A stretch of 64,000 nt of DNA, from IMG/VR virus record IMGVR_UViG_3300043598_000012, positions 1 to 64,000 of that record; one strand, 5' to 3'. The stretch is from a virus. Below are positions 1 to 64,000 of the stretch, one piece after another. Below the pieces are notes generated by a model that saw only the letters and a program-made list of their open reading frames with translations, was not told where the DNA came from and searched no databases. Each line of letters opens with the position of its first letter. The first letter of the stretch is position 1. The position numbers were made by a program, and so were the translations under genes.

Positions 1-41
1 CCAAGGCTGCTGCCAAGCGGGCTTCTGAAACTCAGCAGTAG
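1..41 (+). CDS. 3' end of a virion-assembly gene (partial)
   Basis: The frame entering at base 3 reads KAAAKRASETQQ and stops at TAG 39-41. Only these C-terminal residues are inside the window, too few to identify the protein. Its place directly before a gp10-like neck gene suggests a head or head-tail connector protein. Confidence 0.45.
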   Translation, partial: KAAAKRASETQQ

Positions 42-51
42 GGTTTAAGTT

Positions 52-429
52 ATGCCGACCGTCAGTCCGCCAAAGGTCTCCATGAGCCTGACGGTCACCT
101 CCAACCATATCCAGCCGATGATGCGGAGGATGCACATTAACGCAGATCTCGCTGCTGGGCGGTCAGCGAGGATCATCGCCAAGGACGCAGCTGATGCTGC
201 ACCGTACCTCACTGGAGCTCTGCAAGAGAGCATCAGGGCCGTCCGGGATGGTGATGGTTGGGTTGTGATCGTGGAAGTGGACTACGGCGGCTACGTCGAG
301 TTCGGGTCGATGTACATGCCCGCCCAACCTTTCCTACTCCCAGCTGCCATGAGGCGGTTCCCGGACTTCGCAGATGATATGAGGAACTCGATCATGTTTG
401 GAGGTGTGGCAGGTGCCATCTTTGGCTGA
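52..429 (+). CDS. HK97 gp10-like head-tail joining (neck) protein
   Basis: 125 aa. The middle and end carry the gp10 family pattern: APYLTGALQESI, then GYVEFGS, then PAQPFLLPAA. In siphoviruses this protein sits between the portal ring and the tail terminator, which matches the next two genes (terminator, tail tube). The ATG at 52 has no clear ribosome site. ATG 82 (MSLTVTSNH), preceded by AAAGG, is an alternative start 10 codons in. Confidence 0.8.
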   Translation: MPTVSPPKVSMSLTVTSNHIQPMMRRMHINADLAAGRSARIIAKDAADAAPYLTGALQESIRAVRDGDGWVVIVEVDYGGYVEFGSMYMPAQPFLLPAAMRRFPDFADDMRNSIMFGGVAGAIFG

Positions 430-859
430 TACCGACTTGACAGACCTTGTGGAGCGTTGGATCTTTCAACGTGTCGAGCCCAATGTCGCAGCTCTAGATG
501 TTCCGATTCCTTCGGACCGAATCACCAAGCAGCCTGTAGGTGGGATAACGCTTCCTGCTGTCAAGTTTACCTACCAGAGCGATGTGGTGACTCGTGGTGT
601 AGGGCTCAATGCTTATTACTTCACGATGTACCACTACGCTGTTCGTGGGGTGACCACAGGAACAGACACAACCATCCTCAACCCCATCTCGGCGGCCATC
701 TACGCATCGCTGGCCGACGTGGTTGATGAGACCGATTACGGGCTCGTCGTCCTCGCTTCCACTTTCTTCAGTCATTTCAGGCTGGAGCATCATGAAGACC
801 AAGAGCGATACGTCGAGCTTGGTGGCATCTACCAGATCCACGCACAACTCAAGGAGTAG
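413..859 (+). CDS. Tail terminator protein (minor capsid/tail completion)
   Basis: 148 aa starting at GTG 413. GGAGGT at 400-405 lies seven bases upstream inside the previous gene, which makes this start better than the upstream TTG 398 or GTG 404. The protein is an alpha/beta protein of the usual terminator length. It lies in the canonical slot between gp10-like and major tail genes, where it would cap the tail tube and attach it to the neck. Assignment rests mainly on position and length; no diagnostic motif was seen. Confidence 0.65.
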   Translation: MPSLADTDLTDLVERWIFQRVEPNVAALDVPIPSDRITKQPVGGITLPAVKFTYQSDVVTRGVGLNAYYFTMYHYAVRGVTTGTDTTILNPISAAIYASLADVVDETDYGLVVLASTFFSHFRLEHHEDQERYVELGGIYQIHAQLKE

Positions 860-865
860 CCAGCC

Positions 866-1849
866 ATGGCAGAAAGAGCAGCAATTACCCAGGGTGTCCA
901 GATCGGCGTGGAGAGCACGTCGGGCACCGCCGTGGCTGCCAACCGGCGTCTGCGGTCGATCGGCATCGAGCCGAACCCCCAGGCCAACATCGACACCTTC
1001 CGTCCTCCGGGCCAGAAGTACGCCGCGCTGACGGCGCTCGGCAAGGAGTGGATGGAGTTTGGCCTCAGCGGTCGCCCCAGTTACAACGAGCTCCAGTACG
1101 TGTTGGCTTCGATCTTGGGCAACACCGTCATCAGCACGCCCGTGGGTGCGACGGATGCTCGCAAGTGGGCCTTCGGCTCCAACACGTTCTCCGAGGACGC
1201 AGTGGAAACCATGACGGTGGAGCAGGGCGGATCTGTTCGTGCGCACCGCTTCGCCTACGGGCTCGTGACTGAGGCCTCGCTCGCCATCAGCCGAGACGCT
1301 GTGGAACTTGGTGGCTCCGGTATCGGTCGTCGCATCGAGGACGACATCACGCTCACGGCGGCCCCCACGAGCTTCCCTCTGGTTCCCATCCTGGGCAACC
1401 AGATGGACGTCTATGCGGACGGTGACTTCGCTGACATCGGAGACACCAAGCTGGGCAGGCTCCTGAGCTGCAACTGGAGCCTGAGCTCGCGGTTCAACCC
1501 GCTCTGGATCATCGACTCCTCGCAGCCGAGCTTCATCACGCACGTGGAGAACGAGCCTGGCCTCTCGTTCGAGATGATCGTCGAGGCTGATGAGGAGGGT
1601 ATGGCCTACCTCACGCAGCTGAGGGCTTCCGGGCGCTCATTCATCAAGATCAAGGCCACCGGCCCCATCATCGAGGCGGCCATCCCCTACAGCCTCAACC
1701 TGAACATGGCGGGCGAGATCGGCGCCATGGGCGGCTTCTCTGACCAGGATGGCGTCTACGCTGTCGGCTGGACCTTCAGTGGAGTCGACGACAGCGACAT
1801 GGGCAACGCCGTCAACGCAGAGCTCATCAACAAGGTCGCGGCCTTCTAG
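866..1849 (+). CDS. Major tail (tube) protein
   Basis: 327 aa, ATG preceded by AAGGAG at 851-856. The N terminus (AERAAITQGVQIGVESTSGT) and the repeated beta-strand character resemble actinophage and TP901-like tail tube proteins. It is followed by the chaperone pair and tape measure, the fixed siphovirus order. It should polymerise as rings around the tape measure to form the tail tube. Confidence 0.85.
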   Translation: MAERAAITQGVQIGVESTSGTAVAANRRLRSIGIEPNPQANIDTFRPPGQKYAALTALGKEWMEFGLSGRPSYNELQYVLASILGNTVISTPVGATDARKWAFGSNTFSEDAVETMTVEQGGSVRAHRFAYGLVTEASLAISRDAVELGGSGIGRRIEDDITLTAAPTSFPLVPILGNQMDVYADGDFADIGDTKLGRLLSCNWSLSSRFNPLWIIDSSQPSFITHVENEPGLSFEMIVEADEEGMAYLTQLRASGRSFIKIKATGPIIEAAIPYSLNLNMAGEIGAMGGFSDQDGVYAVGWTFSGVDDSDMGNAVNAELINKVAAF

Positions 1850-1895
1850 GCCGAGAGCAACAACAAGAAGCCAACGCAGTTAGGAGCAGCCAGCA

Positions 1896-2225
1896 ATGAA
1901 GCTCAGTACCGTCAAGTCTGAGAGGAAGCCGCTCACGATCCCATTCGAGGAGATGGGTGACGAGCTCCACATCGTCTACGTCCCAGGTGCCTTGACTCCA
2001 GAGGTCGAGGATCAGGTGATGGAGGCGCTGGAACAGCCGGGACAGGGCGCCTTCCTGACCGGCTTCATCACCAAGCTCATCGAGTCGTGGGACCTCCTCG
2101 ACGACGACGAGCAGCCCATCCCTCTGACACCTGGAGGGCTCAGGTCCATCCCCATCAACTTCCTCGGGGTCCTCTTGACCAAGATCAGGGAGGACATGAA
2201 TCCGGGGGAAGACAAGGGCGACTGA
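1896..2225 (+). CDS. Tail assembly chaperone G (unshifted product)
   Basis: 109 aa, acidic, ribosome site TTAGGAG upstream. It is the upstream member of the G/GT chaperone pair that coats the tape measure protein before tube assembly. Identification is from position between major tail and tape measure genes, size, and the overlapping frame that extends it (next entry). Confidence 0.8.
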   Translation: MKLSTVKSERKPLTIPFEEMGDELHIVYVPGALTPEVEDQVMEALEQPGQGAFLTGFITKLIESWDLLDDDEQPIPLTPGGLRSIPINFLGVLLTKIREDMNPGEDKGD

Positions 2226-2443
2226 TTGCCCGGTGGATCGTCACCGGTGAGGGCTATCCTCCGGGATGGTATCTCAGCATGAAAGCCGCTTCATTCCTAG
2301 GAGTACCAGTCTGGACGCTCCACGAGGAGGTACCGATCGTCTGGCGTAACCGAGCTCTCACCGCTATCCGTGCAGAGGGCGATGCGCACAGGCAGCAGAA
2401 AAATTGGGAGCAAGCCAAGAGTGACTGGGCTAGTAAGAATTGA
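1896..2443 (+). CDS. Tail assembly chaperone GT, made by -1 ribosomal frameshift
   Basis: A second open frame, one base back, runs through the stop of G to TGA 2441-2443 and has no good start of its own. A G-run followed by A (GGGGGAA at 2204-2210) lies just before the G stop and is the likely slip site. Shifting there gives about 182 aa, the added part reading RQGRLIARWIVTGEG onward. This is the conserved siphovirus strategy; the exact slip codon is inferred, and A-site re-pairing at GAA is not ideal. Confidence 0.75.
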
Positions 2444-2456
2444 GGAGGGTCGATAG

Positions 2457-5400
2457 GTGCAAGGCATCTCACTGACGACCCTCCTCATTCACGTCAAAAC
2501 GGACGTGAATAAGGCCATTGGTGATCTCGCTCGGTTGGACGCCAAGGTTAAGGGCAGCTCCATTGTCGGTGGAGCTGCTGCCAAGGCTACCGGCTATGCT
2601 GTAGTGGCGGCGCTTGGCTATAGCGCGAAGGCGTTCATCGATTTCGATGCTGAGATGACTGAGTCTATCGCCATAATGGGCAACGTCTCTGACGCCATGC
2701 GTGATAAACTTGAGAAGGGTGCCCGTGACGTAGCGGCCACTACAACTTTCTCAGCCAAGAAGGCTGCTGAAGCCTACTTCTTCTTGGCGAGCTCTGGCTT
2801 GAATGCCACAGAGGCATTGGCGGCTATGCCTGCTGTGGCCAAGTTTGCCCAGGCAGGCATGTTCGATCTGGCCACTGCTACTGAGTACTTGGTTGATGCT
2901 CAGGCTGCGCTGGGTCTTAGCGTTAAGAACGATGCTATCAAGAACATGGAGAACATGGTCCGAGTCTCGGACGTGTTGGTCAAGGCTAACATCCTCTCAA
3001 ACGCCACAGTCGAGCAACTCGCAGACTCTCTCACCAACAAGGCTGGCGGTGCCCTACGCATCGTCGGCAAGGACATCGAGGAGGGCACTGCGGTTCTCGC
3101 TGCCTTTGCCAAGACTGGGTTGAAGGGGCAGGCAGCCGGTACGGCGCTCTACATCATCCTTCGAGATCTTCAAACCGCTGCCATCAAGAATGGTGACGAG
3201 TTTAAGAAGTTCGGCATCAGCGTGTACGACTCTACCGGCAACATGCGCAACATGGCAGACATCATCGGGGACTTGGAGGGTGCCTTCGAGGGAATGTCTG
3301 ACAAGGAGAAGCGAGCTACTCTACGCATGCTCGGCTTCCAGGATCGCTCCATCGCTTCCCTTCAGACCCTGATTGGGTTGAGTGGCGAGATCCGGAACTA
3401 TGAGAAGGAACTTCGTAATGCTGGGGGCACTACTGAGACCATCGCTAAGAAGCAGCTGGAGTCTTTCAAGAACCAGTTGATTCTGATCTGGCACCGCACC
3501 CAGAACCTTGCCATCCTGCTTGGCTCTTGGCTCGTACCCAAGCTCTTCGAAGCTGGAGCTGCTGTACACGACTTGGCCGACAAGGTCGTAGCCTTGCTGC
3601 GCGGGCCGTTCGGCACCATGGGTGACATCATTCACAAGATTCGGGATGCCTTCGGATCACTAGCAGGACCCTACGGGGTGGCTGGGTTCGCAGTCATCCT
3701 TGATGACCTGGTTGGCGGTGAGGGACGTTACATCGGGTTCTTCACCAACGTTGGGGATGTCATTATGGATGTCTTTAACTTCATCAAGCGCAACTGGGAG
3801 CCGATCAAGGTCGTGTTCTTGGGGCTTTTCGGCGGAGCTGCCGTCAGCATCTTGATTGCTTGGGCTGCCGCCTTGGCGGGACCTGTGGTGGGGGCAGTCG
3901 TTCTGCTAGGCTCCATCCTGGCCTCTCCCATCGCTTTGCTGGGGGCTCTGGCCGCTGGCCTCTACTACGCCTACACGGAAGTTGAGGGGTTCAGGAAGGC
4001 TGTAGATGGGGCTGCTCGTTGGGTGCGGGACACTCTCATCCCAGCTCTATCCGATTTTACCGATTGGGTTATCAAGACAGGCACACCTACTGTGCGAGCC
4101 TTTGCTGAATTCATCATTGGTGCTTGGAGGAGTGTGGCGACGTGGGCAGTGGAGAACTGGGGGTTGATCAAGGAGACGTTCCAGAAGGGCGTTAACACTG
4201 TAATCATTCTTGGTAAGTTTATGGTTAAGGTGTTGCAGGCTACTTGGAAAGCCTTTGGAGACAACATTGTTCGCCACATTCAGATAGTGTGGCGGCTTGT
4301 TACCGGCATTTTTGATGCAGCTCTCGATGTTATCTTGGGCCTCTACACGGTATTCATGGGTGTGTTCACAGGCAACTGGAGTAAGGCCTGGGATGGGGTC
4401 AGGCAGGTGTTTAGAGGTGTGTGGGGAGGCATCACCAACATATTCCGTGCCGCATGGGACACGCTGCTCAACATCCTTGACGTTGGGCTATCTGGTCTTC
4501 GTCTCATCTGGGATGTCGCCTGGGAGGGTCTCAAGGACGTTGTGCCCGGTTCCTTGCGAGCTGTGAGGGATTTGTTGTGGAGGTTCTTCGAGGAACTCCC
4601 TGGTAAGCTCGGGCGCCAATTTATCAACGTTCGCAACTGGCTTTACGACTTTGGCTTCAATCTGATTAAGGGATTTCTTCGGGGCGCCAAGGCAGCCTTC
4701 GTTAATGTGTTGACTTGGTTTGGTGGACTTTCTGCCAAGATTGCCATGAAGCTTCAAGACGCCACTGCTTGGATTTTCGATGAGGGCGACGATACCATGA
4801 AGGGGTTTCTAGCTGGCGTAGAAGAAGGTGCCGAAGATGTAACGACATGGTTCACTGAACTCCCCGCCAAGGTAGTGGGCTGGACGGGTGACGCTGGTGA
4901 ATGGTTGGTGACCGCTGGTAGTGACGCCATGATCGGTTTCTTCAAGGGAGTGAGCAACTACTTCCAGGACACAGTTGTCCCCTGGTTCATAGACCTCCCC
5001 AACAAGGCTGGTAGGTGGCTCACAAACACTGCCGAGTGGTTCCGTGAGGATGGTTTGGAAGCCGCCAAGGGGTTCCTACTGGGGGTGTGGGAGTTCATAG
5101 ACAACGAAGTTGTTCCTTGGTTTATGGATCTTCCCCACAAGTTGCAGGAGTGGATTCCCAATGCTATTGCTTGGCTTCAGGATGATGGCCTAAAAGTGAT
5201 GAAGGGACTACTGATCGGGTTGGGCATTGGAGCTTTGCTGGTCGGAGCTTTCTTCTTGGCCTTGCCGGGGATAGTTCTGTTGGGATTGGCAGCTGTCTTC
5301 ATTGCAGCCATGATCGGCGTCGCTCAGGCGTTGTTCAATGGGTTTGTTAGAGGGTTGGCGGCAGCCTTGCCAATTGCCATCAGGTGGTTCAAGAAGGTAC

Positions 5401-5996
5401 CGAGAGCCATTCTTGATGGGCTGGGCGAGTACTGGAATTGGCTAGTCCATGCTGGCAAGATGGTTGTGCAGGGGTTCATAGACGGTATGAAGAGCATGGG
5501 CAGAAAGCTTTGGGAGACCGCCACCGGTATGGCTAAGACGGTTATCGATGCCGTCACCAATCCACTGAGCATCCTCTCACCCTCCAAACTGTTTCATCAG
5601 TTTGGTGTCTATACTGCGCAGGGGTTCATCGACGGCATTAACTCGATGTCTTCTAAGGTGGACAGGGCTGTCGATGCCATGTTGACCATCCCCAAGAGAA
5701 ACAGGTTTGTGTTCCCTGTGCGTGACGTGTCCATTCCGCGCTCGTCTGCCAGCAACTTGGAGCCGTTGCGTAGGGCTGTGGCTCATCAGAGCATCTACCA
5801 ATATGGCGGAGGGGTTGGTGGTTCGCCCCTCGCTGGCGCAGCGCCTGGTGGTGACCTGGTGAGCCAGAGAGCTCTTGAGGAGATTGTGGCGCGTCTGATG
5901 CAGCACGCTAAGCCCAACGTCGACATGAAGGTGGACATGAAGGAGACCAAGGATCCGATGCTGGTCGGCGCAGAGCTTGCTTGGAACCTCAAGTGA
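2457..5996 (+). CDS. Tape measure protein
   Basis: 1179 aa, GTG start after GAGGAGGG. It is the longest gene of the window. Residues about 55-300 resemble the TP901-type tape-measure core (AEMTESIAIMGNVSD). Hydrophobic membrane-like stretches lie near 450-505 and 915-960. Tryptophan-rich modules of about 40-45 residues (VVPWFIDLPNK, VVPWFMDLPHK) repeat around 800-900. The C terminus has the common SPSK motif near residue 1040. It sets tail length and is ejected with DNA. Overlaps the Dit start by four bases. Confidence 0.95.
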   Translation: MQGISLTTLLIHVKTDVNKAIGDLARLDAKVKGSSIVGGAAAKATGYAVVAALGYSAKAFIDFDAEMTESIAIMGNVSDAMRDKLEKGARDVAATTTFSAKKAAEAYFFLASSGLNATEALAAMPAVAKFAQAGMFDLATATEYLVDAQAALGLSVKNDAIKNMENMVRVSDVLVKANILSNATVEQLADSLTNKAGGALRIVGKDIEEGTAVLAAFAKTGLKGQAAGTALYIILRDLQTAAIKNGDEFKKFGISVYDSTGNMRNMADIIGDLEGAFEGMSDKEKRATLRMLGFQDRSIASLQTLIGLSGEIRNYEKELRNAGGTTETIAKKQLESFKNQLILIWHRTQNLAILLGSWLVPKLFEAGAAVHDLADKVVALLRGPFGTMGDIIHKIRDAFGSLAGPYGVAGFAVILDDLVGGEGRYIGFFTNVGDVIMDVFNFIKRNWEPIKVVFLGLFGGAAVSILIAWAAALAGPVVGAVVLLGSILASPIALLGALAAGLYYAYTEVEGFRKAVDGAARWVRDTLIPALSDFTDWVIKTGTPTVRAFAEFIIGAWRSVATWAVENWGLIKETFQKGVNTVIILGKFMVKVLQATWKAFGDNIVRHIQIVWRLVTGIFDAALDVILGLYTVFMGVFTGNWSKAWDGVRQVFRGVWGGITNIFRAAWDTLLNILDVGLSGLRLIWDVAWEGLKDVVPGSLRAVRDLLWRFFEELPGKLGRQFINVRNWLYDFGFNLIKGFLRGAKAAFVNVLTWFGGLSAKIAMKLQDATAWIFDEGDDTMKGFLAGVEEGAEDVTTWFTELPAKVVGWTGDAGEWLVTAGSDAMIGFFKGVSNYFQDTVVPWFIDLPNKAGRWLTNTAEWFREDGLEAAKGFLLGVWEFIDNEVVPWFMDLPHKLQEWIPNAIAWLQDDGLKVMKGLLIGLGIGALLVGAFFLALPGIVLLGLAAVFIAAMIGVAQALFNGFVRGLAAALPIAIRWFKKVPRAILDGLGEYWNWLVHAGKMVVQGFIDGMKSMGRKLWETATGMAKTVIDAVTNPLSILSPSKLFHQFGVYTAQGFIDGINSMSSKVDRAVDAMLTIPKRNRFVFPVRDVSIPRSSASNLEPLRRAVAHQSIYQYGGGVGGSPLAGAAPGGDLVSQRALEEIVARLMQHAKPNVDMKVDMKETKDPMLVGAELAWNLK

Positions 5997-6733
5997 GTGG
6001 GCTCCAGGTCACCTTGGGTGGTGTCACCTTCAACAACGGGACGCCAGATGCCAACGGTTGTACTTGGTGGATGGACCGCTTCGATGGCTGGGATTCACCT
6101 GAGCTCCGCCAGGTGCTCCTGGATCCGACTGGGACTCAAGGTTCTGTTGTCGCATCGTCCACTCTGGCTCCTAGGGGCTTGATCGTAGGTGGGACGGTCA
6201 AGGCGCCCAACGACACTGCTTTCTGGCAGGCCTACGGTAAGCTCAGTCTGATATCCAACAACCTATTCACCACCAGAGACATGACGGTTGTTGAGGTGCC
6301 CACCACAAAGCGGGTGTCGTTTGTCCGCGGCGGGAAGGTGCGTAAGGAGATTAAGCCTGGACGAGTTGACTTTGAGATTCCTCTCTTGGCACCGGATCCA
6401 CGCAAGTACAACGACACTGAGGACACGGCTGCGCTCGCAGGCACCATCACCAATGAGGGTGACTTCGAGACTCACCCCACACTGACGCTGACTGCTGGCG
6501 GAGACTACACCATCACCAACACCACCCAAGGCGCTGGAGCTTCTTTGGTGATCGTTGGAGCTCCTGTTGGTGCTGTGGTGGACATGAAGCTACGGACGGT
6601 GCTGCTCGGCGCCGTCGACTACTACTCCACTGTTCAGCCACAGTCAATCTGGTGGACTCTGTTGCCGGGCGCTAACATCATCACTAAGAGCGGTGGTGCT
6701 GCCAGCATCACCTGGAGGGACGCATGGATCTGA
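5993..6733 (+). CDS. Distal tail protein (Dit)
   Basis: 246 aa from GTG 5993, which overlaps the tape measure stop (GTGA). Dit forms the hub linking tail tube and tip. Supporting features: location right after the tape measure, an N-terminal half with IVGGTVKAPNDTAFW (belt-domain-like), and a C-terminal galectin-like beta-rich half. TTG 5981 would add four residues but lies further into the upstream gene. Confidence 0.75.
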   Translation: MSGLQVTLGGVTFNNGTPDANGCTWWMDRFDGWDSPELRQVLLDPTGTQGSVVASSTLAPRGLIVGGTVKAPNDTAFWQAYGKLSLISNNLFTTRDMTVVEVPTTKRVSFVRGGKVRKEIKPGRVDFEIPLLAPDPRKYNDTEDTAALAGTITNEGDFETHPTLTLTAGGDYTITNTTQGAGASLVIVGAPVGAVVDMKLRTVLLGAVDYYSTVQPQSIWWTLLPGANIITKSGGAASITWRDAWI

Positions 6734-6750
6734 CAGGGAAGGTGCTGTAG

Positions 6751-7134
6751 ATGGCCAAGAGTGACTATCTCGAGAAGAAGGTTCTCGACCATGTGTTGCG
6801 GGTGGCGGCCTTCACCCAGCCTCCAGCCAACTACGTTGCGCTCTACACTACTGCAACGACGGACGCTGGTGGCGGCACTGAGGTCACGGGCGGCTCCTAT
6901 GCTCGTCAGACAGCCACCTTTGCAGCAGCCACTTCTGGAGCGGGTGCAACGAGCAACTCCAGCTCGATCAACTTTCCCAACATGCCAGCGTGCACAGTGA
7001 CGTACGTCGCCATCTGGGACGCGGTGACGGCCGGCAACTTGCTCTACCATGGCCCCTTGACCGCACCGCAGGTCATTGCCGCTGGCACCACATTCAACTT
7101 CGCCATCGGCGAGCTTGATGTGACGGAGTCGTAG
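6751..7134 (+). CDS. Small minor tail/tip protein
   Basis: 127 aa, GGGAAGG upstream. It contains the pattern ALYTTATTDAGGGTEVTGGSY followed by ARQTATF, recurrent in small phage tail-tip proteins that cap or bridge fibres. Directly abuts the next gene (TAG then ATG). Function is assigned by family likeness and neighbourhood only. Confidence 0.6.
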   Translation: MAKSDYLEKKVLDHVLRVAAFTQPPANYVALYTTATTDAGGGTEVTGGSYARQTATFAAATSGAGATSNSSSINFPNMPACTVTYVAIWDAVTAGNLLYHGPLTAPQVIAAGTTFNFAIGELDVTES

Positions 7135-7749
7135 ATGGCCAACGAACTGAGGATCTATGCGAACTTCACGGGTGGCAGGATCGATGTAGATCTTGCAAGT
7201 GGCGGCACAACGATTTCTTCGCCGGGGTTTGCGTCCCTGCCGGTTGTCGATGCAACAAACCACATGCTCATCGTTCTTGATCCAGATGGTCGAACAGGGG
7301 CACCACAGGTAGTCAGGTGCACGGCACACACTGCTGCCGCAACAACGATCACAGTCGAAACGGCTGCGGTAGATGGGACAACTGCCCGAGCACACAAGGC
7401 TGGTGCGATCTGGACACATGGGACCGTTGCGAGTGATGTTGGGAAGTATTCCAGACAAGGTGGTTCCGCAACTGATTGGGATGTGTCTGGAACAACCCTT
7501 CGCTCGATTCCGGGTCAGCCACGGATTGAGATGGGTGTGTGGGACTTCGCAGCACTCGGTACAAAGGCCATCGCGTTCAGCACTGCGTTCGCAGACAAGC
7601 CCCTTGTGCTTGTCAGTTTTGGAGATGCCATCACAAACGGTCGAAGCGTTGTGAGAGCGGACTCCGTAAGTGCTACCGGCTTTGACCTGATTCTTGACAA
7701 CACCACAGCGGCAGGAGCAACCGTCCGATGGATGGCTGTTGGCAACTAG
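7135..7749 (+). CDS. Minor tail protein, putative receptor-binding accessory
   Basis: 204 aa, starting on the base after the previous stop. The C-terminal part (KPLVLVSFGDAI ... GATVRWMAVG) looks like the compact beta-sandwich ends of phage fibre and H-type-lectin-like domains. The N-terminal part has FASLPVVDATNHM and a putative beta-prism. A structural role at the tip is inferred from its place between Dit and the Gp37-like protein. Confidence 0.5.
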   Translation: MANELRIYANFTGGRIDVDLASGGTTISSPGFASLPVVDATNHMLIVLDPDGRTGAPQVVRCTAHTAAATTITVETAAVDGTTARAHKAGAIWTHGTVASDVGKYSRQGGSATDWDVSGTTLRSIPGQPRIEMGVWDFAALGTKAIAFSTAFADKPLVLVSFGDAITNGRSVVRADSVSATGFDLILDNTTAAGATVRWMAVGN

Positions 7750-7762
7750 GCTTGGAGCGTAA

Positions 7763-8275
7763 ATGACTTATCCACGGCATCAACTTTCACGAGCATTCCG
7801 GTACCTAACCAACAGCGCCGGTCATATCACGGTCAACACTCCAGCAAACACATGGCAGGAGTTGGCGGCGGAATCGGGTGGACCTGGCACTGGCGTCTTT
7901 GATCTGACCATCGAGGCAGAAGTTGGAGATGTGATCGAGGGTGGGTTCCAAGCCCTGATCTCCAACTCAACGCCAGACCTTTATATGGACATCAAAACGA
8001 TCGTGGCTGGGGCACCTGTCGGGAGTTTTGTTGCACAGGGTGCAACTAGTGCTACCGCACCGCCTTGTGGCCCTTGGTTTGCACCTGCGTCCACCTACCA
8101 GCGATTTGTTGGCTCCCATTTCTACACGATCTTGTCGGGAGACATAGCAACGGGGAGAGTTACCTTCCGACCATATGCGATGGGGTTGTCGGCGACGAAC
8201 CGTCTAGTCTTTGCCAACACTGATACAGGTTTCATGTTCTACGTGAAGAACCTCGGCCCTCCTGATCCGGAGTAG
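7763..8275 (+). CDS. Minor tail protein of unknown fold
   Basis: 170 aa, ATG after GGAGCGTAA. The protein is beta-rich with no motif I recognise. It sits in the run of small adhesion-type proteins. It could decorate the tail tip or be a fibre subunit. Confidence 0.5.
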   Translation: MTYPRHQLSRAFRYLTNSAGHITVNTPANTWQELAAESGGPGTGVFDLTIEAEVGDVIEGGFQALISNSTPDLYMDIKTIVAGAPVGSFVAQGATSATAPPCGPWFAPASTYQRFVGSHFYTILSGDIATGRVTFRPYAMGLSATNRLVFANTDTGFMFYVKNLGPPDPE

Positions 8276-8277
8276 AT

Positions 8278-8958
8278 GTGACACTTCTTCATCAGGTTGT
8301 TCGGGCTGACACTCCGGCTGTCTACTGGCCGTTTGACGAGTTGGCTGATGGTGCTGTCTGTCGTGACCAGAGCGGGAACGGCCGTAATGGCACTGAGGTT
8401 GCGACGGGTGCTTCACTTGCGTCAACAGGGATAGTCCCAGGACATCCGAAGTCGTGTGTGAATGTCGGTGATGGTTATTGGTCTTTCGCAAATGTTGCTG
8501 CGCTAGATGTTGGAACTGGCGACTTCACTCATGAGATTTGGCTCAAGATAACTAACACGACAGCAAACTACGTTGAGATCGCAAGCCGTGATAGTTCTGC
8601 TACCGGCAACGGACAAATCCTCAACCTCAACATCACTACGGGTGGAGTCGGGGTGTGGTGCGGTGGCACAGCACTCAATTGTCCGACTCGTATTTCTGAT
8701 GATCGTCTTCATCATGTCATTTTTCGACGTATCGCCGGAGTTGTTTCTGTTTTTGTGGATGGAGTGCAGGATGGAACTGTAGCGGCGGCTGGTGGAACTG
8801 ATGTTGCTGCTAGACCGCTGCGTGTAGGCGTTGCTGACGGCACGTATGCAAGGCCGCTTGGCAGATGGGCACACTATGCCTACTACACGACAGGGTTGAC
8901 GGACGCACAGGTTCTTGTTCACTACCGCGCTGGCTTGCGAGACGGTGTGTCGTACTGA
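8278..8958 (+). CDS. LamG/concanavalin-like minor tail protein
   Basis: 226 aa from GTG 8278. The pattern VYWPFDE, DQSGNGRNGTEV, DFTHEIWLKI, HHVIFRR and VFVDGVQDG follows the jelly-roll repeats of LamG-like carbohydrate-binding domains, which span nearly the whole protein. Probably binds cell-surface sugars. The last base of the stop is shared with the next start (TGATG). Confidence 0.75.
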   Translation: MTLLHQVVRADTPAVYWPFDELADGAVCRDQSGNGRNGTEVATGASLASTGIVPGHPKSCVNVGDGYWSFANVAALDVGTGDFTHEIWLKITNTTANYVEIASRDSSATGNGQILNLNITTGGVGVWCGGTALNCPTRISDDRLHHVIFRRIAGVVSVFVDGVQDGTVAAAGGTDVAARPLRVGVADGTYARPLGRWAHYAYYTTGLTDAQVLVHYRAGLRDGVSY

Positions 8959-10025
8959 TGGTCACTTCAAACACCCTGCCCGGCTGGTTTCCTGCCACGC
9001 CAACCATCTTCAAACAACCTGTGCTTGTCGAAAGTGCTGTGGGGGGGCTGTGTGGTGCAGCATTGCCAGGCGGTGGAGGTTGTCTTGTTTGGCCTAATGG
9101 CGGGGCTGCCAAGTTTGCAGTAACAGCTTCTCCGGAGGACTTTCTTGAAGACAATATCGTGCCAGCAGTTGACATTGGTGTTATCGTTGCTGGTGATGTG
9201 CGAGCTGTGTCTGTTTATGTGATTGGCGGCGTGCTGTATGCAACCGTTGTGACGTTTAGCGGTTCCACCACCACAACGAAGATCTACCAAGCTAATAACC
9301 CAGATGGCCCCACCTCTTGGTCTCCTGTAGCTACGCTGCAAAACGACAATACACCTGGAGCTCTGTTCGGGATGCAGACATGGGGCGCTTGCATACCGTT
9401 ACAACTCGCAAGCGGCAGGTGGGTGGCGGTACAGGGTTGTTGGCAATTCGGCCTTGTCGGCGGAGCAGCGTCTGGTGCAAATGGTGCTGCTTGGTACTCT
9501 GATGACGGCGCAGCTGGACCTTGGATTCTCACGAACCAGTACCGTCATCCATACTTCAATTTCTCAGAAATTGAATGGTGTTCAGCGCAGGTTGCACAAG
9601 ATCCTGTTACCGGCTATCTCTACTACACAACCGCAACGGGTGCTGGTGGTCCTGATTACGGGACGGTCTTGTGGGAATCCCAAGACGAAGCATTGACATG
9701 GGGCCTTCATGGTACTGGTGCTTGGGACACATTCCATCTTCTCTCAGCCTCAATTGACAATGGGCAGCAAGTGTTTGCCTTTGGCGGGAGTCCGGGTGGC
9801 GTGGATCAGTGGAGCGATGTTTTTGTAAGGACTGGAGACGCACACGATACAAACAGGTTCTCGGGAGGGTGGACAGACACCGGGCAGAATTGGTTCACTA
9901 CTTCTTATGGCTTCGAGAACACCCACAAGGCCATCGTTGCTCAACGGGCCGTGTATTCGTTTGTTCGAGATCGTGTTCATCGGCATGGCGCCACAGGCTG
10001 GACTATTGATGCGGTGGGGATCTAA
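8958..10025 (+). CDS. Propeller-like tail protein (sialidase/BNR-like candidate)
   Basis: 355 aa from ATG 8958, overlapping the previous stop. Aromatic and Gly/Asp-rich repeats such as AAWYSDDGAAGPW and WESQDEALTWG resemble the S-x-D-x-G-x-x-W boxes of beta-propeller sialidase-like folds. No catalytic arginine triad was verified, so binding rather than cleavage is equally possible. Next start overlaps by one base. Confidence 0.5.
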   Translation: MVTSNTLPGWFPATPTIFKQPVLVESAVGGLCGAALPGGGGCLVWPNGGAAKFAVTASPEDFLEDNIVPAVDIGVIVAGDVRAVSVYVIGGVLYATVVTFSGSTTTTKIYQANNPDGPTSWSPVATLQNDNTPGALFGMQTWGACIPLQLASGRWVAVQGCWQFGLVGGAASGANGAAWYSDDGAAGPWILTNQYRHPYFNFSEIEWCSAQVAQDPVTGYLYYTTATGAGGPDYGTVLWESQDEALTWGLHGTGAWDTFHLLSASIDNGQQVFAFGGSPGGVDQWSDVFVRTGDAHDTNRFSGGWTDTGQNWFTTSYGFENTHKAIVAQRAVYSFVRDRVHRHGATGWTIDAVGI

Positions 10026-11920
10026 TGGCTCTTGGCACACGATCACTTGGCACACGATCGCTTGGAGATTCTGCTGGTGAAGTGCCTCCGGCCGTCATAA
10101 CTGTTTCTGGTTCGGCCGTGTTGGCTGGTGATTCGACGTTTACTGGGACTTACACACCACCATCGGCAGGCTCTGTTGTCTTCGCTGGCGCCTCTACGAT
10201 CTCAACTAGTGGTACTGTGGTGGTGCATGGCCGAGCTCTTCTGGATGGTCGCAGCAAGTTCATTGCCACCCACCCCTTCATCTACACTTTCGAACCAGAG
10301 ACTCAGAAGACGCAGTACCGTCTTCGCATTGTTGATAAAGAAGGGAACGGGTACGCAGATCTAGACAAGGCGACGATCAAGACCATTGGCTGGGAACTTA
10401 ACGGCATCGGCTCAGTAACATTCTCGGTTCCCACGTTAGATCCCAAGGCCTTGTTCATTAGAGTGCCTGAGCGCGAGGTGCAAGTTTGGAGGGGCGCACA
10501 GCTTATCTGGTGGGGCGTGATGGTTAGAGCTGAGGCCAACGATAATTCGGTTGATGTGCAGTGTAGCAGTTTGGAGTGGTATTTCACAAAGCGGTTCTTC
10601 GGGAAGGTAGACCGCACCAACCACCTCCAGAACCCATCCTTCGAGGAGGGAGCTTCTCACTGGGACATAGACTACCTGACCTATGCGGAGCCTACGGCCA
10701 ACATCAACTACAGCAACTTCGTTTGGTCGATCGTTGATGAACCTGTCGTACTGGGGGGCAAGGCGCTACGCCTCCAGCAGACAGGGACCATCAAGTACGG
10801 CTTCAAGGTGAGCCAGGGGTTCCTCTTCACTCAGGACCCCGCCATTGACCCAGAAGGCACGCAGTGGACCTTCGCTATCTGGGTCTACATACCCAGCGAC
10901 GATTGGGTTGCTGCAAACGAGCAGAGCAGGGGGATCTCGGTAACCCGCTACTCTACTACTCAGTCCGATACTGTGACTCCAGAAGGCGGCGGTACACCCA
11001 GGAACTTTCCCAAGGTGGTGGAGGCTGTAAATGTCTCTATCGACGATGACACCCCAATGGACACTTGGGTGCGGTTCGAGGCAGAGCTCGTTGTGCCCTT
11101 CAAGAACAACGAGCCGGAGCAGATCACCTGTCGTGTGGTCTGCCCTAACGGGACCATCTACCTCGATGCAGCCTCGTTCACTGCGGCAGAGAAGCTCGGC
11201 GCTTATAGCGAGGATCAAACTTCTATCATCAGTCGCATAATTGAGCATGCCCAGGATCCCGATTATGGGAAGTCGGATCTCAACATCAACTACAACCTGC
11301 CGCCCACTGGCATCAAGCGGACCAGGGAGTATTGGCACAGTGAGCATCAGATAATCGGCGATGCCTTGGACGAGTTTTCTACGCTTGAAAATGGCGTCGA
11401 CTTGGAAGTGGTGGTTGGTCCTAACCACCGCATTTACACTTCTTACTTCCCGCGCAAGGGCATCTATAGGCCTGACATAGTGTTGGAGCACGGCCGCAAC
11501 ATCGAGGACTTCACCGTTTACTACGACGGCATTGACACTGCTAATAGCATCGTGGTGTTGGGGGATGGTGAAGGTAGCGACCGCGAAGAGGGTGGTGCCA
11601 TGGATGCCACAGCTCTTGAGGGCGGGCTTATCTTGGAGAAGGTTTACAACGCCACCCCTGGATCACATATACAGACGCTCGACGACCAGGCAGCTAGAGG
11701 ACTTGAACGGTTCAAGTCTCCCTTTGTTGTGCCCAACATCACAACACATGAACATGCCGGTCGTCTTATTGGTGTTCTTGGTACCGGCGACATTGTTTCG
11801 GTGCGAATCAACTACGGGTTTGTTCAGGTGAACGATTTGCATCGCATACATGGGATAACACTGGACCCCAACACGGAGCGGCTGACGTACTCGATCGCGA
11901 AGCTGGAGTTCGAGCTCTGA
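10025..11920 (+). CDS. Gp37-like tail tip protein with carbohydrate-binding insert
   Basis: 631 aa. The opening (LGTRSLGTRSLGDSAG) is low-complexity. Residues about 95-200 and 390-630 look like the siphovirus Gp37-like/Tal fold (IGWELNGIGSVTFSVP, WRGAQLIWWGVM). Between them, from RTNHLQNPSFEEG onward, lies a typical CBM-type insertion. The protein should form the central hub or plug of the tail tip and contact the cell wall. Confidence 0.7.
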   Translation: MALGTRSLGTRSLGDSAGEVPPAVITVSGSAVLAGDSTFTGTYTPPSAGSVVFAGASTISTSGTVVVHGRALLDGRSKFIATHPFIYTFEPETQKTQYRLRIVDKEGNGYADLDKATIKTIGWELNGIGSVTFSVPTLDPKALFIRVPEREVQVWRGAQLIWWGVMVRAEANDNSVDVQCSSLEWYFTKRFFGKVDRTNHLQNPSFEEGASHWDIDYLTYAEPTANINYSNFVWSIVDEPVVLGGKALRLQQTGTIKYGFKVSQGFLFTQDPAIDPEGTQWTFAIWVYIPSDDWVAANEQSRGISVTRYSTTQSDTVTPEGGGTPRNFPKVVEAVNVSIDDDTPMDTWVRFEAELVVPFKNNEPEQITCRVVCPNGTIYLDAASFTAAEKLGAYSEDQTSIISRIIEHAQDPDYGKSDLNINYNLPPTGIKRTREYWHSEHQIIGDALDEFSTLENGVDLEVVVGPNHRIYTSYFPRKGIYRPDIVLEHGRNIEDFTVYYDGIDTANSIVVLGDGEGSDREEGGAMDATALEGGLILEKVYNATPGSHIQTLDDQAARGLERFKSPFVVPNITTHEHAGRLIGVLGTGDIVSVRINYGFVQVNDLHRIHGITLDPNTERLTYSIAKLEFEL

Positions 11921-12357
11921 TGGCTATCAGTCTTGAGGAGAACAACAAGCGAGCACCTTCTCTTGCTGCTGAAATGGCGGAGATCAAGCGTGAGATCCGC
12001 AAGCTTTGGATAGGCGTCAACCGTCGCAATGCCAACACGATCAAGGATGTCCCCTTCGTACTGTCCGGGTTCATCTTCCTCAGCATCTCTCCCAGGTTCT
12101 ACCTGTACGGGGGAGGTCGTCTTAGGAGGTTCTTGGCGTCCATCGACACTCCCGGTACAACCGCTACCGTGTTCACTATCTACAAGAACCTGGATGTGCT
12201 CACAACCATCACGTTGGCTGCTGGAGTCGACAGGGGTATCAAGACCATCGACGAGGCCTTCGTTGAGGACTCTGACTATCTGCGTGTGGGCATCACCACG
12301 GTAGGAGCTGGGGCCAAGGGTGCGGACGTGCAGTGCCGCTTCTTGCTCGGTCGGTAG
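11920..12357 (+). CDS. Tail-tip associated protein, unknown function
   Basis: 145 aa, ATG overlapping the Gp37-like stop. Residues 1-35 form an amphipathic helix (EEIKREIRKLW-like), the remainder is beta-rich. A trimeric fibre with an N-terminal coiled coil is one reading. No recognised family. Confidence 0.5.
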   Translation: MAISLEENNKRAPSLAAEMAEIKREIRKLWIGVNRRNANTIKDVPFVLSGFIFLSISPRFYLYGGGRLRRFLASIDTPGTTATVFTIYKNLDVLTTITLAAGVDRGIKTIDEAFVEDSDYLRVGITTVGAGAKGADVQCRFLLGR

Positions 12358-12393
12358 AGTGCCTGAGAATGGCTCTAAGGGAAGGAGGATCTC

Positions 12394-12594
12394 ATGGGTA
12401 AGGACAGCACCAAGGACGAGGCTCACCAGCCGCACGTCAAGGAGGTCCAGCTCGACACTGACTTGACGGTCGAGGACGGGTTGGAGGAGCCGGAGGTCCG
12501 CACTGAGGAGGAGATGGCTGAGGCTTGGGCGGGAGCTTGCACCGTCGAGGAAGCAGCCGAGTACCTCGAAGCTCTTGCAGCCAAGGACAAGTAG
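12394..12594 (+). CDS. Small acidic protein between tail and lysis genes
   Basis: 66 aa with very strong ribosome site GGAAGGAGG. Highly acidic and helical, no cysteine and no membrane segment. Ends one base before the endolysin start, so the two are probably translated together. Role unknown. Confidence 0.6.
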   Translation: MGKDSTKDEAHQPHVKEVQLDTDLTVEDGLEEPEVRTEEEMAEAWAGACTVEEAAEYLEALAAKDK

Positions 12595-13332
12595 ATGGCC
12601 ATCCTCGGAACAACCGCTCTGCGCCGAGCCTGGGATCCGCACTGCAAGCACAAGTGGGAGATGCGGCCTGCCTACGAGGCGCTTGATGCTTGTCTCAAGC
12701 ATTGGGGTTACAAGCCTGGAGCGGGAACGGGGGCTGCCAACTGTCGCCAGATCACCCCTCCCGCATCCGGCTGGAGCCTTCATGCCTTCTTCGCCAAGCT
12801 CGGATCCTTCAAGTTCTGGAATGGGTTCAAGATGGGGGCCATGGCCTTGGCTGTGGACATCAACCCGTCACAGAACCCTTTCGGCAAGACGCTGATCACC
12901 GATATGCACCCAGGCATGATCAGGGACATCTGTGCAGTGCGCACCAACAGCGGCCATCAGGTTTGGCAGTGGGGCGGGTTCTTCAAGCCCTACCACGATG
13001 CCATGCATGATCAGATCTGCTGTACCCCCGATCAGCTAGCCACAGGGATCGATGCCAGCACCCTGCCGGGAGCTAAGCCAGCACCAACACCTCAACCAAC
13101 GCCAGAGCAGCCAGCTCAGAACCAGGAGGACCTTGTCATGATCTTTGCTATCACCGATCTGGATCGATCGTTCGTCGTGATGCCTGATGGGCTCGTGCGT
13201 ATCACCAAGGCCGAGTTCTGGGCGCTGTCCGGTGGTGGGATGAAGGTGATCCCCATGACCGATGCGCTCTTCAAGAAGCTCTATGAGGGCAAGCGGGTGA
13301 AGTCGTTCAACGACGATCCCGTCATGGAGTAG
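12595..13332 (+). CDS. Endolysin, M15 peptidase
   Basis: 245 aa. Residues 1-140 resemble L-Ala-D-Glu or D-Ala-D-Ala peptidases of family M15: SLH (His63), AVDIN (Asp88) and the final HDAMH (His134/His138) can supply the zinc site. The gap between His63 and Asp88 is longer than in the usual SxHxxGxAxD motif. A Pro/Gln-rich linker (about 155-175) joins a C-terminal domain of about 70 aa, probably cell-wall binding. Adjacent membrane proteins support a lysis cassette. Confidence 0.75.
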   Translation: MAILGTTALRRAWDPHCKHKWEMRPAYEALDACLKHWGYKPGAGTGAANCRQITPPASGWSLHAFFAKLGSFKFWNGFKMGAMALAVDINPSQNPFGKTLITDMHPGMIRDICAVRTNSGHQVWQWGGFFKPYHDAMHDQICCTPDQLATGIDASTLPGAKPAPTPQPTPEQPAQNQEDLVMIFAITDLDRSFVVMPDGLVRITKAEFWALSGGGMKVIPMTDALFKKLYEGKRVKSFNDDPVME

Positions 13333-13372
13333 GTCAGACAACAACCTTTGATCAGGAAGCTTTGAGCCTCAG

Positions 13373-13747
13373 ATGATCCAGTCCATCCTCATTGCTATAG
13401 GCGGCTTGTTCACCGCGGTTTCTGCGGTGATGGGTTCTTACGCCCTGATTCAAGCTCGACGTACAGAGCGTCGCTCAGCCACCAAAGAAGAGACAGCCCA
13501 AGCCTTCGAGCTTCAGCAGAAGTCGATGGAGAATGTAGAGAAAGACAACGTTCGCCTCAGAGAACGTAGCGATCAGTTGCATGACCAGTTTGCTGATTTG
13601 GCGCTGAAGATCCATGATGTTGAGTACAAGCACCGAAAGTGTGAGCGTTCTTTGGAGGAGCAGAGCGCCAGACACCAAACGGAGATGGACAACTTGTTCA
13701 CGAGGCTTCGACATGCTGAGGCCAAGATATCCGAACTGGGAGGGTGA
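13373..13747 (+). CDS. One-helix membrane protein with coiled coil, holin candidate
   Basis: 124 aa. A single N-terminal membrane helix (IQSILIAIGGLFTAVSAVMG) is followed by a basic stretch and a long coiled coil. Position directly after the endolysin suggests a holin or a spanin-like accessory. The next gene starts one base after its stop. Confidence 0.55.
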   Translation: MIQSILIAIGGLFTAVSAVMGSYALIQARRTERRSATKEETAQAFELQQKSMENVEKDNVRLRERSDQLHDQFADLALKIHDVEYKHRKCERSLEEQSARHQTEMDNLFTRLRHAEAKISELGG

Positions 13748-13748
13748 G

Positions 13749-14150
13749 ATGAAGCCGCACAGGGATAGCCTCAGTTGGTGGAAGCGACCTGCTTATGTGA
13801 CAGCTTCTGCTGGGCTGGTTCTTTCGCTGGCGTTCAGTGCCTTTGTGGCCAACACCATCCTTACAAGGGATGACGTTTCAGATCTCACAACCGTGGTTGG
13901 ACAGCTGCAAGATCTGGCTGCTGCCAATGCCAAGGCCATCAAGGGGATTGAGGACAATCAGGCGGGCATCAACGAGCTCGTCGACTTCGTGCGCGACATG
14001 CAGAATCAACCGGACTCTGGTGTTGATGTCCAGCTGTTCATCGACTTGCTGTGCGCATCAGAGGATCCGGTTCGTAGAAACGCCTGCATCGAGCTTGGCT
14101 ACACGCCAGGAGAGGTCCACCGTTCGCCCAACGCAGGGCCATCGGGGTAG
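13749..14150 (+). CDS. Membrane protein, second lysis candidate
   Basis: 133 aa from ATG 13749. Basic N terminus (KPHRDSLSWWKRPAY), one membrane helix (VTASAGLVLSLAFSAFVANT), then an outside helical region with two cysteines near the end. Pairs with the preceding one-helix protein. Last gene of the late rightward operon, followed by an inverted repeat. Confidence 0.55.
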   Translation: MKPHRDSLSWWKRPAYVTASAGLVLSLAFSAFVANTILTRDDVSDLTTVVGQLQDLAAANAKAIKGIEDNQAGINELVDFVRDMQNQPDSGVDVQLFIDLLCASEDPVRRNACIELGYTPGEVHRSPNAGPSG

Positions 14151-14224
14151 CGAGGTCCCGCCAAGCCTCCTTCAGAGCTCCTTGGCTGCGGCTCTGTCGG
14201 TTCCTCCGGCAAGGCGGGACCTCG
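14151..14224 (+). terminator. Long inverted repeat at convergent operon ends
   Basis: A perfect 12-bp stem pairs 14151-14162 (CGAGGTCCCGCC) with 14213-14224, enclosing 50 bases. It begins one base after the lysis operon stop and ends seven bases before the stop of the minus-strand HTH gene. A two-sided terminator is likely. No U-run follows, so a structured RNA or factor-dependent stop is also possible. Confidence 0.55.
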
Positions 14225-14230
14225 CTCCAC

Positions 14231-14449
14231 CTACCTCCTACGTAGGACCTCTGTGATCTGTGAGGGGCTCCAGAGCGCCCAGCCATGACCGGTGTGGGAG
14301 GCTGGCTCCGGGACCTTACCGTTGCTCCTCCAGCGGCTGAAGGTGCGCATACTGATCCCCAGTGTGGAGGCGAACTCTCCCGAAGTGGCGTAGCTGATGT
14401 GTTCACCCTTCTCCTTGTCACGGTTGGCTGACCTGCCGGGAGTTGCCAC
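14231..14449 (-). CDS. MerR/excisionase-like helix-turn-helix protein
   Basis: 72 aa on the minus strand, GTG start with AAGGAG five bases away. GEFASTLGISMRTFSRWRSNGKVP is a winged HTH of the MerR/Xis type (residues about 23-46). It might be a repressor, excisionase or minor regulator. It is second in a two-gene operon facing away from the early genes; the upstream gene ends three bases before it. Confidence 0.65.
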   Translation of the reverse strand: MATPGRSANRDKEKGEHISYATSGEFASTLGISMRTFSRWRSNGKVPEPASHTGHGWALWSPSQITEVLRRR

Positions 14450-14451
14450 AA

Positions 14452-14853
14452 CTACTCCTTGAGGGTGATGGTGACGTAGGGAGTCCGTGGGACTATCTTG
14501 CTGTTGCGATCGATTACCCGCTTGGGGATCGTGCCCTTCTGCACCTCTGTCAGCAGAGCGGTGAAGTCGAGCGACACCGTGGTGCGGGTTATCCTCGCGT
14601 AGAGCTCGGGATCCTTGCGCTTGACAGCTCGGAGGATGGCGTCCTCGTCGTACTCAGTGCCTTCGGGGGTGGCTAGGCTGACTCGTACGAGGTCTTCTTC
14701 TACTCGTTGTTCGATGGCCTTCGTTCCGCTGGAGACCATGGCCTTGGTTACTTCGTCTCGGGCGCGCTTCGCCTTTGCAGCGATGGCATCAGCTTGAAGT
14801 TGGAGGTGCTTGGCCAGGCGCGCCTTCTTGGCGATGAACTCTTGTGAGGGCAT
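14452..14853 (-). CDS. Helical protein of unknown function
   Basis: 133 aa, minus strand. Residues 1-50 form a charged coiled coil, the C-terminal 60 are mixed (PELYARITRTTVSLDFTALL). The start ATG has TAGAAT six bases upstream, so its mRNA is probably leaderless. No recognised family; co-transcribed with the HTH gene. Confidence 0.6.
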   Translation of the reverse strand: MPSQEFIAKKARLAKHLQLQADAIAAKAKRARDEVTKAMVSSGTKAIEQRVEEDLVRVSLATPEGTEYDEDAILRAVKRKDPELYARITRTTVSLDFTALLTEVQKGTIPKRVIDRNSKIVPRTPYVTITLKE

Positions 14854-14886
14854 ACCCTGATTCTACGGCGGACGTATACTCTAGGC
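14854..14886. promoter_or_regulatory. Divergent back-to-back promoters, both leaderless
   Basis: Only 33 bp separate the two start codons. The leftward -10 (TAGAAT, reading 14865-14860) and the rightward -10 (TATACT, 14875-14880) each end six bases from an ATG. Each -35 region would fall in or next to the other gene's start, so the two promoters should interfere. Confidence 0.6.
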
Positions 14887-15123
14887 ATGACCCAGGGATC
14901 CACTCGCAACAGCCCCACCCGCATGGCCAATCGCATGGTGAAGGAGGCGCACACCAGGGACAAGCCCAAGAGGCGCCGAGCCAATCGCAACACCGAGCTT
15001 CAGCGCTGGGATCTTGAAGGCATGAGGAAGGGTGCTCTCACCGAGCTCTGCCTCGCACGGGGCATTCCCACCAATCCCAAGCTCCGCAAGAAGGATCTCA
15101 TCGAGATGCTAGTGGGCCGCTGA
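14887..15123 (+). CDS. Basic SAP/Rho-N-like small protein
   Basis: 78 aa. The first half is Arg/Lys-rich. The second, LEGMRKGALTELCLARGIP then KLRKKDLIEMLVG, matches the helix-extended-helix of SAP/Rho-N domains that bind nucleic acid. TATACT ends six bases before ATG, so no leader is expected. First gene of the rightward early operon. Confidence 0.6.
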   Translation: MTQGSTRNSPTRMANRMVKEAHTRDKPKRRRANRNTELQRWDLEGMRKGALTELCLARGIPTNPKLRKKDLIEMLVGR

Positions 15124-15254
15124 TGCTGGTGTTCTTCATCATCGTAGGAGGGGTAGCCCTATTGCTCTTCGTTCTGATGACGGCACTCCTTCCCAAGAAC
15201 CAGACCTACGAGTTCGAGGTCAGCAAGCGGAAGCGACGTCGTGGCACTTCATAG
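15123..15254 (+). CDS. 43-aa single-helix membrane protein
   Basis: Begins at ATG 15123, sharing a base with the previous stop (TGATG). MLVFFIIVGGVALLLFVLMT is a membrane helix, followed by a basic cytoplasmic tail (KRKRRR). Overlaps the next gene by 14 bases. Coding is supported by tight overlap and hydrophobic pattern; role unknown. Confidence 0.55.
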   Translation: MLVFFIIVGGVALLLFVLMTALLPKNQTYEFEVSKRKRRRGTS

Positions 15255-15396
15255 CGCTGAGGTGATAGAGGCAGCAGCAGTGGTCAAGTGCCTCGACTGC
15301 CGGATGAAGGACGAGGGTGCCGTTTTCATCAGCGAAGAAACGGGTGAGCCTGAGTGTCCCAACTGTTGCAGTGACCGGCTGGCTGTCTCCTCGTAG
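15241..15396 (+). CDS. 51-aa zinc-ribbon protein
   Basis: GTG 15241 is the longest start; GTG 15262 and 15280 are alternatives. KCLDC and CPNCC form two CxxC pairs 18-20 residues apart, a minimal zinc ribbon. Lies between the small membrane protein and the helicase. Confidence 0.5.
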   Translation: MALHSAEVIEAAAVVKCLDCRMKDEGAVFISEETGEPECPNCCSDRLAVSS

Positions 15397-15433
15397 CATC
15401 ACCTGAGCCAGCTCCCACCAACAGAGGACACAG

Positions 15434-16753
15434 GTGCCCACACTCGACGAGACTGCCATCGCCTACGCTTGCACTCGCAAGAACGGGTTCAACAAGCTGA
15501 GGCGTAGCGGAATCACCGAGGAGCACTTTGTAGACGACTTCTCACCCGTCTGGCGGTTCCTCACCAAGACCAAGTCACAGCATGATGCTGTGCCGAGCCC
15601 TGACCTCGTGCGACAGCGGTTCCCGGATCTGGACTTCCCCATGGTCCGGAACACGGACATGCCTATGGTCGTCAACCAGATCAAGCAGCGACACAAGTAC
15701 ATCCAGCTGCTCCGGCTTCTGAATGACACGGCCATCGGGGCCAACTCGTGGGAGACGGTAGACGAGGACATCCAGTCGCTTCAGGGGTCACTCAACAGCA
15801 TCGCTTTCCGGAGCGCCACGGGCACCCACCTAATCGACCTCTTCACCCCGGACGCTCAGAGGAAGGTCATCGCCGAGCTCCACCGTCGACGTAGCGGTCG
15901 AGTCACTGGCATGCCCACTGGATTGCGGAGGTTGGACGCGGTCACAGGTGGGCTCCAGCGACAGAAGATGTCAGTGGTTATTGGCAGGACGGGCGGAGGC
16001 AAGAGCTGGCTGAACCTCTTCTTCGTGGCCAACGCCATCAAGAGCGGGCACACCTTCATCCTCTACCCGTTGGAGATGACCCTCTACGACACAGCCTTCC
16101 GGCTCTACACGATCTTCAGCCACCAGATGTTCGGTGCGGATAAGGCCATCAGTAACCTTGACCTGATGCATGGCAAGGTGACTAAGGCCAAGATCGTGCG
16201 GCTCATGCACTTGCTGGAGGACCGCTTCGCTGGGCGGCTGCTCGTTGCTGACGTGGGGTCTCTTAGCGACCCCTACACCATCGAGAGAATCGACGCAGAG
16301 GTCGAGCTCCATCGCCCGGACGGGTTCTGGGTAGACTACATCACCCTGATGAAGGCGCCAGGAGGTAAGGGGATAGATGACTGGGGAGCCATCCGGGTCC
16401 TCTCGCAGGGCATCAAGGGCATCTCGATGCGACGCAACACGATGGGGGGATGCAGTGCTCAGGTCAACCGAGAGGCTCTTCGGCAGAAGGTGTTCCTTCC
16501 TCGACTTGAGCACATCTCCTACGGCGACTCCATTGGTCAGGACTCTGATCTTGTTGTCAGCATCAATCGTCCTGCGAACGACCCACATCTCTACTACGCT
16601 CTTGTTAAGCATCGTGGGGGACCAGAATTCGGTAAGACAAGAGTCAAGTGGGACGTCGACAGCGGCGACATCGGAGAGACCGCCCACCAAGACCCCGATG
16701 GCAGTGATGAGGGAGGCGTCGATGGCGTCCAAGTCGAGACGAGCATTAGCTAA
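15434..16753 (+). CDS. DnaB-like replicative helicase
   Basis: 439 aa from GTG. RecA-type core: Walker A GRTGGGKS at residues 184-191, Walker B-like DGFWVDYI near 295, and Gln/Arg motifs downstream (GGCSAQVNREAL). The N-terminal 160 residues would be the primase-interacting collar. Slightly shorter than bacterial DnaB. With the primase, DnaE, SSB candidate and RecA it gives the phage most of its own replisome. Confidence 0.85.
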   Translation: MPTLDETAIAYACTRKNGFNKLRRSGITEEHFVDDFSPVWRFLTKTKSQHDAVPSPDLVRQRFPDLDFPMVRNTDMPMVVNQIKQRHKYIQLLRLLNDTAIGANSWETVDEDIQSLQGSLNSIAFRSATGTHLIDLFTPDAQRKVIAELHRRRSGRVTGMPTGLRRLDAVTGGLQRQKMSVVIGRTGGGKSWLNLFFVANAIKSGHTFILYPLEMTLYDTAFRLYTIFSHQMFGADKAISNLDLMHGKVTKAKIVRLMHLLEDRFAGRLLVADVGSLSDPYTIERIDAEVELHRPDGFWVDYITLMKAPGGKGIDDWGAIRVLSQGIKGISMRRNTMGGCSAQVNREALRQKVFLPRLEHISYGDSIGQDSDLVVSINRPANDPHLYYALVKHRGGPEFGKTRVKWDVDSGDIGETAHQDPDGSDEGGVDGVQVETSIS

Positions 16754-17027
16754 GAAGGAGATCGAGGAGCACTTCGCCAAGTTGCGTTATCACTACGGCT
16801 CCGAGGGTGCCTCCTGGCTGATGCTCATGCTCAACGACTACGTCGACGAGCACTCGCTTACTGTGGCGCAGGCGCTGTTCGCGGTCGACCTGTGGGCTCG
16901 TACCTCCCAGCTCATCTACGACGAGCAGGGGTTCGAACGTCTGAGGGAGTGCCAGCAGCTGGCCATGGCTTCTAGCCACCCGCATGCCGAGCTCCGTCAG
17001 ATGTACTTGGCGATGGTGTCGGGCTGA
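16722..17027 (+). CDS. Helical protein of unknown function
   Basis: 101 aa. ATG 16722 has GGGAGG five bases upstream and lies inside the helicase 3' end (32-base overlap). All-helical, no cysteine motif. Translationally coupled to helicase and primase genes, so a replication accessory is a reasonable guess only. Confidence 0.6.
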   Translation: MASKSRRALAKKEIEEHFAKLRYHYGSEGASWLMLMLNDYVDEHSLTVAQALFAVDLWARTSQLIYDEQGFERLRECQQLAMASSHPHAELRQMYLAMVSG

Positions 17028-17164
17028 TGCGTGAATCAGAGTTCGTGCGCAGGTTGGACGAAGTCATCAGACAGATTGCAGTGGATATCGGCTGTAAGAC
17101 TGGAGACATGCCTCCCGACCTCAATCCGTTCCCTCGTTTGAACTGGCGATACCGTGCACGCTGA
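17027..17164 (+). CDS. 45-aa protein of unknown function
   Basis: ATG overlaps the previous stop by one base; the next gene starts inside it. MRESEFVRRLDEVIRQIAVD is helical, the end is Pro/Arg-rich. Coding support is the unbroken overlap chain between the helicase and primase. Confidence 0.45.
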   Translation: MRESEFVRRLDEVIRQIAVDIGCKTGDMPPDLNPFPRLNWRYRAR

Positions 17165-17336
17165 CAACCCACACCTGTCGATAGATGACCTGGAGCGGAT
17201 GCGAGAGAAGTATGTAAAGGCTGGTAGGACAGCCTGGTTTGAGGGCCTCTACCCAGACGAGTTTGAAGAGGCGGAGCGTTTGTTGAACGAGTTGCCCGCC
17301 AACCACCCTCTTAGCAAGATCACACGCAGATGCTAG
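17154..17336 (+). CDS. 60-aa helical protein
   Basis: GTG start 11 bases inside the preceding gene, stop seven bases inside the primase gene. Charged helices (DDLERMREKYVKAG, DEFEEAERLLNEL). Unknown function, part of the helicase-primase operon. Confidence 0.5.
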   Translation: MHADNPHLSIDDLERMREKYVKAGRTAWFEGLYPDEFEEAERLLNELPANHPLSKITRRC

Positions 17337-18340
17337 CCGAAGAACTCGGCATAACAAGCGTGGAAGATGTATTAGAACGACGGCTTGGGCTAGACGGTCT
17401 ACGACAGGGTCGTGAGTACCAAATTTATTGCCCGAACCCCAATCACGAGGACCACAATCTGGGCAGCTGCTCCGTCAACCTCACTACGGGGCTCTGGAAG
17501 TGTTGGGCATGCGGAGCGCACGGAGACCTCATTCGGCTTGTCTCGCTCTCCCAGGGCATCGCTACCCTGGAGGCCAAGCGAGCTCTACAGCCGAACACGA
17601 GGGAGGCTCTAGCTGCCTCGACTAGCTACAAGTTGAGTCAGGCGCTGGCTTCTGCTAGGCCGAGCAAGCATGCGCGCGCGTTGGGCGGACCCTACGAGAG
17701 CGGTCCTCTGACGGAGCTCCGCAACAGAGGGTTCTCCGCAGAGACGCTCAAGCGGTGGGGGGTGCGTTGGGTGGCGGAAGAGCAGCTCGCCAAGAAGGAT
17801 CCCAAGCCGGACGAGCTTCCGACCTACACTATCCGTCAGTGCTACGCCATCCCTGTAGAGGACGAGCACAGCCAGCTCCTCTCTTGGTGTTATCGGCGGA
17901 CAGGTGATTCGCCCAACTGGCAGCCACGGTACCTCTACTCCACCCACGCTGACATCGGGGCTATGTGGTTCGGGCTCCGCCACCACGCCAACGAGCGAGC
18001 CGTCTACGTGGTCGAGGGGGCTCTCGACGCCATGTGGCTGGACCAGGCGGGGCTGCCAGCTCTGGCGATGCTCGGCGCCGGTCTCAGCGACCAGAAGGTG
18101 CGCAGGTTGCTCCGCTATCGAGAGGTCACGGTGTTCGCCGATCGGGACAACGGCGGGCTTCAAGCTCTTCTCACCCTAGGTCGAGTGCTGGGAGGCAACC
18201 TACGTCTAAGGGTAGCCCGGTACCCAAGCTGGTACTCCAAGGACGGCAAGGTTGACCCGCAGAACGTTCACCCAGTAGATCTCGAGATCGCGGCGCACCG
18301 AGCTCTACCGTGGCAAGTCTTCCTACGAGCCTTCGCTTGA
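17330..18340 (+). CDS. DnaG-like primase
   Basis: 336 aa. A CHC2 zinc finger is visible (Cys34, His39, Cys58, Cys61), then a Toprim core with VVEGALDAM near residue 225-235 and FADRDNGG near 270. This is shorter than bacterial DnaG (about 600 aa) because the C-terminal helicase-binding domain is lacking. Makes RNA primers for the fork together with the DnaB-like helicase three genes upstream. Confidence 0.85.
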   Translation: MLAEELGITSVEDVLERRLGLDGLRQGREYQIYCPNPNHEDHNLGSCSVNLTTGLWKCWACGAHGDLIRLVSLSQGIATLEAKRALQPNTREALAASTSYKLSQALASARPSKHARALGGPYESGPLTELRNRGFSAETLKRWGVRWVAEEQLAKKDPKPDELPTYTIRQCYAIPVEDEHSQLLSWCYRRTGDSPNWQPRYLYSTHADIGAMWFGLRHHANERAVYVVEGALDAMWLDQAGLPALAMLGAGLSDQKVRRLLRYREVTVFADRDNGGLQALLTLGRVLGGNLRLRVARYPSWYSKDGKVDPQNVHPVDLEIAAHRALPWQVFLRAFA

Positions 18341-18401
18341 GGTAGCAGATTTTTTCTACGAATCACGTGCCTTCTGTTGGCGTCTGTGCTAAGATGCTCG
18401 T
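18341..18401 (+). promoter_or_regulatory. Conserved promoter cassette 1
   Basis: GGTAG 18341, GTGCCT 18367-18372, 17-bp spacer, TAAGAT 18390-18395, six bases, ATG 18402. GGTAG follows the primase stop directly. This copy is the most diverged in the middle T-run (TTTTTTCTA rather than TTTCC). Confidence 0.7.
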
Positions 18402-18704
18402 ATGACCACCACTAACGAGTGCCTCCACGGAGGCTACCACCAGCCAGGGCAGTGCCCGGAGGCCAATGTCTTCGAGCGAGAGGCCTTCTACGACGAGCTC
18501 TACGAGCGGCAGGTGATGTCGGTCCTCGACCATGCCGAGACCATCGACGATTCCCGCACGCTCGCCGACCTGGACTTCGAGCCCCGCACCGTTGAGATCT
18601 GTCCAGACTGTGGCTCTGGTCACACCACTGAGTCTCGCATCTGGCGTGATGGCGAGCCGACCAACTTCTGCTGCACCGAATGCGGAGCGAGGTGGACGCT
18701 GTGA
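18402..18704 (+). CDS. Zinc-ribbon protein
   Basis: 100 aa, expected from a leaderless message of cassette 1. Four cysteines in CPDCGSG and CCTECGARW at residues about 67-97 form a zinc ribbon; two more are at the N terminus (CLHGGYHQPGQC). Opens with MTTTN like other cassette genes. Overlaps next gene by four bases. Confidence 0.6.
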   Translation: MTTTNECLHGGYHQPGQCPEANVFEREAFYDELYERQVMSVLDHAETIDDSRTLADLDFEPRTVEICPDCGSGHTTESRIWRDGEPTNFCCTECGARWTL

Positions 18705-19111
18705 ACATCATCGACAAGCTCGCAGAGCAGGGCATCGATCGAGAGCGGTTGGAGCGGGTGATGAAGCCCAAGGCAGAGAACTGGGGTCACCTCGTCTATG
18801 CCTTCGAAGTGGTCACTGTGTTGGGAACGGTCCTCGACGCCATGCAAGAGGAGGTTCGCTGGCCTGACGTTGCTGACGAGCTCTATGACGCTCTTCAAGA
18901 CGCTGCTGATGACAACAGCAATTGGTTGGAGCGTACCTACAGAGAGATCGAGGTCGCTTACTCCCGAGCATCTGTTGATGCTCTCAGCAAGATCTTCAAG
19001 CACTTGCGTGACCTTGATCAGCGTGGCCGCGATGAGGTGACTCGGGACGGTTGCCGTCGGGCCATGGCCATAGTCGAGCGACTTCGATCTGCAACGGCAG
19101 CGGGCAGTTAG
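18701..19111 (+). CDS. Helical protein of unknown function
   Basis: 136 aa from GTG 18701 (GTGA overlap with the previous stop); ATG 18680 is an alternative with seven more residues. Mostly helical, C-terminal arginines. No family recognised. Confidence 0.55.
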   Translation: MNIIDKLAEQGIDRERLERVMKPKAENWGHLVYAFEVVTVLGTVLDAMQEEVRWPDVADELYDALQDAADDNSNWLERTYREIEVAYSRASVDALSKIFKHLRDLDQRGRDEVTRDGCRRAMAIVERLRSATAAGS

Positions 19112-19184
19112 CATCTGTGCGCAGCTCAACCAGCTCAGCCAAGATGAACCAGCACACCACCAACCATGTAGAAGCAGGAGACCG

Positions 19185-19640
19185 ATGACCCCCACTGCAA
19201 CCCCCATCTCTGTCGACGACCAATGGGCAGCCGCCCAGCGGGAGTTCGGTAAGAAGGTGAAGACCTTCGCCCGCAATAGTGCCTATGCCGTACCCGGCTA
19301 CGACGAGGTGGACATGGAGCAAGAGCTCCTCGTCGTGCTGTGGGAATGCGTGGTGAACTACGACCCCGGCAAGGGAGCTCGGTTCAACACCTACTTCCAG
19401 ACCTCCGCCAAGAACCGTATCGTGAGCCTGATCCGGCGGTTCCAGGCTCTGAGCCGCACGGCTGAAGTAGCATCTCTAGACGTAGAGGCTGTGTCGCTAG
19501 CGGTGGACGAGGTGTTCGCCAAGGGCTACTCCGCTGAGGACACCGCGCTGTTGCGCATGGAAGTGCGTGAGGCAGTAGCCACCCACGGAGAGGCATCCCT
19601 TGAGGGACGACGAGGACGGAAGCCGAAGCGGGTCGCCTAG
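19185..19640 (+). CDS. Sigma-70 region 2-like protein
   Basis: 151 aa, GCAGGAGA upstream. Residues about 38-86 (EVDMEQELLVVLWECV, then RFNTYFQTSAKNRIV) match sigma region 2, which binds the -10 element and core polymerase. I see no region 4; the tail RRGRKPKR is basic. It could be a minimal phage sigma or a fragment acting as anti- or co-factor. A possible driver of the repeated promoters in this window, but this is inference. Confidence 0.65.
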   Translation: MTPTATPISVDDQWAAAQREFGKKVKTFARNSAYAVPGYDEVDMEQELLVVLWECVVNYDPGKGARFNTYFQTSAKNRIVSLIRRFQALSRTAEVASLDVEAVSLAVDEVFAKGYSAEDTALLRMEVREAVATHGEASLEGRRGRKPKRVA

Positions 19641-19863
19641 CTCTAGGCAGGTAGACCACCTGGCCAACCCTCGTGCCGCTAGGTTCCTCGACTCGCTGGC
19701 TGCCCACCCGTTCCTCTGCATCGTCGTAGAGGGCGATAGGGTCAAGCTCTACGAGAAGGACATGGCGCCGGAGGCTCTAGAGGACCTCCTCACGGCTCTG
19801 GAGCGTACCATACCAGAGCGAGCTGCTGACCTAGGCAGCGAAATGCCCGGAGGAGGCAGTTAG
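19600..19863 (+). CDS. Small protein of unknown function
   Basis: 87 aa from TTG 19600, with GGAGAGG about eight bases upstream, inside the end of the sigma-like gene. N terminus disordered, then a folded stretch (FLCIVVEGDRVKLYEKD) and a helix. Stop shares its last base with the next GTG. Confidence 0.5.
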   Translation: MRDDEDGSRSGSPSSRQVDHLANPRAARFLDSLAAHPFLCIVVEGDRVKLYEKDMAPEALEDLLTALERTIPERAADLGSEMPGGGS

Positions 19864-20636
19864 TGGGTCTCACTGCTAAGACGTTTAAGGGACTTGACAA
19901 GAAGCGCATGAAGAAGCGGTCAGGTGGTGGCGGGGACCGCGTCAAGGTGGAGGACGACAAGCCCAATACCGTGCAGTTCTACGTCGCTCCTGACGAGTTC
20001 GAGGAGTTCGAGCAGCACGGGTGGCAGAGCGGCGGCAACTGGAATTTCGTCCCCTGCGCAGGCGAGGGTTGCCCGCTGTGCACCAATGAGGATGAGAAGA
20101 TCCGTAAAACGAGCTACCGCTTCTGTGCGCCGGTCTTCGACCACAAGCAGAAGAAGAGTCTCATCCTCGAAGGTCCGCAGACGATGGCGAGCATCATCTT
20201 CCGGCGCTACGAGGCTTGCGAGCGTCGGCGGGCGGGCTCGTTCCTCCGCAAGGTTTGGGATGTCACTCGGTTCAGCGGGACTCCCACTACCTTCGATTGC
20301 GAGGAGAGCGAGAGCACGGCCAAGAACCCCAACGGGTTGCCGGAGCGGCTCGACCCCGCCAAGTACATCCAGGCTCAGATGGACCGCTACTACGAGAACG
20401 CCTCGGCGGACGTGTCAGCCCTGGATGATAACTTCGATGGCGACAGCTTCGAGGAAGACGAGGATTGGCTGGACCTCGACGAGGAAGGTGAAGAGGCCTG
20501 GGACAAGGAGTCCCTCCTGGCCCTGAAGCCGTCTGAGCTCAAGGACGCCGCCGCCGAGTTCAACATCAAGGTGCGCGAGGTCACTCGGGAGAACCGACCC
20601 AAGCTCATCGCAGCCATCCTGCGCAAGCAGGGCTAG
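19863..20636 (+). CDS. Single-stranded DNA-binding protein candidate, Zn and acidic tail
   Basis: 257 aa. A basic N terminus, a fold with Cys65, Cys70 and Cys73 (CAGEGCPLC) recalling gp32-type phage SSBs, then an Asp/Glu-rich linker (about 185-215) and a HeH/SAP-like C-terminal domain. The acidic region would recruit replication partners. Assigned from architecture and neighbours (HU, acidic HeH protein, primase upstream). Confidence 0.55.
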   Translation: MGLTAKTFKGLDKKRMKKRSGGGGDRVKVEDDKPNTVQFYVAPDEFEEFEQHGWQSGGNWNFVPCAGEGCPLCTNEDEKIRKTSYRFCAPVFDHKQKKSLILEGPQTMASIIFRRYEACERRRAGSFLRKVWDVTRFSGTPTTFDCEESESTAKNPNGLPERLDPAKYIQAQMDRYYENASADVSALDDNFDGDSFEEDEDWLDLDEEGEEAWDKESLLALKPSELKDAAAEFNIKVREVTRENRPKLIAAILRKQG

Positions 20637-20676
20637 TCCAACCCCAAGCAAAACCAACAACAAGGAGACCACACAC

Positions 20677-21204
20677 GTGGGAAGCAGCAAGATCAAGAAG
20701 GCACTCACGGCGCTGGAGGAGGCGCTCGGTGAAGCGGGGTTGGACTCTGTCCACGTCTCGCTCCAGATCCCGATCGGCTCCGGAGGCGTCTCGGAGGACG
20801 ACCTCGACGACGGCGAAGAGGCCGTCGACGACGAGGACTGGGAGGAGGGTGGCGAAGAGGAAGAGGGCGAAGGCGAGCCCTACACTCGCGACGAGCTTGA
20901 CGCCATGGAGACCAGCGACGTGCAGGCCATCTACAAGGAGCTCGTCGGTCCCCTGAAGCCTCGTACTCGCAAGAACACCCTCGTCACCGAGATCCTGGAG
21001 GCGCAGGAGGCTGGCGACGAGGAAGAGGGCGAGGAGGCTGGTGACGACGACTGGGACGACGAGGTCGTTGACGAGGAGGCTGAGCCCGAGGAGGAGGCCG
21101 AAGACGGCTGGGACGACGACTGGGATGACGAGCCGGAGCCCGCTCCCACCAAGCGTCCCGCCAAGAAGGCTGCTCCGGTCAAGAAGGCGGCGAAGCGCCG
21201 ATGA
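20677..21204 (+). CDS. Highly acidic protein with HeH domain and basic tail
   Basis: 175 aa from GTG, AAGGAG upstream. Two long Asp/Glu tracts flank a HeH/SAP-like segment (YTRDELDAMETSDVQAIYKE). The last 25 residues are Lys/Ala/Pro (KKAAPVKKAAKRR). Shares the HeH plus acidic design with the SSB candidate next door. Overlaps the HU gene by four bases. Confidence 0.55.
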   Translation: MGSSKIKKALTALEEALGEAGLDSVHVSLQIPIGSGGVSEDDLDDGEEAVDDEDWEEGGEEEEGEGEPYTRDELDAMETSDVQAIYKELVGPLKPRTRKNTLVTEILEAQEAGDEEEGEEAGDDDWDDEVVDEEAEPEEEAEDGWDDDWDDEPEPAPTKRPAKKAAPVKKAAKRR

Positions 21205-21485
21205 ACCGCACCGAGTTCATCAACGACCTCACCGAGTCCATGGATGGCCACGGTCTGAGCAAGACAGTCGTCAAGGCCACGGTGGAGGCCTTCGAGGAGC
21301 TCGTCAAGGACGAGCTCGCCGAGGGAAGCGGCAGCGTCGTGCTCAGCGGGTTCGTCAAGTTCGAGCGGAAGGAGCGTGCCGCTCGCACGGGTCGCAACCC
21401 TCAGACGGGTGCGGAGATCCAGATCCCCGCCAAGACGGTGGTCAAGGTTACCCCGCTGAAGGCGTTCAAGGACGCCGTCCTCTAG
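21201..21485 (+). CDS. HU/IHF-family DNA-binding protein
   Basis: 94 aa, close to the standard HU length. MNRTEFINDLTE, then GFVKFERKERAARTGRNPQTG and the final KVTPLKAFKDAV follow HU from end to end, including the beta-arm Pro motif. It bends and compacts phage DNA or assists replication and recombination. Last gene before a strong terminator. Confidence 0.9.
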   Translation: MNRTEFINDLTESMDGHGLSKTVVKATVEAFEELVKDELAEGSGSVVLSGFVKFERKERAARTGRNPQTGAEIQIPAKTVVKVTPLKAFKDAVL

Positions 21486-21506
21486 TCCGCCCACCATAGC
21501 AGCCAG

Positions 21507-21542
21507 AAGGGGAGTCGTCTCGGTGTTGGGGCGACTCCCCTT
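21507..21542 (+). terminator. Rho-independent-type hairpin
   Basis: Perfect 11-bp stem: 21507-21517 (AAGGGGAGTCG) pairs with 21532-21542, loop of 14 bases, followed by TCCTCGTCT. Separates the SSB/HU operon from the thymidylate genes. Confidence 0.7.
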
Positions 21543-21562
21543 CCTCGTCTAGGAGGTGCAGC

Positions 21563-22159
21563 ATGCGCATGAAGAAGGGGTCCCTCGTCGTTGTGGAGGG
21601 GCTCGACTCAACAGGAAAGACGACGCTCGTGGACGCTCTAGCAGAGCACGTCCACGGCATCACGGCGGTGCACTCGCCCAGCGGTGGCGGTGAATTGGGC
21701 CAGGAGATCTACGAGCTCACCGAGCGGCCCAGGCCAATGGAGGGGCTTACTCGTCAGTTCTTACATCTTGCGGCCCACGTTGAGATTTACCAGAACACAG
21801 TAATCCCTGCCCTCTCGCAGAGCGCGGTCGTGATGGACAGGAACTGGTGTTCTACTTACGCCTACGGGATCGCAGGAGGCGTGCTGAAGAGCACCCCCAT
21901 CTTCTCAGCCGATTGGTATGACACCGTGCAGTACCCTGCTCAGGGACAGGTGCCAGATCTCGTCGTGCTCTGCTTGGAGCCTCATCGAGACGACCGCCAC
22001 AACACGCCGGAGCTCGAAGCTGCGTACCTTGATCTCAAGCGGAGGCTCGACAAGGACCCCGCTCTCAAGCACGTCCGGATCATGCCCAAGCTCAGCAAGC
22101 GGGCACAGCTCATCGCTTTGATGCAGATGTGCCAGGAAGCCAACCTCACAAGGAGCTAG
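21563..22159 (+). CDS. tmk: Thymidylate kinase-like P-loop kinase
   Basis: 198 aa, ribosome site AGGAGG. Walker A EGLDSTGKTT (residues 12-21) and the DR motif DRNWCSTYAYG (Asp92-Arg93) are those of dTMP kinases. It would phosphorylate dTMP or a hydroxymethylated analogue to the diphosphate. Its stop is two bases from the thymidylate-synthase-like gene, so the two act on the same nucleotide. Confidence 0.75.
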   Translation: MRMKKGSLVVVEGLDSTGKTTLVDALAEHVHGITAVHSPSGGGELGQEIYELTERPRPMEGLTRQFLHLAAHVEIYQNTVIPALSQSAVVMDRNWCSTYAYGIAGGVLKSTPIFSADWYDTVQYPAQGQVPDLVVLCLEPHRDDRHNTPELEAAYLDLKRRLDKDPALKHVRIMPKLSKRAQLIALMQMCQEANLTRS

Positions 22160-22161
22160 CG

Positions 22162-23268
22162 ATGCACGAGTTCGTAGGCGAGGTCAATGAGGTGTACCCC
22201 GCCATGCTGCAAGCGGTGTTCAAGTTCGGCGAGCGTGTGCCGTCGAGAGTCGCCCCCACCATCGAGCTGCACCCCCTCGTGGCCGAGTTCGAGAACCCTC
22301 GTCGGCGTCTCGTCACCTCGTACGGCAGGGCAGTCAACGTGCCGTTCATGCTGGCTGAGGTGGTGCACATCCTCAACGGGCGAGAAGACCTCGCCTTCCT
22401 CGACCAGTTCAACAGCCAGGTCAAGGAGTACAGCGACGACGGTGTGCGCTTCAATGCTGCCTACGGACACCGGCTCCGTCACGCACACGGCTACGACCAG
22501 GTCAGGGATGTCATCAAGCTCCTCAAGCGGGACCGGGGTACCCGTCAGGCGACGCTCACGATCTGGCACCCAGACGACCGCCATCACGAGCTTGTGCACG
22601 TCGAGTCGCACAACGGCGGTGTCGGTGATGGATGGAGCAAGGAAGAACCTCGCCAGGTCAAGGACCGGGCCTGCAACCTGCTCGCCCACCTGATGATCCG
22701 GGATGGTGTGCTCAACTGGATGCAGGTCATGCGGAGCAATGACGCCATCTGGGGGCTCCCCTACAACCTCATGCAATGGACCTACCTCATGGAGTACATC
22801 GCCAACGAGGTGGGCGTGGAGCTCGGCGTCTACCGGCATATCGCCGACAGTTTCCACATCTACGACTACCACGAGGACGAGGCAAGCAAGGTCGCGCCCT
22901 TCGACCTCTACGAGCATCAGGGCCTGCGCTCTCGTTCGCATGCTCCGATGATCGCTGACGAATCTGCGTTGGAAGCAGCGGTCGAGCTCGCCAACCATGG
23001 TTGGAGCAGCGTTCATCACCCCGGCAACGTTCCTCAGTGGGTGATCGACTTTGGCCAGATCTGGTCAAGCTGGCGCTCCTATAAGGAGCTCGACGATGCC
23101 GGAGCCCAGCATCAACTGACACGCGCCAACGATCAGATCTTCGCAGCGGCGACTTATCGCTTCTACTGGTCCAACCGCTGGCACAAGCAGGACCCCGGTC
23201 ATCCGCGCCCAGACACCGTCAGAGCCGCATGGGGTTCGACCATCGGTGACTGGATCATGGCGTCATGA
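22162..23268 (+). CDS. Thymidylate synthase-fold enzyme (ThyA or dUMP hydroxymethylase)
   Basis: 368 aa from ATG 22162 with AAGGAG upstream. Residues 168-210 follow the ThyA core: Cys171 (in RACNLL instead of PCH), VMRSNDAIWGLPYN with the Asn that selects dUMP over dCMP, and HIADSFHIYDYH. An unusual loop (about 147-168, SHNGGVGDGW) precedes the cysteine. Longer than ThyA (264 aa). Product may be dTMP or 5-hydroxymethyl-dUMP; the sequence alone cannot decide. Followed by a short gene overlapping four bases. Confidence 0.75.
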   Translation: MHEFVGEVNEVYPAMLQAVFKFGERVPSRVAPTIELHPLVAEFENPRRRLVTSYGRAVNVPFMLAEVVHILNGREDLAFLDQFNSQVKEYSDDGVRFNAAYGHRLRHAHGYDQVRDVIKLLKRDRGTRQATLTIWHPDDRHHELVHVESHNGGVGDGWSKEEPRQVKDRACNLLAHLMIRDGVLNWMQVMRSNDAIWGLPYNLMQWTYLMEYIANEVGVELGVYRHIADSFHIYDYHEDEASKVAPFDLYEHQGLRSRSHAPMIADESALEAAVELANHGWSSVHHPGNVPQWVIDFGQIWSSWRSYKELDDAGAQHQLTRANDQIFAAATYRFYWSNRWHKQDPGHPRPDTVRAAWGSTIGDWIMAS

Positions 23269-23435
23269 CCACACTGCTTCAGATGCCTGTCGAGAAGTAC
23301 ATGGACGAGCGGGCGTTCGAGTTCGAGCAACTCGCCGCTCACGCCAAGACCAACCCGCTCGACCTACGGGTGGCGCTCTCCAACGTCTTCGTCTCTATGG
23401 CCCGCCAGGGTCACATGCGTACCCTCAAGAGGTGA
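23265..23435 (+). CDS. 56-aa helical protein
   Basis: ATG overlaps the preceding stop (ATGA). MTTLLQMPVEKYMDERAFEF then a helix with MARQGHMRTLKR. Coding is supported by overlap and codon use; unknown role. Confidence 0.5.
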   Translation: MTTLLQMPVEKYMDERAFEFEQLAAHAKTNPLDLRVALSNVFVSMARQGHMRTLKR

Positions 23436-23460
23436 CTCGCCTAGTACACTAGAGGCTACA

Positions 23461-24009
23461 ATGGTCCGTATGGACCACGTCTCGATCTACGCCCTTTGCG
23501 ACCCTGGCGGAGAGATCCGTTATGTAGGAAAGACGATGCAGCCGGTGAGCAACCGACTATCCATGCACGTCGCTGAAGCCAAGAACCCTCGATACCAGTG
23601 TCACAGACTCAACTGGATTCGATCTCTGTTGGATCAGGGAGCTCGCCCGGAAGCTGTGCTGCTGATGAAGGTGCCTGTCGCAGAGTGGGAGCTCTGGGAG
23701 TGCACCTAGATTGCTGTGTTGCGGGAGGCAGGCTACCGCCTGGTTAACAACACAGACGGTGGGGACGGGCGTGTAGGCCCATTGAGCGAAGAGACGCGCC
23801 GCAAGATCGGCGAGGCCCATCGGGGGAAGCCGGTCAACCAGCCTGGCGTACCTTTGAAGGTGACGCACCGAGCGGCCATCAGCCGGTCGCTGGCAGGGAA
23901 CCAACGAGGCAAAGGGAACCGTGGCAAGAAGCTCAGTGAAGAGCACAAGCGGAAGATCGGCGAGGCGCGACGCCGAGCCTACGAGCGCCAGAGGGCAGAA
24001 GCCAGGTGA
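23461..24009 (+). pseudogene. GIY-YIG homing endonuclease interrupted by an in-frame TAG
   Basis: One reading frame contains IYALCDP and RYVGKT (GIY-YIG module), then TAG at 23707-23709, then IAVLREAGYRLVNNTDGGDG and two NUMOD3-like repeats (LSEETRRKIGEAHRG, LSEEHKRKIGEARR). The halves join naturally across the stop, where related nucleases have an aromatic residue (TGG to TAG is one change). Neither half alone is a full enzyme; GTG 23716 could restart the second. A -10 TACACT sits ten bases before ATG. It may be decayed or read through. Confidence 0.7.
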
Positions 24010-27000
24010 TGCAGCGAAGGCGAAGGGCTCCAGGCTCGTTCACCTTCATTAGCTACGTGCACACCGATTATTCGTCACTAGACGGACTCGGTACCGTGCC
24101 TGAGTACGTCGAGAGGGCCAAGGCGGACGGCCAGGAGGCCCTGGCGATCACGGACCACGGCAACCTCTGTGGGCTCCCGGAGTTCTACAAGGAGTGCCGC
24201 AAGGCGGACATTGAACCAATCCTTGGTGAGGAGTTCTACTTCACCATCGACGCTGAACGCCACCGGCTAGAGACCAAGGGCAAGTCCACCAAGCACGAGG
24301 AAATGGCGGAGGCCGAGAGCGAGGGCCTGGGCCGCTACCACGTCGTGATCCTCGCCCGTGGGCAGCGAGGCTACGAGACGCTCTGCGAGCTCTCGACAGC
24401 CACGCACCACAACTTCTACGGCAAGCCGCTCCTCGACCGCAACATCGTCAACGAGCTCTCCGACAAGGACCGGGACAGCCTCGTGTGCCTCTCGGGCTGT
24501 GCGACCTCTGTGATCTCGAGAGCGGTGCTAGCAGGCGACATGCAAGGTGCTGCCCGACACCTCATCTGGTGGCGTGAGATGTTCCCGCACTTCTACATCG
24601 AGCTTCAGCACCACGACACCGACTTCGATCGAGAGATCAACCGAGGGCTCTTGCGGCTCGCCAAGCGGTACGAGGTGCCCATCGTCGTCACCAACGACCC
24701 GCACTACGCCGTGCCAGAGGACCATGAGCATCATGACGCGCTGCTTGCCATCCAGACGGCCAGCGACATCGACGACCCCGAACGTTTCGCCTTCTCCGGC
24801 TCCGGCTACCACCTCCGTACCGAGCGGGAGATGCGGGAGGCCTTCTCTCGCTATGGGTCTGAGGTCTGGAAGCCAGGCATCCTCAACACGCAGGTGGTGG
24901 CTAAGCTTTGCCACACCAGGATCAAGGACTGGGAGAGCAAGACCTGGCACATCCCCAAGTTCCCTGACGTTGAAGACAGCCAAGCCTTCCTCCAGAAGTT
25001 GACCATCAAGGGGCTCAAGGAGCTGGGTCGGTTCAGCGACAGAGAGTACGTCAAGCGCGCCAAGTACGAGCTGGGCGTCTTCGAGGAGGTGGGCATAGCC
25101 GACTTCCTACTCATCACCTGGGACATCATCGAGGAGGCCAGGCGGCTTGGCATCGGTGTAGGTCCTGGGCGAGGCTCCGTGTGTGGAACCCTCGTTGGCC
25201 AGACCATCCGTCTCCACAAGATCGATCCGATCAAGTACGAGCTGCGGTTCGACCGCTTCTTGAACCCCGCTCGCCCAAAGATGCCCGACATCGACACCGA
25301 CTTCAGCCAGGAGCGGCGGGAGGAGCTCTTCCCCTACATCATCAGGAAGTACGGCGCCGAGAACGTGGTGACTGTCTGCGCCTACCAGACGCTGAGGCTC
25401 AAGAGCGCCTTCCAGTCCATGGCCCGAGCCTACGGCATCGAGTGGAACGAGCGGCAGAAGCTGACTAAGCTCCTCGCCAACGACGACGAGAACAGCATCG
25501 ACCTCCTGCCCGACGAGCTCCGTGAGGCACACCCCGAACTGGCTTCACGCATGCTTCGGCTCTCGGGCACCAAGAAGGGTGTCAGCCAGCACCCAGCCGG
25601 AGTGATCATTGCTGACCCCAAGGATCGTATTGCCAAGATGGTCCCAGAGATGTGGATCGCCTCCAGCAAGCGGATGGTTGGCCAGTACGATCTCTTGGCA
25701 GCAGAGGCAATGCACCTGCTCAAGCAGGACCTACTTGGGCTCCGCACGATCGACACCATCGAGCACAGCGTCGATCTCATCGAGCAGAGCACAGGTGAGG
25801 TGCTAGATCCTGACTCGTGGGTGCCAGACGACGAGCCAGGTGACGACAAGGTCTGGGAGATGCTGGCGGAGGGTCGCACAGGTGGCGTGTTCCAGATGGA
25901 GGGACCGGCCAACCAGCAGGGTTGTCGAGAGGTGCAGCCCAATTGCTTTGAAGACGTGGTGAGCATCACCGCGCTCTACCGCACCGGCGCCATGTCGGCG
26001 GGCTTTCCCAAGGTGTTCAATGAGAACCGCCGTAAAGGCACCATCGACTTCATCCACCCTGACCTAGAGCCTATCCTGGGCCACACCTCTGGCGTGGTGC
26101 TCTACCAGGAGCAGGTCATGGACATGGGGGAGTTCCTCGCTGGGTTCGACATGGTACAGGTAGACGATATCAAGGACGCCATCAAGAAGAAGGATCCCAA
26201 GGTCTTCGCCATCATCTCTCCCCTGTTCATCAGGGGTTGCATGGAGCACAGCGGGATGAGTGAGTCGGTAGCCAAGGAGATCTGGCGTTACATCGAGGGC
26301 TATGCGGGGTATGGCTACAACCGGTCGCATGCCGTGGCCTACACCATGCTGACCTACCAGACAGCTCGACTCAAGGCTCTTTACCCCCTAGAGTTCCTCA
26401 CAGCTCTGCTCCGCACGGTCAAGGGCTCCTCCAAGGAGGCCAAGGCCAAGCGAGAGGGCTACATGAGGGAGCTCATGGAGTACGGCTACACGATGCTGAC
26501 TCCTTGCATCAACCGCTCTGACGAGCTCGCCACACCAGACGTCGAGCACGAGGGTGTCAGGTTTGGACTCTCAGACATCGCTGGCGTAGGTCACAAGGCC
26601 GCCAGCAAGATCGTTGATGGGCGCCCCGAGGGAGGCTACACGTCGGTCAAGACGCTGATGGCGGTGGCCAACAACACCGGCACCATGGACCACCTGCACG
26701 ACGCCTGTGCCCTGGAGGTGCTCGGGGCTCCAGGAGACCTTAACGTAGCAGAAGAGAAGCTCAACTGGCAGTTCGTCGACCGCATGGCAACTTACCGAGA
26801 GAAGTACGCGCTCAAGGTGCGGTTGCCCGTCGAGAACAAGAACGACAAGTGCCTGATCATCGGGGAGATCCGCAAGATCACTCGGGGCACTACCAAGGGC
26901 AACAAGCCATACGTCACCTGGCACCTTCAGTGGGACATCACGCACACGTACGATATCCGTCTGTGGAGCGGGACCGACTCGCTCTGGAAGCTCAACGAGG

Positions 27001-27095
27001 GATCCGTGGTGGCTGTGCAGGGTGAGTGGGAACCGACATGGCATAACCTGAGCGTTGGTCGGTCCAAGCAGGTCAAGATCATCAAGGCCATTTGA
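24009..27095 (+). CDS. dnaE: DNA polymerase III alpha-type replicative polymerase
   Basis: 1028 aa from ATG 24009 (GTG 24006 is one codon earlier). PHP domain at the N terminus (HTDYSSLDGLG, AITDHGN). C-family catalytic core with GVGPGRGSV and PDIDTDF near residues 427-433. A helix-hairpin-helix (GVGHKAASKI) and an OB-fold-like C terminus (KCLIIGEIRKITRG) follow. Somewhat shorter than E. coli DnaE (1160 aa). The phage therefore brings its own replicative polymerase. Confidence 0.92.
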   Translation: MQRRRRAPGSFTFISYVHTDYSSLDGLGTVPEYVERAKADGQEALAITDHGNLCGLPEFYKECRKADIEPILGEEFYFTIDAERHRLETKGKSTKHEEMAEAESEGLGRYHVVILARGQRGYETLCELSTATHHNFYGKPLLDRNIVNELSDKDRDSLVCLSGCATSVISRAVLAGDMQGAARHLIWWREMFPHFYIELQHHDTDFDREINRGLLRLAKRYEVPIVVTNDPHYAVPEDHEHHDALLAIQTASDIDDPERFAFSGSGYHLRTEREMREAFSRYGSEVWKPGILNTQVVAKLCHTRIKDWESKTWHIPKFPDVEDSQAFLQKLTIKGLKELGRFSDREYVKRAKYELGVFEEVGIADFLLITWDIIEEARRLGIGVGPGRGSVCGTLVGQTIRLHKIDPIKYELRFDRFLNPARPKMPDIDTDFSQERREELFPYIIRKYGAENVVTVCAYQTLRLKSAFQSMARAYGIEWNERQKLTKLLANDDENSIDLLPDELREAHPELASRMLRLSGTKKGVSQHPAGVIIADPKDRIAKMVPEMWIASSKRMVGQYDLLAAEAMHLLKQDLLGLRTIDTIEHSVDLIEQSTGEVLDPDSWVPDDEPGDDKVWEMLAEGRTGGVFQMEGPANQQGCREVQPNCFEDVVSITALYRTGAMSAGFPKVFNENRRKGTIDFIHPDLEPILGHTSGVVLYQEQVMDMGEFLAGFDMVQVDDIKDAIKKKDPKVFAIISPLFIRGCMEHSGMSESVAKEIWRYIEGYAGYGYNRSHAVAYTMLTYQTARLKALYPLEFLTALLRTVKGSSKEAKAKREGYMRELMEYGYTMLTPCINRSDELATPDVEHEGVRFGLSDIAGVGHKAASKIVDGRPEGGYTSVKTLMAVANNTGTMDHLHDACALEVLGAPGDLNVAEEKLNWQFVDRMATYREKYALKVRLPVENKNDKCLIIGEIRKITRGTTKGNKPYVTWHLQWDITHTYDIRLWSGTDSLWKLNEGSVVAVQGEWEPTWHNLSVGRSKQVKIIKAI

Positions 27096-27463
27096 TGGCA
27101 AGGTGCCTTTACACTTACCCCTCTCAGGATCGATGCATGTTCACCGGCTGCGGGGAAGGTGAGGATTTCTGCCCTGCCCACAGGATTATTATCAGAGAGC
27201 AGCGCAGCGAGCAGAAGCGGCTAGAGCGTAAGCGTCAGGAAACGGTTGAGAGGCGTCGCAACAAGAAGCCGGAGGTACCGATGGCAGTCGAGCGGCGCCC
27301 ACCTGTGATCGGTCCTCCTGGAGACCCCACTGCACCCTACTGCACCTGCAAGGGCAGAACAGCAGACCACGAGCCGTGCACCAACTGCGGAAAGCCGCAC
27401 TTCATGGACTGGCGAGAGAGCAAGCTCAAGAAGAAGGAGACCGCTAGTGGCAACCAAGGATAA
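27095..27463 (+). CDS. Cysteine-rich small protein
   Basis: 122 aa from ATG 27095, overlapping the polymerase stop. Two cysteine clusters, CMFTGCGEGEDFCPAH near residues 14-30 and CTCKGRTADHEPCTNCGKPH near 88-108, probably bind zinc; a basic coiled stretch lies between. Overlaps recA by 17 bases. Confidence 0.55.
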   Translation: MARCLYTYPSQDRCMFTGCGEGEDFCPAHRIIIREQRSEQKRLERKRQETVERRRNKKPEVPMAVERRPPVIGPPGDPTAPYCTCKGRTADHEPCTNCGKPHFMDWRESKLKKKETASGNQG

Positions 27464-28481
27464 GGAAGTCACACTGCTGGAGCTGGAAGCGGCACTCCAG
27501 AAGAGGTTCGGCAGGGGTGTTATCCGTCGGGCTAGCGATCCATCTCTCGAGATCACGCGCATCCCTACGGGCGTCCTGAGCGTCGACTACCTGCTTGGTG
27601 GAGGCATCGCTCGCAACCGTCACACGGAGCTCTACGGGCAGTACAGCGTGGGCAAGAGCCTTCTGGCCCAGCGGACCATCGCTTCGGCTCAAGCGAACGG
27701 CCTGAGGTGCGCCTACGTAGACGTCGAGGGCTCCTTCGACCCTGTCTTCGCCGAGCACCTTGGGGTGGACCTCGAAGAGCTCTTCATCCCCGACGAGCTG
27801 GAGCATGGGAACGCCATCGTCGACTACATCGAGTTCCTCCTGCGCAGCGAGCTCTACGACACCATCACCATCGACTCCATCGCTGCTCTCCTACCCAAGG
27901 AAGAGCGCGAGGCCAGCTCGGAGAAGAGTACCTACGGAGCGAGTCAGGCGAAGCTCATGAGCTCGGGGTTGCGCAAGCTGACCACAGCCAACAAGAAGAC
28001 GGCTCTGGTGTGGATCAACCAGATGCGGGACTCTATGAGCATGTTCGTCCCCAACACCACCTCCGGGGGTCGAGCGATGGGCTTCTACGCCGGTGCTCGC
28101 ATCGAGATGAACCGTGTCGAGATCATCAAGCAGAGCCGCAAGCGTCGCAACGTCAAGACCGGCAAGGTGGACACGGTAGATGTGCCGGTGGGGCATCGTG
28201 TGCTGCTCAAGGTTGATAAGGACAAGACCGGCGGGGCTCGGCAGTTCGCCCAGGGCACCTTCGTGTTCAACTACGAGGACAGCTGCATCGACGAGATCGA
28301 GGAGCTCATCTACGTCGGCTCCGAGCTCGGCCTTGTGATGAACAAGGGCAACATGTACGCTGTCAAGAGGTTTGCTGACGAGCGTCAGAACGGTCGACCT
28401 CGTTTCAAGGCTTGGCTTCTCAAGCAGAAGGCTGTCCAGGAAGAGCTCCAGGAGCTGTGCGAGGAGCAGGTCTATGCGTAG
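27447..28481 (+). CDS. recA: RecA-like recombinase
   Basis: 344 aa from GTG. Walker A variant GQYSVGKS at 65-72, Walker B-like TITIDSIAAL near 140, L2-region TSGGRAMGFYAGARIE, and the C-terminal KRRNVKTGK typical of RecA. Length is that of bacterial RecA. Works with the Cas4-like nuclease and RuvC-like resolvase encoded within the next 4 kb. Confidence 0.88.
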   Translation: MATKDKEVTLLELEAALQKRFGRGVIRRASDPSLEITRIPTGVLSVDYLLGGGIARNRHTELYGQYSVGKSLLAQRTIASAQANGLRCAYVDVEGSFDPVFAEHLGVDLEELFIPDELEHGNAIVDYIEFLLRSELYDTITIDSIAALLPKEEREASSEKSTYGASQAKLMSSGLRKLTTANKKTALVWINQMRDSMSMFVPNTTSGGRAMGFYAGARIEMNRVEIIKQSRKRRNVKTGKVDTVDVPVGHRVLLKVDKDKTGGARQFAQGTFVFNYEDSCIDEIEELIYVGSELGLVMNKGNMYAVKRFADERQNGRPRFKAWLLKQKAVQEELQELCEEQVYA

Positions 28482-28737
28482 GCTCCGCAAGTGGTGGAGG
28501 CTTAGAAACTCAAGGCCCGTCTACGTCTCGCTGTACGGCTCTGATGGCGAGGTGGCAGGGCAGTTGGTGCCCTTCTACAGGGGATCCAATGTGGATGAGA
28601 TCATGTTCACAAACATGCCAACATGCACGATAGAGGCCGTGTATGTCAATGGTAAGGAGATCCCGATGTTCTTCCCACGCACACTGAACCGTGGCCAGTC
28701 TATCTTCTGGCGAGGCGAGGAATTTCACATTGGGTGA
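28474..28737 (+). CDS. Small beta-rich protein
   Basis: 87 aa from ATG 28474, GAGGAGCAGG upstream inside recA. Starts with a basic MRRLRKWWRLRN segment, then a compact fold (VYVSLYGSDGE). Unknown function. Confidence 0.5.
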   Translation: MRRLRKWWRLRNSRPVYVSLYGSDGEVAGQLVPFYRGSNVDEIMFTNMPTCTIEAVYVNGKEIPMFFPRTLNRGQSIFWRGEEFHIG

Positions 28738-29050
28738 GTTGCCTCCTTGGCTCACTGGCAAGGAGCGGCTCCGCGAGCAGAACAGATCGAGTAGGAAGCA
28801 AGAGACAGCTAGGGCAGCTGAGGTGGGCGGCAAGCGACAGCGAGGCTCCGGCTCCAAGCATCAAGCACCCAGAGACGTCAAGACAGCAACGCACCTCGAA
28901 GAACTGAAGGAGACCGATGGAAACAGGATCACCATTGACGCCAGGGACTTCGCCAAGCTCCAACGGCAAGGACGGCAGCAAGGTCGGTCCGTCCGCTTCG
29001 TCGTCGAGTTCAAGCAGCACGGACTCCGCCTCATCATCGAAGAGGGCTAG
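28730..29050 (+). CDS. Basic protein, nuclease or DNA-binding candidate
   Basis: 106 aa from TTG 28730 (stop of the previous gene overlaps). Basic N-terminal half, C-terminal part VKTATHLEELKETDGNRIT then a Lys/Arg-rich end. It faintly recalls small phage resolvases, but no catalytic triad could be confirmed. The last 134 bases also encode the start of the next gene. Confidence 0.4.
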   Translation: MGELPPWLTGKERLREQNRSSRKQETARAAEVGGKRQRGSGSKHQAPRDVKTATHLEELKETDGNRITIDARDFAKLQRQGRQQGRSVRFVVEFKQHGLRLIIEEG

Positions 29051-29354
29051 GTGCCCCAGCTGCAAGAGTGAGTACCCGGAGAGGGGCAACAAGGTTCGCT
29101 ACGACGCTGGCGATGCATTCCGCCACAAGGATTGTGACGATCCATTTCATTACGTACGAGACCAGCACTCTCCTGCGATCATGTCTCAGCACCGGGAGAG
29201 CGACATGCGGGTGCACACCAACCTCTCCTTCAGCCTTTACGGCTCGCGCATCCATGTCGAGCAGGCCTTGAAGGATCTCAGGCGGCTGTTGGAGCTGAAC
29301 GGCTATCGAGATGCCAAGATCAGCGGGTTGGTCACCTCACTCAGTGGATCCTGA
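28917..29354 (+). CDS. Zinc-binding protein with serine-rich leader
   Basis: 145 aa. ATG 28917 has AAGGAG four bases upstream, a better site than any later start. Residues 1-45 are Ser/Gly-rich, then CPSC and HKDC could form one zinc site. A 134-base overlap with the preceding gene is unusual; the CPSC motif lies inside the overlap, so the start is probably real. Confidence 0.5.
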   Translation: METGSPLTPGTSPSSNGKDGSKVGPSASSSSSSSTDSASSSKRARCPSCKSEYPERGNKVRYDAGDAFRHKDCDDPFHYVRDQHSPAIMSQHRESDMRVHTNLSFSLYGSRIHVEQALKDLRRLLELNGYRDAKISGLVTSLSGS

Positions 29355-30246
29355 TAAGAAGCTCCTCTCCAAGCTCGTAAGGGCTATGAAGAACACGGAG
29401 CAGGATCCTCTGCGCCCGCTCATCGACGAGTACCTCGTGAAGCGGGAGCGGCGGGACCTACGCTCCAAGCGCCTGAAGGAGTACAGGGTTCCTCTTCTAC
29501 CGGACGTGCGGCCAGGTGGGCGTCTCTCTCCCAGCGCCATCTGCGGCTGTAAGCGGCTCGCTGCGTTCAAGTACGCCGGTGTGCAGGGCGACGAGAGGAT
29601 CGACCCTGACACTGAGTTGATCTTCGACGACGGCAACTGGCGGCACCACCGTTGGCAGGCTACCTTCCTCGACATGGAGGCCTTGCTCGGGCGAGAGCGG
29701 ATCCGTGTGCTCGGGATCGAGGATCGTGTCGGCGACGAGCGGCTTCACATTGCAGGTTCACTAGACGTCTTGCTGGCTATCAAGGTGCGACGAGGCAACG
29801 GGATGGTGTGGGAGAAGTACCTCATTGACATTAAGGGGATCAACACCTACGGGTTCAGCCGCATCACCATGGACAACGCGGCCAAGTCGGAGCACGTGCG
29901 GCAGGTCATCACTTACTGCAAACTGCGGCAGATTCGCAGAGGGTTGCTGCTCTACGAGAACAAGAACAGCAACGAGATCCGGGTCTTTCAGGTGCCGTTC
30001 AACCAGAAGCTCTGGCAGGAGGTCGAGGACTGGTCTTTGGAGGTGCTCGACGCCTTGGAGCACAAGCGGCTACCCCCGATGCACCCCGAGTGCGAGGGAG
30101 GCACCTACCTGTGGGAGAAATGCCCTTACCGTCGGCTCTGCTACGGCATGGAGCCAGCTGAGGCGAGGCGTGAGACCTACGTACACTTCAAGGGTGTCGA
30201 CGAGGCTTGGGCGGCTGGCCACGAGGATTGGGAGGAGCGGGGTTGA
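29344..30246 (+). CDS. Cas4-like RecB-family nuclease with Fe-S cysteines
   Basis: 300 aa from GTG 29344 (ATG 29311 is an alternative). Cys67/Cys69 in AICGCKR, His101/102, Asp141 in GSLDVLL, and Asp162-x-Lys164 in LIDIKG reproduce the RecB nuclease motifs; CEGG...CPYRRLC near 250-266 completes an Fe-S cluster. Such enzymes resect DNA 5' to 3'. In this setting (RecA, RuvC-like) a role in recombination or end processing is more likely than CRISPR adaptation, since no Cas1 or array is present. Confidence 0.75.
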   Translation: MDPDKKLLSKLVRAMKNTEQDPLRPLIDEYLVKRERRDLRSKRLKEYRVPLLPDVRPGGRLSPSAICGCKRLAAFKYAGVQGDERIDPDTELIFDDGNWRHHRWQATFLDMEALLGRERIRVLGIEDRVGDERLHIAGSLDVLLAIKVRRGNGMVWEKYLIDIKGINTYGFSRITMDNAAKSEHVRQVITYCKLRQIRRGLLLYENKNSNEIRVFQVPFNQKLWQEVEDWSLEVLDALEHKRLPPMHPECEGGTYLWEKCPYRRLCYGMEPAEARRETYVHFKGVDEAWAAGHEDWEERG

Positions 30247-30641
30247 GCAAGCGAGCGTTCTATGGGGAGATTGACGAAGAGCTGGGTTGGTATTGGCTTT
30301 CACCGTCACCTGTTCCTGGCAACCCTCCTTATGCCGAGCTGATGAAGCTTGGCGAGCTGCCTTCCATCGAAACGCAGATCTGTCGTTGGATGGAACACCT
30401 GGCAACTAAGGGCGCCGTTTTCACCGCCGAAGGCACTCTCAAGAAGATCGAGGAGGAGATCGGCGAGCTGAAGGATGCCCCCGACGATCCAGAAGAGGTG
30501 GCAGACATCATCATCGCAGCCATCGTCTTCTTCCATCAGAGTGGACATCGAAATCTTGGCGCTGAGCTGTGCAAGAAGATGCGCAAGAACGAGGCTCGCA
30601 CTTGGGCCATCCAACCAGATGGGAGTTTCCACCATGTCTGA
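30243..30641 (+). CDS. mazG: MazG-like nucleotide pyrophosphohydrolase
   Basis: 132 aa from TTG 30243 overlapping the previous stop. KKIEEEIGEL (Glu70-72, Glu75) and EEVADIII (Glu85, Asp88) form the EExxE...ExxD metal site of the MazG/dUTPase-like all-alpha fold. Cleaves NTPs or dNTPs; in phages it may also lower alarmone levels. Confidence 0.7.
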   Translation: MSKRAFYGEIDEELGWYWLSPSPVPGNPPYAELMKLGELPSIETQICRWMEHLATKGAVFTAEGTLKKIEEEIGELKDAPDDPEEVADIIIAAIVFFHQSGHRNLGAELCKKMRKNEARTWAIQPDGSFHHV

Positions 30642-31161
30642 GGTTTTGCACAGCGATCAGCCAGGCGACATCTCAGGGCCTTCACAAATGGGCGTCGGCA
30701 TGCGAGTACCTGCCATCGTGTTTGACATCGATGGTGTGCTGTGCGACTCGGCCCAGAGCATCGCAGATGCCATCGAGGCAGCTCATGCCGTTGCTGAGCA
30801 TGTCGACTGGATCGAGTGGAACAAGGGCGAATTCGCCTGCCACCCCGAGTACGTAGCCTTGGCTCAGCTACTCGCTCAGGCGGACGTGGCGATCATCCTG
30901 CTCACAGCCCGCCAGGAGCCTTCAAGGGAAGTCACGGAGTTGTGGCTCCAGAAGCACAGCATCCCCTTCGATGAGTTGCTCATGCGACCCATGGACCACG
31001 ACTACTTCACCTGGAAGCAGGATGCTCTCTTGGCCTTGCGGAGCTCCGCATTTGACGTAAAGGTGGTGCTGGAGGATTCCTCCGCACACGTCGCTGCCAT
31101 TCGCCGAGAGGTCGAGCTGCCGGTGATCCACGTGCAGAACGTGGGGAGTCACCTCCAGTAG
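30634..31161 (+). CDS. HAD-family phosphatase
   Basis: 175 aa from ATG 30634, GGGAG upstream. FDIDGVL (Asp31, Asp33), LLTARQE, a downstream Lys, and VLEDSSAHV give the four HAD motifs. Likely a nucleotidase or a polynucleotide 3'-phosphatase; the neighbours (MazG, nucleases) fit both. Confidence 0.75.
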   Translation: MSEVLHSDQPGDISGPSQMGVGMRVPAIVFDIDGVLCDSAQSIADAIEAAHAVAEHVDWIEWNKGEFACHPEYVALAQLLAQADVAIILLTARQEPSREVTELWLQKHSIPFDELLMRPMDHDYFTWKQDALLALRSSAFDVKVVLEDSSAHVAAIRREVELPVIHVQNVGSHLQ

Positions 31162-31163
31162 CC

Positions 31164-31352
31164 GTGGCACTCGATGACATCCCTTCCGCCGCCACCGCTG
31201 ATCCCCATTGTCCGGCATGCAGGCTCGGACGAGGTGACGAGATCGACTATGCACTCGGCGGGGAGACGATCTATCAGTGTGACACGTGTCAGCACCGTTG
31301 GGCCGAGCGAGATCGAGGTCACCAGAGCTCTGCGCACAGGCCAGGGAACTAG
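31164..31352 (+). CDS. Zinc-ribbon protein
   Basis: 62 aa from GTG. CPAC and CDTCQHRW form a classical zinc ribbon around residues 16-45, as in TFIIB-like or transposase ribbons. Its tail overlaps the next frame. Confidence 0.6.
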   Translation: MALDDIPSAATADPHCPACRLGRGDEIDYALGGETIYQCDTCQHRWAERDRGHQSSAHRPGN

Positions 31353-31668
31353 GGACGCCAGGGGCGCCGCCGACTCCTTCGCCCTGGCCCGCATGCTCGA
31401 ACTGTTCGCCGCGGTCGATGATGTATGCTCTGAGGACGACGCATTCGCCCCCGACAAGTTGCGCATGGGCCTAGGGAGGATTTACAGAGCATGGAAAATC
31501 TGTCGGGCGGAGTTGGATCCCAACTTCAATGCTGAACGTGATGGACTGGCTAAGGCGGAAGGCGGAGCAGTCAGTCATGGAGCAGGAGGAACCGATGCTA
31601 CCATGCACACTTCTCATGCACCTGTTCTACGGCCCCGATATCGACGGAAGGTCAGAGCCCGCCCGTGA
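31279..31668 (+). CDS. Helical protein of unknown function (start uncertain)
   Basis: Up to 129 aa from GTG 31279. Earlier starts at 31174, 31234 and 31249 would overlap the zinc-ribbon gene even more. The folded part is GAADSFALARMLELFAAVDD to AELDPNFNAERDG. The last 74 bases overlap the WhiB gene. Coding is likely over 31320-31560; the ends are unsure. Confidence 0.4.
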   Translation: MTRVSTVGPSEIEVTRALRTGQGTRDARGAADSFALARMLELFAAVDDVCSEDDAFAPDKLRMGLGRIYRAWKICRAELDPNFNAERDGLAKAEGGAVSHGAGGTDATMHTSHAPVLRPRYRRKVRARP

Positions 31669-31972
31669 TCAACGAGAGCAATTGGCCAAGGCCTTATGTG
31701 CCACATGCGAGCAGCGGGTTCCCTGCCTTAGACGAGCGGTGCGGAACAGGGAGAATCTAGGTGTACAGGGCGGCATGGGCGAAGGAGAGCGAAGAGCTTA
31801 CCTTCAGCACCTCAAGGATGAAGGTTACGAGAACTGTCCAGAGGATGATGTCGAGTTGTACGCATCACTTAGAGAGTTTTACCAGAAACACGAAGGCCGC
31901 TACATACATACGCTGGAGTTGGATGTGATGGCTGAGTGGGAAGCTTATCATTGGATGCTAGAGTCCGAATGA
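31595..31972 (+). CDS. whiB: WhiB-family iron-sulfur transcription factor
   Basis: 125 aa from ATG 31595 with AGGAGG five bases upstream; ATG 31577, 31541 and 31529 are alternatives. Cys4, Cys35, Cys38 and Cys44 give the WhiB C-x30-C-x2-C-x5-C 4Fe-4S site. ENLGVQGGMGEGERR corresponds to the G[VI]WGG turn plus basic tail, with Gln replacing Trp. WhiB proteins bind the principal sigma factor and are restricted to actinobacteria and their phages. Confidence 0.85.
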   Translation: MLPCTLLMHLFYGPDIDGRSEPARDQREQLAKALCATCEQRVPCLRRAVRNRENLGVQGGMGEGERRAYLQHLKDEGYENCPEDDVELYASLREFYQKHEGRYIHTLELDVMAEWEAYHWMLESE

Positions 31973-32451
31973 GCTTTTCAGTACTCGGTGTAGACCTTTC
32001 GTTGACAGCCACCGGCATCAATTTGAACGACGGCAAGCCTCGACAGCACCGTCTTATCCGCACCAAGCCGGATGAGCATCTGGAGGTGCGAAAAGATCGG
32101 ATCGTCACTTCCATCCTCCGCTATGCGAAGAGGTCGAGGTGCAGCATCGTGCTCTTGGAGAAACTCAACAGCGGTCCCAAGAACCACGACAACCGACCAG
32201 CTCAGGCCATGAGCGTCGTGACTCGGGAACTCTGGTTGGCGGGCATCCCTTACGATGAGGTGGCCAGCAACACGGTCAAGCTCTACGCCACCGGCAACGG
32301 TCGAGCTGAGAAGCCGGAGATGGTCGAGGCAGCAGAGGCGCTCGGGGTGGACCTGAGCGCGTACGCCAAGTCGCTCCGCCACAACGTGGCTGATGCCATC
32401 TGGGTTGCTGCTTGGGGATACTCCCACCGAGATACGCTGTCTGTGATATAG
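31969..32451 (+). CDS. RuvC-like Holliday junction resolvase
   Basis: 160 aa, ATGA overlap with whiB. RNase-H-like fold: Asp9 in VLGVDLSLTATG, Glu64 in VLLEKL, Asp142 in NVADAIWVAAW. Length is that of RuvC. It would resolve recombination or replication intermediates before packaging. Confidence 0.8.
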   Translation: MSFSVLGVDLSLTATGINLNDGKPRQHRLIRTKPDEHLEVRKDRIVTSILRYAKRSRCSIVLLEKLNSGPKNHDNRPAQAMSVVTRELWLAGIPYDEVASNTVKLYATGNGRAEKPEMVEAAEALGVDLSAYAKSLRHNVADAIWVAAWGYSHRDTLSVI

Positions 32452-32458
32452 TGGTGGG

Positions 32459-33004
32459 GTGCGGACGTGTCCCAAGTGTGGTCAGACCAAGCCTGAGTCG
32501 TGCTTCTACCAGAGTAAGAAGACCAACGGTTGTAGAGCGTGCGAGCGTTTGGCTGCTGGCAAGTACAAGAGGAAACTGACGCCTGAGCGTAGGGCAGAGA
32601 TCAACGCTAGAGCTCGTCAGCGACACCAAGAGCGCCGGAAGGATCCTGAGTACGTAGAGGCCAGGAACGCAAGAGCGAGGGCGCAGAGCCGAGCAGCACG
32701 AGAGGACCCTGTGCGTCGAGCTGCCATAGCGGCAGCCACTAGAAGTCGCAACCTGTTGAAGGCCCACGGCATGCAGGAGGAGGACTTCGACGAGCTCTGC
32801 GAACTGCAAGGTGGCGTCTGTGCCTTGTGCGACGGGATCCCGAGTGGCCGCGGCCCGAACAAGTTCTTGCACGTAGACCACGATCACACTTCTGGTGTGC
32901 TGAGGATGCTCCTGTGTAGCAACTGCAACACGGCTCTCGGGCTCATGAAAGACAACCCTGATCTGCTTCGAAAGGCAGCCGAGTACTTGGAGATCTTCGC
33001 ATGA
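32459..33004 (+). CDS. Endonuclease VII-type HNH nuclease, probable homing enzyme
   Basis: 181 aa from GTG. An N-terminal CPKCGQTK...CRACER ribbon, a long Arg-rich helix, and a C-terminal GGVCALCDG ... LHVDHDHTSG ... LLCSNCN module of the recombination endonuclease VII family. TATAGT ends six bases before GTG, so it has its own leaderless promoter inside an operon, as expected of a mobile free-standing gene. Confidence 0.8.
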   Translation: MRTCPKCGQTKPESCFYQSKKTNGCRACERLAAGKYKRKLTPERRAEINARARQRHQERRKDPEYVEARNARARAQSRAAREDPVRRAAIAAATRSRNLLKAHGMQEEDFDELCELQGGVCALCDGIPSGRGPNKFLHVDHDHTSGVLRMLLCSNCNTALGLMKDNPDLLRKAAEYLEIFA

Positions 33005-33062
33005 TCCATGTGGCCCGTTGGGGCAAGCACCACGAGCACGAGCTCGACGTAGGATAGGTGCT

Positions 33063-33314
33063 GTGAAGTCCCCCAGCCACTTCCGATGCTTCCCCTGTCG
33101 AGCGCTCACCGAGATCGATCGGTCGCTGGAGCTCATGACGTGCGCCAACTGCGGAACGCACGAGGGAGACCTGGTCAACATAGTGGCTTGCCCACGGCCA
33201 GAGACCTACACGCTTCCCGGCGAGAGCTGGCGGTGCAGCCTTCCCTTCCACGACTACCAGCGGGACGCCCACGTGGTCCCTTGGGAGCAGCGTGAGATGC
33301 TGCTGACGGACTGA
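33063..33314 (+). CDS. Double zinc-ribbon small protein
   Basis: 83 aa from GTG. CFPC and CANCGTH are followed by single cysteines, giving one or two zinc sites. TAGGAT lies seven bases upstream. A possible 18-codon frame at 33001-33057 precedes it but has no support. Unknown role. Confidence 0.5.
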   Translation: MKSPSHFRCFPCRALTEIDRSLELMTCANCGTHEGDLVNIVACPRPETYTLPGESWRCSLPFHDYQRDAHVVPWEQREMLLTD

Positions 33315-33511
33315 TGGCTACTGCAACCAAGACCCTCAACTTCAAGATCAACCTGGCCCCACTCCGCTGGGCGCTGCGCCAGATCGACCACACGCTCACG
33401 ACTTGGTTCAACAAGCCATGGAACGTTGAGAACAAGTACGACCGACAGCGGCTGCGCGAGCTCGCCCAGAACGCAGTCGTGCTCGATGCTCTCGCTGATG
33501 ACGATGCCTGA
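33314..33511 (+). CDS. Small protein of unknown function
   Basis: 65 aa, start shares a base with the preceding stop. Hydrophobic-aromatic middle (LRWALRQIDHTLTTWF), acidic end. Overlaps the next gene by about 14 bases. Confidence 0.5.
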   Translation: MATATKTLNFKINLAPLRWALRQIDHTLTTWFNKPWNVENKYDRQRLRELAQNAVVLDALADDDA

Positions 33512-33815
33512 GCCCACCAAGCGGGAGATCAACCGGGGCATCGCCAGGGGGGCTCGTTGCCCCAACTGTCGAGCCTTCTGGTCTTGGTGTGTCTGCTCTG
33601 CTGTGGAGCGAGCATCTGCCATGCGAGCCCTGCTGGAGGAGCAGGTGCTGCTCTTCCGAGAGGTGGCTCACTGTGCCTGGCACCTCCTCGACGATGGTGG
33701 TGAAGTCGAGGGCGATGATGAGATGTGGCAAGGATCCAAGCGGGATGCCGACAGACTCTCGGATGCGCTCAACGACCTAGAGGCGAGTGGCTGGGACGCA
33801 CACCCTGATGCCTGA
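33498..33815 (+). CDS. Small cysteine-containing helical protein
   Basis: 105 aa from ATG 33498; ATG 33504 is equally good. CPNCRAFWSWCVC near residues 20-35 probably binds zinc, the rest is helical. Overlaps the transferase-like gene by eight bases. Confidence 0.5.
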   Translation: MTMPEPTKREINRGIARGARCPNCRAFWSWCVCSAVERASAMRALLEEQVLLFREVAHCAWHLLDDGGEVEGDDEMWQGSKRDADRLSDALNDLEASGWDAHPDA

Positions 33816-34764
33816 CTTCCTGCCTGATGGTGAAGAGCGCTTCGAGGAGCTCGTGGAGTTCATGCTCCACATGCACAGCAGCCGGGACCTCGATCCGCTG
33901 TACCCAGTGCTGCGCAAGCTCCAGAACAACTTCAACCGAGAGCAGGGGCTCTGGTTCAGCTTCCTCTACGTGGCGTGGTACAACCTGCCTTCGGCTTGGG
34001 CAGCGTTCAACATGTCTACCTACCCGACCGAGCTGCTACCTCTGTGGCTGGACCCCAAGTGGCCGACCGGCACAGAGCGTCGAGCCAACCGTGGTGGCAA
34101 GGTGGCCGAACACATCCAGGACTACATGCTCAAGATCGCGGGGAGCCGTAGTCAGTACCGCTGGTACACCAAGGACTTGGTGCTGGATGATCTTGATCAA
34201 GCAACCAAGGAGATCAACTGGTACACGCTCAACGAGCGCATCCAGTCACTCTTCATGAACGGTCGTTGGGCGGGATACAAGCACTGCGAGGTGCTGGCCA
34301 AGGTCAACGGCATCCCAGTGCTAGCTCCCCACATGGGTCACGCCAACAGTAGCGGACCTCGCCAAGGTCTTGCTATGATCTACGATTGCAGCGAGCTGAC
34401 TGGCAACGACCCAGGCACCATCGCTGTGCTCGATGAGATGAGCGCGGACCTGACCTTCCAACTCGACCAAGCTCTCCCCGGCTTGAACCTGGAGATAGAG
34501 GACGTGGAGACGATCCTCTGCAACTGGAAGTCGCTGATGAAGGGCAAGTACTACGTCGGTCACGACATCGACGAGCTGCAAGAGCAGATCCTCCGAGCAG
34601 AGGAGCGTGGCATCCTTTCGAAGGAGTCCTCGCGCTACCTGTGGCGGGCTCGCAAGGCCGTCTTGCCGCACGAGTACCTCGGTGAACTGGGAGGATGGGA
34701 GGGCGTAGACCGACGGCGCATGGCTGCGTACAAAGACACTGGAAGGATTGAGGTGCGATCGTGA
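33808..34764 (+). CDS. Amino acid:DNA transferase-like protein (thymine hypermodification)
   Basis: 318 aa from ATG 33808; GTG 33787 would add seven codons. The sequence is alpha-helical with WFSFLYVAWYNLPSAW, NGRWAGYKHCEVL and HANSSGPRQGL, in an order recalling phage ADDT proteins, which attach amino acids to activated 5-hydroxymethyl-dU in DNA. The match is from memory of the family, not from a search. Support comes from the kinase-like and FAD-like genes 4-6 kb downstream. Confidence 0.5.
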   Translation: MPDFLPDGEERFEELVEFMLHMHSSRDLDPLYPVLRKLQNNFNREQGLWFSFLYVAWYNLPSAWAAFNMSTYPTELLPLWLDPKWPTGTERRANRGGKVAEHIQDYMLKIAGSRSQYRWYTKDLVLDDLDQATKEINWYTLNERIQSLFMNGRWAGYKHCEVLAKVNGIPVLAPHMGHANSSGPRQGLAMIYDCSELTGNDPGTIAVLDEMSADLTFQLDQALPGLNLEIEDVETILCNWKSLMKGKYYVGHDIDELQEQILRAEERGILSKESSRYLWRARKAVLPHEYLGELGGWEGVDRRRMAAYKDTGRIEVRS

Positions 34765-34898
34765 AGAAGTTCGAACCGCCCCGTGAGGGCGACAGCTGGA
34801 GGGTGTACACCAAGCGAGAGGCCAAGCGTCTCCGCACCACCCGGCGTCGTGTCATCCGGGCCATGGCCAAGAACAACCGGAAGGTGGTCGAGAAGTGA
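34761..34898 (+). CDS. 45-aa basic protein
   Basis: GTG overlaps the previous stop by four bases, the next gene overlaps likewise. Very Arg/Lys-rich (KREAKRLRTTRRR), probably nucleic-acid-binding. No family. Confidence 0.5.
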   Translation: MKKFEPPREGDSWRVYTKREAKRLRTTRRRVIRAMAKNNRKVVEK

Positions 34899-35143
34899 GG
34901 CTCATCACAGCAGCCATAGGAGGTGCCATCGCCGGAGGAGTCATGGCGTGCTCTGCCAGTTCTGGCGCTGATGTCTCTGACGTCAAGACGGACAGCTTCG
35001 AGCTGGACCTTCGAGAGCCAGGCATCCAGGTCGCGGACTTCGTGAACGAGCACGGCAAGCCGTGCACCGTCGTCGGCGAGCGTGCAGGTGATGGCGGAGA
35101 CGGCGTGTCGCTCTCCCTTTCCTGCGACTGGAGTGCTCGATGA
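34895..35143 (+). CDS. Putative lipoprotein
   Basis: 82 aa from GTG. A short signal peptide (RLITAAIGGAIAGG) ends in the lipobox VMAC, with Cys19 as the lipidated residue. The mature part has two further cysteines. Phage lipoproteins often block superinfection at the membrane; that role here is inferred. Confidence 0.6.
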   Translation: MRLITAAIGGAIAGGVMACSASSGADVSDVKTDSFELDLREPGIQVADFVNEHGKPCTVVGERAGDGGDGVSLSLSCDWSAR

Positions 35144-35289
35144 GCTCTCGAGAGATCGTCGCAGTCATCCTCATGGTGGCAGCAGCAGCGGTGCTCGCCA
35201 ACGGAGGACACGTGTGGGCCGCTGCTGCTGTGCTCATCTTCGGCGGCATCATCGCAGCAGCGAGTGGGAGCTCTGGGCACGATGGCTGA
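35140..35289 (+). CDS. 49-aa membrane protein
   Basis: ATG overlaps the previous stop. Two hydrophobic segments (IVAVILMVAAAAVLA and WAAAAVLIFGGIIAAA) separated by NGGH form a helical hairpin. Follows the lipoprotein, so both may act at the envelope. Confidence 0.5.
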   Translation: MSSREIVAVILMVAAAAVLANGGHVWAAAAVLIFGGIIAAASGSSGHDG

Positions 35290-35443
35290 GGGCTACGACG
35301 TAGAGCTCTCTGACGCCAACGGCGAGATCTTCACCGCCACGCTCTACTCCGAAGATCAGTTCGAGCGGGTCAAGCGAGCCAACGAGTCGGGACTACTCAA
35401 GGTGCGCACATTCATCATCGAGCACAACAAGAGAGAGGTCTGA
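35282..35443 (+). CDS. 53-aa protein of unknown function
   Basis: ATG 35282 lies inside the previous gene (eight-base overlap); the stop shares a base with the next ATG. Beta-alpha pattern (YDVELSDANGEIFTATLY). No family. Confidence 0.45.
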   Translation: MAEGYDVELSDANGEIFTATLYSEDQFERVKRANESGLLKVRTFIIEHNKREV

Positions 35444-35829
35444 TGAGCGCTGTTCGAGAGCGTCCGCCGGTCATGCGCCATGGCCAGACCACCTCGTTTC
35501 ACGTGGGCGAGGCCAAGGGCTACATGACCGTCAACCTGTCGGAGGATGGCAGGCCCATCGAGATCTTTCTGAAGCTCGCCAAGCAGGGTTCCACCCTCTC
35601 CGGCATCTTCGACTCGCTCGCCATCCTCATCAGCCACTCGCTACAGCGGGGCGTTGGCGTCGAAGAGATCTGCGACTCGCTCATCGGGCTCCGCTTCGAG
35701 CCTTGGGGGCAGACCAACGACCCTGACATCCCTGAGGCACGTTCGATCAGCGACTACATCGGTCGTCGGCTCGCGCTCGACTACGTGGACTGGGAGGTCG
35801 CTTCCGAGCTCCTCCAGAAGCACCAGTGA
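35443..35829 (+). CDS. Stand-alone C-terminal (TSCPD) domain of B12-dependent ribonucleotide reductase
   Basis: 128 aa. HVGEAKGYMTVNL, DGRPIEIFLKLAKQGST, FDSLAILISHSLQRG and RFEPWGQTNDPDIPEA follow the C-terminal TSCPD region of class II ribonucleotide reductases, here encoded alone. No catalytic reductase subunit is in the window. It might modulate a host or separately encoded reductase. Tightly packed in the dCTP deaminase operon. Confidence 0.7.
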   Translation: MSAVRERPPVMRHGQTTSFHVGEAKGYMTVNLSEDGRPIEIFLKLAKQGSTLSGIFDSLAILISHSLQRGVGVEEICDSLIGLRFEPWGQTNDPDIPEARSISDYIGRRLALDYVDWEVASELLQKHQ

Positions 35830-36386
35830 CCTGCATCGCAGCCGTCGCTGGTGAAGACGGCACCGTGTACATGGGCGGGGACTCCGCAGGGATCGACTCG
35901 CGTCTCGACCTTGGCATCCACGCTGAGACCAAGGTGTGGCGCTCAGGTCCGGCGCTCTTCGGGGCGTGTGGCTCCTTCCGAGTCGCCCAGCTCATCCGCA
36001 ACAAGATGCACGTGCCGACCTACGAGCCGGGTGACGATGTCTGGCCCTACCTGGTCGGCCCGTTCATCGACGCCATGCGTGAGTCGCTGGCCATGGGCGG
36101 AGCCCTGGCGCAGTGGCTGGAAGATGCTAACGAGTCGATGTTCGGCAGCTTCGTGGTGGCCGTCGGCGGCAGGGTCTTTGAGATGTACGAGGACTTCGGC
36201 GTCGGAGAGCTTGTGCACGGCTACGCCGCAGTGGGTTGCGGAGCTCCGATGGCTGTCGGTTCCTTGGCGACCACCGAGCACCTTCGAGTAGGCCCCAAGC
36301 GTCGAGTCGAACTTGCTCTAGAGGCAGCGGAGCGACACAGCGGAGGGGTGCGAGGCCCCATGCATATTGAGAAGCTCCCTGCATGA
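35826..36386 (+). CDS. Ntn-hydrolase resembling proteasome beta/HslV
   Basis: 186 aa from GTG. The start MTCIAAVAGEDGTVYMGGDS has Thr2, which would become the N-terminal nucleophile after Met removal. Asp19 (GGDS) and Lys36 (AETKVW) match the Asp17/Lys33 pair of proteasome subunits in order. Substrate unknown: protein or amide hydrolysis. Overlaps neighbours by four bases each side. Confidence 0.65.
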   Translation: MTCIAAVAGEDGTVYMGGDSAGIDSRLDLGIHAETKVWRSGPALFGACGSFRVAQLIRNKMHVPTYEPGDDVWPYLVGPFIDAMRESLAMGGALAQWLEDANESMFGSFVVAVGGRVFEMYEDFGVGELVHGYAAVGCGAPMAVGSLATTEHLRVGPKRRVELALEAAERHSGGVRGPMHIEKLPA

Positions 36387-36964
36387 CTCTTCCTGACCAC
36401 GAGATCGAAGCGGCGGTGCGCAGCCACAACCTGGGCATCGAGCCATTCAACGAGGAACAGCTCCAGCCTGCGAGCTACGACTTGCGGTTGGATCGCTACT
36501 TCCGCCGAGTGCGTGGTGCAGCTTCTGAGGCGCGGCTCGTGGACCCCGCTAAGGACCAGGACTGGACTGTCGAGGCGCACCCTGTGCACCGTGGCGGCAG
36601 GCCTATGATCGGCTTGGAACCTAACAAGATGCTGCTGGCGAGCACTGTGGAGCGGATCCGGATGCCCGCCCACCTCGTCGCCCGTGTTGAGGGCAAGAGC
36701 TCGCTGGCTCGGCTAGGCCTGTTCGTGCACGTCACGGCAGGCTTCATCGACCCAGGCTTCGAAGGTCACATCACGCTGGAGCTCTACTGCGGCAACGGGC
36801 GGGGCATCATCCTCTACCCCGGCATGCCCATTGCTCAGATCGCTTTCGACCGGATGGACTCGCCACCCCGCCAGGTGTACGCCGGGAAGTACCAGGGCTC
36901 CAACGAGCCTGGGCCAGTGCCTTCTAGGTACCACCAGAACTTCCCACTCAAGGAGATGACATGA
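36383..36964 (+). CDS. dcd: dCTP deaminase (possibly bifunctional)
   Basis: 193 aa. EGKSSLARLGLFVHVTAG (residues 103-120) and IDPGFEGHITLE (122-133, Glu133 catalytic) are the dCTP deaminase motifs. Converts dCTP to dUTP, or to dUMP in bifunctional forms. No separate dUTPase is seen. This would feed the ThyA-fold enzyme. Confidence 0.85.
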   Translation: MTLPDHEIEAAVRSHNLGIEPFNEEQLQPASYDLRLDRYFRRVRGAASEARLVDPAKDQDWTVEAHPVHRGGRPMIGLEPNKMLLASTVERIRMPAHLVARVEGKSSLARLGLFVHVTAGFIDPGFEGHITLELYCGNGRGIILYPGMPIAQIAFDRMDSPPRQVYAGKYQGSNEPGPVPSRYHQNFPLKEMT

Positions 36965-37206
36965 ATAACGGCGACAAGGTCAAGGACAAGATCACGGGCT
37001 TTGAGGGCACCGTGACCGGGCGGGTCGAGTACATCACCGGCTGCAACCAGCTGTTGGTGCAGCCATCTTCCAAGGACGGCACTGAGATGCCCAAGTCGTC
37101 TTGGATCGACGAGGACCGTTGCGAGCTCGTCGTGGCCATGTTCGTCGACCCCAACACGCTCCAGAAGCGCAACCCTGGCTTCGGCGAGCCTGCTCCGATC
37201 CGATGA
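36961..37206 (+). CDS. Small SH3/KOW-like protein
   Basis: 81 aa, ATGA overlap. GDKVKDKITGFEGTVTGRVEYI then TGCNQLLVQP is a small beta-barrel pattern common among phage proteins of unknown function. Similar GDRV-type barrels recur in this window. Confidence 0.55.
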   Translation: MNNGDKVKDKITGFEGTVTGRVEYITGCNQLLVQPSSKDGTEMPKSSWIDEDRCELVVAMFVDPNTLQKRNPGFGEPAPIR

Positions 37207-37400
37207 AGTACTTCATGAGCGATGCCGAGATCGCCAACCGCAAGAAGGCTCGTTGCGACATCCTCGATGCCGTCAACAAGGGCCGGGACAAGCCTCTTCG
37301 CATGCGCCACATCCAGCGAGCAGCGCACGTCGCCCGCCATCAGAAGCTCGTCAAGAAGAACGTGCTGGTGGCAGTGGGGTTCAACCCAACCAGCCGGTGA
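37203..37400 (+). CDS. 65-aa basic helical protein
   Basis: ATG overlaps the previous stop. Lys/Arg-rich throughout (MRHIQRAAHVARHQKLVKK). Unknown role; part of the dCTP deaminase operon. Confidence 0.5.
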   Translation: MKYFMSDAEIANRKKARCDILDAVNKGRDKPLRMRHIQRAAHVARHQKLVKKNVLVAVGFNPTSR

Positions 37401-37591
37401 GGGCGGAGCCAGGGGATCGAGTTCTGTTGCGAGGAGATCACCCCTACTGCGGGCATACAGGTTCCGTAACAGAACCTTTGCACTCTACGGCAGCAGGTCA
37501 GGCCATCAAAGTGCGTGTTGATGGTGGACCTGAGGTCTACGCCTTCGGCGATCAATGGACGGGCACACCCAAGGGAAGAAGTGTTCAGTGA
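37397..37591 (+). CDS. 64-aa beta-barrel-like protein
   Basis: GTG overlaps the previous stop. AEPGDRVLLRGDHPYCGHTG is an SH3/KOW-like opening. Ends four bases into the oxidoreductase gene. Confidence 0.5.
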   Translation: MRAEPGDRVLLRGDHPYCGHTGSVTEPLHSTAAGQAIKVRVDGGPEVYAFGDQWTGTPKGRSVQ

Positions 37592-38514
37592 GAGTTCACC
37601 TGGAAGGGTTCGGGCTTATGGGCAGCCTGCTGGCCCCTCACCTAGAGGACGTTGGTATCGAATTCACTTTCCACGACATCGGTGAAGAGCGAGTGCAGAG
37701 CTGGCGGGCAAGCACCGGCGCCATCATGCCTTTTGGGGACGAAGACTCCATGCAAGGGTTGGAGGACTGGCGGCAGATGGTTCGCTGCAAGGGTACGTTC
37801 CGGGAGCTCTACCTACCACACATCCAGCGAGCTCGGTTCTGCTATTACAGCCAGAACCCTCCGCACGGTGGGGCCAAGTTTGGTGTGGAGGAGATCGCCA
37901 AGGTTGGCGGTGTGCGCATCAGCAACAAGCACAGCTTCCACATTGACGCTCAGCAGGTGGTAGAAATTGCCCGCAGCCACTACCGAAAGCAGCGTCTCGC
38001 CCATCGCCCATCCAAGAAGGCTGACGATGATCTGCTCATCGTGACGCATGGATGGCGTCCGAACACCATCGGCGCCTACTCGTGGGGTTGGAGTGCCATT
38101 GTTACTGCCAGGATGAGTGATGAATTGCAGATCGCCTTAGGCTTTGGGGAGGGTTGCTTCTACCTGCGCAACGGATATCAGGTTTGTTACCTTTACCCTG
38201 TGGGGCGGACGGGCGCCTTTTACGCAGGAACCACACTTGTGACTCAGAAGAACGGCCCCAAGGACCTCGACCCTGAGCCGCACTACAGGCGATGGGCAAA
38301 CCAGCTAGAGAACTTCTCTGGAGGCCACCTCGCTGTCCGAGAACTGCTTCCGAACACTCTGCGGCAAGCCTGGCGCCCTAAGCCTCGCGACGACCAGAGC
38401 GAGCTTGTATGGAGGCGAGGCAGCACGGTCTACTTCCGGCCTGCGGCAGGTAACGGGATCAGGCTTTTCCCGCTCTACCTCGACGCCCTGTTGGCCGAGC
38501 TCGGGGTACGATAG
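37588..38514 (+). CDS. FAD-dependent oxidoreductase-like protein
   Basis: 308 aa from GTG. A Rossmann dinucleotide-binding loop GFGLMGS at residues 7-13 is followed by an acidic strand end (FTFHDI) and WRASTGAIMPFGD, a D-amino-acid-oxidase-like pattern. RPKPRDD and NGIRLFPLYLDALL lie at the end. FAD enzymes accompany amino acid:DNA transferases in phages with hypermodified thymine; cofactor and substrate are unproven. Confidence 0.55.
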   Translation: MRVHLEGFGLMGSLLAPHLEDVGIEFTFHDIGEERVQSWRASTGAIMPFGDEDSMQGLEDWRQMVRCKGTFRELYLPHIQRARFCYYSQNPPHGGAKFGVEEIAKVGGVRISNKHSFHIDAQQVVEIARSHYRKQRLAHRPSKKADDDLLIVTHGWRPNTIGAYSWGWSAIVTARMSDELQIALGFGEGCFYLRNGYQVCYLYPVGRTGAFYAGTTLVTQKNGPKDLDPEPHYRRWANQLENFSGGHLAVRELLPNTLRQAWRPKPRDDQSELVWRRGSTVYFRPAAGNGIRLFPLYLDALLAELGVR

Positions 38515-38542
38515 TACAGAGCCGACTTAACCGGGAGTGCAA

Positions 38543-38785
38543 ATGCCGAACGAAGAGAACTACGTGGACCGCACCTACAAGGTTAGGGAGAAGATCGCTC
38601 CTGGCCTGCATGAGGGCGTCACCTTCACGGTGCTACATCAAGACGACGCCGGATTGATCGTAGGGGTGCCCGAGGAGCGCCCAGTGGTGAAGGCTGAGGG
38701 GATCTCCAAGGAGGAGATGGACACCAACCACCGCATCCCCGTCTCCGCTCTCGGGAAGTGCGATGGGGTCACTGATGGCGAGTGA
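38543..38785 (+). CDS. Small protein of unknown function
   Basis: 80 aa from ATG 38543, CGGGAG upstream. A possible -10 (TACGAT at about 38508) precedes it with a normal leader. Beta-rich (HEGVTFTVLHQDDAGLIVG). No family. Confidence 0.5.
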   Translation: MPNEENYVDRTYKVREKIAPGLHEGVTFTVLHQDDAGLIVGVPEERPVVKAEGISKEEMDTNHRIPVSALGKCDGVTDGE

Positions 38786-39293
38786 CATCCAGCCCATCAG
38801 TGGCGAGGAGTTTCGGCAGCTCGGCTACCTCCAGGAAGTCAACCGTCAGGTGCTGCATCCGCTCGGGCTCGCGCTCTACAACGACCAGGGTTGGAGCAGG
38901 GAGCGAGTCGAGAAGCTGCTCCAGGAGCAAGGTGTCCAGTTCGGCGAGGACGCCATCGACAACATCATGACCTTCCTGGCTCGTGCTGGCCTCATGGAGG
39001 AGCACATCGCCGGAGCTCTCGACGATCGGAGCGACCCCGAGGGTTGGCAGTTCGCTGTGCGAGCCGACCACCTCGAAGAGGACATGGCGGAGTTCACCCG
39101 CAAGCGGATCAACATCGAGGGTGAGTGGACCAGCCGGTCGCTCACTCGCATCGCCAACCTTGGCTACATCGTTCAGGAGGACATCCACGTCCCTGGCATG
39201 CAGCCGCTAGCCTTCGGCGAGGATGATGAGCCAGTTGACGATGAACCAGAAGTTGGTTCTGTCGATTCTGCCTCGCTTCCGGAGGGATCGTGA
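38775..39293 (+). CDS. Phage protein of unknown function, acidic tail
   Basis: 172 aa from ATG 38775; ATG 38763 adds four residues. EEFRQLGYLQEVNRQVLHPLG begins a conserved segment I have seen in actinophage genomes without known function. The last 25 residues are Asp/Glu-rich. Confidence 0.6.
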   Translation: MASDIQPISGEEFRQLGYLQEVNRQVLHPLGLALYNDQGWSRERVEKLLQEQGVQFGEDAIDNIMTFLARAGLMEEHIAGALDDRSDPEGWQFAVRADHLEEDMAEFTRKRINIEGEWTSRSLTRIANLGYIVQEDIHVPGMQPLAFGEDDEPVDDEPEVGSVDSASLPEGS

Positions 39294-39616
39294 GCGAGCC
39301 CACCTACTCTAGAGAGGTGCTCGTCGACCTGTGCGAGCGGGCAGCTGTCCCTGTAGACCACTGGCACGACCGCGACTCAGCGGGGGCTCAGAAGCAGGTG
39401 GGCGAGGCCTTGATGCTCCTCAAGGCTGGGTGCGATTTCTCTATGAGCGAGGATCCCGTCACGGACGAGAAGACCGTCTGGATCAGGGTTGTCTACCCAG
39501 GGTTCAACGCCTTCGAGTGTGGTCGGGATCGTGCCGACGGATACTGGGATGATGACACCTTCTACATCCCCACCAACGTGCGGCTCGCTCGCTCAGAAGG
39601 CAAGGACTGGTACTGA
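39290..39616 (+). CDS. Protein of unknown function
   Basis: 108 aa from GTG, overlapping the previous stop. KVGEALMLLKAGCDFSM-like centre and FNAFECGRDRADGYWDDD are the distinct parts. No catalytic motif recognised. Four-gene translational chain with its neighbours. Confidence 0.55.
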   Translation: MSEPTYSREVLVDLCERAAVPVDHWHDRDSAGAQKQVGEALMLLKAGCDFSMSEDPVTDEKTVWIRVVYPGFNAFECGRDRADGYWDDDTFYIPTNVRLARSEGKDWY

Positions 39617-39894
39617 TGGGTCTCGTTGGCGCCATGGCCTACCCGCACGCGCTACGAGCAGGGCAGAAGGTGATCTGGGATCAGCGTGATGGTGTGGCGA
39701 CCGTCCTCGTGGTAAAGGACGTGAAGCGCATCACCGTCGAGCACGCTCGTCCGTTCTATGAGGGTAGGCACGGAGTCCGAGATGCCGACTTCACACATGT
39801 TGTGGTGAACTTCAAGGGGCTGCCATGGCCGGTGATCTTCGGGCACATGCAATCGGTGTCCGTGTTCGAACAGCAGTTCCGAGGAGATGACTGA
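39616..39894 (+). CDS. Protein of unknown function
   Basis: 92 aa; start and stop each share one base with the neighbours. Beta-rich, AGQKVIWDQRDGVATVLVV like a KOW/SH3 barrel. Directly precedes the P-loop DNA-kinase-like gene. Confidence 0.5.
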   Translation: MGLVGAMAYPHALRAGQKVIWDQRDGVATVLVVKDVKRITVEHARPFYEGRHGVRDADFTHVVVNFKGLPWPVIFGHMQSVSVFEQQFRGDD

Positions 39895-40460
39895 TGAAGC
39901 GTTACATGTGTTACATCGTGGGAGAACCTGGCAGCGGCAAGACAACGCTGTGCCGAGAGTTCACATCTGACCTTCGCAAGAAGGTCAAGACTGTCCCCTA
40001 CGTGAGCTATACTCACTTCGGCAAGGAGACCATGGAGCTCGGCCACGATCGGGAGACATTCGGGGGTACTGATGCTCTCGGGATGGCTGCCCAGAACCAT
40101 GTGCTGGAGTTCCTGCGTAACGGACCTGGCGCCGAGTACCGCTACATCCTGGCGGAGGGGGACCGGCTTGCCAACGCCAAGTTCTTCGAGGCGGTGCGGG
40201 GCATGGGCATCGACCTGAACGTCTACGCCTTGCTACCTCCGGCCAAGGTCATCGAGCGTCGTCGAGCTGCCCGCAACGCATCCATTGGCAAGGAGCAGAA
40301 CGAGCGGTGGCTGAAGACGAGGGCCACCAAGGTTGCCAACATTGTCCACGATTGGGTTCCACCAGAGCATCGGCTGACCCAAAGACCAGAAGAGGTCCTT
40401 CGGATCATACTGGCAGACGATCCGGTGGCGAAGCAGTTGGCTCGGATGCGCGACTCCTAG
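39894..40460 (+). CDS. P-loop kinase resembling 5-hydroxymethyl-dU DNA kinase
   Basis: 188 aa. Walker A GEPGSGKTT at residues 10-18, a GTD motif at 58-60 followed by ALGM, and AEGDRL at 87-92. This order (P-loop, GTD-x-L-x-M, EGDRL) is the one I associate with phage kinases that phosphorylate 5-hydroxymethyl-dU in DNA as the first activation step. A nucleoside kinase is the alternative. Confidence 0.55.
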   Translation: MKRYMCYIVGEPGSGKTTLCREFTSDLRKKVKTVPYVSYTHFGKETMELGHDRETFGGTDALGMAAQNHVLEFLRNGPGAEYRYILAEGDRLANAKFFEAVRGMGIDLNVYALLPPAKVIERRRAARNASIGKEQNERWLKTRATKVANIVHDWVPPEHRLTQRPEEVLRIILADDPVAKQLARMRDS

Positions 40461-40497
40461 TTGGAGTTGTCTGATTCGGTTGTCCTATGCTGTTGTC

Positions 40498-40956
40498 GTG
40501 GAGCTCAAGACGTGTAGCAAATGCAAAGAGAAGAAGCCAATCAGCGAGTTCCACCTCGTGCGCAAAAGCGGTACACAACGGTTCTCTCGATGCAAGCCGT
40601 GCAGGCTACAGGACCAACGCGATTGGTATTCTAGGTTGTCTTCAGAGGAGCGGCGAGCTCGGCAAAAGGCGCCCGAAAGAAACCGAGACCTGCACCTTCG
40701 TCGCACTTATGGAATCACGCTTGCAGAGTTCAATGCCATGTTGCGCCACCAACGAGGACGCTGTGCTATCTGCCGCACCAAGGAGCCAGGTGGCAGGTCT
40801 CGTCACAAGCACGGTTGGTTCGTTGACCATTGTCACAAGACCGGTAAAGTGCGAGGTCTCTTGTGCAGTGACTGCAATTTGCGCCTACTTCCTGGAGCTA
40901 AGGACAGCGTGAAGATCCTTCGAGCGGCCGTCGCGTATCTGGAGCGGACATCGTGA
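40498..40956 (+). CDS. Endonuclease VII-type HNH nuclease (homing-type)
   Basis: 152 aa from GTG 40498. N-terminal CSKCKEKK...CKPCR ribbon, YGITLAEFNAMLRHQRGRCAI module and VDHCHKTGKVRGLLCSDCN active site. TATGCT ends six bases before GTG. Closely similar to the minus-strand HNH gene at 48.4-48.9 kb, so one is probably a copy of the other. Confidence 0.8.
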   Translation: MELKTCSKCKEKKPISEFHLVRKSGTQRFSRCKPCRLQDQRDWYSRLSSEERRARQKAPERNRDLHLRRTYGITLAEFNAMLRHQRGRCAICRTKEPGGRSRHKHGWFVDHCHKTGKVRGLLCSDCNLRLLPGAKDSVKILRAAVAYLERTS

Positions 40957-42749
40957 GGATTTGGCTCGCAAAGAAGGATGAGGCACGGGAGCGGCACGTA
41001 GTTGTCGACCTGAACGCTACGGAGGAGAGCGAGTTCATCTTCGTAGTGCGGCGGTTCGTGCTGCCCGAGGGCGTACAGCCTTGGCGAGAGCGGAGTCCCG
41101 CAGGTACCAAGGTTCGCTATCGCTTTGGGATGAGGTGGCTGGACCGACTCATCATGACCTTCCCAGTAGCGGAGCGGTCAGCAGCCATCGATGCCAAGCT
41201 CGCAGCGGACAGCCAGGCACACCTACATCGTCTGAAGAACCCTCCCACGTTCTCGGCGCCCAGCTTCCGAGAGCATGCTCGCACAGGGCGCCACAAGGAC
41301 GGCACACCCTTCACGCTCTACCCACATCAGCTCGTGAGCATCTCCAACGGCTTGCGGGATCCCCGACACATGGTCAACCTGGGTATGGGGTTGGGCAAGA
41401 CAGCCATCGGCTGGGCCATGGCCTGCAAGCTTCGGCCCAAGCGCATGGCCATCATCACCACCTACGGCGGTAAGGCGGTGTGGGAAGACGAGATGGCAGA
41501 GTGGACTCACATCCGCCCAGACCGGCTCCAGGTGGTTGACGGCACAGCCGCTAAGCGCCGAGACCAGATCGGTCAGTTCATGGAGGCTGACCCCAACGAG
41601 GCACGCATCCTGGCCTTCAACTGGGATCTCCTCCGTCTACACCCGGAGATGGCAGACGTCGTGTTCGACTTCATGGTGGTTGACGAGTTCCACCGAGCCA
41701 AGAACCACGAGGCAGCGGTGACGGAGGCTTTCCTCAAGCTGCGAGCGCACCGAGAATTGCTGCTTTCGGGGACTCCCATGATCAACCGTACCGAGGAGCT
41801 CTGGACTCCCCTGCACCGTGTGTGTAGGCGCCGAGACAGCCTCCGGCCGACGGACACCAACAGCAAGTATCCCTCCTCGTGGCTGTTCAACAAAACGCTG
41901 CGCATCAAGTTCGGGGGCAGTGATAGCCTGCTGGGTCGCAACCCCGACTTCATGGAGATGATCAAGCAGGACCTCGACGATCACTCCACTCGTTTCCGTC
42001 GCGATCAGGTGGATCAGGACCTGCCAGAAGTTATTCCGTTTACGGTGAAGGTGCGACTCACCTCCGAGCAGCGGAAACTCTATAACAAGATCCGTGATGA
42101 GTTCAAACTGGAATTGGAGGATGGCCGCACTCACACGGTAAGCGATGCACGCGCCCTGATCACTCGATTGAAGCAGGCCTGTTGGAGCCCCGAGCTCTAC
42201 GGAGGATCGCAAAAGAGCGCCAAGGTCGATGAGCTCCGAGGGATCGTGCGAGACCTTGTAGACGCTGGGGAGAAGGCCATCCTCTTCTCCCAGTGGAGCA
42301 AGGCCACTCGCATCCTTCAGCGTGAGTTCGGACACTACGGGATCGCCTACGTCGATGGCGGAATCAATGCAGCTAAACGGAAGTTGGAAGCGAAGCGGTT
42401 CAACACGGACCCCGATTGCAAGCTCTACATCGGCACTATCGGGGCTAACCGAGAGTCGATTACCCTGGGTGCAGCAACCAATGTTGTCTTTACTGACAAG
42501 GAATGGAGTGACGAGTATAACGACCAGGCTCGGGATCGCTCTGCATCCGGCGGTCTGCGAGGACTCGGCGTCAGCCACGTTAACCTCATCGAGCTGCTAG
42601 CCGAGGACACCGTGGACTTCGACATCGAAGCTGTGCTTGGACGCAAGAGCAATGAGTTCGACGTGGTGGTCGAGAGCGACGGAGGCAATCGGGCCAAGAA
42701 GAAGAGACGGCACCCGCTTACTTTTGACGAATTGATGGCGGCCATCTAG
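40953..42749 (+). CDS. SNF2-type superfamily 2 helicase
   Basis: 598 aa from GTG, overlapping the HNH stop. Motif I MGLGKT near 147-152, II VVDEFHRA near 242, III LLSGTP near 270, and helicase-C motifs ILFSQW and NDQARDRS. Unlike typical DEAD-box proteins this is SNF2-like and could remodel DNA-protein complexes or process forks. Ends the replication/repair region. Confidence 0.85.
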   Translation: MRIWLAKKDEARERHVVVDLNATEESEFIFVVRRFVLPEGVQPWRERSPAGTKVRYRFGMRWLDRLIMTFPVAERSAAIDAKLAADSQAHLHRLKNPPTFSAPSFREHARTGRHKDGTPFTLYPHQLVSISNGLRDPRHMVNLGMGLGKTAIGWAMACKLRPKRMAIITTYGGKAVWEDEMAEWTHIRPDRLQVVDGTAAKRRDQIGQFMEADPNEARILAFNWDLLRLHPEMADVVFDFMVVDEFHRAKNHEAAVTEAFLKLRAHRELLLSGTPMINRTEELWTPLHRVCRRRDSLRPTDTNSKYPSSWLFNKTLRIKFGGSDSLLGRNPDFMEMIKQDLDDHSTRFRRDQVDQDLPEVIPFTVKVRLTSEQRKLYNKIRDEFKLELEDGRTHTVSDARALITRLKQACWSPELYGGSQKSAKVDELRGIVRDLVDAGEKAILFSQWSKATRILQREFGHYGIAYVDGGINAAKRKLEAKRFNTDPDCKLYIGTIGANRESITLGAATNVVFTDKEWSDEYNDQARDRSASGGLRGLGVSHVNLIELLAEDTVDFDIEAVLGRKSNEFDVVVESDGGNRAKKKRRHPLTFDELMAAI

Positions 42750-42763
42750 CGTACCATGTCTCG

Positions 42764-42875
42764 GAGAGCCGCAGGTGTTTGCAACACTTCAACCCCATGG
42801 GGTAGATGAGCGACGGAGCCGTGATCCACTTGACCTCTGAGTGGTGCAGGCAGTAGAGGGGCGCCTGCGGCTCTC
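42764..42875 (+). terminator. Long inverted repeat with internal hairpins
   Basis: A 12-bp stem pairs 42764-42775 (GAGAGCCGCAGG) with 42864-42875, extended by a wobble and a G-C pair. The 88-base loop contains smaller inverted repeats (TGTTTGCAACA, ACCCCATGGGGT). It follows the helicase stop and precedes a leaderless promoter, so it may stop transcription or be a structured RNA. Confidence 0.5.
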
Positions 42876-42900
42876 GCTCCCAACTTGGCGAGCATTGGTG

Positions 42901-42912
42901 TAAGATGTGGCT
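42901..42912 (+). promoter_or_regulatory. Leaderless-type -10 box
   Basis: TAAGAT at 42901-42906 ends six bases before ATG 42913. The GGTAG and GTGCGA boxes of the full cassette are absent. Confidence 0.5.
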
Positions 42913-43209
42913 ATGACCACCGAAAAGGTTCAGCTGCTCGTTCTTCTCACCACCTCTGGGCCGTTGCCCATGGGCTACGCCGACAGTGACAGGGGCAAGG
43001 TGAGCCTGGGGCTCTCAGCGGCTCGCTACCAGCAAGCCAGGCTGGCGCACGGCCACCGCATCGTCGAGCTCTCTCAGCGCCGAGCTTCCTGGTGGATGTG
43101 CCACCAGATGTACGCAGAGCGGCAGATGATGATTGGGCATGCCTTGGCACGGCTCGAAGGCCGCACCTCCATGGGCTACGACGAGTGGCGGTGGGGTCGC
43201 TTCTCTTGA
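42913..43209 (+). CDS. Small protein of unknown function
   Basis: 98 aa. Opens with MTTEK. Helical with many Met, Arg and Trp residues (ASWWMCHQMYAERQMM). Stop TGA is followed directly by the GGTAG of cassette 2. Confidence 0.5.
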   Translation: MTTEKVQLLVLLTTSGPLPMGYADSDRGKVSLGLSAARYQQARLAHGHRIVELSQRRASWWMCHQMYAERQMMIGHALARLEGRTSMGYDEWRWGRFS

Positions 43210-43270
43210 GGTAGAGGTGTTCTTTCCAACAAGACGTGCGAAGTTGCCAACCGTGAGGCAAGATGTTCCT
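43210..43270 (+). promoter_or_regulatory. Conserved promoter cassette 2
   Basis: GGTAG 43210-43214, TTTCC 43223-43227, GTGCGA 43236-43241, 17 bp, CAAGAT 43259-43264, six bases, ATG 43271. Confidence 0.75.
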
Positions 43271-43681
43271 ATGACCACCACACCTAAGACCGCTGCCGAG
43301 TGGATGCGCCACTACGAACATCTGCCGCTGAAGGATCTGAAGATCCACGCTGGACAGAGCATGGGGCTCAGCACCGCCGGAGGCAGGGAGGCGATCCTGG
43401 ACCGCATCAGGGCTCTTCAGATCGAGGTGTATGGCCTTCCGACTCTTCCGATCAAAGACAAGATCTGGGACGACACGCTCTCCGAGTTCGAGAGCAGCTA
43501 CGAGGCTGTAGGCCATGCGGCCTTCTGGATGTCCTTCACCGGCTCAACCTACGACCACAGCGGCTACTATGAGCTGCGCACTCAACTGGAGGATCTTATC
43601 GACGAGGGCGAGCCTGAAGATGAGAATTGCCAGGATTTCGAGGCGTCACGTTGGAACGTCTACCAGGACTGTGCGTTCTGA
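43271..43681 (+). CDS. Protein of unknown function
   Basis: 136 aa, opening MTTTPKT. A SAP-like stretch (LPLKDLKIHAGQSMGLSTAGG then EAILDRIRAL) precedes an acidic helical region. Leaderless start from cassette 2. First of a long overlapping operon reaching 45.97 kb. Confidence 0.55.
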   Translation: MTTTPKTAAEWMRHYEHLPLKDLKIHAGQSMGLSTAGGREAILDRIRALQIEVYGLPTLPIKDKIWDDTLSEFESSYEAVGHAAFWMSFTGSTYDHSGYYELRTQLEDLIDEGEPEDENCQDFEASRWNVYQDCAF

Positions 43682-43878
43682 TGGCCCGCTCCAAGAGGAC
43701 CCTGTTCCTCGACAACCGCAACCGCTGGATCATGTCGGAGCCGACAGACAGCGGGTTCCTCCACACTCGACTCGGCACCACCAACACCTTCCAGACGCGA
43801 GAGCTCGCCGAGAAGGAGATGGTCCGAGTGGTTCGTCGCAGGCAGCGTGCTGCCGTCAAGCAAAGGAAGTCGGCATGA
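43681..43878 (+). CDS. 65-aa basic protein
   Basis: ATG shares a base with the previous stop. Arg/Lys-rich at both ends (ARSKRTLFLDNRNR, RVVRRRQRAAVKQRK). Unknown function. Confidence 0.5.
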   Translation: MARSKRTLFLDNRNRWIMSEPTDSGFLHTRLGTTNTFQTRELAEKEMVRVVRRRQRAAVKQRKSA

Positions 43879-44219
43879 CCACCTTCATCACAAAGTTCGA
43901 GAACGACTCGATCCACGCTGTGACGCGTCACACATGGCACGTCACAGGTGTTGAGTATCACCGCAACGGCAGCGGAGGGGAGGGGTTCTATCTCGTCGAG
44001 TTCCACCGTGCGGTCATGGCTTCAGAAGACCATCGGCCCAGAGCAGCAAAGCTCTCCAAGGACAGCATCGTCCGCTACTTGAGCCTTCGAGCGGTAGTCT
44101 TCCGGACGGATTGCCATTGTGCTGTGTTCAACCCAGCCAAGGCAGACGACTGTTACCGTGGTGACAATTTCGAGCGTGGCCTCCGTGAGGTTATCAAGGT
44201 CTACGAGAAGTCGCTCTGA
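43875..44219 (+). CDS. Protein of unknown function
   Basis: 114 aa, ATGA overlap. Mixed alpha/beta with CHCAVFNPAKADDC near the end; no clear zinc site. Unknown role. Confidence 0.5.
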   Translation: MTTFITKFENDSIHAVTRHTWHVTGVEYHRNGSGGEGFYLVEFHRAVMASEDHRPRAAKLSKDSIVRYLSLRAVVFRTDCHCAVFNPAKADDCYRGDNFERGLREVIKVYEKSL

Positions 44220-44497
44220 TGGGCACCCACATCAACGTCGGCCCCCTTCGCTTCCCCAAGCAGGGAGAATGGCTTGGCAAGCGGGTCAACGTCTGCTTCC
44301 ACTTCAAGACCGAGGATCTCTTCCCTGGCACCATCGTGCGGGAGGACAGCGAGGAGCCTGGGCGCCTGATCATTGCGCTCGACGACGGGCGCTACGTCAT
44401 AAGCACGGAGTGCATGTATAGCTTCAACAACGTGCCAACCAACGAGGGTAACACGCCACCGTTCCCCGGCTTCGAGCATGTGATGGGAGGTGCGTGA
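44219..44497 (+). CDS. Beta-barrel-like protein
   Basis: 92 aa. RVNVCFHFKTEDLFPGTIVRED and RLIIALDDGRYV suggest a small barrel as in other KOW-like proteins of this window. Starts at the last base of the previous stop. Confidence 0.5.
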   Translation: MGTHINVGPLRFPKQGEWLGKRVNVCFHFKTEDLFPGTIVREDSEEPGRLIIALDDGRYVISTECMYSFNNVPTNEGNTPPFPGFEHVMGGA

Positions 44498-44763
44498 TGT
44501 TCAAGGGCTACCTCACGAGGATGGGAACAGTCACCCAGGACACCAAGTCAGCCGTAGATCCCGGGCTGGCTCGCAAGGGTGTGCGCTACTCTACCCGTAC
44601 TGGTGAGGACATCATCGGCGACGTGCACTTGATCCGCTCCTCACCAGCCTTGTGGGATGTCTTTTCACGGAACCCCTATAGGTTTGCCAGGGTGCAGGCT
44701 CCTAACCGGCGCTTCGCCATTGAGGCTGCCTTGGAAGAGGTGAACAGCAATGCCGAAGGGTGA
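44497..44763 (+). CDS. Protein of unknown function
   Basis: 88 aa from ATG 44497; GTG 44494 is one codon earlier. No recognised motif. Overlaps the next gene by 14 bases. Confidence 0.5.
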   Translation: MFKGYLTRMGTVTQDTKSAVDPGLARKGVRYSTRTGEDIIGDVHLIRSSPALWDVFSRNPYRFARVQAPNRRFAIEAALEEVNSNAEG

Positions 44764-45172
44764 TTGCTTCTCACTTGCACTATCGCTCGTGGCGGGGTAC
44801 GTGCATGGTGACCCCGTCAACAATCCCGACGATCAGGCTCCGATGCCTGGCGGCAAGGTCGTCCACGGGCTCCCCATTGGTCGCGGCCCAGAGAACATGG
44901 GCAAGCGGTACTGGCATGCATGGGTAGAGGTTGTCATCAACGGGGTGGTCACCGTCATGGACTACTCCAACGACCAGCGGATCACTATGCCCAGGGACGA
45001 GTACTACCGCTTCGGTAACATACAGCAGGTGTGGCGCTACAACGCTCACCAAGCCCGAGCTCAGTTCAAGAAGCAGCAGCGTTGTGGCCCTTGGGTCAAG
45101 GGCTGGGAGTCCATGAGCGAGGCCAGCGAGCACCGTCTGGCCGCTGAGCAAGCCGTCGCGGAGGGGTCGTGA
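44750..45172 (+). CDS. Papain/transglutaminase-like protein candidate
   Basis: 140 aa. Cys6 in GDCFSLALSL, His56 in RYWHAWVEV and Asp71 in VMDYSN are spaced like the Cys-His-Asp triad of papain-fold and transglutaminase-like enzymes. Length is near the minimal fold. Could cleave or crosslink host proteins; no activity is demonstrated. Confidence 0.5.
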   Translation: MPKGDCFSLALSLVAGYVHGDPVNNPDDQAPMPGGKVVHGLPIGRGPENMGKRYWHAWVEVVINGVVTVMDYSNDQRITMPRDEYYRFGNIQQVWRYNAHQARAQFKKQQRCGPWVKGWESMSEASEHRLAAEQAVAEGS

Positions 45173-45807
45173 AGAAGAACATCGAGCGCGAGGAGCATCC
45201 TGCCTTTGCTATGGCAGAGGTCAACAGGGTGCACGCCACACCGGGCGCCGCTCTGTTCGACAGTGAGCTCCAGCACAGTGAGTACGTGGTGCTCCGCATC
45301 AAGCGAGCCATGCGTAGGCGAGAACTGAAGCGTGATTGGATCACCGACGCCGAGCAGCTCGTTGAGGTTTCCATGAGCATGGCCCAGTGGGGTGCCTTAG
45401 TGTCTTCGTTTGGCACCAACGGAGTGCCTGTGACCCTCAACTGGCTGTCGGGCGAAGGTGATGTAGAGCGGCTTTCCTACGAACCACGCATGGCCGAGTC
45501 GCTCAAGGAGATCGAAGGTGCAGCCACAGAGCTGGTGCATGACATTAGGTGGGCAGCGGACGAGCTCCGGGAGGCCTTCGACAACAAGGCCAGTCGTCGC
45601 GAGGTTGAGGATAAGCTGAGTCACCTGGAGGCCATGATCAACAACGCCCGTGCCGACGCTTGCTTCACGGCCACTCAGTTCTCCAAGCACGTTGAGAACA
45701 CCGTCACCAAGGCTCGTGCGGACATCGAAGCCATGGCCGCATCTGCCCAGCAGCGAGGGATCGAGGCGGGTAGCCTGCCGCTGATGGAGCTTCCTAGTGC
45801 CGACTGA
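45169..45807 (+). CDS. Coiled-coil protein of unknown function
   Basis: 212 aa from GTG. N-terminal folded part includes WITDAEQLVEVSMSMAQWG, C-terminal 100 residues are a long coiled coil (ELREAFDNKASRREVEDKL). Known to me as a recurring actinophage protein without function. Confidence 0.55.
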   Translation: MKKNIEREEHPAFAMAEVNRVHATPGAALFDSELQHSEYVVLRIKRAMRRRELKRDWITDAEQLVEVSMSMAQWGALVSSFGTNGVPVTLNWLSGEGDVERLSYEPRMAESLKEIEGAATELVHDIRWAADELREAFDNKASRREVEDKLSHLEAMINNARADACFTATQFSKHVENTVTKARADIEAMAASAQQRGIEAGSLPLMELPSAD

Positions 45808-45967
45808 GAAGCGATGTCGATGCGGGCATCTGATGCGCTGGCACAGGAAGCAGTGGCCAGACCAATGCACGATCTGTGAGCGTCGCTACGGTCCGACTAG
45901 CGCATGCCTACCACCTAAGGGGTGTTCGAACAAGACATCCGCACATAGCACAAAGGCAGGTGTATAA
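45797..45967 (+). CDS. 56-aa zinc-binding protein
   Basis: GTG 45797 starts inside the previous gene. CRCGH, CTIC and later cysteines make a zinc site. Its stop TAA (45965-45967) lies inside the -10 box of the next gene. Confidence 0.5.
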   Translation: MPTEKRCRCGHLMRWHRKQWPDQCTICERRYGPTSACLPPKGCSNKTSAHSTKAGV

Positions 45968-45974
45968 TCATTGC
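45963..45974 (+). promoter_or_regulatory. Consensus -10 box, leaderless
   Basis: A perfect TATAAT at 45963-45968 ends six bases before GTG 45975 and overlaps the stop codon of the preceding gene. Confidence 0.6.
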
Positions 45975-46298
45975 GTGGCAACGAGAAAGTCAGGAGCAGC
46001 CAACCCAGGAGGAACAGAACGAACAAGGAGGCCAGCAGCCAACCTCGTCCAGCTAGCACTCGGGCGAAGCGTCCGGGTGTGGGGCGAAGCATCGATCACC
46101 GTCGCAGTGACGGACGATCCACCGCAGTTCGTCAAGGTGACGTTCGGGCACGAGCGGCTCGCAAGCAACGACAGCGAGCAGGAGATCCTCAAGACCGAAC
46201 GTCAGATTCACGCAACCAACAGCAAGGTCGTCGAGCGGAGAGCAAGGGAGCTCCGGCAGCTCGTGCATCGGACGATGGACGAGGGCGACTACGGCTGA
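45975..46298 (+). CDS. Protein of unknown function
   Basis: 107 aa from GTG. Basic N terminus, then VRVWGEASITVAVTDDPP and a charged helix to EGDYG. The following 230 bases continue to look coding but one frame back (see next entry). Confidence 0.55.
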   Translation: MATRKSGAANPGGTERTRRPAANLVQLALGRSVRVWGEASITVAVTDDPPQFVKVTFGHERLASNDSEQEILKTERQIHATNSKVVERRARELRQLVHRTMDEGDYG

Positions 46299-46534
46299 AG
46301 CTCGCACACAAGGATGTTCGCTCCGGTCAGTTCGTCGACCGGCTCGGACAGAAGCTGAGGCAGGGAGCCAAGGTTTGGCACTATCCCTACCGAGGTGAGA
46401 CACGGCATCGAGCCGTAGTGGCGAACGACGGCATCCTGGGACGGATGCTTGCAATCCAACTGGAGGGGGACCCCTTTCCGGTCAACGTAGACCACCGCAG
46501 GGTGGAACTCATGAAGGAGAGAGGACAACAGCAA
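46299..46534 (+). other. Coding-like sequence without a start codon
   Basis: In the frame one base behind the preceding gene and in frame with the following one, the translation reads like protein (KLAHKDVRSGQFVDRLGQ, then GAKVWHYPYRGETRHRAV, a KOW-like strand pair). No ATG, GTG or TTG precedes it; the first is GTG 46418. It could be the shifted end of the previous gene, an N-terminal domain with a CTG start (46295), or a damaged gene. Confidence 0.4.
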
Positions 46535-47122
46535 ATGGCAACGACAGCAGCAGCCAACAAGCCTGCGAACGCCCGAGAGGCGCGAGCCATGGCGAAGGAG
46601 CTGGGCATCGAGGGTTGGGAGGACTTGGGCCGAGAGGACCTGCTGTCCGCCATCGCCACTGCTCAGAAGGGAAGTTCAGCAGCAGCTCCGACCAAGGCTC
46701 CAGCAGCCAAGAAGGCTTCAGGGGCCAAGAAGGCTCCGGCGAAGAAGGCAGCCACCAAGCGAGCTCCGGCCAAGGCCAAGGCTCCAACCAAGAAGGCCAG
46801 TGGTGGTCGGGCCAACCCCGATCCCGACGATCCGATCCCGTTCCGTCCGGGCACCAACCTGTACGAGATCGCCAAGGCGCTCCTCAAGGGCGGCAAGCGG
46901 TCGGTCCTCGTCAAGCACCTGAAGCCCAGGCTCAGCTTCAACCCCCGCAAGCAGAGCGCCAAGGACTTCGACACGGATGCCGAGATCGACCGTCGGCTGA
47001 AGGTCATCGGCTACATCCTCAAGAACCAGCACGGCTGGACCTACGCCTCCAACGGCCGCGGTCCCGACGCCCTGATCCAGGCGACGCCTCCGGGCACTGA
47101 GAACAAGGTCGCTGCCAAGTAG
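46535..47122 (+). CDS. Histone-like Lys/Ala/Pro-rich DNA-binding protein
   Basis: 195 aa from ATG 46535 after AAGGAGAGAGG; ATG 46511 is in frame. A HeH-like start (NAREARAMAKELGIEGW) leads into about 60 residues of PAKKA-type repeats like those of actinobacterial HU tails. A folded C-terminal domain follows (FRPGTNLYEIAKALLKGG ... HGWTYASNG). Likely binds DNA non-specifically. Confidence 0.55.
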   Translation: MATTAAANKPANAREARAMAKELGIEGWEDLGREDLLSAIATAQKGSSAAAPTKAPAAKKASGAKKAPAKKAATKRAPAKAKAPTKKASGGRANPDPDDPIPFRPGTNLYEIAKALLKGGKRSVLVKHLKPRLSFNPRKQSAKDFDTDAEIDRRLKVIGYILKNQHGWTYASNGRGPDALIQATPPGTENKVAAK

Positions 47123-47153
47123 CTCATCCCCAACGGCTACTAGCGGCTGAGCC

Positions 47154-47177
47154 AGTGGGACCCTTCGGGGTCCCACT
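47154..47177 (+). terminator. Hairpin with TTCG tetraloop
   Basis: A perfect 10-bp stem (AGTGGGACCC, 47154-47163, with 47168-47177) is closed by TTCG, an especially stable RNA loop. No strong U-run. Ends the 43-47 kb operon. Confidence 0.7.
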
Positions 47178-47190
47178 GTCGCGTATGGAT

Positions 47191-47270
47191 GAGAATTGCT
47201 GCTTTCTTGAGCCGTCAGTGAATTGCTGTTATTTTGGGGCGTCAGTAAATTGCTGCTTTTCGGGGCGTAC
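47191..47270 (+). repeat. Three tandem 27-bp repeats over a promoter
   Basis: Units start at 47191, 47218 and 47245 and share AATTGCTG-(C/T)TT...(G)GGGCGT. The third is 26 bp and ends in the -10 box. The spacing of about 2.5 helical turns and overlap with the promoter fit cooperative regulator binding. Confidence 0.65.
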
Positions 47271-47279
47271 TATGTCGGT
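47268..47279 (+). promoter_or_regulatory. Leaderless promoter -10 at the repeat array
   Basis: TACTAT 47268-47273, six bases, GTG 47280. It overlaps the end of the third 27-bp repeat. Confidence 0.55.
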
Positions 47280-47684
47280 GTGGAACCTCGCAACCCTGCT
47301 CTCCGAGAGCACGTCACACGAGTCGGCTTCAACCTCTCGCTCACCACCACGCAGATCGCCATCCTCGTCGAGATCAACGAGTGCTGGGCCAAGGACCGGC
47401 ACGTCGTAGGTTGGGGTTCTCCTTGGTCACACTTCGCCAGCACGTCGAGAGCTCTCCGAGTTCGAGGTCTGGTGTGGCACGAGTTCCCGGAGTGCAGTGC
47501 GGAGGATCGCTACAAGCACCCTCCCAGCGAGTACTTCGGGCTCACTGCGGCTGGTCAGTTCGTTGTGGGGTTGCTGTCTGAGGCAGGCCTCTACGAGGAC
47601 GTGCTGGAGATGATGCGCCGTCACGAGGCGGAGGGGCGCCTGAAGACGTGGTCTCACGAGCAGCATCTAGCGAACAGACCTTGA
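47280..47684 (+). CDS. Winged-helix-like regulator candidate
   Basis: 134 aa from GTG. SLTTTQIAILVEINECW, then STSRALRVRGLVWHEF and FGLTAAGQFVV follow the MarR-like winged helix order (recognition helix, wing, LT-x-x-G). It could bind the three repeats just upstream of its own start. No effector site visible. Stop is followed by GGTAG of cassette 3. Confidence 0.5.
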   Translation: MEPRNPALREHVTRVGFNLSLTTTQIAILVEINECWAKDRHVVGWGSPWSHFASTSRALRVRGLVWHEFPECSAEDRYKHPPSEYFGLTAAGQFVVGLLSEAGLYEDVLEMMRRHEAEGRLKTWSHEQHLANRP

Positions 47685-47749
47685 GGTAGAAGGGTCTTTC
47701 CAGAAACTTTCAGAAATCACGTGCGTTCTGGTTACGGCTGGGGTATAGT
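47685..47749 (+). promoter_or_regulatory. Conserved promoter cassette 3, 10-bp insertion
   Basis: GGTAG 47685-47689 and GTGCGT 47721-47726 are 36 bp apart instead of the usual 26; the extra bases partly duplicate TTTCAGAAA. Then 17 bp and TATAGT 47744-47749. Unlike the other cassettes it drives a normal leader of about 45 bases with a ribosome site. Confidence 0.75.
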
Positions 47750-47800
47750 CACTTCAGACCGCTTCACCGAGGAGCGGACCCAGCACCAAGGAGTACCACC

Positions 47801-48082
47801 ATGTTCATGTCCGCCAAGGCCATCAAGCGGTTCGAGGATCTCTACGAGGTGTCCCCCAAGGACGTCAAGGGCCTCAAGTTCCTCTCCATCTCCCGCTCCA
47901 CCGGCACCCTCGTCGCCACGTACGACGGCACCAAGATCGACGTCGGCCAGACCGCTGACGACTTCCGTTGGGTGACCGTCGACGAGGACAAGGGCATCCT
48001 CACCACCCACGAGTCCCTCTCGGACGCTCGCTACGCAGCCAGCTTCCCCGAGCTCTGGGCCGACGAGTCCGTCGCTGCCTGA
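47801..48082 (+). CDS. Small protein of unknown function, likely highly expressed
   Basis: 93 aa, CAAGGAG eight bases before ATG. Strong promoter and ribosome site, and codons dominated by C-ending forms (GTC, ATC, CTC), suggest high expression. FLSISRSTGTLVATYDGTKID is beta-hairpin-like. Monocistronic. Function unknown. Confidence 0.6.
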   Translation: MFMSAKAIKRFEDLYEVSPKDVKGLKFLSISRSTGTLVATYDGTKIDVGQTADDFRWVTVDEDKGILTTHESLSDARYAASFPELWADESVAA

Positions 48083-48431
48083 CCCCCTCAACGTACACTA
48101 GATCTGGTAGGGGCTCCGGCCCCTGTTCTAGGAGAGGGGGTGAGGCCGATGCGGGCAAGCGTCGCCAAAGCGACATCGGATGCGCACCGATTGCCCTAGC
48201 AATTCAACCACACAATGATGCGCAACGACACTTGTCTGGTTACGGTAGGTAGGCCTCTTTCCGGAGGCCTACCGCCGCGTTTGGGCTTTGTTCGTGCTTC
48301 TTGGGGCGAGCTCGGCGTATACTCTTGGTGAAGCGGTTGGTGGTACTTCTGCTTCCGCTCCCCGCGAGCGTTGCTGGTCATCGAGTTGGAGCCCTTGCTA
48401 CGGCGAGGGCTTCGCTCGTGTTGCGTACAAG
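48083..48431 (+). other. Intergenic region with hairpins
   Basis: No convincing gene over 349 bases. It contains a -10-like TACACT, a small GC hairpin (48109-48124), a 16-codon frame from ATG 48150 after a purine-rich stretch, and a strong terminator at 48248-48273 between convergent genes. The rest shows nothing I can name. Confidence 0.5.
48248..48273. terminator. Two-sided terminator hairpin
   Basis: A 10-bp perfect stem (GGTAGGCCTC 48248-48257 with 48264-48273), six-base loop. Lies between the rightward gene at 47.8 kb and the leftward HNH gene. Confidence 0.65.
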
Positions 48432-48890
48432 TCAAGCGGCTCTCAGGTATGCAGCAGCTCGCTCTAGCACGGCAGGGTCGTCGTTCGCAGCGGGCAGCAG
48501 GCTGCTGTTGCAGCGATGACAGAGGAGACCCCGCACTCTACCGGTCTTGTGGCAGTGATCGACATGCAAGGTACCCCATCTGCCCGAAGGCTTCTTCCGG
48601 CAGATGGCACAGCGTCCTCTTTGTTTCTTGAGCATGGCCTCGTACTCAATGAGAGTGATGCCGTACTTGCTCATCAGGAAGGTTTCTTTGTTGCGACGCT
48701 TCACAGCTGCAAGTCGCTTGGGGTCCTCCTTGATGGCATGCCAGCGAGCCTTTGCTGCTTCTGGAGAGTCAACCACGGAGCATCGGTAGCCGCCAGACCT
48801 ATGTCTGACCTTCACAGGCCCACACTGAGCACATCTTGCTGTCATCGCTTCTGGATCTATATCGCTCAGCCTGTGTAGGTGTTTGCCCAT
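48432..48890 (-). CDS. Endonuclease VII-type HNH nuclease, minus strand (homing-type)
   Basis: 152 aa. CAQCGPVK ribbon, YGITLIEYEAMLKKQRGRCAI and VDHCHKTGRVRGLLCHRCN active site. TATGAT lies eight bases before ATG on the minus strand. It is opposite in direction to all neighbours, typical of an inserted free-standing endonuclease, and a close relative of the one at 40.5 kb. Confidence 0.8.
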   Translation of the reverse strand: MGKHLHRLSDIDPEAMTARCAQCGPVKVRHRSGGYRCSVVDSPEAAKARWHAIKEDPKRLAAVKRRNKETFLMSKYGITLIEYEAMLKKQRGRCAICRKKPSGRWGTLHVDHCHKTGRVRGLLCHRCNSSLLPAANDDPAVLERAAAYLRAA

Positions 48891-48936
48891 AGAGGACGAT
48901 CATACCGCAAATGGCTTGTGCGTAAGATACTAGCCT

Positions 48937-49356
48937 ATGACCAAGCGAACCAAGCAGGACGAGTGGCCTCCTCTCTGGGCCATCTGGGGGCTCAGGAAGG
49001 GCTGGCACCCTCTGGAAGCTGGAGCATGGCATCCCCTGTTCCACTACAAGTCAGAGGCTGGAGCCAGGCGAGGAGAGCGGCTCGTGATCGAAGCTCAGGC
49101 TCATGAGAAGCACCTGCTGAGCCTCACACGAGGAGTCCGCGGTAGGCACGGTGCAGGCATCCAGGGCTACGTCCGCTTCAAGGCGGTGAGGCCAGGGTCC
49201 ACGCCAGTCAACCCGGCCAAGGTGCGCCCCACGAGGCGCCGTAAGAGCTGCCTCCGCTGCCACCACTCGATGCCGGTGAAGCGTTGGCGCATGCTCCGGC
49301 AGTGCTCCGAGTGTGGGTGGGTGCCCAAGCCCTACCGTCGAGCGCGAGCTGCATAG
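48937..49356 (+). CDS. Zinc-ribbon protein
   Basis: 139 aa, MTKRTK start. The C-terminal CLRCHHSMPVKRW ... CSECGWVPK is a zinc ribbon; the rest is basic. TAAGAT lies eight bases before ATG (GATACT five bases before is an alternative -10). Divergent from the HNH gene across 46 bp. Confidence 0.55.
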   Translation: MTKRTKQDEWPPLWAIWGLRKGWHPLEAGAWHPLFHYKSEAGARRGERLVIEAQAHEKHLLSLTRGVRGRHGAGIQGYVRFKAVRPGSTPVNPAKVRPTRRRKSCLRCHHSMPVKRWRMLRQCSECGWVPKPYRRARAA

Positions 49357-49361
49357 TCCCA

Positions 49362-49422
49362 GGTAGCAATGTTCTTTCCACAAGCACGTGCGGAGCTTGA
49401 AGGGATGTGTAAAGATAGCGTC
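49362..49422 (+). promoter_or_regulatory. Conserved promoter cassette 4
   Basis: GGTAG 49362-49366, TTTCC 49375-49379, GTGCGG 49388-49393, 17 bp, AAAGAT 49411-49416, six bases, ATG 49423. Confidence 0.75.
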
Positions 49423-49665
49423 ATGGACACCAACGATCGTCGCCAAGGACCCCGTCGGGCATCCGAGCAGAGGGCACACCTCGCTCGGGAGCTCATCCTG
49501 GAGCAGGCACGAGCTCTCGTCAGCATAAACCGCCGACCGGCCACCACGTTGGTCGAGCAGAGCGAGCAGGCAGTCGACATGCGTCGCAAGGTGGCCGACC
49601 TGGGCACCCTGATCGACACGCTCGACGAGGCAGAAGAGCTTGTCAAGCAGGAGCGAGTCAAGTGA
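49423..49665 (+). CDS. Small helical protein
   Basis: 80 aa, MDTNDRRQGPRR start, then continuous helix. Leaderless start from cassette 4. Overlaps the DUF2786 gene by four bases. Confidence 0.5.
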   Translation: MDTNDRRQGPRRASEQRAHLARELILEQARALVSINRRPATTLVEQSEQAVDMRRKVADLGTLIDTLDEAEELVKQERVK

Positions 49666-51023
49666 GCGAGTTCGTCGGCAACGACCCCATGATGAAGCAC
49701 CTCGTGGAAGGCACCTTGCCTGCCGTCCTCTCCGAGGACGACCAGCTCATCGCAGGACGAGGCAAGACCTCCGGCGACAAGCTGGAAGCGATGCTCCGCA
49801 AGGTGAGGGCTCTCCTCACTCAAGCGGAGGACCCCGGAGCCACCCCGCAGGAGGCTCAGATCTTCCGCAACAAGGCGGAGGCTCTCATGCTCCGCTACCG
49901 GATCGACGAGGCCATGCTGGCCGACGCTCCGGACACCGGTCTCATGCCTCAGTGGAACACGATCATCGTGTGTGAGAAGAGCCAGTACCGCTCCTTCTAC
50001 GAGGGCATTGCCAAGAAGGTCGTCGAGCACGTTGGTGCTCGGGGCGAGATCAAGCGCACCTGGGATGACCGTGGACACTACATCGTCGAGCTGCACTACG
50101 TTGGGTTCCCCAGCGACATCCGGCTTGTCGACATGCTGTACACCACAGCACAGGTGGCCTTCAACACCAAGCTGGAGCCCAAGTACAACCCGGAGCTCTC
50201 CGACCAGGAGAACGCCTACAACATGCGCCATGCGGGCATGGAGGGTTGGCGCATCGCCATGGCCATCTGGGGGACACGAGGCAACAGTGTGTGCTGCGAC
50301 AAGCGGAGCCACTGGAGGCAGTGCGAGCCGTGCGGCCAGGGCCACCATGACCAGTGCGCCATCCCGGAGGTCAACGACGCCAACCTGTACAAGGCACGTC
50401 GGCTCTTCAAGAAGGAGGCCTTGGAGCGCGGGGAGGATCCGTCCTCATTGCTCGGCCAAGGCAACTCGATGCAGGTGTACCGGGACAGCTACGCCAATGG
50501 CTTCTACTGGGAGCTGTTGCGGCGCCTCCGGGAGATGCAGGACAGCCGTGGCTCCGAGTCCGTCGGCATTGAGCTCGGCGGACGTAGGGAGAAGATCGAC
50601 CAAGCCTTCTACCGTGAGTACCCGCAGTACGCTCCAGCCAAGGCAGCCATTGGTTACGTGGCTCCGGAGGGTGAAGCAGACATCGACGAGGAGGAGGCTG
50701 ACAAGGAGCTCCGTTGCCCGTGGGATGGCTGTGGCGAGGTCGTCGAGGCAGGAGACGACCCGTGTCCGCACTGCGGGCTCCCCATTGATTGGGCAGCCAA
50801 GCTGGACCGCAACCACGGTCGAGGCACCTATCAGGACCCCCGAGAGGGCTGTGAGAAGTGCCAGCGGGCCAAGAGCGGCTACTGCCGAGACCACTCGTAC
50901 CTCCGGCCCAGCACGGCTCAGTACCGAGAGCGTGCCCACAGCCCAGCGGGGGAGCGTGCCGGTCGTGCAGCGGCTCGCAGCGTGGACCTTGGGCGAGGAC
51001 CACGAGGCAGGTTGGGCTCGTAG
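49662..51023 (+). CDS. DUF2786-like protein with C-terminal zinc motifs
   Basis: 453 aa from GTG. Residues about 43-90 (KVRALLTQAEDPGATPQEAQ, then RNKAEALMLRYRID) match DUF2786, frequent in actinobacteria and phages. A middle domain has QCEPCGQGHHDQC. The tail carries CPWDGCGEV...CPHCG and CEKCQ...CRDH. Function unknown; DNA or RNA binding is plausible. Confidence 0.65.
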   Translation: MSEFVGNDPMMKHLVEGTLPAVLSEDDQLIAGRGKTSGDKLEAMLRKVRALLTQAEDPGATPQEAQIFRNKAEALMLRYRIDEAMLADAPDTGLMPQWNTIIVCEKSQYRSFYEGIAKKVVEHVGARGEIKRTWDDRGHYIVELHYVGFPSDIRLVDMLYTTAQVAFNTKLEPKYNPELSDQENAYNMRHAGMEGWRIAMAIWGTRGNSVCCDKRSHWRQCEPCGQGHHDQCAIPEVNDANLYKARRLFKKEALERGEDPSSLLGQGNSMQVYRDSYANGFYWELLRRLREMQDSRGSESVGIELGGRREKIDQAFYREYPQYAPAKAAIGYVAPEGEADIDEEEADKELRCPWDGCGEVVEAGDDPCPHCGLPIDWAAKLDRNHGRGTYQDPREGCEKCQRAKSGYCRDHSYLRPSTAQYRERAHSPAGERAGRAAARSVDLGRGPRGRLGS

Positions 51024-51028
51024 TCCCA

Positions 51029-51089
51029 GGTAGAGAGGTTATTTCCAGAATCACGTGCGAAGTTGGAAAGCCTGAGGTAAGATGCTCTC
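51029..51089 (+). promoter_or_regulatory. Conserved promoter cassette 5
   Basis: GGTAG 51029-51033, TTTCC 51042-51046, GTGCGA 51055-51060, 17 bp, TAAGAT 51078-51083, six bases, ATG 51090. Follows the TAG of the previous gene by six bases. Confidence 0.8.
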
Positions 51090-51344
51090 ATGACCACCAC
51101 CGCCTTCCCAACCACGGTCCTCCGCTCCGAGTGGGGCACCTCGTACCACACGAGCTCTGCCTTCGAGGGCTGCAACCTCAGCGTCAAGCGGCTCGTCGAT
51201 GAGCCCAACGAGCACGGAGGCGTTGGCAACACCCATCGCCATCCCATCTACGACGGCATCCACTTCCCCACGAGCGATGCGGCTCGCTTCTTCGCTCTCC
51301 TCGTCGGCCTCGTCCGGCCCTACACCTACTGGGGTGCCAAGTGA
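51090..51344 (+). CDS. Small protein of unknown function
   Basis: 84 aa, MTTTAF start. Leaderless from cassette 5. Aromatic C terminus (RFFALLVGLVRPYTYWG). Overlaps the next gene by four bases. Confidence 0.5.
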   Translation: MTTTAFPTTVLRSEWGTSYHTSSAFEGCNLSVKRLVDEPNEHGGVGNTHRHPIYDGIHFPTSDAARFFALLVGLVRPYTYWGAK

Positions 51345-51628
51345 CCAGCACGACCACCTACGACGCAGACCTCGCTGCTGCGGGCATCAAGCTCCTCTCC
51401 AAGAAGGATCGGGAGCACCTCCACCCCCGAGCCCAGGTCCAGAAGCTCCGCAGGATCGCTGTCCGGGCCACCAACAAGGCCGACTGGAACGGGGAGCTCG
51501 CCGCACAGTACCCCGGTGACGAGATGTACGCCACCGATCCGGAGGAGCAGACCAAGCTGCGGCTCAAGGCACGCCAGGCCACGGAGGCCATGTGCCTCCT
51601 CAACGCCGAGCACGGGCTGGGCTACTGA
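51341..51628 (+). CDS. Helical protein of unknown function
   Basis: 95 aa from GTG. Basic helices, one cysteine. Middle gene of a four-gene overlapping operon ending with the topoisomerase-like protein. Confidence 0.5.
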   Translation: MTSTTTYDADLAAAGIKLLSKKDREHLHPRAQVQKLRRIAVRATNKADWNGELAAQYPGDEMYATDPEEQTKLRLKARQATEAMCLLNAEHGLGY

Positions 51629-51798
51629 TGGCCAGCAAGGACAAGCGAGGCACTCAGGGTGGACCTTGGGCTGTGCTCGGATACGACGGACAGGTCCTTG
51701 AAGGCCGCTGGCCTACCGAGCTGATGGCCGTGGAAGAGGGCTTGTGTGGGCGCTACCTGCTCACCGGCCTGGAGGTCAAGGAGGTGGGCGGGGCATGA
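51628..51798 (+). CDS. 56-aa protein of unknown function
   Basis: ATG shares a base with the previous stop. Beta-strand pattern (PWAVLGYDGQVLEGRW). Overlaps the next gene by four bases. Confidence 0.45.
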   Translation: MASKDKRGTQGGPWAVLGYDGQVLEGRWPTELMAVEEGLCGRYLLTGLEVKEVGGA

Positions 51799-52823
51799 GC
51801 AAGCTCGTCTACAAGAGCTGGAAGCCCCAAGCGGAGGCCATCCGCACGGTGGAACTCGCCAACCGCATCTGCGCCGAGTACGCGGCCGACGGGTACGACC
51901 TCACGTTGCGTCAGCTCTACTACCAGTTCGTGGCGAGGGGCTACATCCCCAACAACCAGAAGTCCTACGACCGCTTGGGGAGCACCATCAACCGTGCTCG
52001 GCGAGCAGGGATGATGGACTGGAACTACATCGTCGACCGCACGAGGAGCCTCTCCGGCGCCGAGCACTTCGCCAAGCCTGGGGACAGCATCCTCAAGTCG
52101 GCTCGCAAGTACAGCGAGGACCTCTGGGCCAAACAGCCCCTCCGCATTGAGGTGTGGGTGGAGAAGGAGGCACTGGCTGGAGTCATTGAGCGAGTGTCCG
52201 GCACCAACGATGTGGACAGTTTCGCATGCAGAGGCTACGTCTCCCAGAGCGAGCTCTGGAGTGCTGGACAGCGGATCCTCAACTACATCCAGCACGGCCA
52301 GAGGGTTCTCATCCTGCACTTGGGAGACCACGACCCCTCCGGCATCGACATGACTCGGGACATGAGGGAGCGCCTTGAGCTCTTCACCGAGAGGGACTGG
52401 CACCGAGCCAACCTCGACGAGCTCGGAGCGTCCACCACGCTTGGCTCCATCCGAGACCACATGCGGGCAGCAGTCGGCTACGAGCAGCCTCTCGAGATCC
52501 GGCGGATCGCACTCAACATGGATCAGGTCGAGCAGTACGCTCCTCCGCCCAACCCGGCCAAGTTGACCGACAGCCGAGCGGAGGGCTACGTGGAGCTCTA
52601 CGGCGACGAGAGCTGGGAGCTAGACGCTCTGGAGCCGCAGGTGATCAGCGACCTCGTGCAGCGGCACATCGTGGCCGAGAGGGACGACATTGCCTGGGAC
52701 CGCGCCGTCAAGCACGAGGAGGAGAACCGTCGCAACATGGTGGCGGCTGCTGAGCGGTGGGACGACCTCGTGAACCTGCTCCCCACGCTTCCGCCGAAGG
52801 AGTCTTCCCAGGTAGAAGGGTAA
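51795..52823 (+). CDS. Topoisomerase VI-A/Spo11-like Toprim protein
   Basis: 342 aa. Winged-helix part with LRQLYYQFVARGYIPN (Tyr42/43) and YDRLGSTINRARRAG, then a Toprim domain with WVEKEAL (Glu123) and GDHDPSGIDM (Asp178, Asp180, Asp185). Together these resemble the DNA-cleaving subunit of topoisomerase VI, without a visible ATPase partner. A nuclease or regulatory role is possible. The cassette 6 GGTAG overlaps its last codons. Confidence 0.65.
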   Translation: MSKLVYKSWKPQAEAIRTVELANRICAEYAADGYDLTLRQLYYQFVARGYIPNNQKSYDRLGSTINRARRAGMMDWNYIVDRTRSLSGAEHFAKPGDSILKSARKYSEDLWAKQPLRIEVWVEKEALAGVIERVSGTNDVDSFACRGYVSQSELWSAGQRILNYIQHGQRVLILHLGDHDPSGIDMTRDMRERLELFTERDWHRANLDELGASTTLGSIRDHMRAAVGYEQPLEIRRIALNMDQVEQYAPPPNPAKLTDSRAEGYVELYGDESWELDALEPQVISDLVQRHIVAERDDIAWDRAVKHEEENRRNMVAAAERWDDLVNLLPTLPPKESSQVEG

Positions 52824-52871
52824 TTTCCAAGAACACGTGCGAATCTTCGCAGGGTGAGGCATAGTGTTGGT
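52811..52871 (+). promoter_or_regulatory. Conserved promoter cassette 6
   Basis: GGTAG 52811-52815, TTTCC 52824-52828, GTGCGA 52837-52842, 17 bp, CATAGT 52860-52865, six bases, ATG 52872. The first 13 bases are also the end of the upstream coding sequence. Confidence 0.8.
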
Positions 52872-53102
52872 ATGACCGCAACCACCTTCACCAACTCAGC
52901 CTTCGTTCGCAGCCACGTCAAGCAGCCACGTGGGTTCGGGCACTGGGGCTTCCAGGCCACCACCAAGGACACCGCTTTCTCTGAGGAGCTCTTCGGGCCG
53001 GTCGTTTGGGCCACTGGCACTCTCACAGAGGCCAAGACCTCTGCTGTCCAGCAACTCCGCAACCAAGGTGTCGACACCTCGCTCGTGGCGGTCCTGCCGT
53101 GA
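52872..53102 (+). CDS. Small protein of unknown function
   Basis: 76 aa, MTATTF start. GFGHWGFQATTKDTAFS is the distinctive stretch, beta-rich. Leaderless from cassette 6; first of five overlapping small genes. Confidence 0.5.
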   Translation: MTATTFTNSAFVRSHVKQPRGFGHWGFQATTKDTAFSEELFGPVVWATGTLTEAKTSAVQQLRNQGVDTSLVAVLP

Positions 53103-53272
53103 GCCACCTTTCCGACCTCAGCTGGGAGGACTCCGCCAGCCTCGTCTCCTACGACGACAACCACGCCGACCTCCGAGCCGACTCACACCGCATCACGATG
53201 CAGCCAGGACCCACCTCCATCAAGCAGGACGTCGTCATCGACCTGCGGGACAGCAGCAAGGTGGACGCCTGA
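53099..53272 (+). CDS. 57-aa protein of unknown function
   Basis: GTG overlaps the previous stop. Acidic, beta-rich (TSIKQDVVIDLRDSSKV). No family. Confidence 0.45.
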   Translation: MSHLSDLSWEDSASLVSYDDNHADLRADSHRITMQPGPTSIKQDVVIDLRDSSKVDA

Positions 53273-53412
53273 TGGCTCGCCACAAGCACACGTGGGAGGC
53301 CACCTTGTCGAAGCCAAGGCCTGCCGATGGATGGGTGCCCTACGAGCACGTGGTCGTCACCACGGCCTGCACCTCATGCCCAGCGAACTCCAGCTCTACG
53401 AGGGCGACGTGA
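53272..53412 (+). CDS. 46-aa protein with CxxC
   Basis: ATG shares a base with the previous stop. MARHKHTWEATLSKPRP and CTSC; possibly half a zinc site. Coding supported by overlap only. Confidence 0.4.
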   Translation: MARHKHTWEATLSKPRPADGWVPYEHVVVTTACTSCPANSSSTRAT

Positions 53413-53666
53413 AGGTCGCTCCGCTGGCTCACCAGCAATCGTGGCCGCTCCGAGCCCTGTTGTGGGCTCTGTGGCTCGCTCGCGTGGCCTTCGGGGTCAC
53501 CCTGCACATGCTCCGCTCGTTGGCCACCTACGAGGCACCTCCGACTCCGAGGCAGGCTTCAGATCGCCGAGCAGCACGCCTAGTGACCCAAGAGCGAGTC
53601 GAGAGGCACAGCGCCACAGTGCGAGCCGAGCAGGACACCCTGCACCCAGGAGAGGAGCCCTTCTGA
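53409..53666 (+). CDS. Single-helix membrane protein
   Basis: 85 aa from GTG. A hydrophobic helix (RALLWALWLARVAFGVTL) followed by a charged tail. Overlaps both neighbours. Confidence 0.5.
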   Translation: MKVAPLAHQQSWPLRALLWALWLARVAFGVTLHMLRSLATYEAPPTPRQASDRRAARLVTQERVERHSATVRAEQDTLHPGEEPF

Positions 53667-53845
53667 TGAGAAGCAACTTCGATCCAGCTGAGGATACCGC
53701 TCCCGATGCGGGTGAGTATTGGGAGAACTATGTCGACGTCTCAGCCGAGCTCGCTGCTGCCCGAGCAGCGGTAGAGGCAGACAAGGCCAAGGAGGCAGCG
53801 CGGGTGGCTGCCTGGGAGGCAGATCGCACACGTCTTCCCTGGTAG
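53666..53845 (+). CDS. 59-aa helical protein
   Basis: ATG shares a base with the previous stop. C-terminal 35 residues are an Ala/Glu/Lys helix. Its stop codon TAG is supplied by the GGTAG of cassette 7. Confidence 0.45.
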   Translation: MRSNFDPAEDTAPDAGEYWENYVDVSAELAAARAAVEADKAKEAARVAAWEADRTRLPW

Positions 53846-53901
53846 GAGCGTTCTTTCCAGAAAGGCGTGCGAAGTGGAGAGCGGTGAGGCATAGTGTCCC
53901 T
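53841..53901 (+). promoter_or_regulatory. Conserved promoter cassette 7
   Basis: GGTAG 53841-53845, TTTCC 53854-53858, GTGCGA 53867-53872, 17 bp, CATAGT 53890-53895, six bases, ATG 53902. Confidence 0.8.
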
Positions 53902-54228
53902 ATGACCACAACCACTGACACCACCACCGCATTCTACGCTTGGGGCTCCGAGCAGGAGAGCATCGACAACAAGCAGATGGCCCGCATCGTCTCCGGAGTC
54001 GACGAGGTCGTCCGCTCCGCCAAGCAGGCCATCAAGGAGCTGGAGGAGCTCGTCGCCAAGGTCACGGCCGTGGATCCGGAGGAGATGGTTCTCTCGGGCG
54101 ATCGTGCCCTGTCCGCTGTCCAGCACTTCGCACGGCATGCTGGCTACAGCAACTCACCGGCCACCTACGTCGCCGAGACCTACGCAGCCGCTGGCAAGGT
54201 GGCTGGGCAGCTGGAGATGGTCTTCTAG
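53902..54228 (+). CDS. Helical protein of unknown function
   Basis: 108 aa, MTTTTDTTT start. Long helices (EVVRSAKQAIKELEELVAKV). Monocistronic between cassette 7 and a terminator. Confidence 0.55.
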   Translation: MTTTTDTTTAFYAWGSEQESIDNKQMARIVSGVDEVVRSAKQAIKELEELVAKVTAVDPEEMVLSGDRALSAVQHFARHAGYSNSPATYVAETYAAAGKVAGQLEMVF

Positions 54229-54269
54229 CCTCCGCAGACCAACAGCAGAACTCAGGCACAACGGAGTCA

Positions 54270-54289
54270 GGCCACTCGCAAGAGTGGCC
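54270..54289 (+). terminator. Rho-independent terminator
   Basis: Eight-bp perfect stem GGCCACTC/GAGTGGCC with GCAA tetraloop, followed by TTCTTCGTGT. Confidence 0.75.
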
Positions 54290-54431
54290 TTCTTCGTGTG
54301 CATAGGACCTTCTTAGCATCCGCAGAGGCCGCTTGCTACAGATCGAGGCACCTACACCTCCAGCAGGACGCTCGGGAGCCCTTAGCGGACGTTTCACCGA
54401 GCCACTCGGCACTTGAGGTAACATGGCTGGC

Positions 54432-55124
54432 ATGGGAACAACCACACGCCGAGCTCGACCTCCTGTCCCGCCGACGCGCCCTGGCAAGGGTGGCCACGGG
54501 CGCCTCAAGCAGGGAGGATCCAAGTCCGCCTCTCCGTTCAACCGTGCCGAGCGTAGGGAGAAGGGCTTCAAGCTCATCGCCAAGGGCTACACCAACGTCG
54601 AGATCGCTGCTGAGCTCAAGGTGCATCCAGACACGGTGACGAGGCTCCGCAAGGCCTACGCCGACCAGGTGCAAGCGGAGGCAGCCGCCAACCCGCACTT
54701 GCTCAACGAGGTCATTGCCAACACCATCCGGACGCTCAATGAGCTCGATCTCATCCGCAAGGAAGCATGGGCAGCACACGACACCATGCATGCAGAAGGT
54801 CGGGAGTGCTCCGAGTGCGGACATGAGGATGTCGTCTACCGAGGTCCCAAGGGCGAGACCAAGGCACAGATGCTCCGCATCCTGCTTCAAGCCAATGACC
54901 AGAAGGCGAAGCTGTTCCAGCTGTTCGGTGTCAAGGCCGAGTTCATGGCGCACGTCAACCAGGTGGCCCAGCTCCAGACACGGCTCATGGCCTTCATGCG
55001 GGACAACCTCTGCGAGGCAGACCGCAACAGGCTGGAGGACTTCCTGGGCACCCTCACCGGTGCCGTGGCCTCCAACGAGGCTCTCGCTGAGCTGGACGTG
55101 GTGGAGGCAGAGCTCGTAGGCTGA
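54432..55124 (+). CDS. Helix-turn-helix protein, possible small terminase
   Basis: 230 aa from ATG 54432; ATG 54423 is in frame but lies inside the -10 box TAACAT. Basic N terminus, HTH at about 54-75 (TNVEIAAELKVHPDTVTRLR), a CSECG motif, then a helical C-terminal domain. The HTH plus oligomerising helices resembles some small terminase subunits, but it is far from the virion genes, so a regulator is equally likely. Confidence 0.5.
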   Translation: MGTTTRRARPPVPPTRPGKGGHGRLKQGGSKSASPFNRAERREKGFKLIAKGYTNVEIAAELKVHPDTVTRLRKAYADQVQAEAAANPHLLNEVIANTIRTLNELDLIRKEAWAAHDTMHAEGRECSECGHEDVVYRGPKGETKAQMLRILLQANDQKAKLFQLFGVKAEFMAHVNQVAQLQTRLMAFMRDNLCEADRNRLEDFLGTLTGAVASNEALAELDVVEAELVG

Positions 55125-55134
55125 CTAGTTACCA

Positions 55135-55195
55135 GGTAGAAGCGTTCTTTCACAGAACGCGTGCGTTCTTGTCACTGATCAGGCATAGTGTTGGT
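55135..55195 (+). promoter_or_regulatory. Conserved promoter cassette 8
   Basis: GGTAG 55135-55139, TTTCA 55148-55152, GTGCGT 55161-55166, 17 bp, CATAGT 55184-55189, six bases, ATG 55196. Confidence 0.75.
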
Positions 55196-55402
55196 ATGAC
55201 CGCTTCCGAAACCACCGCAGTGCTCCACGAGCTCATCAACACAGGGTCGGCTCGCCGCCAGGGTGGAGTCAAGATCTCCACCATCGCCTCTCGGCTCGGC
55301 TGCTCCGTCAGCGAGGTCGAGTTCGACGCTGCTGTCCACCAGATCAACCACGCCACCTGCGTGGTGTCCTTCCGACCCAACTCGGCGGAGGCCTGCAAGT
55401 GA
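55196..55402 (+). CDS. Small HTH-like protein
   Basis: 68 aa, MTASET start. GGVKISTIASRLGCSVSEVEFD resembles a winged-helix DNA-binding segment. Leaderless from cassette 8. Confidence 0.5.
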   Translation: MTASETTAVLHELINTGSARRQGGVKISTIASRLGCSVSEVEFDAAVHQINHATCVVSFRPNSAEACK

Positions 55403-55845
55403 GCATCACCTTCACCTTCGGCACCGTCGCTGACAACGGCGCCACCAGCATCGGTCTCCTCCACGAGCACCTGTGCCCGACGCCCGACGCCTGCGAGGAC
55501 GCCCAGATGTACTCGCCTGCCTGCTGCGACCATGCCGAGGCACTCGTGGCTATGTGTGGCTGCCAGCACTTCGACGTCAACGCCTCCTCGGCCAACGCAT
55601 CTGTCATCCTCTCCCGGATGGGCATCGCAGGCCAGATGGTGGGCACCATGGACGCTGAGGACTACCTGGGCAGAGTGCTGCTGGCCCAGCTGGAGGATCC
55701 AGCGCCAGTCATGGTTGGTGGAGCTGTCGAGGCAGCCTTCGGGGTGGGCGCAGTCGAGGCCAACGCTGAGGCACACCACTGGCACCGGCTGGAGCGTCTG
55801 GCCCACGAGGCTCGGCTCTCGGGCTGGCTTGTGGCCTGGGCCTAG
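55399..55845 (+). CDS. Cysteine-containing protein of unknown function
   Basis: 148 aa from GTG. N-terminal half has CPTPDACEDAQMYSPACCDH and MCGCQH; C-terminal half is helical. Four-base overlap with the previous gene. Confidence 0.5.
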   Translation: MSITFTFGTVADNGATSIGLLHEHLCPTPDACEDAQMYSPACCDHAEALVAMCGCQHFDVNASSANASVILSRMGIAGQMVGTMDAEDYLGRVLLAQLEDPAPVMVGGAVEAAFGVGAVEANAEAHHWHRLERLAHEARLSGWLVAWA

Positions 55846-55899
55846 GGGCTCGCCAGGAAACCGCGTGTCGAGGAGCTCGACATGGGGTAGAGTGGGGCC

Positions 55900-56046
55900 A
55901 TGGACATGGCACTCGCACTTCGTCGGCAGCTGGCCACCACGGCACAGCGACGGCTCGCCGAGCTCCGCATCGCTGCTCCCCACCGGGAGATCGGCTCCGC
56001 CATCGTCGACGAGCTCGACGAGGACGAGGTGCTGCGAGCCTCCTAG
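55900..56046 (+). CDS. 48-aa helical protein
   Basis: TAGAGT ends six bases before ATG 55900. Charged helices (RRQLATTAQRRLAELRIA). Converges on a minus-strand gene with a four-base overlap. Confidence 0.5.
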   Translation: MDMALALRRQLATTAQRRLAELRIAAPHREIGSAIVDELDEDEVLRAS

Positions 56047-56240
56047 AGCTCCCAGCCAGGAGGTGGGCTGTCCGTCTCCTCGATGGTGAGGCCAGGCAGA
56101 TCGAGCCGGATGGCGTAGCCCCAGTCCATGTGCGCCCAGAGGAAGCCGTGCTGGTCTCTGGAGACGTGCTCTAGGACGCCAGCAGCGCCTCCTGCTTGGC
56201 CTGCCTTGCCTCGCCACTGGATGTGCACGTAGCGGCCCAC
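56043..56240 (-). CDS. 65-aa protein, minus strand
   Basis: GTG start on the minus strand. KAGQAGGAAGVLEHVSRDQ then HMDWGYAIRLDLPGL reads as a compact barrel; frames on the other strand over the same bases look poor. Unknown function. Confidence 0.45.
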   Translation of the reverse strand: MGRYVHIQWRGKAGQAGGAAGVLEHVSRDQHGFLWAHMDWGYAIRLDLPGLTIEETDSPPPGWEL

Positions 56241-56263
56241 CAGGCTACGAGCTCCGCCTCGAC

Positions 56264-56374
56264 ATGGATCGGGACAGCGAGACCTACATGCAGGACGTGC
56301 CGGTCTACTTCGACGAGGCTCGCCTCTACGCCACCATCGACCACCTCTCCGACGTGCGCTACGGGCTCGTCTGA
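56264..56374 (+). CDS. 36-aa protein or gene remnant
   Basis: MDRDSETYMQDVPVYFDEAR to DVRYGLV reads well, but the same frame already looks protein-like upstream (PPGYELRLD) without any start codon. It may be the tail of a gene whose beginning was lost. Confidence 0.3.
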   Translation: MDRDSETYMQDVPVYFDEARLYATIDHLSDVRYGLV

Positions 56375-56415
56375 GGCATAGTTCCTACGTACCACCAACC
56401 ACAAGGAGACACACC

Positions 56416-56799
56416 ATGCGTACCCTGAAGACCCTCGCTCTGGCCGGAGGCCTCGTGCTCGGAGCAGCTGCCTGCTCTCCGCTCTCGATCCACGGCACCT
56501 GGGTCAAGACACCTCCGGCGCAGACCTCCCAGGTCGAGGACGACCCCAACTGGGACTGCCTCAACTCGGGCAACGGGCTGTGCGGACCTCTCAAGGCACA
56601 GGTCAACTGCTCGACGGGCTGGGTCAAGGTCTACGACCGCTTCGGCACTCAGGTCATGAACCTCGCTCCGGCTCAGGTCGAGGTCCTGCCCACGGGCTAC
56701 ATGGTCCTGGAGGACACGGACGGAGACGCCCCCTACGGAGGCACGCAGCTCGACGGGTTCCTGGGCACGGTGTTCCCAGGCAACTACAACGCCTGCTAG
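56416..56799 (+). CDS. Putative lipoprotein
   Basis: 127 aa, AAGGAG before ATG. Signal peptide RTLKTLALAGGLVLG with lipobox AAAC (Cys20). The mature part has three to four further cysteines that could form disulfides. A -10 (CATAGT) lies about 35 bases upstream. Followed by a terminator, hence monocistronic. Superinfection exclusion is a possible role. Confidence 0.65.
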   Translation: MRTLKTLALAGGLVLGAAACSPLSIHGTWVKTPPAQTSQVEDDPNWDCLNSGNGLCGPLKAQVNCSTGWVKVYDRFGTQVMNLAPAQVEVLPTGYMVLEDTDGDAPYGGTQLDGFLGTVFPGNYNAC

Positions 56800-56826
56800 A
56801 CCTCCTCTACTCCGCTCTACGGCTGC

Positions 56827-56849
56827 GTGGCGCCCCTTGTGGGCGCCAC
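56827..56849 (+). terminator. Hairpin terminator
   Basis: Nine-bp stem GTGGCGCCC/GGGCGCCAC with five-base loop after the lipoprotein gene. Confidence 0.6.
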
Positions 56850-56875
56850 TGCCGCGCTTGAGGTAGGATGTCAGC

Positions 56876-57211
56876 ATGGACGCTCTAGATCTCGCTTGGT
56901 TGGCTGGGCTGTTGGAGGGTGAGGGCTCCTTCGGACTCAAGAAGTACAAGAGGAAGCGTGGAGGAGAGCGTGGCTATCCCATTGTCAAGGTCAAGATGAC
57001 GGACAGGGATGTCGTCGAGCGTGCGGCTGTTCTCTTCGGAGACAGTGCGGTGCTCGTGTGTCCTCCTCCAGCCAACTATCCACACCACAAGGTCCAGTAC
57101 AGGACAGAGGTGACTGGCTCTCGGGCTCGCCAGATGATGTGCGAGCTTCGACCTATGCTTGGGCTACGACGCCAAGCGCAAGTGGATACAGCTCTCAGCT
57201 GGCAGCACTAG
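56876..57211 (+). CDS. LAGLIDADG homing endonuclease
   Basis: 111 aa, TAGGAT six bases before ATG. LAWLAGLLEGEGSF (residues 7-20) is a LAGLIDADG motif with its acidic residue; only one copy, so it would act as a homodimer. Length is short for the family but complete in pattern (ends in a basic helix). Third endonuclease family in the window. Confidence 0.75.
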   Translation: MDALDLAWLAGLLEGEGSFGLKKYKRKRGGERGYPIVKVKMTDRDVVERAAVLFGDSAVLVCPPPANYPHHKVQYRTEVTGSRARQMMCELRPMLGLRRQAQVDTALSWQH

Positions 57212-57533
57212 AGCCACCGTCGCGTCCGGGCTCCGATGCTGCTAGGAGGAGCGAGGCCAGAACGTCCGGGACCTCGACTCGTAGGTCACGAGTGCCTCCT
57301 GCTCCAGTCAACCACACGGTGTTCTCGTGGACTGTCAGGCCTGCCTCCACGAGTAGCTGGAGCAGGGTGCGGTGTAGGTCGAGCTCCTCCCATGCCTCGC
57401 CCAACTCCTCCCAAGCCTCGTTGAGCATGCGGTCCTGCTCCAACCGAGGGGCCAGAGCCTCCTTGTCGAGACCCTGTAGTAGGTCTACGGGCGGGTGCTC
57501 GGAGGGTACATGGATGTGTAGGTGGAGGTCCAT
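57195..57533 (-). CDS. Protein of unknown function, minus strand
   Basis: 112 aa from ATG 57533; TACTAT lies six bases upstream on the minus strand, so leaderless. HLHIHVPSEHPP start, a charged coiled centre, and an Asp/Val/Leu C terminus. Overlaps the homing gene tail by 17 bases. Confidence 0.5.
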   Translation of the reverse strand: MDLHLHIHVPSEHPPVDLLQGLDKEALAPRLEQDRMLNEAWEELGEAWEELDLHRTLLQLLVEAGLTVHENTVWLTGAGGTRDLRVEVPDVLASLLLAASEPGRDGGSSAAS

Positions 57534-57545
57534 GCCACCATAGTA

Positions 57546-58354
57546 CGGCACTCCAACTGAAGTGCGGGCGGTTCTAGAGGCAGACCCTCTACTACTCCAG
57601 CATGCTCTCACCTACAGGTCTATCTATAGGTGACAAGAGAGACCTACCATCTACCACATAGTCCCAGTACAACTGTCTCACTTCGACCTTCGGTCCCACG
57701 ATCCCAGGGTCCAATGACGATGAGAGTAGGTCTATCACTCTCCATGGATCTGTGGACATCTCCTTGTCACTAATAGGTCTATCATTGTCATGCTACTCCA
57801 CTCTATGCTGGGGTAGTAGAGCTCCCGCAAACAACCTATTGGTGACAAGCCTGCCCTTCTTTAACCTTAAACTAAAGGACTCAGACTCCTTCACTCCAAG
57901 CAATAGACCTCTAGGCTTCTACTTCTACCCTTGAGTCTAAGAGGGCATCGTGACAACCCTCTACTTGGCGGTGATCCTCTAACCCAGTGAGGTGAGGTCT
58001 ATCCATACACCTCTATGACTCTACCCTCTACTCTATATAGACTGATGATCATCATGACTCTATGTCTATCTACTGCTATGCTCCTACTCCTCGTCACTTC
58101 ATGTAGGTCTATAGGCCTATCCTCTTGTCATCATGTAGGCCTATTGGACCCCGCCCCTCTTTATCCTTGCGATTTTTTGTCTACCTCTGATCCACCTCCC
58201 CAATCCCAATGTCACAGATAGAAGCATTCCACTCTTTCCACATAGCACGGCGCCATCTACGTCTACTAGACCAACTTCGGCTACACGCCGCCTGATTTCC
58301 ATGACAGGTAGCGTAAGATAGAGGGGGTACCAGCCAACCCACTTGGGAGACCCA
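57546..58354 (+). other. Gene-poor region with repeated AGGTCTAT words
   Basis: About 0.8 kb without a convincing gene; the two longest frames (57752-57934, 58015-58221) have neither good starts nor protein-like composition. The strand is pyrimidine-rich and less GC-rich than its surroundings. AGGTCTAT occurs at 57616, 57728, 57775, 57995 and 58105, its complement at 57903, and AGGCCTAT at 58113 and 58137. This looks like an iteron or protein-binding array, possibly a replication origin. Confidence 0.5.
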
Positions 58355-58573
58355 ATGGCATCACCCATGACCACACATCTAGTAGAGGAACTCGACCGTC
58401 TCACACGGGAGAACGGCACGGAGCATCCAAGCTGCCCCATCTGCAAGGGCAAGGTGGAGTTGACGCCCACGCATGCCATCGTCTGCGTAGATTACGGTTC
58501 TGATCACTACCGCTGGGAGCTACCTGCGGTTGAGGTGCGGGAGCCCAAGCCTTCAGGTGTCCATGGCAGGTAA
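58355..58573 (+). CDS. Small zinc-binding protein
   Basis: 72 aa from ATG 58355, GGGAG upstream; TAAGAT about 40 bases upstream gives a normal leader. CPIC plus Cys and His downstream (HAIVCVDYGSDH). First gene after the repeat region. Confidence 0.5.
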   Translation: MASPMTTHLVEELDRLTRENGTEHPSCPICKGKVELTPTHAIVCVDYGSDHYRWELPAVEVREPKPSGVHGR

Positions 58574-58874
58574 GCACACACCCCGAGACACGGGCAACCG
58601 AGGGCACATGACCCACACCCCCTTCCGGGCGTCGGTGCTACCTACGGTGCACCTAGAACAGCCGGGTACGTCCGCCAACGCAGACGCCTATGGGCGGCAG
58701 GCCATCCCGCTCCAGCGGACCCTGACGGTGTTCTGCTGGTGCTACTACCGGGAAGTGCCCGTGGCCCAGCGAGACGTCAAGGCGGGCCTCACGGGACCCT
58801 GCGAGCTGCTCTGGTGCTTGGAGACCGACCGCATCAAGCGTAACCAGTACGGGCCACCGGGACCCACGTCATGA
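58563..58874 (+). CDS. Protein of unknown function
   Basis: 103 aa from ATG 58563, inside the end of the previous gene; ATG 58608 is an alternative. Basic N terminus, then VFCWCYYREVPVAQRD and CELLWCLE. Possible zinc binding. Confidence 0.45.
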   Translation: MAGKHTPRDTGNRGHMTHTPFRASVLPTVHLEQPGTSANADAYGRQAIPLQRTLTVFCWCYYREVPVAQRDVKAGLTGPCELLWCLETDRIKRNQYGPPGPTS

Positions 58875-59047
58875 CTGCTTACAACGGGATGTACCGCTGC
58901 CCTGGAGGCCAGAAGCCGCCTGCTAGGCGTCGAGGGTGGGCGGCGCAGTGCTCGGAGTGCGGACGCTGGGGAAAGACCTATCCAAATGGCACGGTGGTCA
59001 TGCACAAGCGGCGCCGAGCAACCAAACCGCCTTCGCCTGCGGCGTAG
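58871..59047 (+). CDS. 58-aa zinc-ribbon protein
   Basis: ATG overlaps the previous stop. CPGGQK...CSECGRW is a short ribbon, the tail basic. Its stop TAG lies inside the next gene's -10 box (TAGGAT). Confidence 0.5.
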   Translation: MTAYNGMYRCPGGQKPPARRRGWAAQCSECGRWGKTYPNGTVVMHKRRRATKPPSPAA

Positions 59048-59056
59048 GATATGGTT

Positions 59057-59359
59057 ATGGGAACCATCGAAGCGTTGGAAGAAGCGATCACCTACCTGGC
59101 GGACACGCACAACCTGTACCTGTGGCGTGTGAACGAGAGACTGGGTGGAGAACATGTGAAGGGTTGGGCCTTCGCTCGTCGGGGGCTCCGTAATGACTTC
59201 CAGGCCGACACCATCAGCGGCGCCGTGACCTTCAACCTGGAGAAGATTCGGGAGGACAACAGGCTGGCACAGAAGAAGACTCAGGAGAGCTTGGAGACCA
59301 CCATGTACACCTCCACCAGAGTCGGCGAGCTTCTCAGCAAGATTCGCACAGCGGAGTGA
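59057..59359 (+). CDS. Protein of unknown function
   Basis: 100 aa from ATG 59057, TAGGAT ending six bases before it; ATG 59051 is two codons earlier. Mixed alpha/beta (ITYLADTHNLYLWRVNERLGG). Overlaps the next gene by four bases. Confidence 0.55.
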   Translation: MGTIEALEEAITYLADTHNLYLWRVNERLGGEHVKGWAFARRGLRNDFQADTISGAVTFNLEKIREDNRLAQKKTQESLETTMYTSTRVGELLSKIRTAE

Positions 59360-59688
59360 CGGTTACCGTCAACATCCCTGGGCGAGCCTACCTGGCTTGC
59401 CTCGATCCCCTCGCTACTGGCGTACCCGAAGAAGAGGGGTGGCCGGAGCCCCGCATCATCAAGCGAGGTAGGCTGGAGTTCAGTGCTCGCTACGAACTCA
59501 CCCGGTACCAGGCCTACCAGATGATGACGCACATGCGGGACTTCGGGGAGACGCTGGGCGGCGCAGGCGTCGACGATGAGCTGCGAGAGGGTCCTGCCTG
59601 CCTCAGGGGCGCCTATGCCCTGGCCAAGGCTCTCGGCCACGAGGACGAGCTCTACCCCGCCACTCGGCCACCTCGTGACGTAGGATAG
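59356..59688 (+). CDS. Protein of unknown function
   Basis: 110 aa from GTG. RLEFSARYELTRYQAYQMMTH is the distinctive stretch. Last gene of a two-gene operon, followed by a long inverted repeat. Confidence 0.5.
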   Translation: MTVTVNIPGRAYLACLDPLATGVPEEEGWPEPRIIKRGRLEFSARYELTRYQAYQMMTHMRDFGETLGGAGVDDELREGPACLRGAYALAKALGHEDELYPATRPPRDVG

Positions 59689-59694
59689 GTCTGA

Positions 59695-59779
59695 AAGAGG
59701 GGCGAGTACTCTTGGTGAACCTCCGAGCCAGATGGGGACGATCTGGCCGCAAGGTCGACCGGCTCTGCTCGCCCCTCTT
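59695..59779 (+). terminator. Long inverted repeat with internal hairpin
   Basis: A 12-bp stem pairs 59695-59706 (AAGAGGGGCGAG) with 59768-59779. The 61-base interior holds CCAGAT-N7-ATCTGG. Immediately followed by a leaderless promoter. Same layout as the elements at 42.8 and 62.9 kb. Confidence 0.55.
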
Positions 59780-59793
59780 CGTACCATGGGGGT

Positions 59794-60183
59794 ATGACAC
59801 CCACACTTGGACGCATCGTGCTCTATCGGACGGACGGTCGCAACGGGCTGGTCTATGACCTCCCGGCGATCATCACCTGCACGGCGGAGACCCACCCTGG
59901 CAACTACCCGGACGGCAGCACCAACCCGTTGCCGGTGCCCGGACGAGACGAGGTGCACCTGACGGTGTTCACTCCCGGAGGGTTCGGCACCAAGGTGGGA
60001 CCGTGGCCTGACTCGGGACCTCGTCAGCCTGACACGGACGCCGACTTCAAAGATGCCACGCAGCTGGTTCCTGGGAGCGGCACCTACGTCGAGCTCTTGG
60101 TGCCCTACGCCTTCGGCGGTGAGGCAGCACAGAGAGGTGCCGACCTCCCGCATCGCACCTGGCGTTGGCCGGAGCGCGTCTGA
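59794..60183 (+). CDS. Protein of unknown function
   Basis: 129 aa, TACCAT ending six bases before ATG. LGRIVLYRTDGRNG opening, then a Gly/Pro-rich beta domain. I know it as a recurring actinophage early protein without function. First gene of a five-gene overlapping operon. Confidence 0.55.
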   Translation: MTPTLGRIVLYRTDGRNGLVYDLPAIITCTAETHPGNYPDGSTNPLPVPGRDEVHLTVFTPGGFGTKVGPWPDSGPRQPDTDADFKDATQLVPGSGTYVELLVPYAFGGEAAQRGADLPHRTWRWPERV

Positions 60184-60449
60184 TGGAAGACATCAGGGGC
60201 GTCGAGTTCACCACCTACATCCCGGCTGGCATCAAGAGCACCGAGGAAGCCGTAGCGCACCTTGCTCCACTGTTCTCGCCCGATGCGAGCGTCGTCATCG
60301 CTGCCATGGAGTACGACTACATCGGCGAGTACGGGCAGACAGCTCAGCATCCTGTCAAGCTGGAGGTGCGAGACCGAGCCTGGGTCACCCTCACCACGGA
60401 GCCTCCGCAGCCACGAGACCCTGGTCGGAAGACCTCAACGGGGACCTGA
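60183..60449 (+). CDS. Protein of unknown function
   Basis: 88 aa; start and stop share one base with neighbours. VEFTTYIPAGIKSTEEAVAH then a beta-rich part. No family. Confidence 0.5.
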   Translation: MEDIRGVEFTTYIPAGIKSTEEAVAHLAPLFSPDASVVIAAMEYDYIGEYGQTAQHPVKLEVRDRAWVTLTTEPPQPRDPGRKTSTGT

Positions 60450-60634
60450 TGGACCTCAACGAAGCTACTGAGCAAGAGCTGGTCAAGGCGCTCGCTCGCC
60501 TCAACCTTAATCGGGACACTTCAACCCGGTACGTCTACGACGGGCTTGGCCAGCGGTTCGAGATCGCTTACCTTTCCACATACAGGACCGGCAAGCGGCA
60601 GTACACTTGCCTTGACGCTCCGTTCGATGGCTAA
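60449..60634 (+). CDS. 61-aa protein of unknown function
   Basis: Helix followed by a beta-hairpin (STRYVYDGLGQRFEIAYLST). Start shares a base with the previous stop. Confidence 0.45.
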   Translation: MDLNEATEQELVKALARLNLNRDTSTRYVYDGLGQRFEIAYLSTYRTGKRQYTCLDAPFDG

Positions 60635-60809
60635 CACACCCAGGAGCTCAGAGAGCGCCATCTACCTTGTGGTGCCCACTTGGTGGAGTTCTGTGATGGT
60701 TTGGCAGACACGCTGGAGCATCTGGCGCATCGACCAGAACCGCAAGGCCATCGCCAGGCATAGGAAGAGCCTCCAGGTCTACGCCGAGCGTGCGAAGAGG
60801 TGGTTGTGA
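60627..60809 (+). CDS. 60-aa Trp-rich basic protein
   Basis: ATG inside the previous gene. PTWWSSVMVWQTRWSIWRID then a basic helix; could lie at the membrane surface. Stop shares a base with the next ATG. Confidence 0.45.
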   Translation: MANTPRSSESAIYLVVPTWWSSVMVWQTRWSIWRIDQNRKAIARHRKSLQVYAERAKRWL

Positions 60810-61042
60810 TGGAGCGACCCACCAACGAGTACTTGGTCTTCGAGGAGCACGAGCCTGCTCAAGGAAAGAAGACCAAGACGGTTCATGTCAAGTCGGTTCG
60901 AGGCGCCTACTTGGGGATGATCATCTGGTACGGGGCCTGGCGGTGTTACACCTTCCAGCCAGCTCCCGTCACGGTGTTCAACCACGGGTGTCTCAAGACG
61001 ATCAACGAGTACATCGCTCAGCTGATGGATGAACGCCGGTGA
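60809..61042 (+). CDS. Small protein of unknown function
   Basis: 77 aa from ATG 60809; GTG 60800 is three codons earlier. Beta-rich with VKSVRGAYLGMIIWYGAW. Ends the operon. Confidence 0.5.
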   Translation: MERPTNEYLVFEEHEPAQGKKTKTVHVKSVRGAYLGMIIWYGAWRCYTFQPAPVTVFNHGCLKTINEYIAQLMDERR

Positions 61043-61108
61043 CATCTTGGTGGCATTGGGCGCTCTGGGGTCACGACCTCTTCTGGCCCTGGGAGTAGGA
61101 TTCACTTC

Positions 61109-61390
61109 ATGGGAGCGCCCTTCACACAAATGGACATGGCAGCCGCGAACGAGAGCTGTGGAGCCCCAGAGCCTGTGTTCGACGACTGCCCCGCTTGCAG
61201 GGGTCGAGTGGGGCTGCATTGCGCCGAGTGCAAGATTCAGGTCACCGGCTGCACTTGCACGGAGGCAGCCCGCTTCGACCCCCTCACAGCTTGGGAGGCC
61301 ACCTGCCAGAGGTTGGGGGAGGACGAGGCGAGGAAGGCATACAAGTCGGCGGGCATCCCGATCCCCGGAGAGGGGCTGATCCTTCCATGA
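61109..61390 (+). CDS. Cysteine-rich zinc-binding protein
   Basis: 93 aa, TAGGAT seven bases before ATG. CPACRGRVGLHCAECK then CTCTEAA give a compact zinc site at residues 27-52, followed by a helix. Overlaps a tiny membrane gene by four bases. Confidence 0.55.
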   Translation: MGAPFTQMDMAAANESCGAPEPVFDDCPACRGRVGLHCAECKIQVTGCTCTEAARFDPLTAWEATCQRLGEDEARKAYKSAGIPIPGEGLILP

Positions 61391-61500
61391 GCCAGTATAA
61401 GAATCCACACAAGAGCGCGGTGCCGTGGGGACTTTGGGCGCTGGTGATCGTCATGTTGGCGGTCGTGTTCTGGAACGTCTACCAGATGGCGGAGCACTGA
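61387..61500 (+). CDS. 37-aa single-helix membrane protein
   Basis: ATGA overlap with the previous gene. WGLWALVIVMLAVVFWNVY is a clear membrane helix with a basic N-terminal side. Function unknown; a regulator or envelope peptide is possible. The 150 bases after it hold a weak 34-codon frame (61536-61640) and the next promoter. Confidence 0.5.
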   Translation: MSQYKNPHKSAVPWGLWALVIVMLAVVFWNVYQMAEH

Positions 61501-61649
61501 CGTACGATCCTCTCGGAAGGTCCTGGCTCGGCAGCATGGACCTTTCGGCAGTGCGGGGTACTGAGAGCGGGGCGGCTTGGGCTTGGTGTCAGAAACGGCT
61601 CCTCGGAGGCCTGAGTCGCCTCGCTCTTCGCTTTTCGTAGCATAGGTGT

Positions 61650-62117
61650 ATGGCACACCCCCGCAACATGACGCAGACGGCGCCGTACCCCACAGAGCTC
61701 GCTGAGCTCGTGGAGGGCTTCCACTACCGTCCTGGCTGGCAATGTCGACTGCTCGACGACTTCGTGCGAGAGCGGGAGGATCCTGCTGATGACAGCTCTC
61801 CGCCGCTGGTCTGGGGACTGACCCTCGACATCATCACTCGGGGCTACAACTCCTACCACCCTGAGCAGGGCCAGAACTACGGGGTTCATCACTACATGAT
61901 CGTGCCAGCGGCCACGTACAACCGTGAGTCATGGCAGAGGTGGCTCCTCAACCAGCACTTCCTCGTCGAGCAGCACGAGACGTGCGAGTTCTTCGTGGTG
62001 AACGGTGAGCATCCGTTCGCGCCTAACCACGGTCCTGGCAACGACCCCTACAGGGTGGTCGAGTACGCTCCTGATGAGGACCGGCGGACCTCGTTTCGAG
62101 GCGTCGTCAAGGACTAG
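61650..62117 (+). CDS. Conserved actinophage protein of unknown function
   Basis: 155 aa, TAGCAT six bases before ATG. RNMTQTAPYPTELAELV, YRPGW, SYHPEQGQNYGVHHYMI, VPAATYNRESWQRWL and HGPGNDPYRVVEY are all landmarks of a protein found in many actinobacteriophages, with no known function. Confidence 0.7.
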   Translation: MAHPRNMTQTAPYPTELAELVEGFHYRPGWQCRLLDDFVREREDPADDSSPPLVWGLTLDIITRGYNSYHPEQGQNYGVHHYMIVPAATYNRESWQRWLLNQHFLVEQHETCEFFVVNGEHPFAPNHGPGNDPYRVVEYAPDEDRRTSFRGVVKD

Positions 62118-62119
62118 AC

Positions 62120-62470
62120 GTGCCCAAGAGCTGCGAGGACTGCAACGGCAAGGGAGCTCGCTCGGCTGTCGCTGGGCACTGCTTCGACATCGACGGCGGG
62201 CTCTGGCATGGCCCAGGCGAGTGCCACAGCTGTGCCCCAAGTTGCTGCCCGCCTTGTCCCACCTGCGGCGGCAGAGGGACCCTCTCGACGCCAGAAGAGC
62301 TCGCTCTGAGACTGGTAGAGGCCTTCTGGGGGGATGAGACCAACTGGATCGACTTGAATGGCACGTATTTGACACTAGATGGCCAAATTGGGGGCGTTTC
62401 TGACGAAATTCGGGGTTTTATCAACGAAATGGACCAAAAGTGGCGAAATTCGCCACTAGGAGGCGGATAA
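62120..62470 (+). CDS. DnaJ-type zinc-finger protein
   Basis: 116 aa from GTG. CEDCNGKGA and CPTCGGRG are CxxCxGxG repeats like the zinc domain of DnaJ, with extra cysteines (CHSCAPSCC) between them. The C-terminal 60 residues are acidic and helical. No J domain. Confidence 0.6.
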   Translation: MPKSCEDCNGKGARSAVAGHCFDIDGGLWHGPGECHSCAPSCCPPCPTCGGRGTLSTPEELALRLVEAFWGDETNWIDLNGTYLTLDGQIGGVSDEIRGFINEMDQKWRNSPLGGG

Positions 62471-62475
62471 TGTGG
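62440..62475 (+). promoter_or_regulatory. Palindrome next to a -10-like box
   Basis: GTGGCGA-AAT-TCGCCAC (62440-62456) is a seven-bp inverted repeat, followed by GATAAT. It lies in an AT-rich patch (about 62370-62530) and could be an operator or weak terminator. Confidence 0.35.
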
Positions 62476-62519
62476 AAAATCTGCCATTTTGGCCATTTTT
62501 CGTCATTTTGGGGTGAAAA

Positions 62520-62678
62520 GTGACAGAAATCACATGCGGTGCCTGTGGGGGCACCGGAGAGATAGAAATGGCAAATCCTCCGTTGGATCCTGTCACTTGG
62601 GAGTGCAGGGAGTGTGATGGGATGGGGATTGACCCTAAATACACCCGTCGCATGGAAAAGCGCCAGGATCAGCTGTGA
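62520..62678 (+). CDS. 52-aa DnaJ-type zinc-finger protein
   Basis: GTG start. CGACGGTGE and CRECDGMGI are two CxxCxGxG repeats about 20 residues apart, so the whole peptide is one zinc finger of the DnaJ type. Second such protein in a row. Overlaps the next GTG by four bases. Confidence 0.6.
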   Translation: MTEITCGACGGTGEIEMANPPLDPVTWECRECDGMGIDPKYTRRMEKRQDQL

Positions 62679-62890
62679 ATCTCCGCTGGGAGGGCTGGGT
62701 GCGCACCAGAAACGGCGCTATCACCTGCTATGTGCGGATCAAGGCTGAAGATGCCGTGGACGCCGTCCATCGAGCACAGGCATCTGCTCACCGCAAGCAT
62801 GGCAACAAGCAGTACGGGCTCGACGACTTCGTCTGCATCGGGGTCTCGCTCCACGAGGGCGACCAGAACCTGATCGGCGACGTACCATAA
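62675..62890 (+). CDS. Small protein of unknown function
   Basis: 71 aa from GTG. Beta-alpha-beta pattern (TCYVRIKAEDAVDAVHRAQA). Unknown function. Confidence 0.5.
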   Translation: MNLRWEGWVRTRNGAITCYVRIKAEDAVDAVHRAQASAHRKHGNKQYGLDDFVCIGVSLHEGDQNLIGDVP

Positions 62891-62896
62891 CGTCGA

Positions 62897-63041
62897 GAGA
62901 GTGGCCGGTCATGTACCGTCTGCGTTGTGCTCACAAGACAGCGGACCAGCAAAGGCAAGCTCTGTCAGTACGTGGATGTCGTGCGGAAGCCCGACGTGAT
63001 GCGGCCTTCAACTTGCGGGCTCTGAGCGTCCGGTCACTCTC
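62897..63041 (+). terminator. Long inverted repeat over a gene gap
   Basis: A 12-bp stem with one wobble pairs 62897-62908 (GAGAGTGGCCGG) with 63030-63041. The 121-base interior has a 32-codon frame (GTG 62927) without support. TAAGAT at 63046 follows, giving the next gene a leader with a GGAGGG ribosome site. Confidence 0.45.
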
Positions 63042-63114
63042 TCGCCTAAGATGTTCTTGGAGCCGAGCTGGCCCGCCTCCGCGGCGACACCGAACGGCCC
63101 CTGCGGAGGGCGTC

Positions 63115-63441
63115 ATGAGCGACCAGACACCGGAACACGTTTGCGAAACAGTTCCGCCTACGGAGCGTGAGGAGCCGTTCCTCGTCGACCCCGGCTGGGT
63201 CGATATGCGGCTCGTCACAAACCTCCACGGCGACGATCACCGCATCCTGTTCTACGAGGACGGCACGGCCCGGTTCGAGCACCGCTGCTGGCGGTGGGAA
63301 GACGAGTCGGTCATCTGTGCCCCGGTCCTGTTCGACCACCAGATCACCCGTGACCCGCTGGTCATCACCCCGTCGATCGACTGCCCGGATTGCCGCCTGC
63401 ACGGCCTCATCATCAACGGGAGGTGGCTCGATGCAGCCTGA
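63115..63441 (+). CDS. Protein with CxxC motif, unknown function
   Basis: 108 aa from ATG 63115, GGAGGG upstream. HRILFYEDGTARFEHRCW is a beta-meander; CPDC near the end pairs with other Cys or His. Overlaps the next gene by 11 bases. Confidence 0.55.
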   Translation: MSDQTPEHVCETVPPTEREEPFLVDPGWVDMRLVTNLHGDDHRILFYEDGTARFEHRCWRWEDESVICAPVLFDHQITRDPLVITPSIDCPDCRLHGLIINGRWLDAA

Positions 63442-63670
63442 CGAGCGAACCGAACAAGTACCAGCGACGGAACGTAGGGACGAGCCTGTCCGCATCCCGA
63501 AGGACAAGGCAGCGCGTGACCGCCTCGCCAACATGGCGGGGCTCACCGACGAGGAGCGAGCCGCTCTCGACGAGTGGTGCCGACAGCAGGCCATCGAGGA
63601 CGACGCCCGCCGCCGCCGAGGGTTGGAAGCCCACGGGAACGACGTGATGGGCGGTGCCGACCGTGGCTGA
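63431..63670 (+). CDS. Charged helical protein
   Basis: 79 aa from ATG 63431, GGGAGG upstream. Acidic-basic helices (LTDEERAALDEWCRQQ). Function unknown. Confidence 0.5.
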   Translation: MQPDERTEQVPATERRDEPVRIPKDKAARDRLANMAGLTDEERAALDEWCRQQAIEDDARRRRGLEAHGNDVMGGADRG

Positions 63671-63961
63671 ACCCATGCCCACCATCACCCCGCAGGACTG
63701 GGCCATCACCGAGGGCGTGACGTGCGTGTCCTGCCCGTCCTGCGCCTTCACCTTCGACGCCAGCCACACCGAGGTCGACAGCGGCCAAGGAGGGCCGTAC
63801 GACTGCCCGCCTGCTTCGTCCAGCGGTCGCTCTACCTGCGCTGCTCCTTGTGCGGTCAGACCAAGTGGGCGAGCACTCCTGAGCGAGCCACCTACCTGCT
63901 GGCGTTCCACTTGAACCGCCGCCACAAGGGCTGGACGAAGGCTACGGAGGGTGACTCTTGA
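63663..63961 (+). pseudogene. Zinc-ribbon protein split by a -1 frame change
   Basis: From GTG 63663 the frame reads CVSCPSCAFTFDASHTEV to YDCPP. Near 63812 the protein-like sequence continues one frame back as CFVQRSLYLRCSLCGQT and HLNRRHKG, stopping at 63961. Joined, the pieces give a zinc ribbon with CxxC pairs. One missing base (real or sequencing error) or programmed slippage would explain it. Confidence 0.5.
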
Positions 63962-64000
63962 CCGCGCGAAACCACCCTCGCGAGCAGTCGGCACCGCGGC
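63958..64000 (+). CDS. Start of a next gene (partial)
   Basis: TTG 63958 overlaps the previous stop (TTGA) and is open to the window end (TARNHPREQ). The four-base overlap is the local habit, but 14 codons are too few to be sure. Confidence 0.3.
   Translation, partial: MTARNHPREQSAPR

Follow-up and report, generated by a model that had tools for sequence, protein, structure and literature searches.

Divergent leaderless promoters have been predicted before in phages. In Cluster O mycobacteriophages such as Corndog, the divergent promoters PL1 and PR2 are each predicted to initiate transcription at the start codon's first base, as stated in a passage of PMC4351075. Leaderless promoters of Mycobacterium tuberculosis, as described in part of PMC3898074, have a TANNNT -10 element and no conserved -35, and the start codon is where transcription begins. 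In Escherichia coli, polymerase uses bidirectional promoters in one orientation at a time, and their start-to-start distance is most commonly 18 bp, 10 and 23 bp being frequent as well; five such promoters that were tested showed no basal competition, but one side, when strongly activated, could repress the other (passages of PMC12825309).

The locus studied here is a 33-bp spacer at 14854-14886 of a 64,000-base stretch of viral DNA, hereafter the window. It is like Corndog PL1/PR2 in that two divergent, predicted leaderless promoters share one phage intergenic region, and differs in that the Corndog promoters are SigA-like, were scored for both -35 and -10 boxes and lie in AT-rich intergenic regions (same passages of PMC4351075), whereas two -10-only elements within 33 bp are predicted here. 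The M. tuberculosis leaderless starts were mapped experimentally (PMC3898074, in part), whereas those of the window are predicted from spacing, in a phage. With E. coli bidirectional promoters the spacer shares its back-to-back promoter elements, but the predicted start-to-start distance of 34 bp (14887 versus 14853) is outside the common distances of 18, 10 and 23 bp, small variations allowed (PMC12825309, in part). The reading that we favour, and consider fairly probable, is that of a compact divergent early promoter region in a probably lytic tailed phage, where a pair of leftward genes would be a stripped-down leftward early operon.

Gene layout and the 33-bp spacer

The window corresponds to bases 1-64000 of a virus record with a total length of 80,880 bases, and 127 bp are identical at the two termini of this record. 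Such ends make the assembly look complete. Gene calling was done with a custom script, not a published caller, and gave 156 calls in the record, 11 of them on the minus strand. The large terminase (72635-74332), the portal and the major head protein are all located within 72.6-79.2 kb, and a minor tail protein is found at 10082-11920. A peptidase M15 match at 12595-13332 was below cut-off; from their position and size, we take the remaining genes upstream of 14.15 kb to be tail and lysis genes. At 14887 begins a long rightward run composed of a 78-aa gene (14887-15123, plus strand), a DnaB-like replicative helicase that anchors the replication operon (15434-16753, plus strand), a primase, a polymerase III alpha and a RecA/UvsX-like recombinase. 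The start of the 78-aa gene was called at 14923 or 14887, of which 14887 was adopted. Its product has a weak, below cut-off resemblance to Rho_N, and NCBIfam gave no match above cut-off.

The leftward pair sits between the structural-side genes (<14.15 kb) and this replication run. It consists of a gene for a 133-aa protein (14452-14853, minus strand, ATG start) followed by a gene for a 72-aa helix-turn-helix (HTH) protein (14231-14449, minus strand, GTG start). The preliminary description had placed a minus-strand pair opposite the rightward operon across 33 bp, and the coordinates of the two open reading frames, as well as that of the ATG at 14887, proved correct. The pair is not the sole credible minus-strand unit, as an endonuclease VII-like gene (48432-48776, minus strand, E 1.8e-25) is also present within the long rightward run.

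A -10-like hexamer was found upstream of each of the two divergent ATG codons, TATACT at 14875-14880 on the plus strand and TAGAAT at 14860-14865 on the minus strand, ending 6 nt before the ATG at 14887 and the ATG at 14853, respectively. A TANNNT positioned for a transcript starting at the start codon is therefore present at both ATGs, and the two overlapping leaderless promoters proposed earlier held up as predictions. A two-hexamer sigma-70-type scan of 13000-17500 detected 0 promoters (shuffles, mean 1.2). We predict that the 33-bp spacer contains two divergent leaderless promoters, whose activity is presumed from the sequence.

The prediction was set against the other gene starts of the genome, restricted to gene calls scoring at least 6, weaker calls being excluded. 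TANNNT at exactly 6 nt occurred at 9 of the 55 starts preceded by a gap of 30 bp or more, and at 1 of the 79 starts with a smaller gap. At the other distances between 2 and 13 nt, the same 55 starts gave 4 cases at 4 nt and 0 elsewhere; three of these 4 correspond to CATAGT at 6 nt, and the last one is the 14887 site. When the upstream stretches were shuffled (5,000 runs), the mean was 0.42 and the maximum 4, to be compared with the 9 observed. All 9 class members were at ATG starts (n=43), and none at GTG starts (n=12). Over the plus strand of the whole record, TANNNT-N6-ATG was found 11 times, which is unremarkable alone (dinucleotide shuffles: mean 5.3, maximum 13, n=20), and the TARRNT variant 6 times (shuffles: mean 1.4, maximum 4, n=20). 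Ten of the 11 TANNNT-N6-ATG sites were intergenic, with an open frame beginning at their ATG, and 9 of these were called starts. Given that the raw count is within that of the shuffles, and that enrichment is seen at gap-preceded starts, the signal is one of spacing and of location at gene starts. We concluded that a leaderless -10 class is real in this genome and includes both spacer sites. The presence of a set of such promoters in the genome lends credibility to the prediction at the 33-bp spacer. The spacer would offer a simple test system for polymerase competition in the absence of -35 boxes and leader RNA. In four long relatives (G001, G002, G003 and G005, see below), the exact-6-nt class was scarce (1/45, 1/37, 2/42 and 1/44 starts, respectively, with 3 more at 7 nt in G005), so that it appears to be particular to this phage and not characteristic of its group.

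With these promoters, host RNA polymerase would produce leaderless mRNAs in both directions from two back-to-back -10-type promoters. The rightward one would start the replication operon (78-aa gene, helicase, primase, polymerase), and the leftward one a two-gene operon, in which the 133-aa protein is followed by the HTH protein, whose translation would use a Shine-Dalgarno of its own. Simultaneous occupancy of both promoters by polymerase would be impossible, so that the two may interfere with each other to some extent; the default expectation is early expression of both operons.

Two side observations concern the leaderless class. A further minus-strand call, 57195-57551, has a TACTAT 6 nt upstream of an ATG at 57533 and is possibly a second leftward leaderless gene; its product had no Pfam match at E 0.01. 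Separately, an intergenic promoter cassette of ~75 bp is repeated in the genome, with the consensus aGGTAGaaG.GTTcTTTCCAGAA..cacGTGCG...GAGG[CT]AnrrT-N6-ATGACC and a near-palindromic element that precedes the start by ~39-52 nt. Six strong copies (18333-18407, 43202-43276, 51021-51095, 52803-52877, 53833-53907 and 55129-55201) are located at predicted leaderless starts, with E values of 1.9e-20 to 4.3e-15 for a model built from these same six, and two weaker copies are found at 49355-49416 and 47681-47749 (E 5.7e-9 and 8.6e-8). The cassette is absent from 14854-14886, and its best score in the four relatives was only E 2.5. It is reminiscent of the ESAS repeats of Cluster K mycobacteriophages, as these are described in part of PMC11373665.

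The leftward pair and its products

At its far end, the leftward pair meets a set of rightward genes ending at 14150. Between them lies a strong hairpin (14144-14231, 24-nt arms, 83% complementary), with -54.9 kcal/mol and a z of -5.4 (-4.3 for the other strand). It has no T-tract, and was unlisted by a terminator scan that requires a T-run. The hairpin is a probable bidirectional terminator, although the missing T-tract counts against this; it would end both the leftward operon and the incoming rightward one.

The 133-aa protein of the window itself matched no Pfam family at E values of 1 or lower and had nothing above cut-off in NCBIfam. Among the 4 members of its alignment, 2 gave a weak match to Sipho_Gp157 (PF05565, best E 0.0062) and 1 a weak match to the Mu Gam-like phrog_253 (E 0.027). 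The predicted structure has a long N-terminal helix followed by a mixed C-terminal part, with a mean pLDDT of 65. Gp157 appeared once among the structural hits of this model, at rank 8; a comparison with the PDB was uninformative, its matches being mostly to the long helix. The protein is possibly Gp157/Gam-like: it resembles the Sipho_Gp157 and Mu Gam-like proteins in having a long helix and then a mixed part, but differs from them in that the window protein itself has no profile match.

The GTG of the HTH gene lies 2 bp from the stop of the 133-aa gene, and a Shine-Dalgarno-like AAGGAG (14455-14460, minus strand) is found 5 nt before this GTG, within the 3' end of the 133-aa gene. A winged HTH fold is confidently predicted, with a mean pLDDT of 88-92 per ten residues over residues 21-70. 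The nearest structures were the RdfS excisionase (Z 6.9, 62 residues aligned, rmsd 4.1) and CadR (Z 6.7, 51 aligned, rmsd 1.6), followed by BldC (6ama, Z 5.7) and the Pukovnik Xis (Z 5.4), all matches having a Z below 8, in the middling range. NCBIfam gave nothing above cut-off. PHROG family phrog_66, "excisionase and transcriptional regulator", was matched by 4/4 members of the HTH alignment (E 1.8e-5 for the window protein), and this match together with the predicted fold, which is like that of the MerR, Xis and BldC winged HTH proteins, backs the MerR/Xis-like label given in the preliminary description. Membership of the MerR family itself was not supported: MerR_1 of Pfam scored 18.4 bits, below its cut-off of 21.6, and the window protein differs from that family in that its 72 aa stop after the DNA-binding domain, with no C-terminal dimerisation/effector part. 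With excisionases (Xis/RDF) it shares the predicted winged HTH fold, but no cognate integrase was found in its own record or in the relatives.

The protein could alternatively act in DNA packaging or as an architectural element, small-terminase-like or as an Xis-like bender, with no role in transcription and with promoters that are constitutive. Such a role would fit the matches of 2 of the 4 alignment members to phrog_57, terminase small subunit (best E 9.6e-7; E 0.0048 for the window protein), the presence of packaging HTH domains among the structural matches (7lw0, Z 5.7; 7lwr, Z 5.6), and the SNF2 helicase gene that shares a block with the HTH gene in relatives. However, the HTH gene does not adjoin the large terminase, and the excisionase/regulator matches are the more widespread (4/4 for phrog_66), so we hold this alternative to be unlikely. 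In the favoured reading, the HTH protein would be a small DNA-binding protein of MerR/Xis fold belonging to a DNA-metabolism block of the phage, and not a prophage repressor; the presence of real regulators among its matches counts against this reading.

Regulation by the HTH protein is possible. In an autoregulated timing switch, it would bind the spacer and shut one or both promoters as it accumulates, thereby setting how long the replication operon is driven. The predicted winged HTH fold near MerR domains, BldC and excisionases speaks for this alternative, as do the phrog_66 matches of all 4 alignment members and the proximity of the gene, which a single gene separates from the spacer. Moreover, the two -10 elements show pseudo-symmetry: an imperfect dyad extends over both, and its 14-bp arms reach a p of 0.047. 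On the other side, shorter arms of 6, 8, 10 and 12 bp showed no excess over chance (p 0.50, 0.36, 0.23 and 0.12), arms of 8 and 10 bp were also at chance when both -10 hexamers were held fixed (p 0.49 and 0.39), and the window contains no second copy of the dyad with up to 3 mismatches. The 17-bp core of the dyad was found in two viral contigs, in which tblastn at 1e-4 detected nothing resembling the called proteins of the record. Operator-like symmetry in the spacer is thus borderline at best, and the dyad search found no convincing operator for the HTH protein there. A further argument against the timing switch came from the relatives.

Relatives, proposed rearrangement and lifestyle

Relatives were not immediately apparent. 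Single-protein searches of viral_contigs with the 133-aa, HTH and helicase proteins gave no close relatives, and neither a search with the DNA of 13000-16000 nor one with the 133-aa protein retrieved any phage records. A search with the helicase alignment (A1) gave 76 loci, of which whole records were taken only for three, the long relatives G001, G002 and G003, at 47-52% helicase identity. The capsid alignment (A5) gave 9 loci: three within these known records, one in a fourth long relative, G005 (capsid protein, 59% identity), and five on short contigs (6-19 kb) that had neither an HTH nor a helicase match. The HTH alignment gave 7 loci, three of them known relatives and the others L105-L108 (33% identity over 42 residues, 54% over 24). 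A scan of the 76 helicase loci with 12 window proteins added a weak match to the 133-aa protein in L041 (E 0.006).

HTH homologues were present in 4/4 long relatives. In all four, a block of genes was found in the order SNF2 helicase, 133-like, HTH and basic protein, with other genes interspersed. In 3 of the 4 (G002, G003 and G005), this block is oriented against the helicase operon, as the pair is in the window; in G001 it is co-directional with the helicase. Recognition of the 133-like gene, the counterpart of the window's 133-aa gene downstream of the SNF2 helicase gene, was indirect: tblastn with the window protein found it in G003 only (E 0.002), a genome search with the same protein found none in G001-G003 even at E 10, and the G005 gene was recognised via G001 and G002. 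Conversely, a profile made from the 133-like genes of three relatives placed 14455-14862 (minus strand) first in the window's own record, at E 4.7e-6, the next hit being at 0.57. The link therefore rests on this profile and on gene position.

The other block markers of the window genome are in the rightward run, on the plus strand, within 40953-47122: SNF2 at 40953-42749, the counterpart of a small G001 gene at 46077-46298, and the basic protein at 46535-47122. No 133-like or HTH counterpart was found among these block genes at 41-47 kb, and only the 133-aa/HTH pair of the block is leftward. The simplest reading is that the block was relocated and that the pair stayed, as a remnant of a larger leftward block, at its ancestral place and strand, the reverse being possible. 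The comparison suggests how an early operon may be dismantled with one gene pair kept in place.

The end of the block was also compared. The best 100-nt folds at the junction between block and structural run were -51.9 kcal/mol in G002 and -49.7 kcal/mol in G003; in G005, where the far end of the block meets a short rightward gene run and not structural genes, it was -50.7 kcal/mol (all three without shuffle control). By eye, the sequences of these junction hairpins are unrelated and, like the hairpin of the window, they lack a T-tract.

At the other end, the divergent spacers matching that of the window measure 461, 632 and 533 bp in G002, G003 and G005, compared to 33 bp here. The 33-bp promoter overlap is not conserved in the relatives, and with an HTH gene lying mid-block and spacers of 461-632 bp in 3 of the 4, a dedicated 33-bp operator is not ancestral. 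The lost overlap also counts against the favoured reading, as do the scarcity of the 6-nt class in the relatives, the co-directional block of G001 and the different far end of the block in G005. The mid-block gene and the long spacers weigh against the timing switch, which we regard as not very likely; as it overlaps in part with the favoured reading, the likelihoods given to the two need not sum to one. A bolder proposal is that the pair was pulled out of the block and acquired its own promoter back-to-back with the replication promoter, so that polymerase competition and HTH binding together make a minimal timer. We give this only a slim chance. If true, the timer would be built of -10 elements and start codons only, with no leader RNA on either side.

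The preliminary description had likened the layout to a lysogeny or timing switch, while noting that the window held no integrase. This last point was confirmed over the whole record, in which neither the tyrosine integrase (PF00589) nor the serine recombinase (PF00239) family had a match at E 0.001. Nor did ParB_N (PF02195), the ParA-type AAA_31 (PF13614) or HTH_3 (PF01381), the sole repressor family searched record-wide, at the same threshold. The two recombinase families, ParB_N and AAA_31 were also missing from G001, G002, G003 and G005, and for HTH_3 the relatives gave two sub-cut-off matches, one of which was in the HTH gene of G001. Likewise, no capsid or portal relative was detected in genomes representing 84,980 species of bacteria and archaea by a short-peptide-pattern search, a type of search that can miss relatives.

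A cI/Cro-type lysogeny or immunity switch, with the leftward gene as prophage repressor, would account for the divergent layout at the point where structural and replication genes meet, for the small HTH protein and for the predicted leaderless transcripts. Against it stand the missing recombinase, partition and HTH_3 matches in all 80,880 bases, the lack of a relative in those bacterial and archaeal genomes, and the position of the relatives' HTH gene inside a block with the SNF2 helicase. Since the five E. coli bidirectional promoters that were tested did not compete at basal level, geometry alone does not make a switch. The lysogeny switch was thus not supported, and we consider it highly improbable. 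The phage is probably lytic; the absence of an integrase is compatible with a plasmid-like or chronic persistence.

Finally, two observations were made on other genes. A 342-aa protein encoded at 51795-52823, which had no Pfam match at E 0.01, contains a DHDPSG stretch reminiscent of Toprim/Spo11-type proteins; its G005 counterpart (49%) is in the leftward block shared with SNF2 and HTH. In G003, the SNF2 gene (L100:2473-5301, minus strand) is a 942-aa ORF, compared to ~590-610 aa in relatives, and contains an intein-like insertion, with a LAGLIDADG_3 match that passes the cut-off (E 4.4e-5) and a Hom_end_hint match that does not (E 0.0031).
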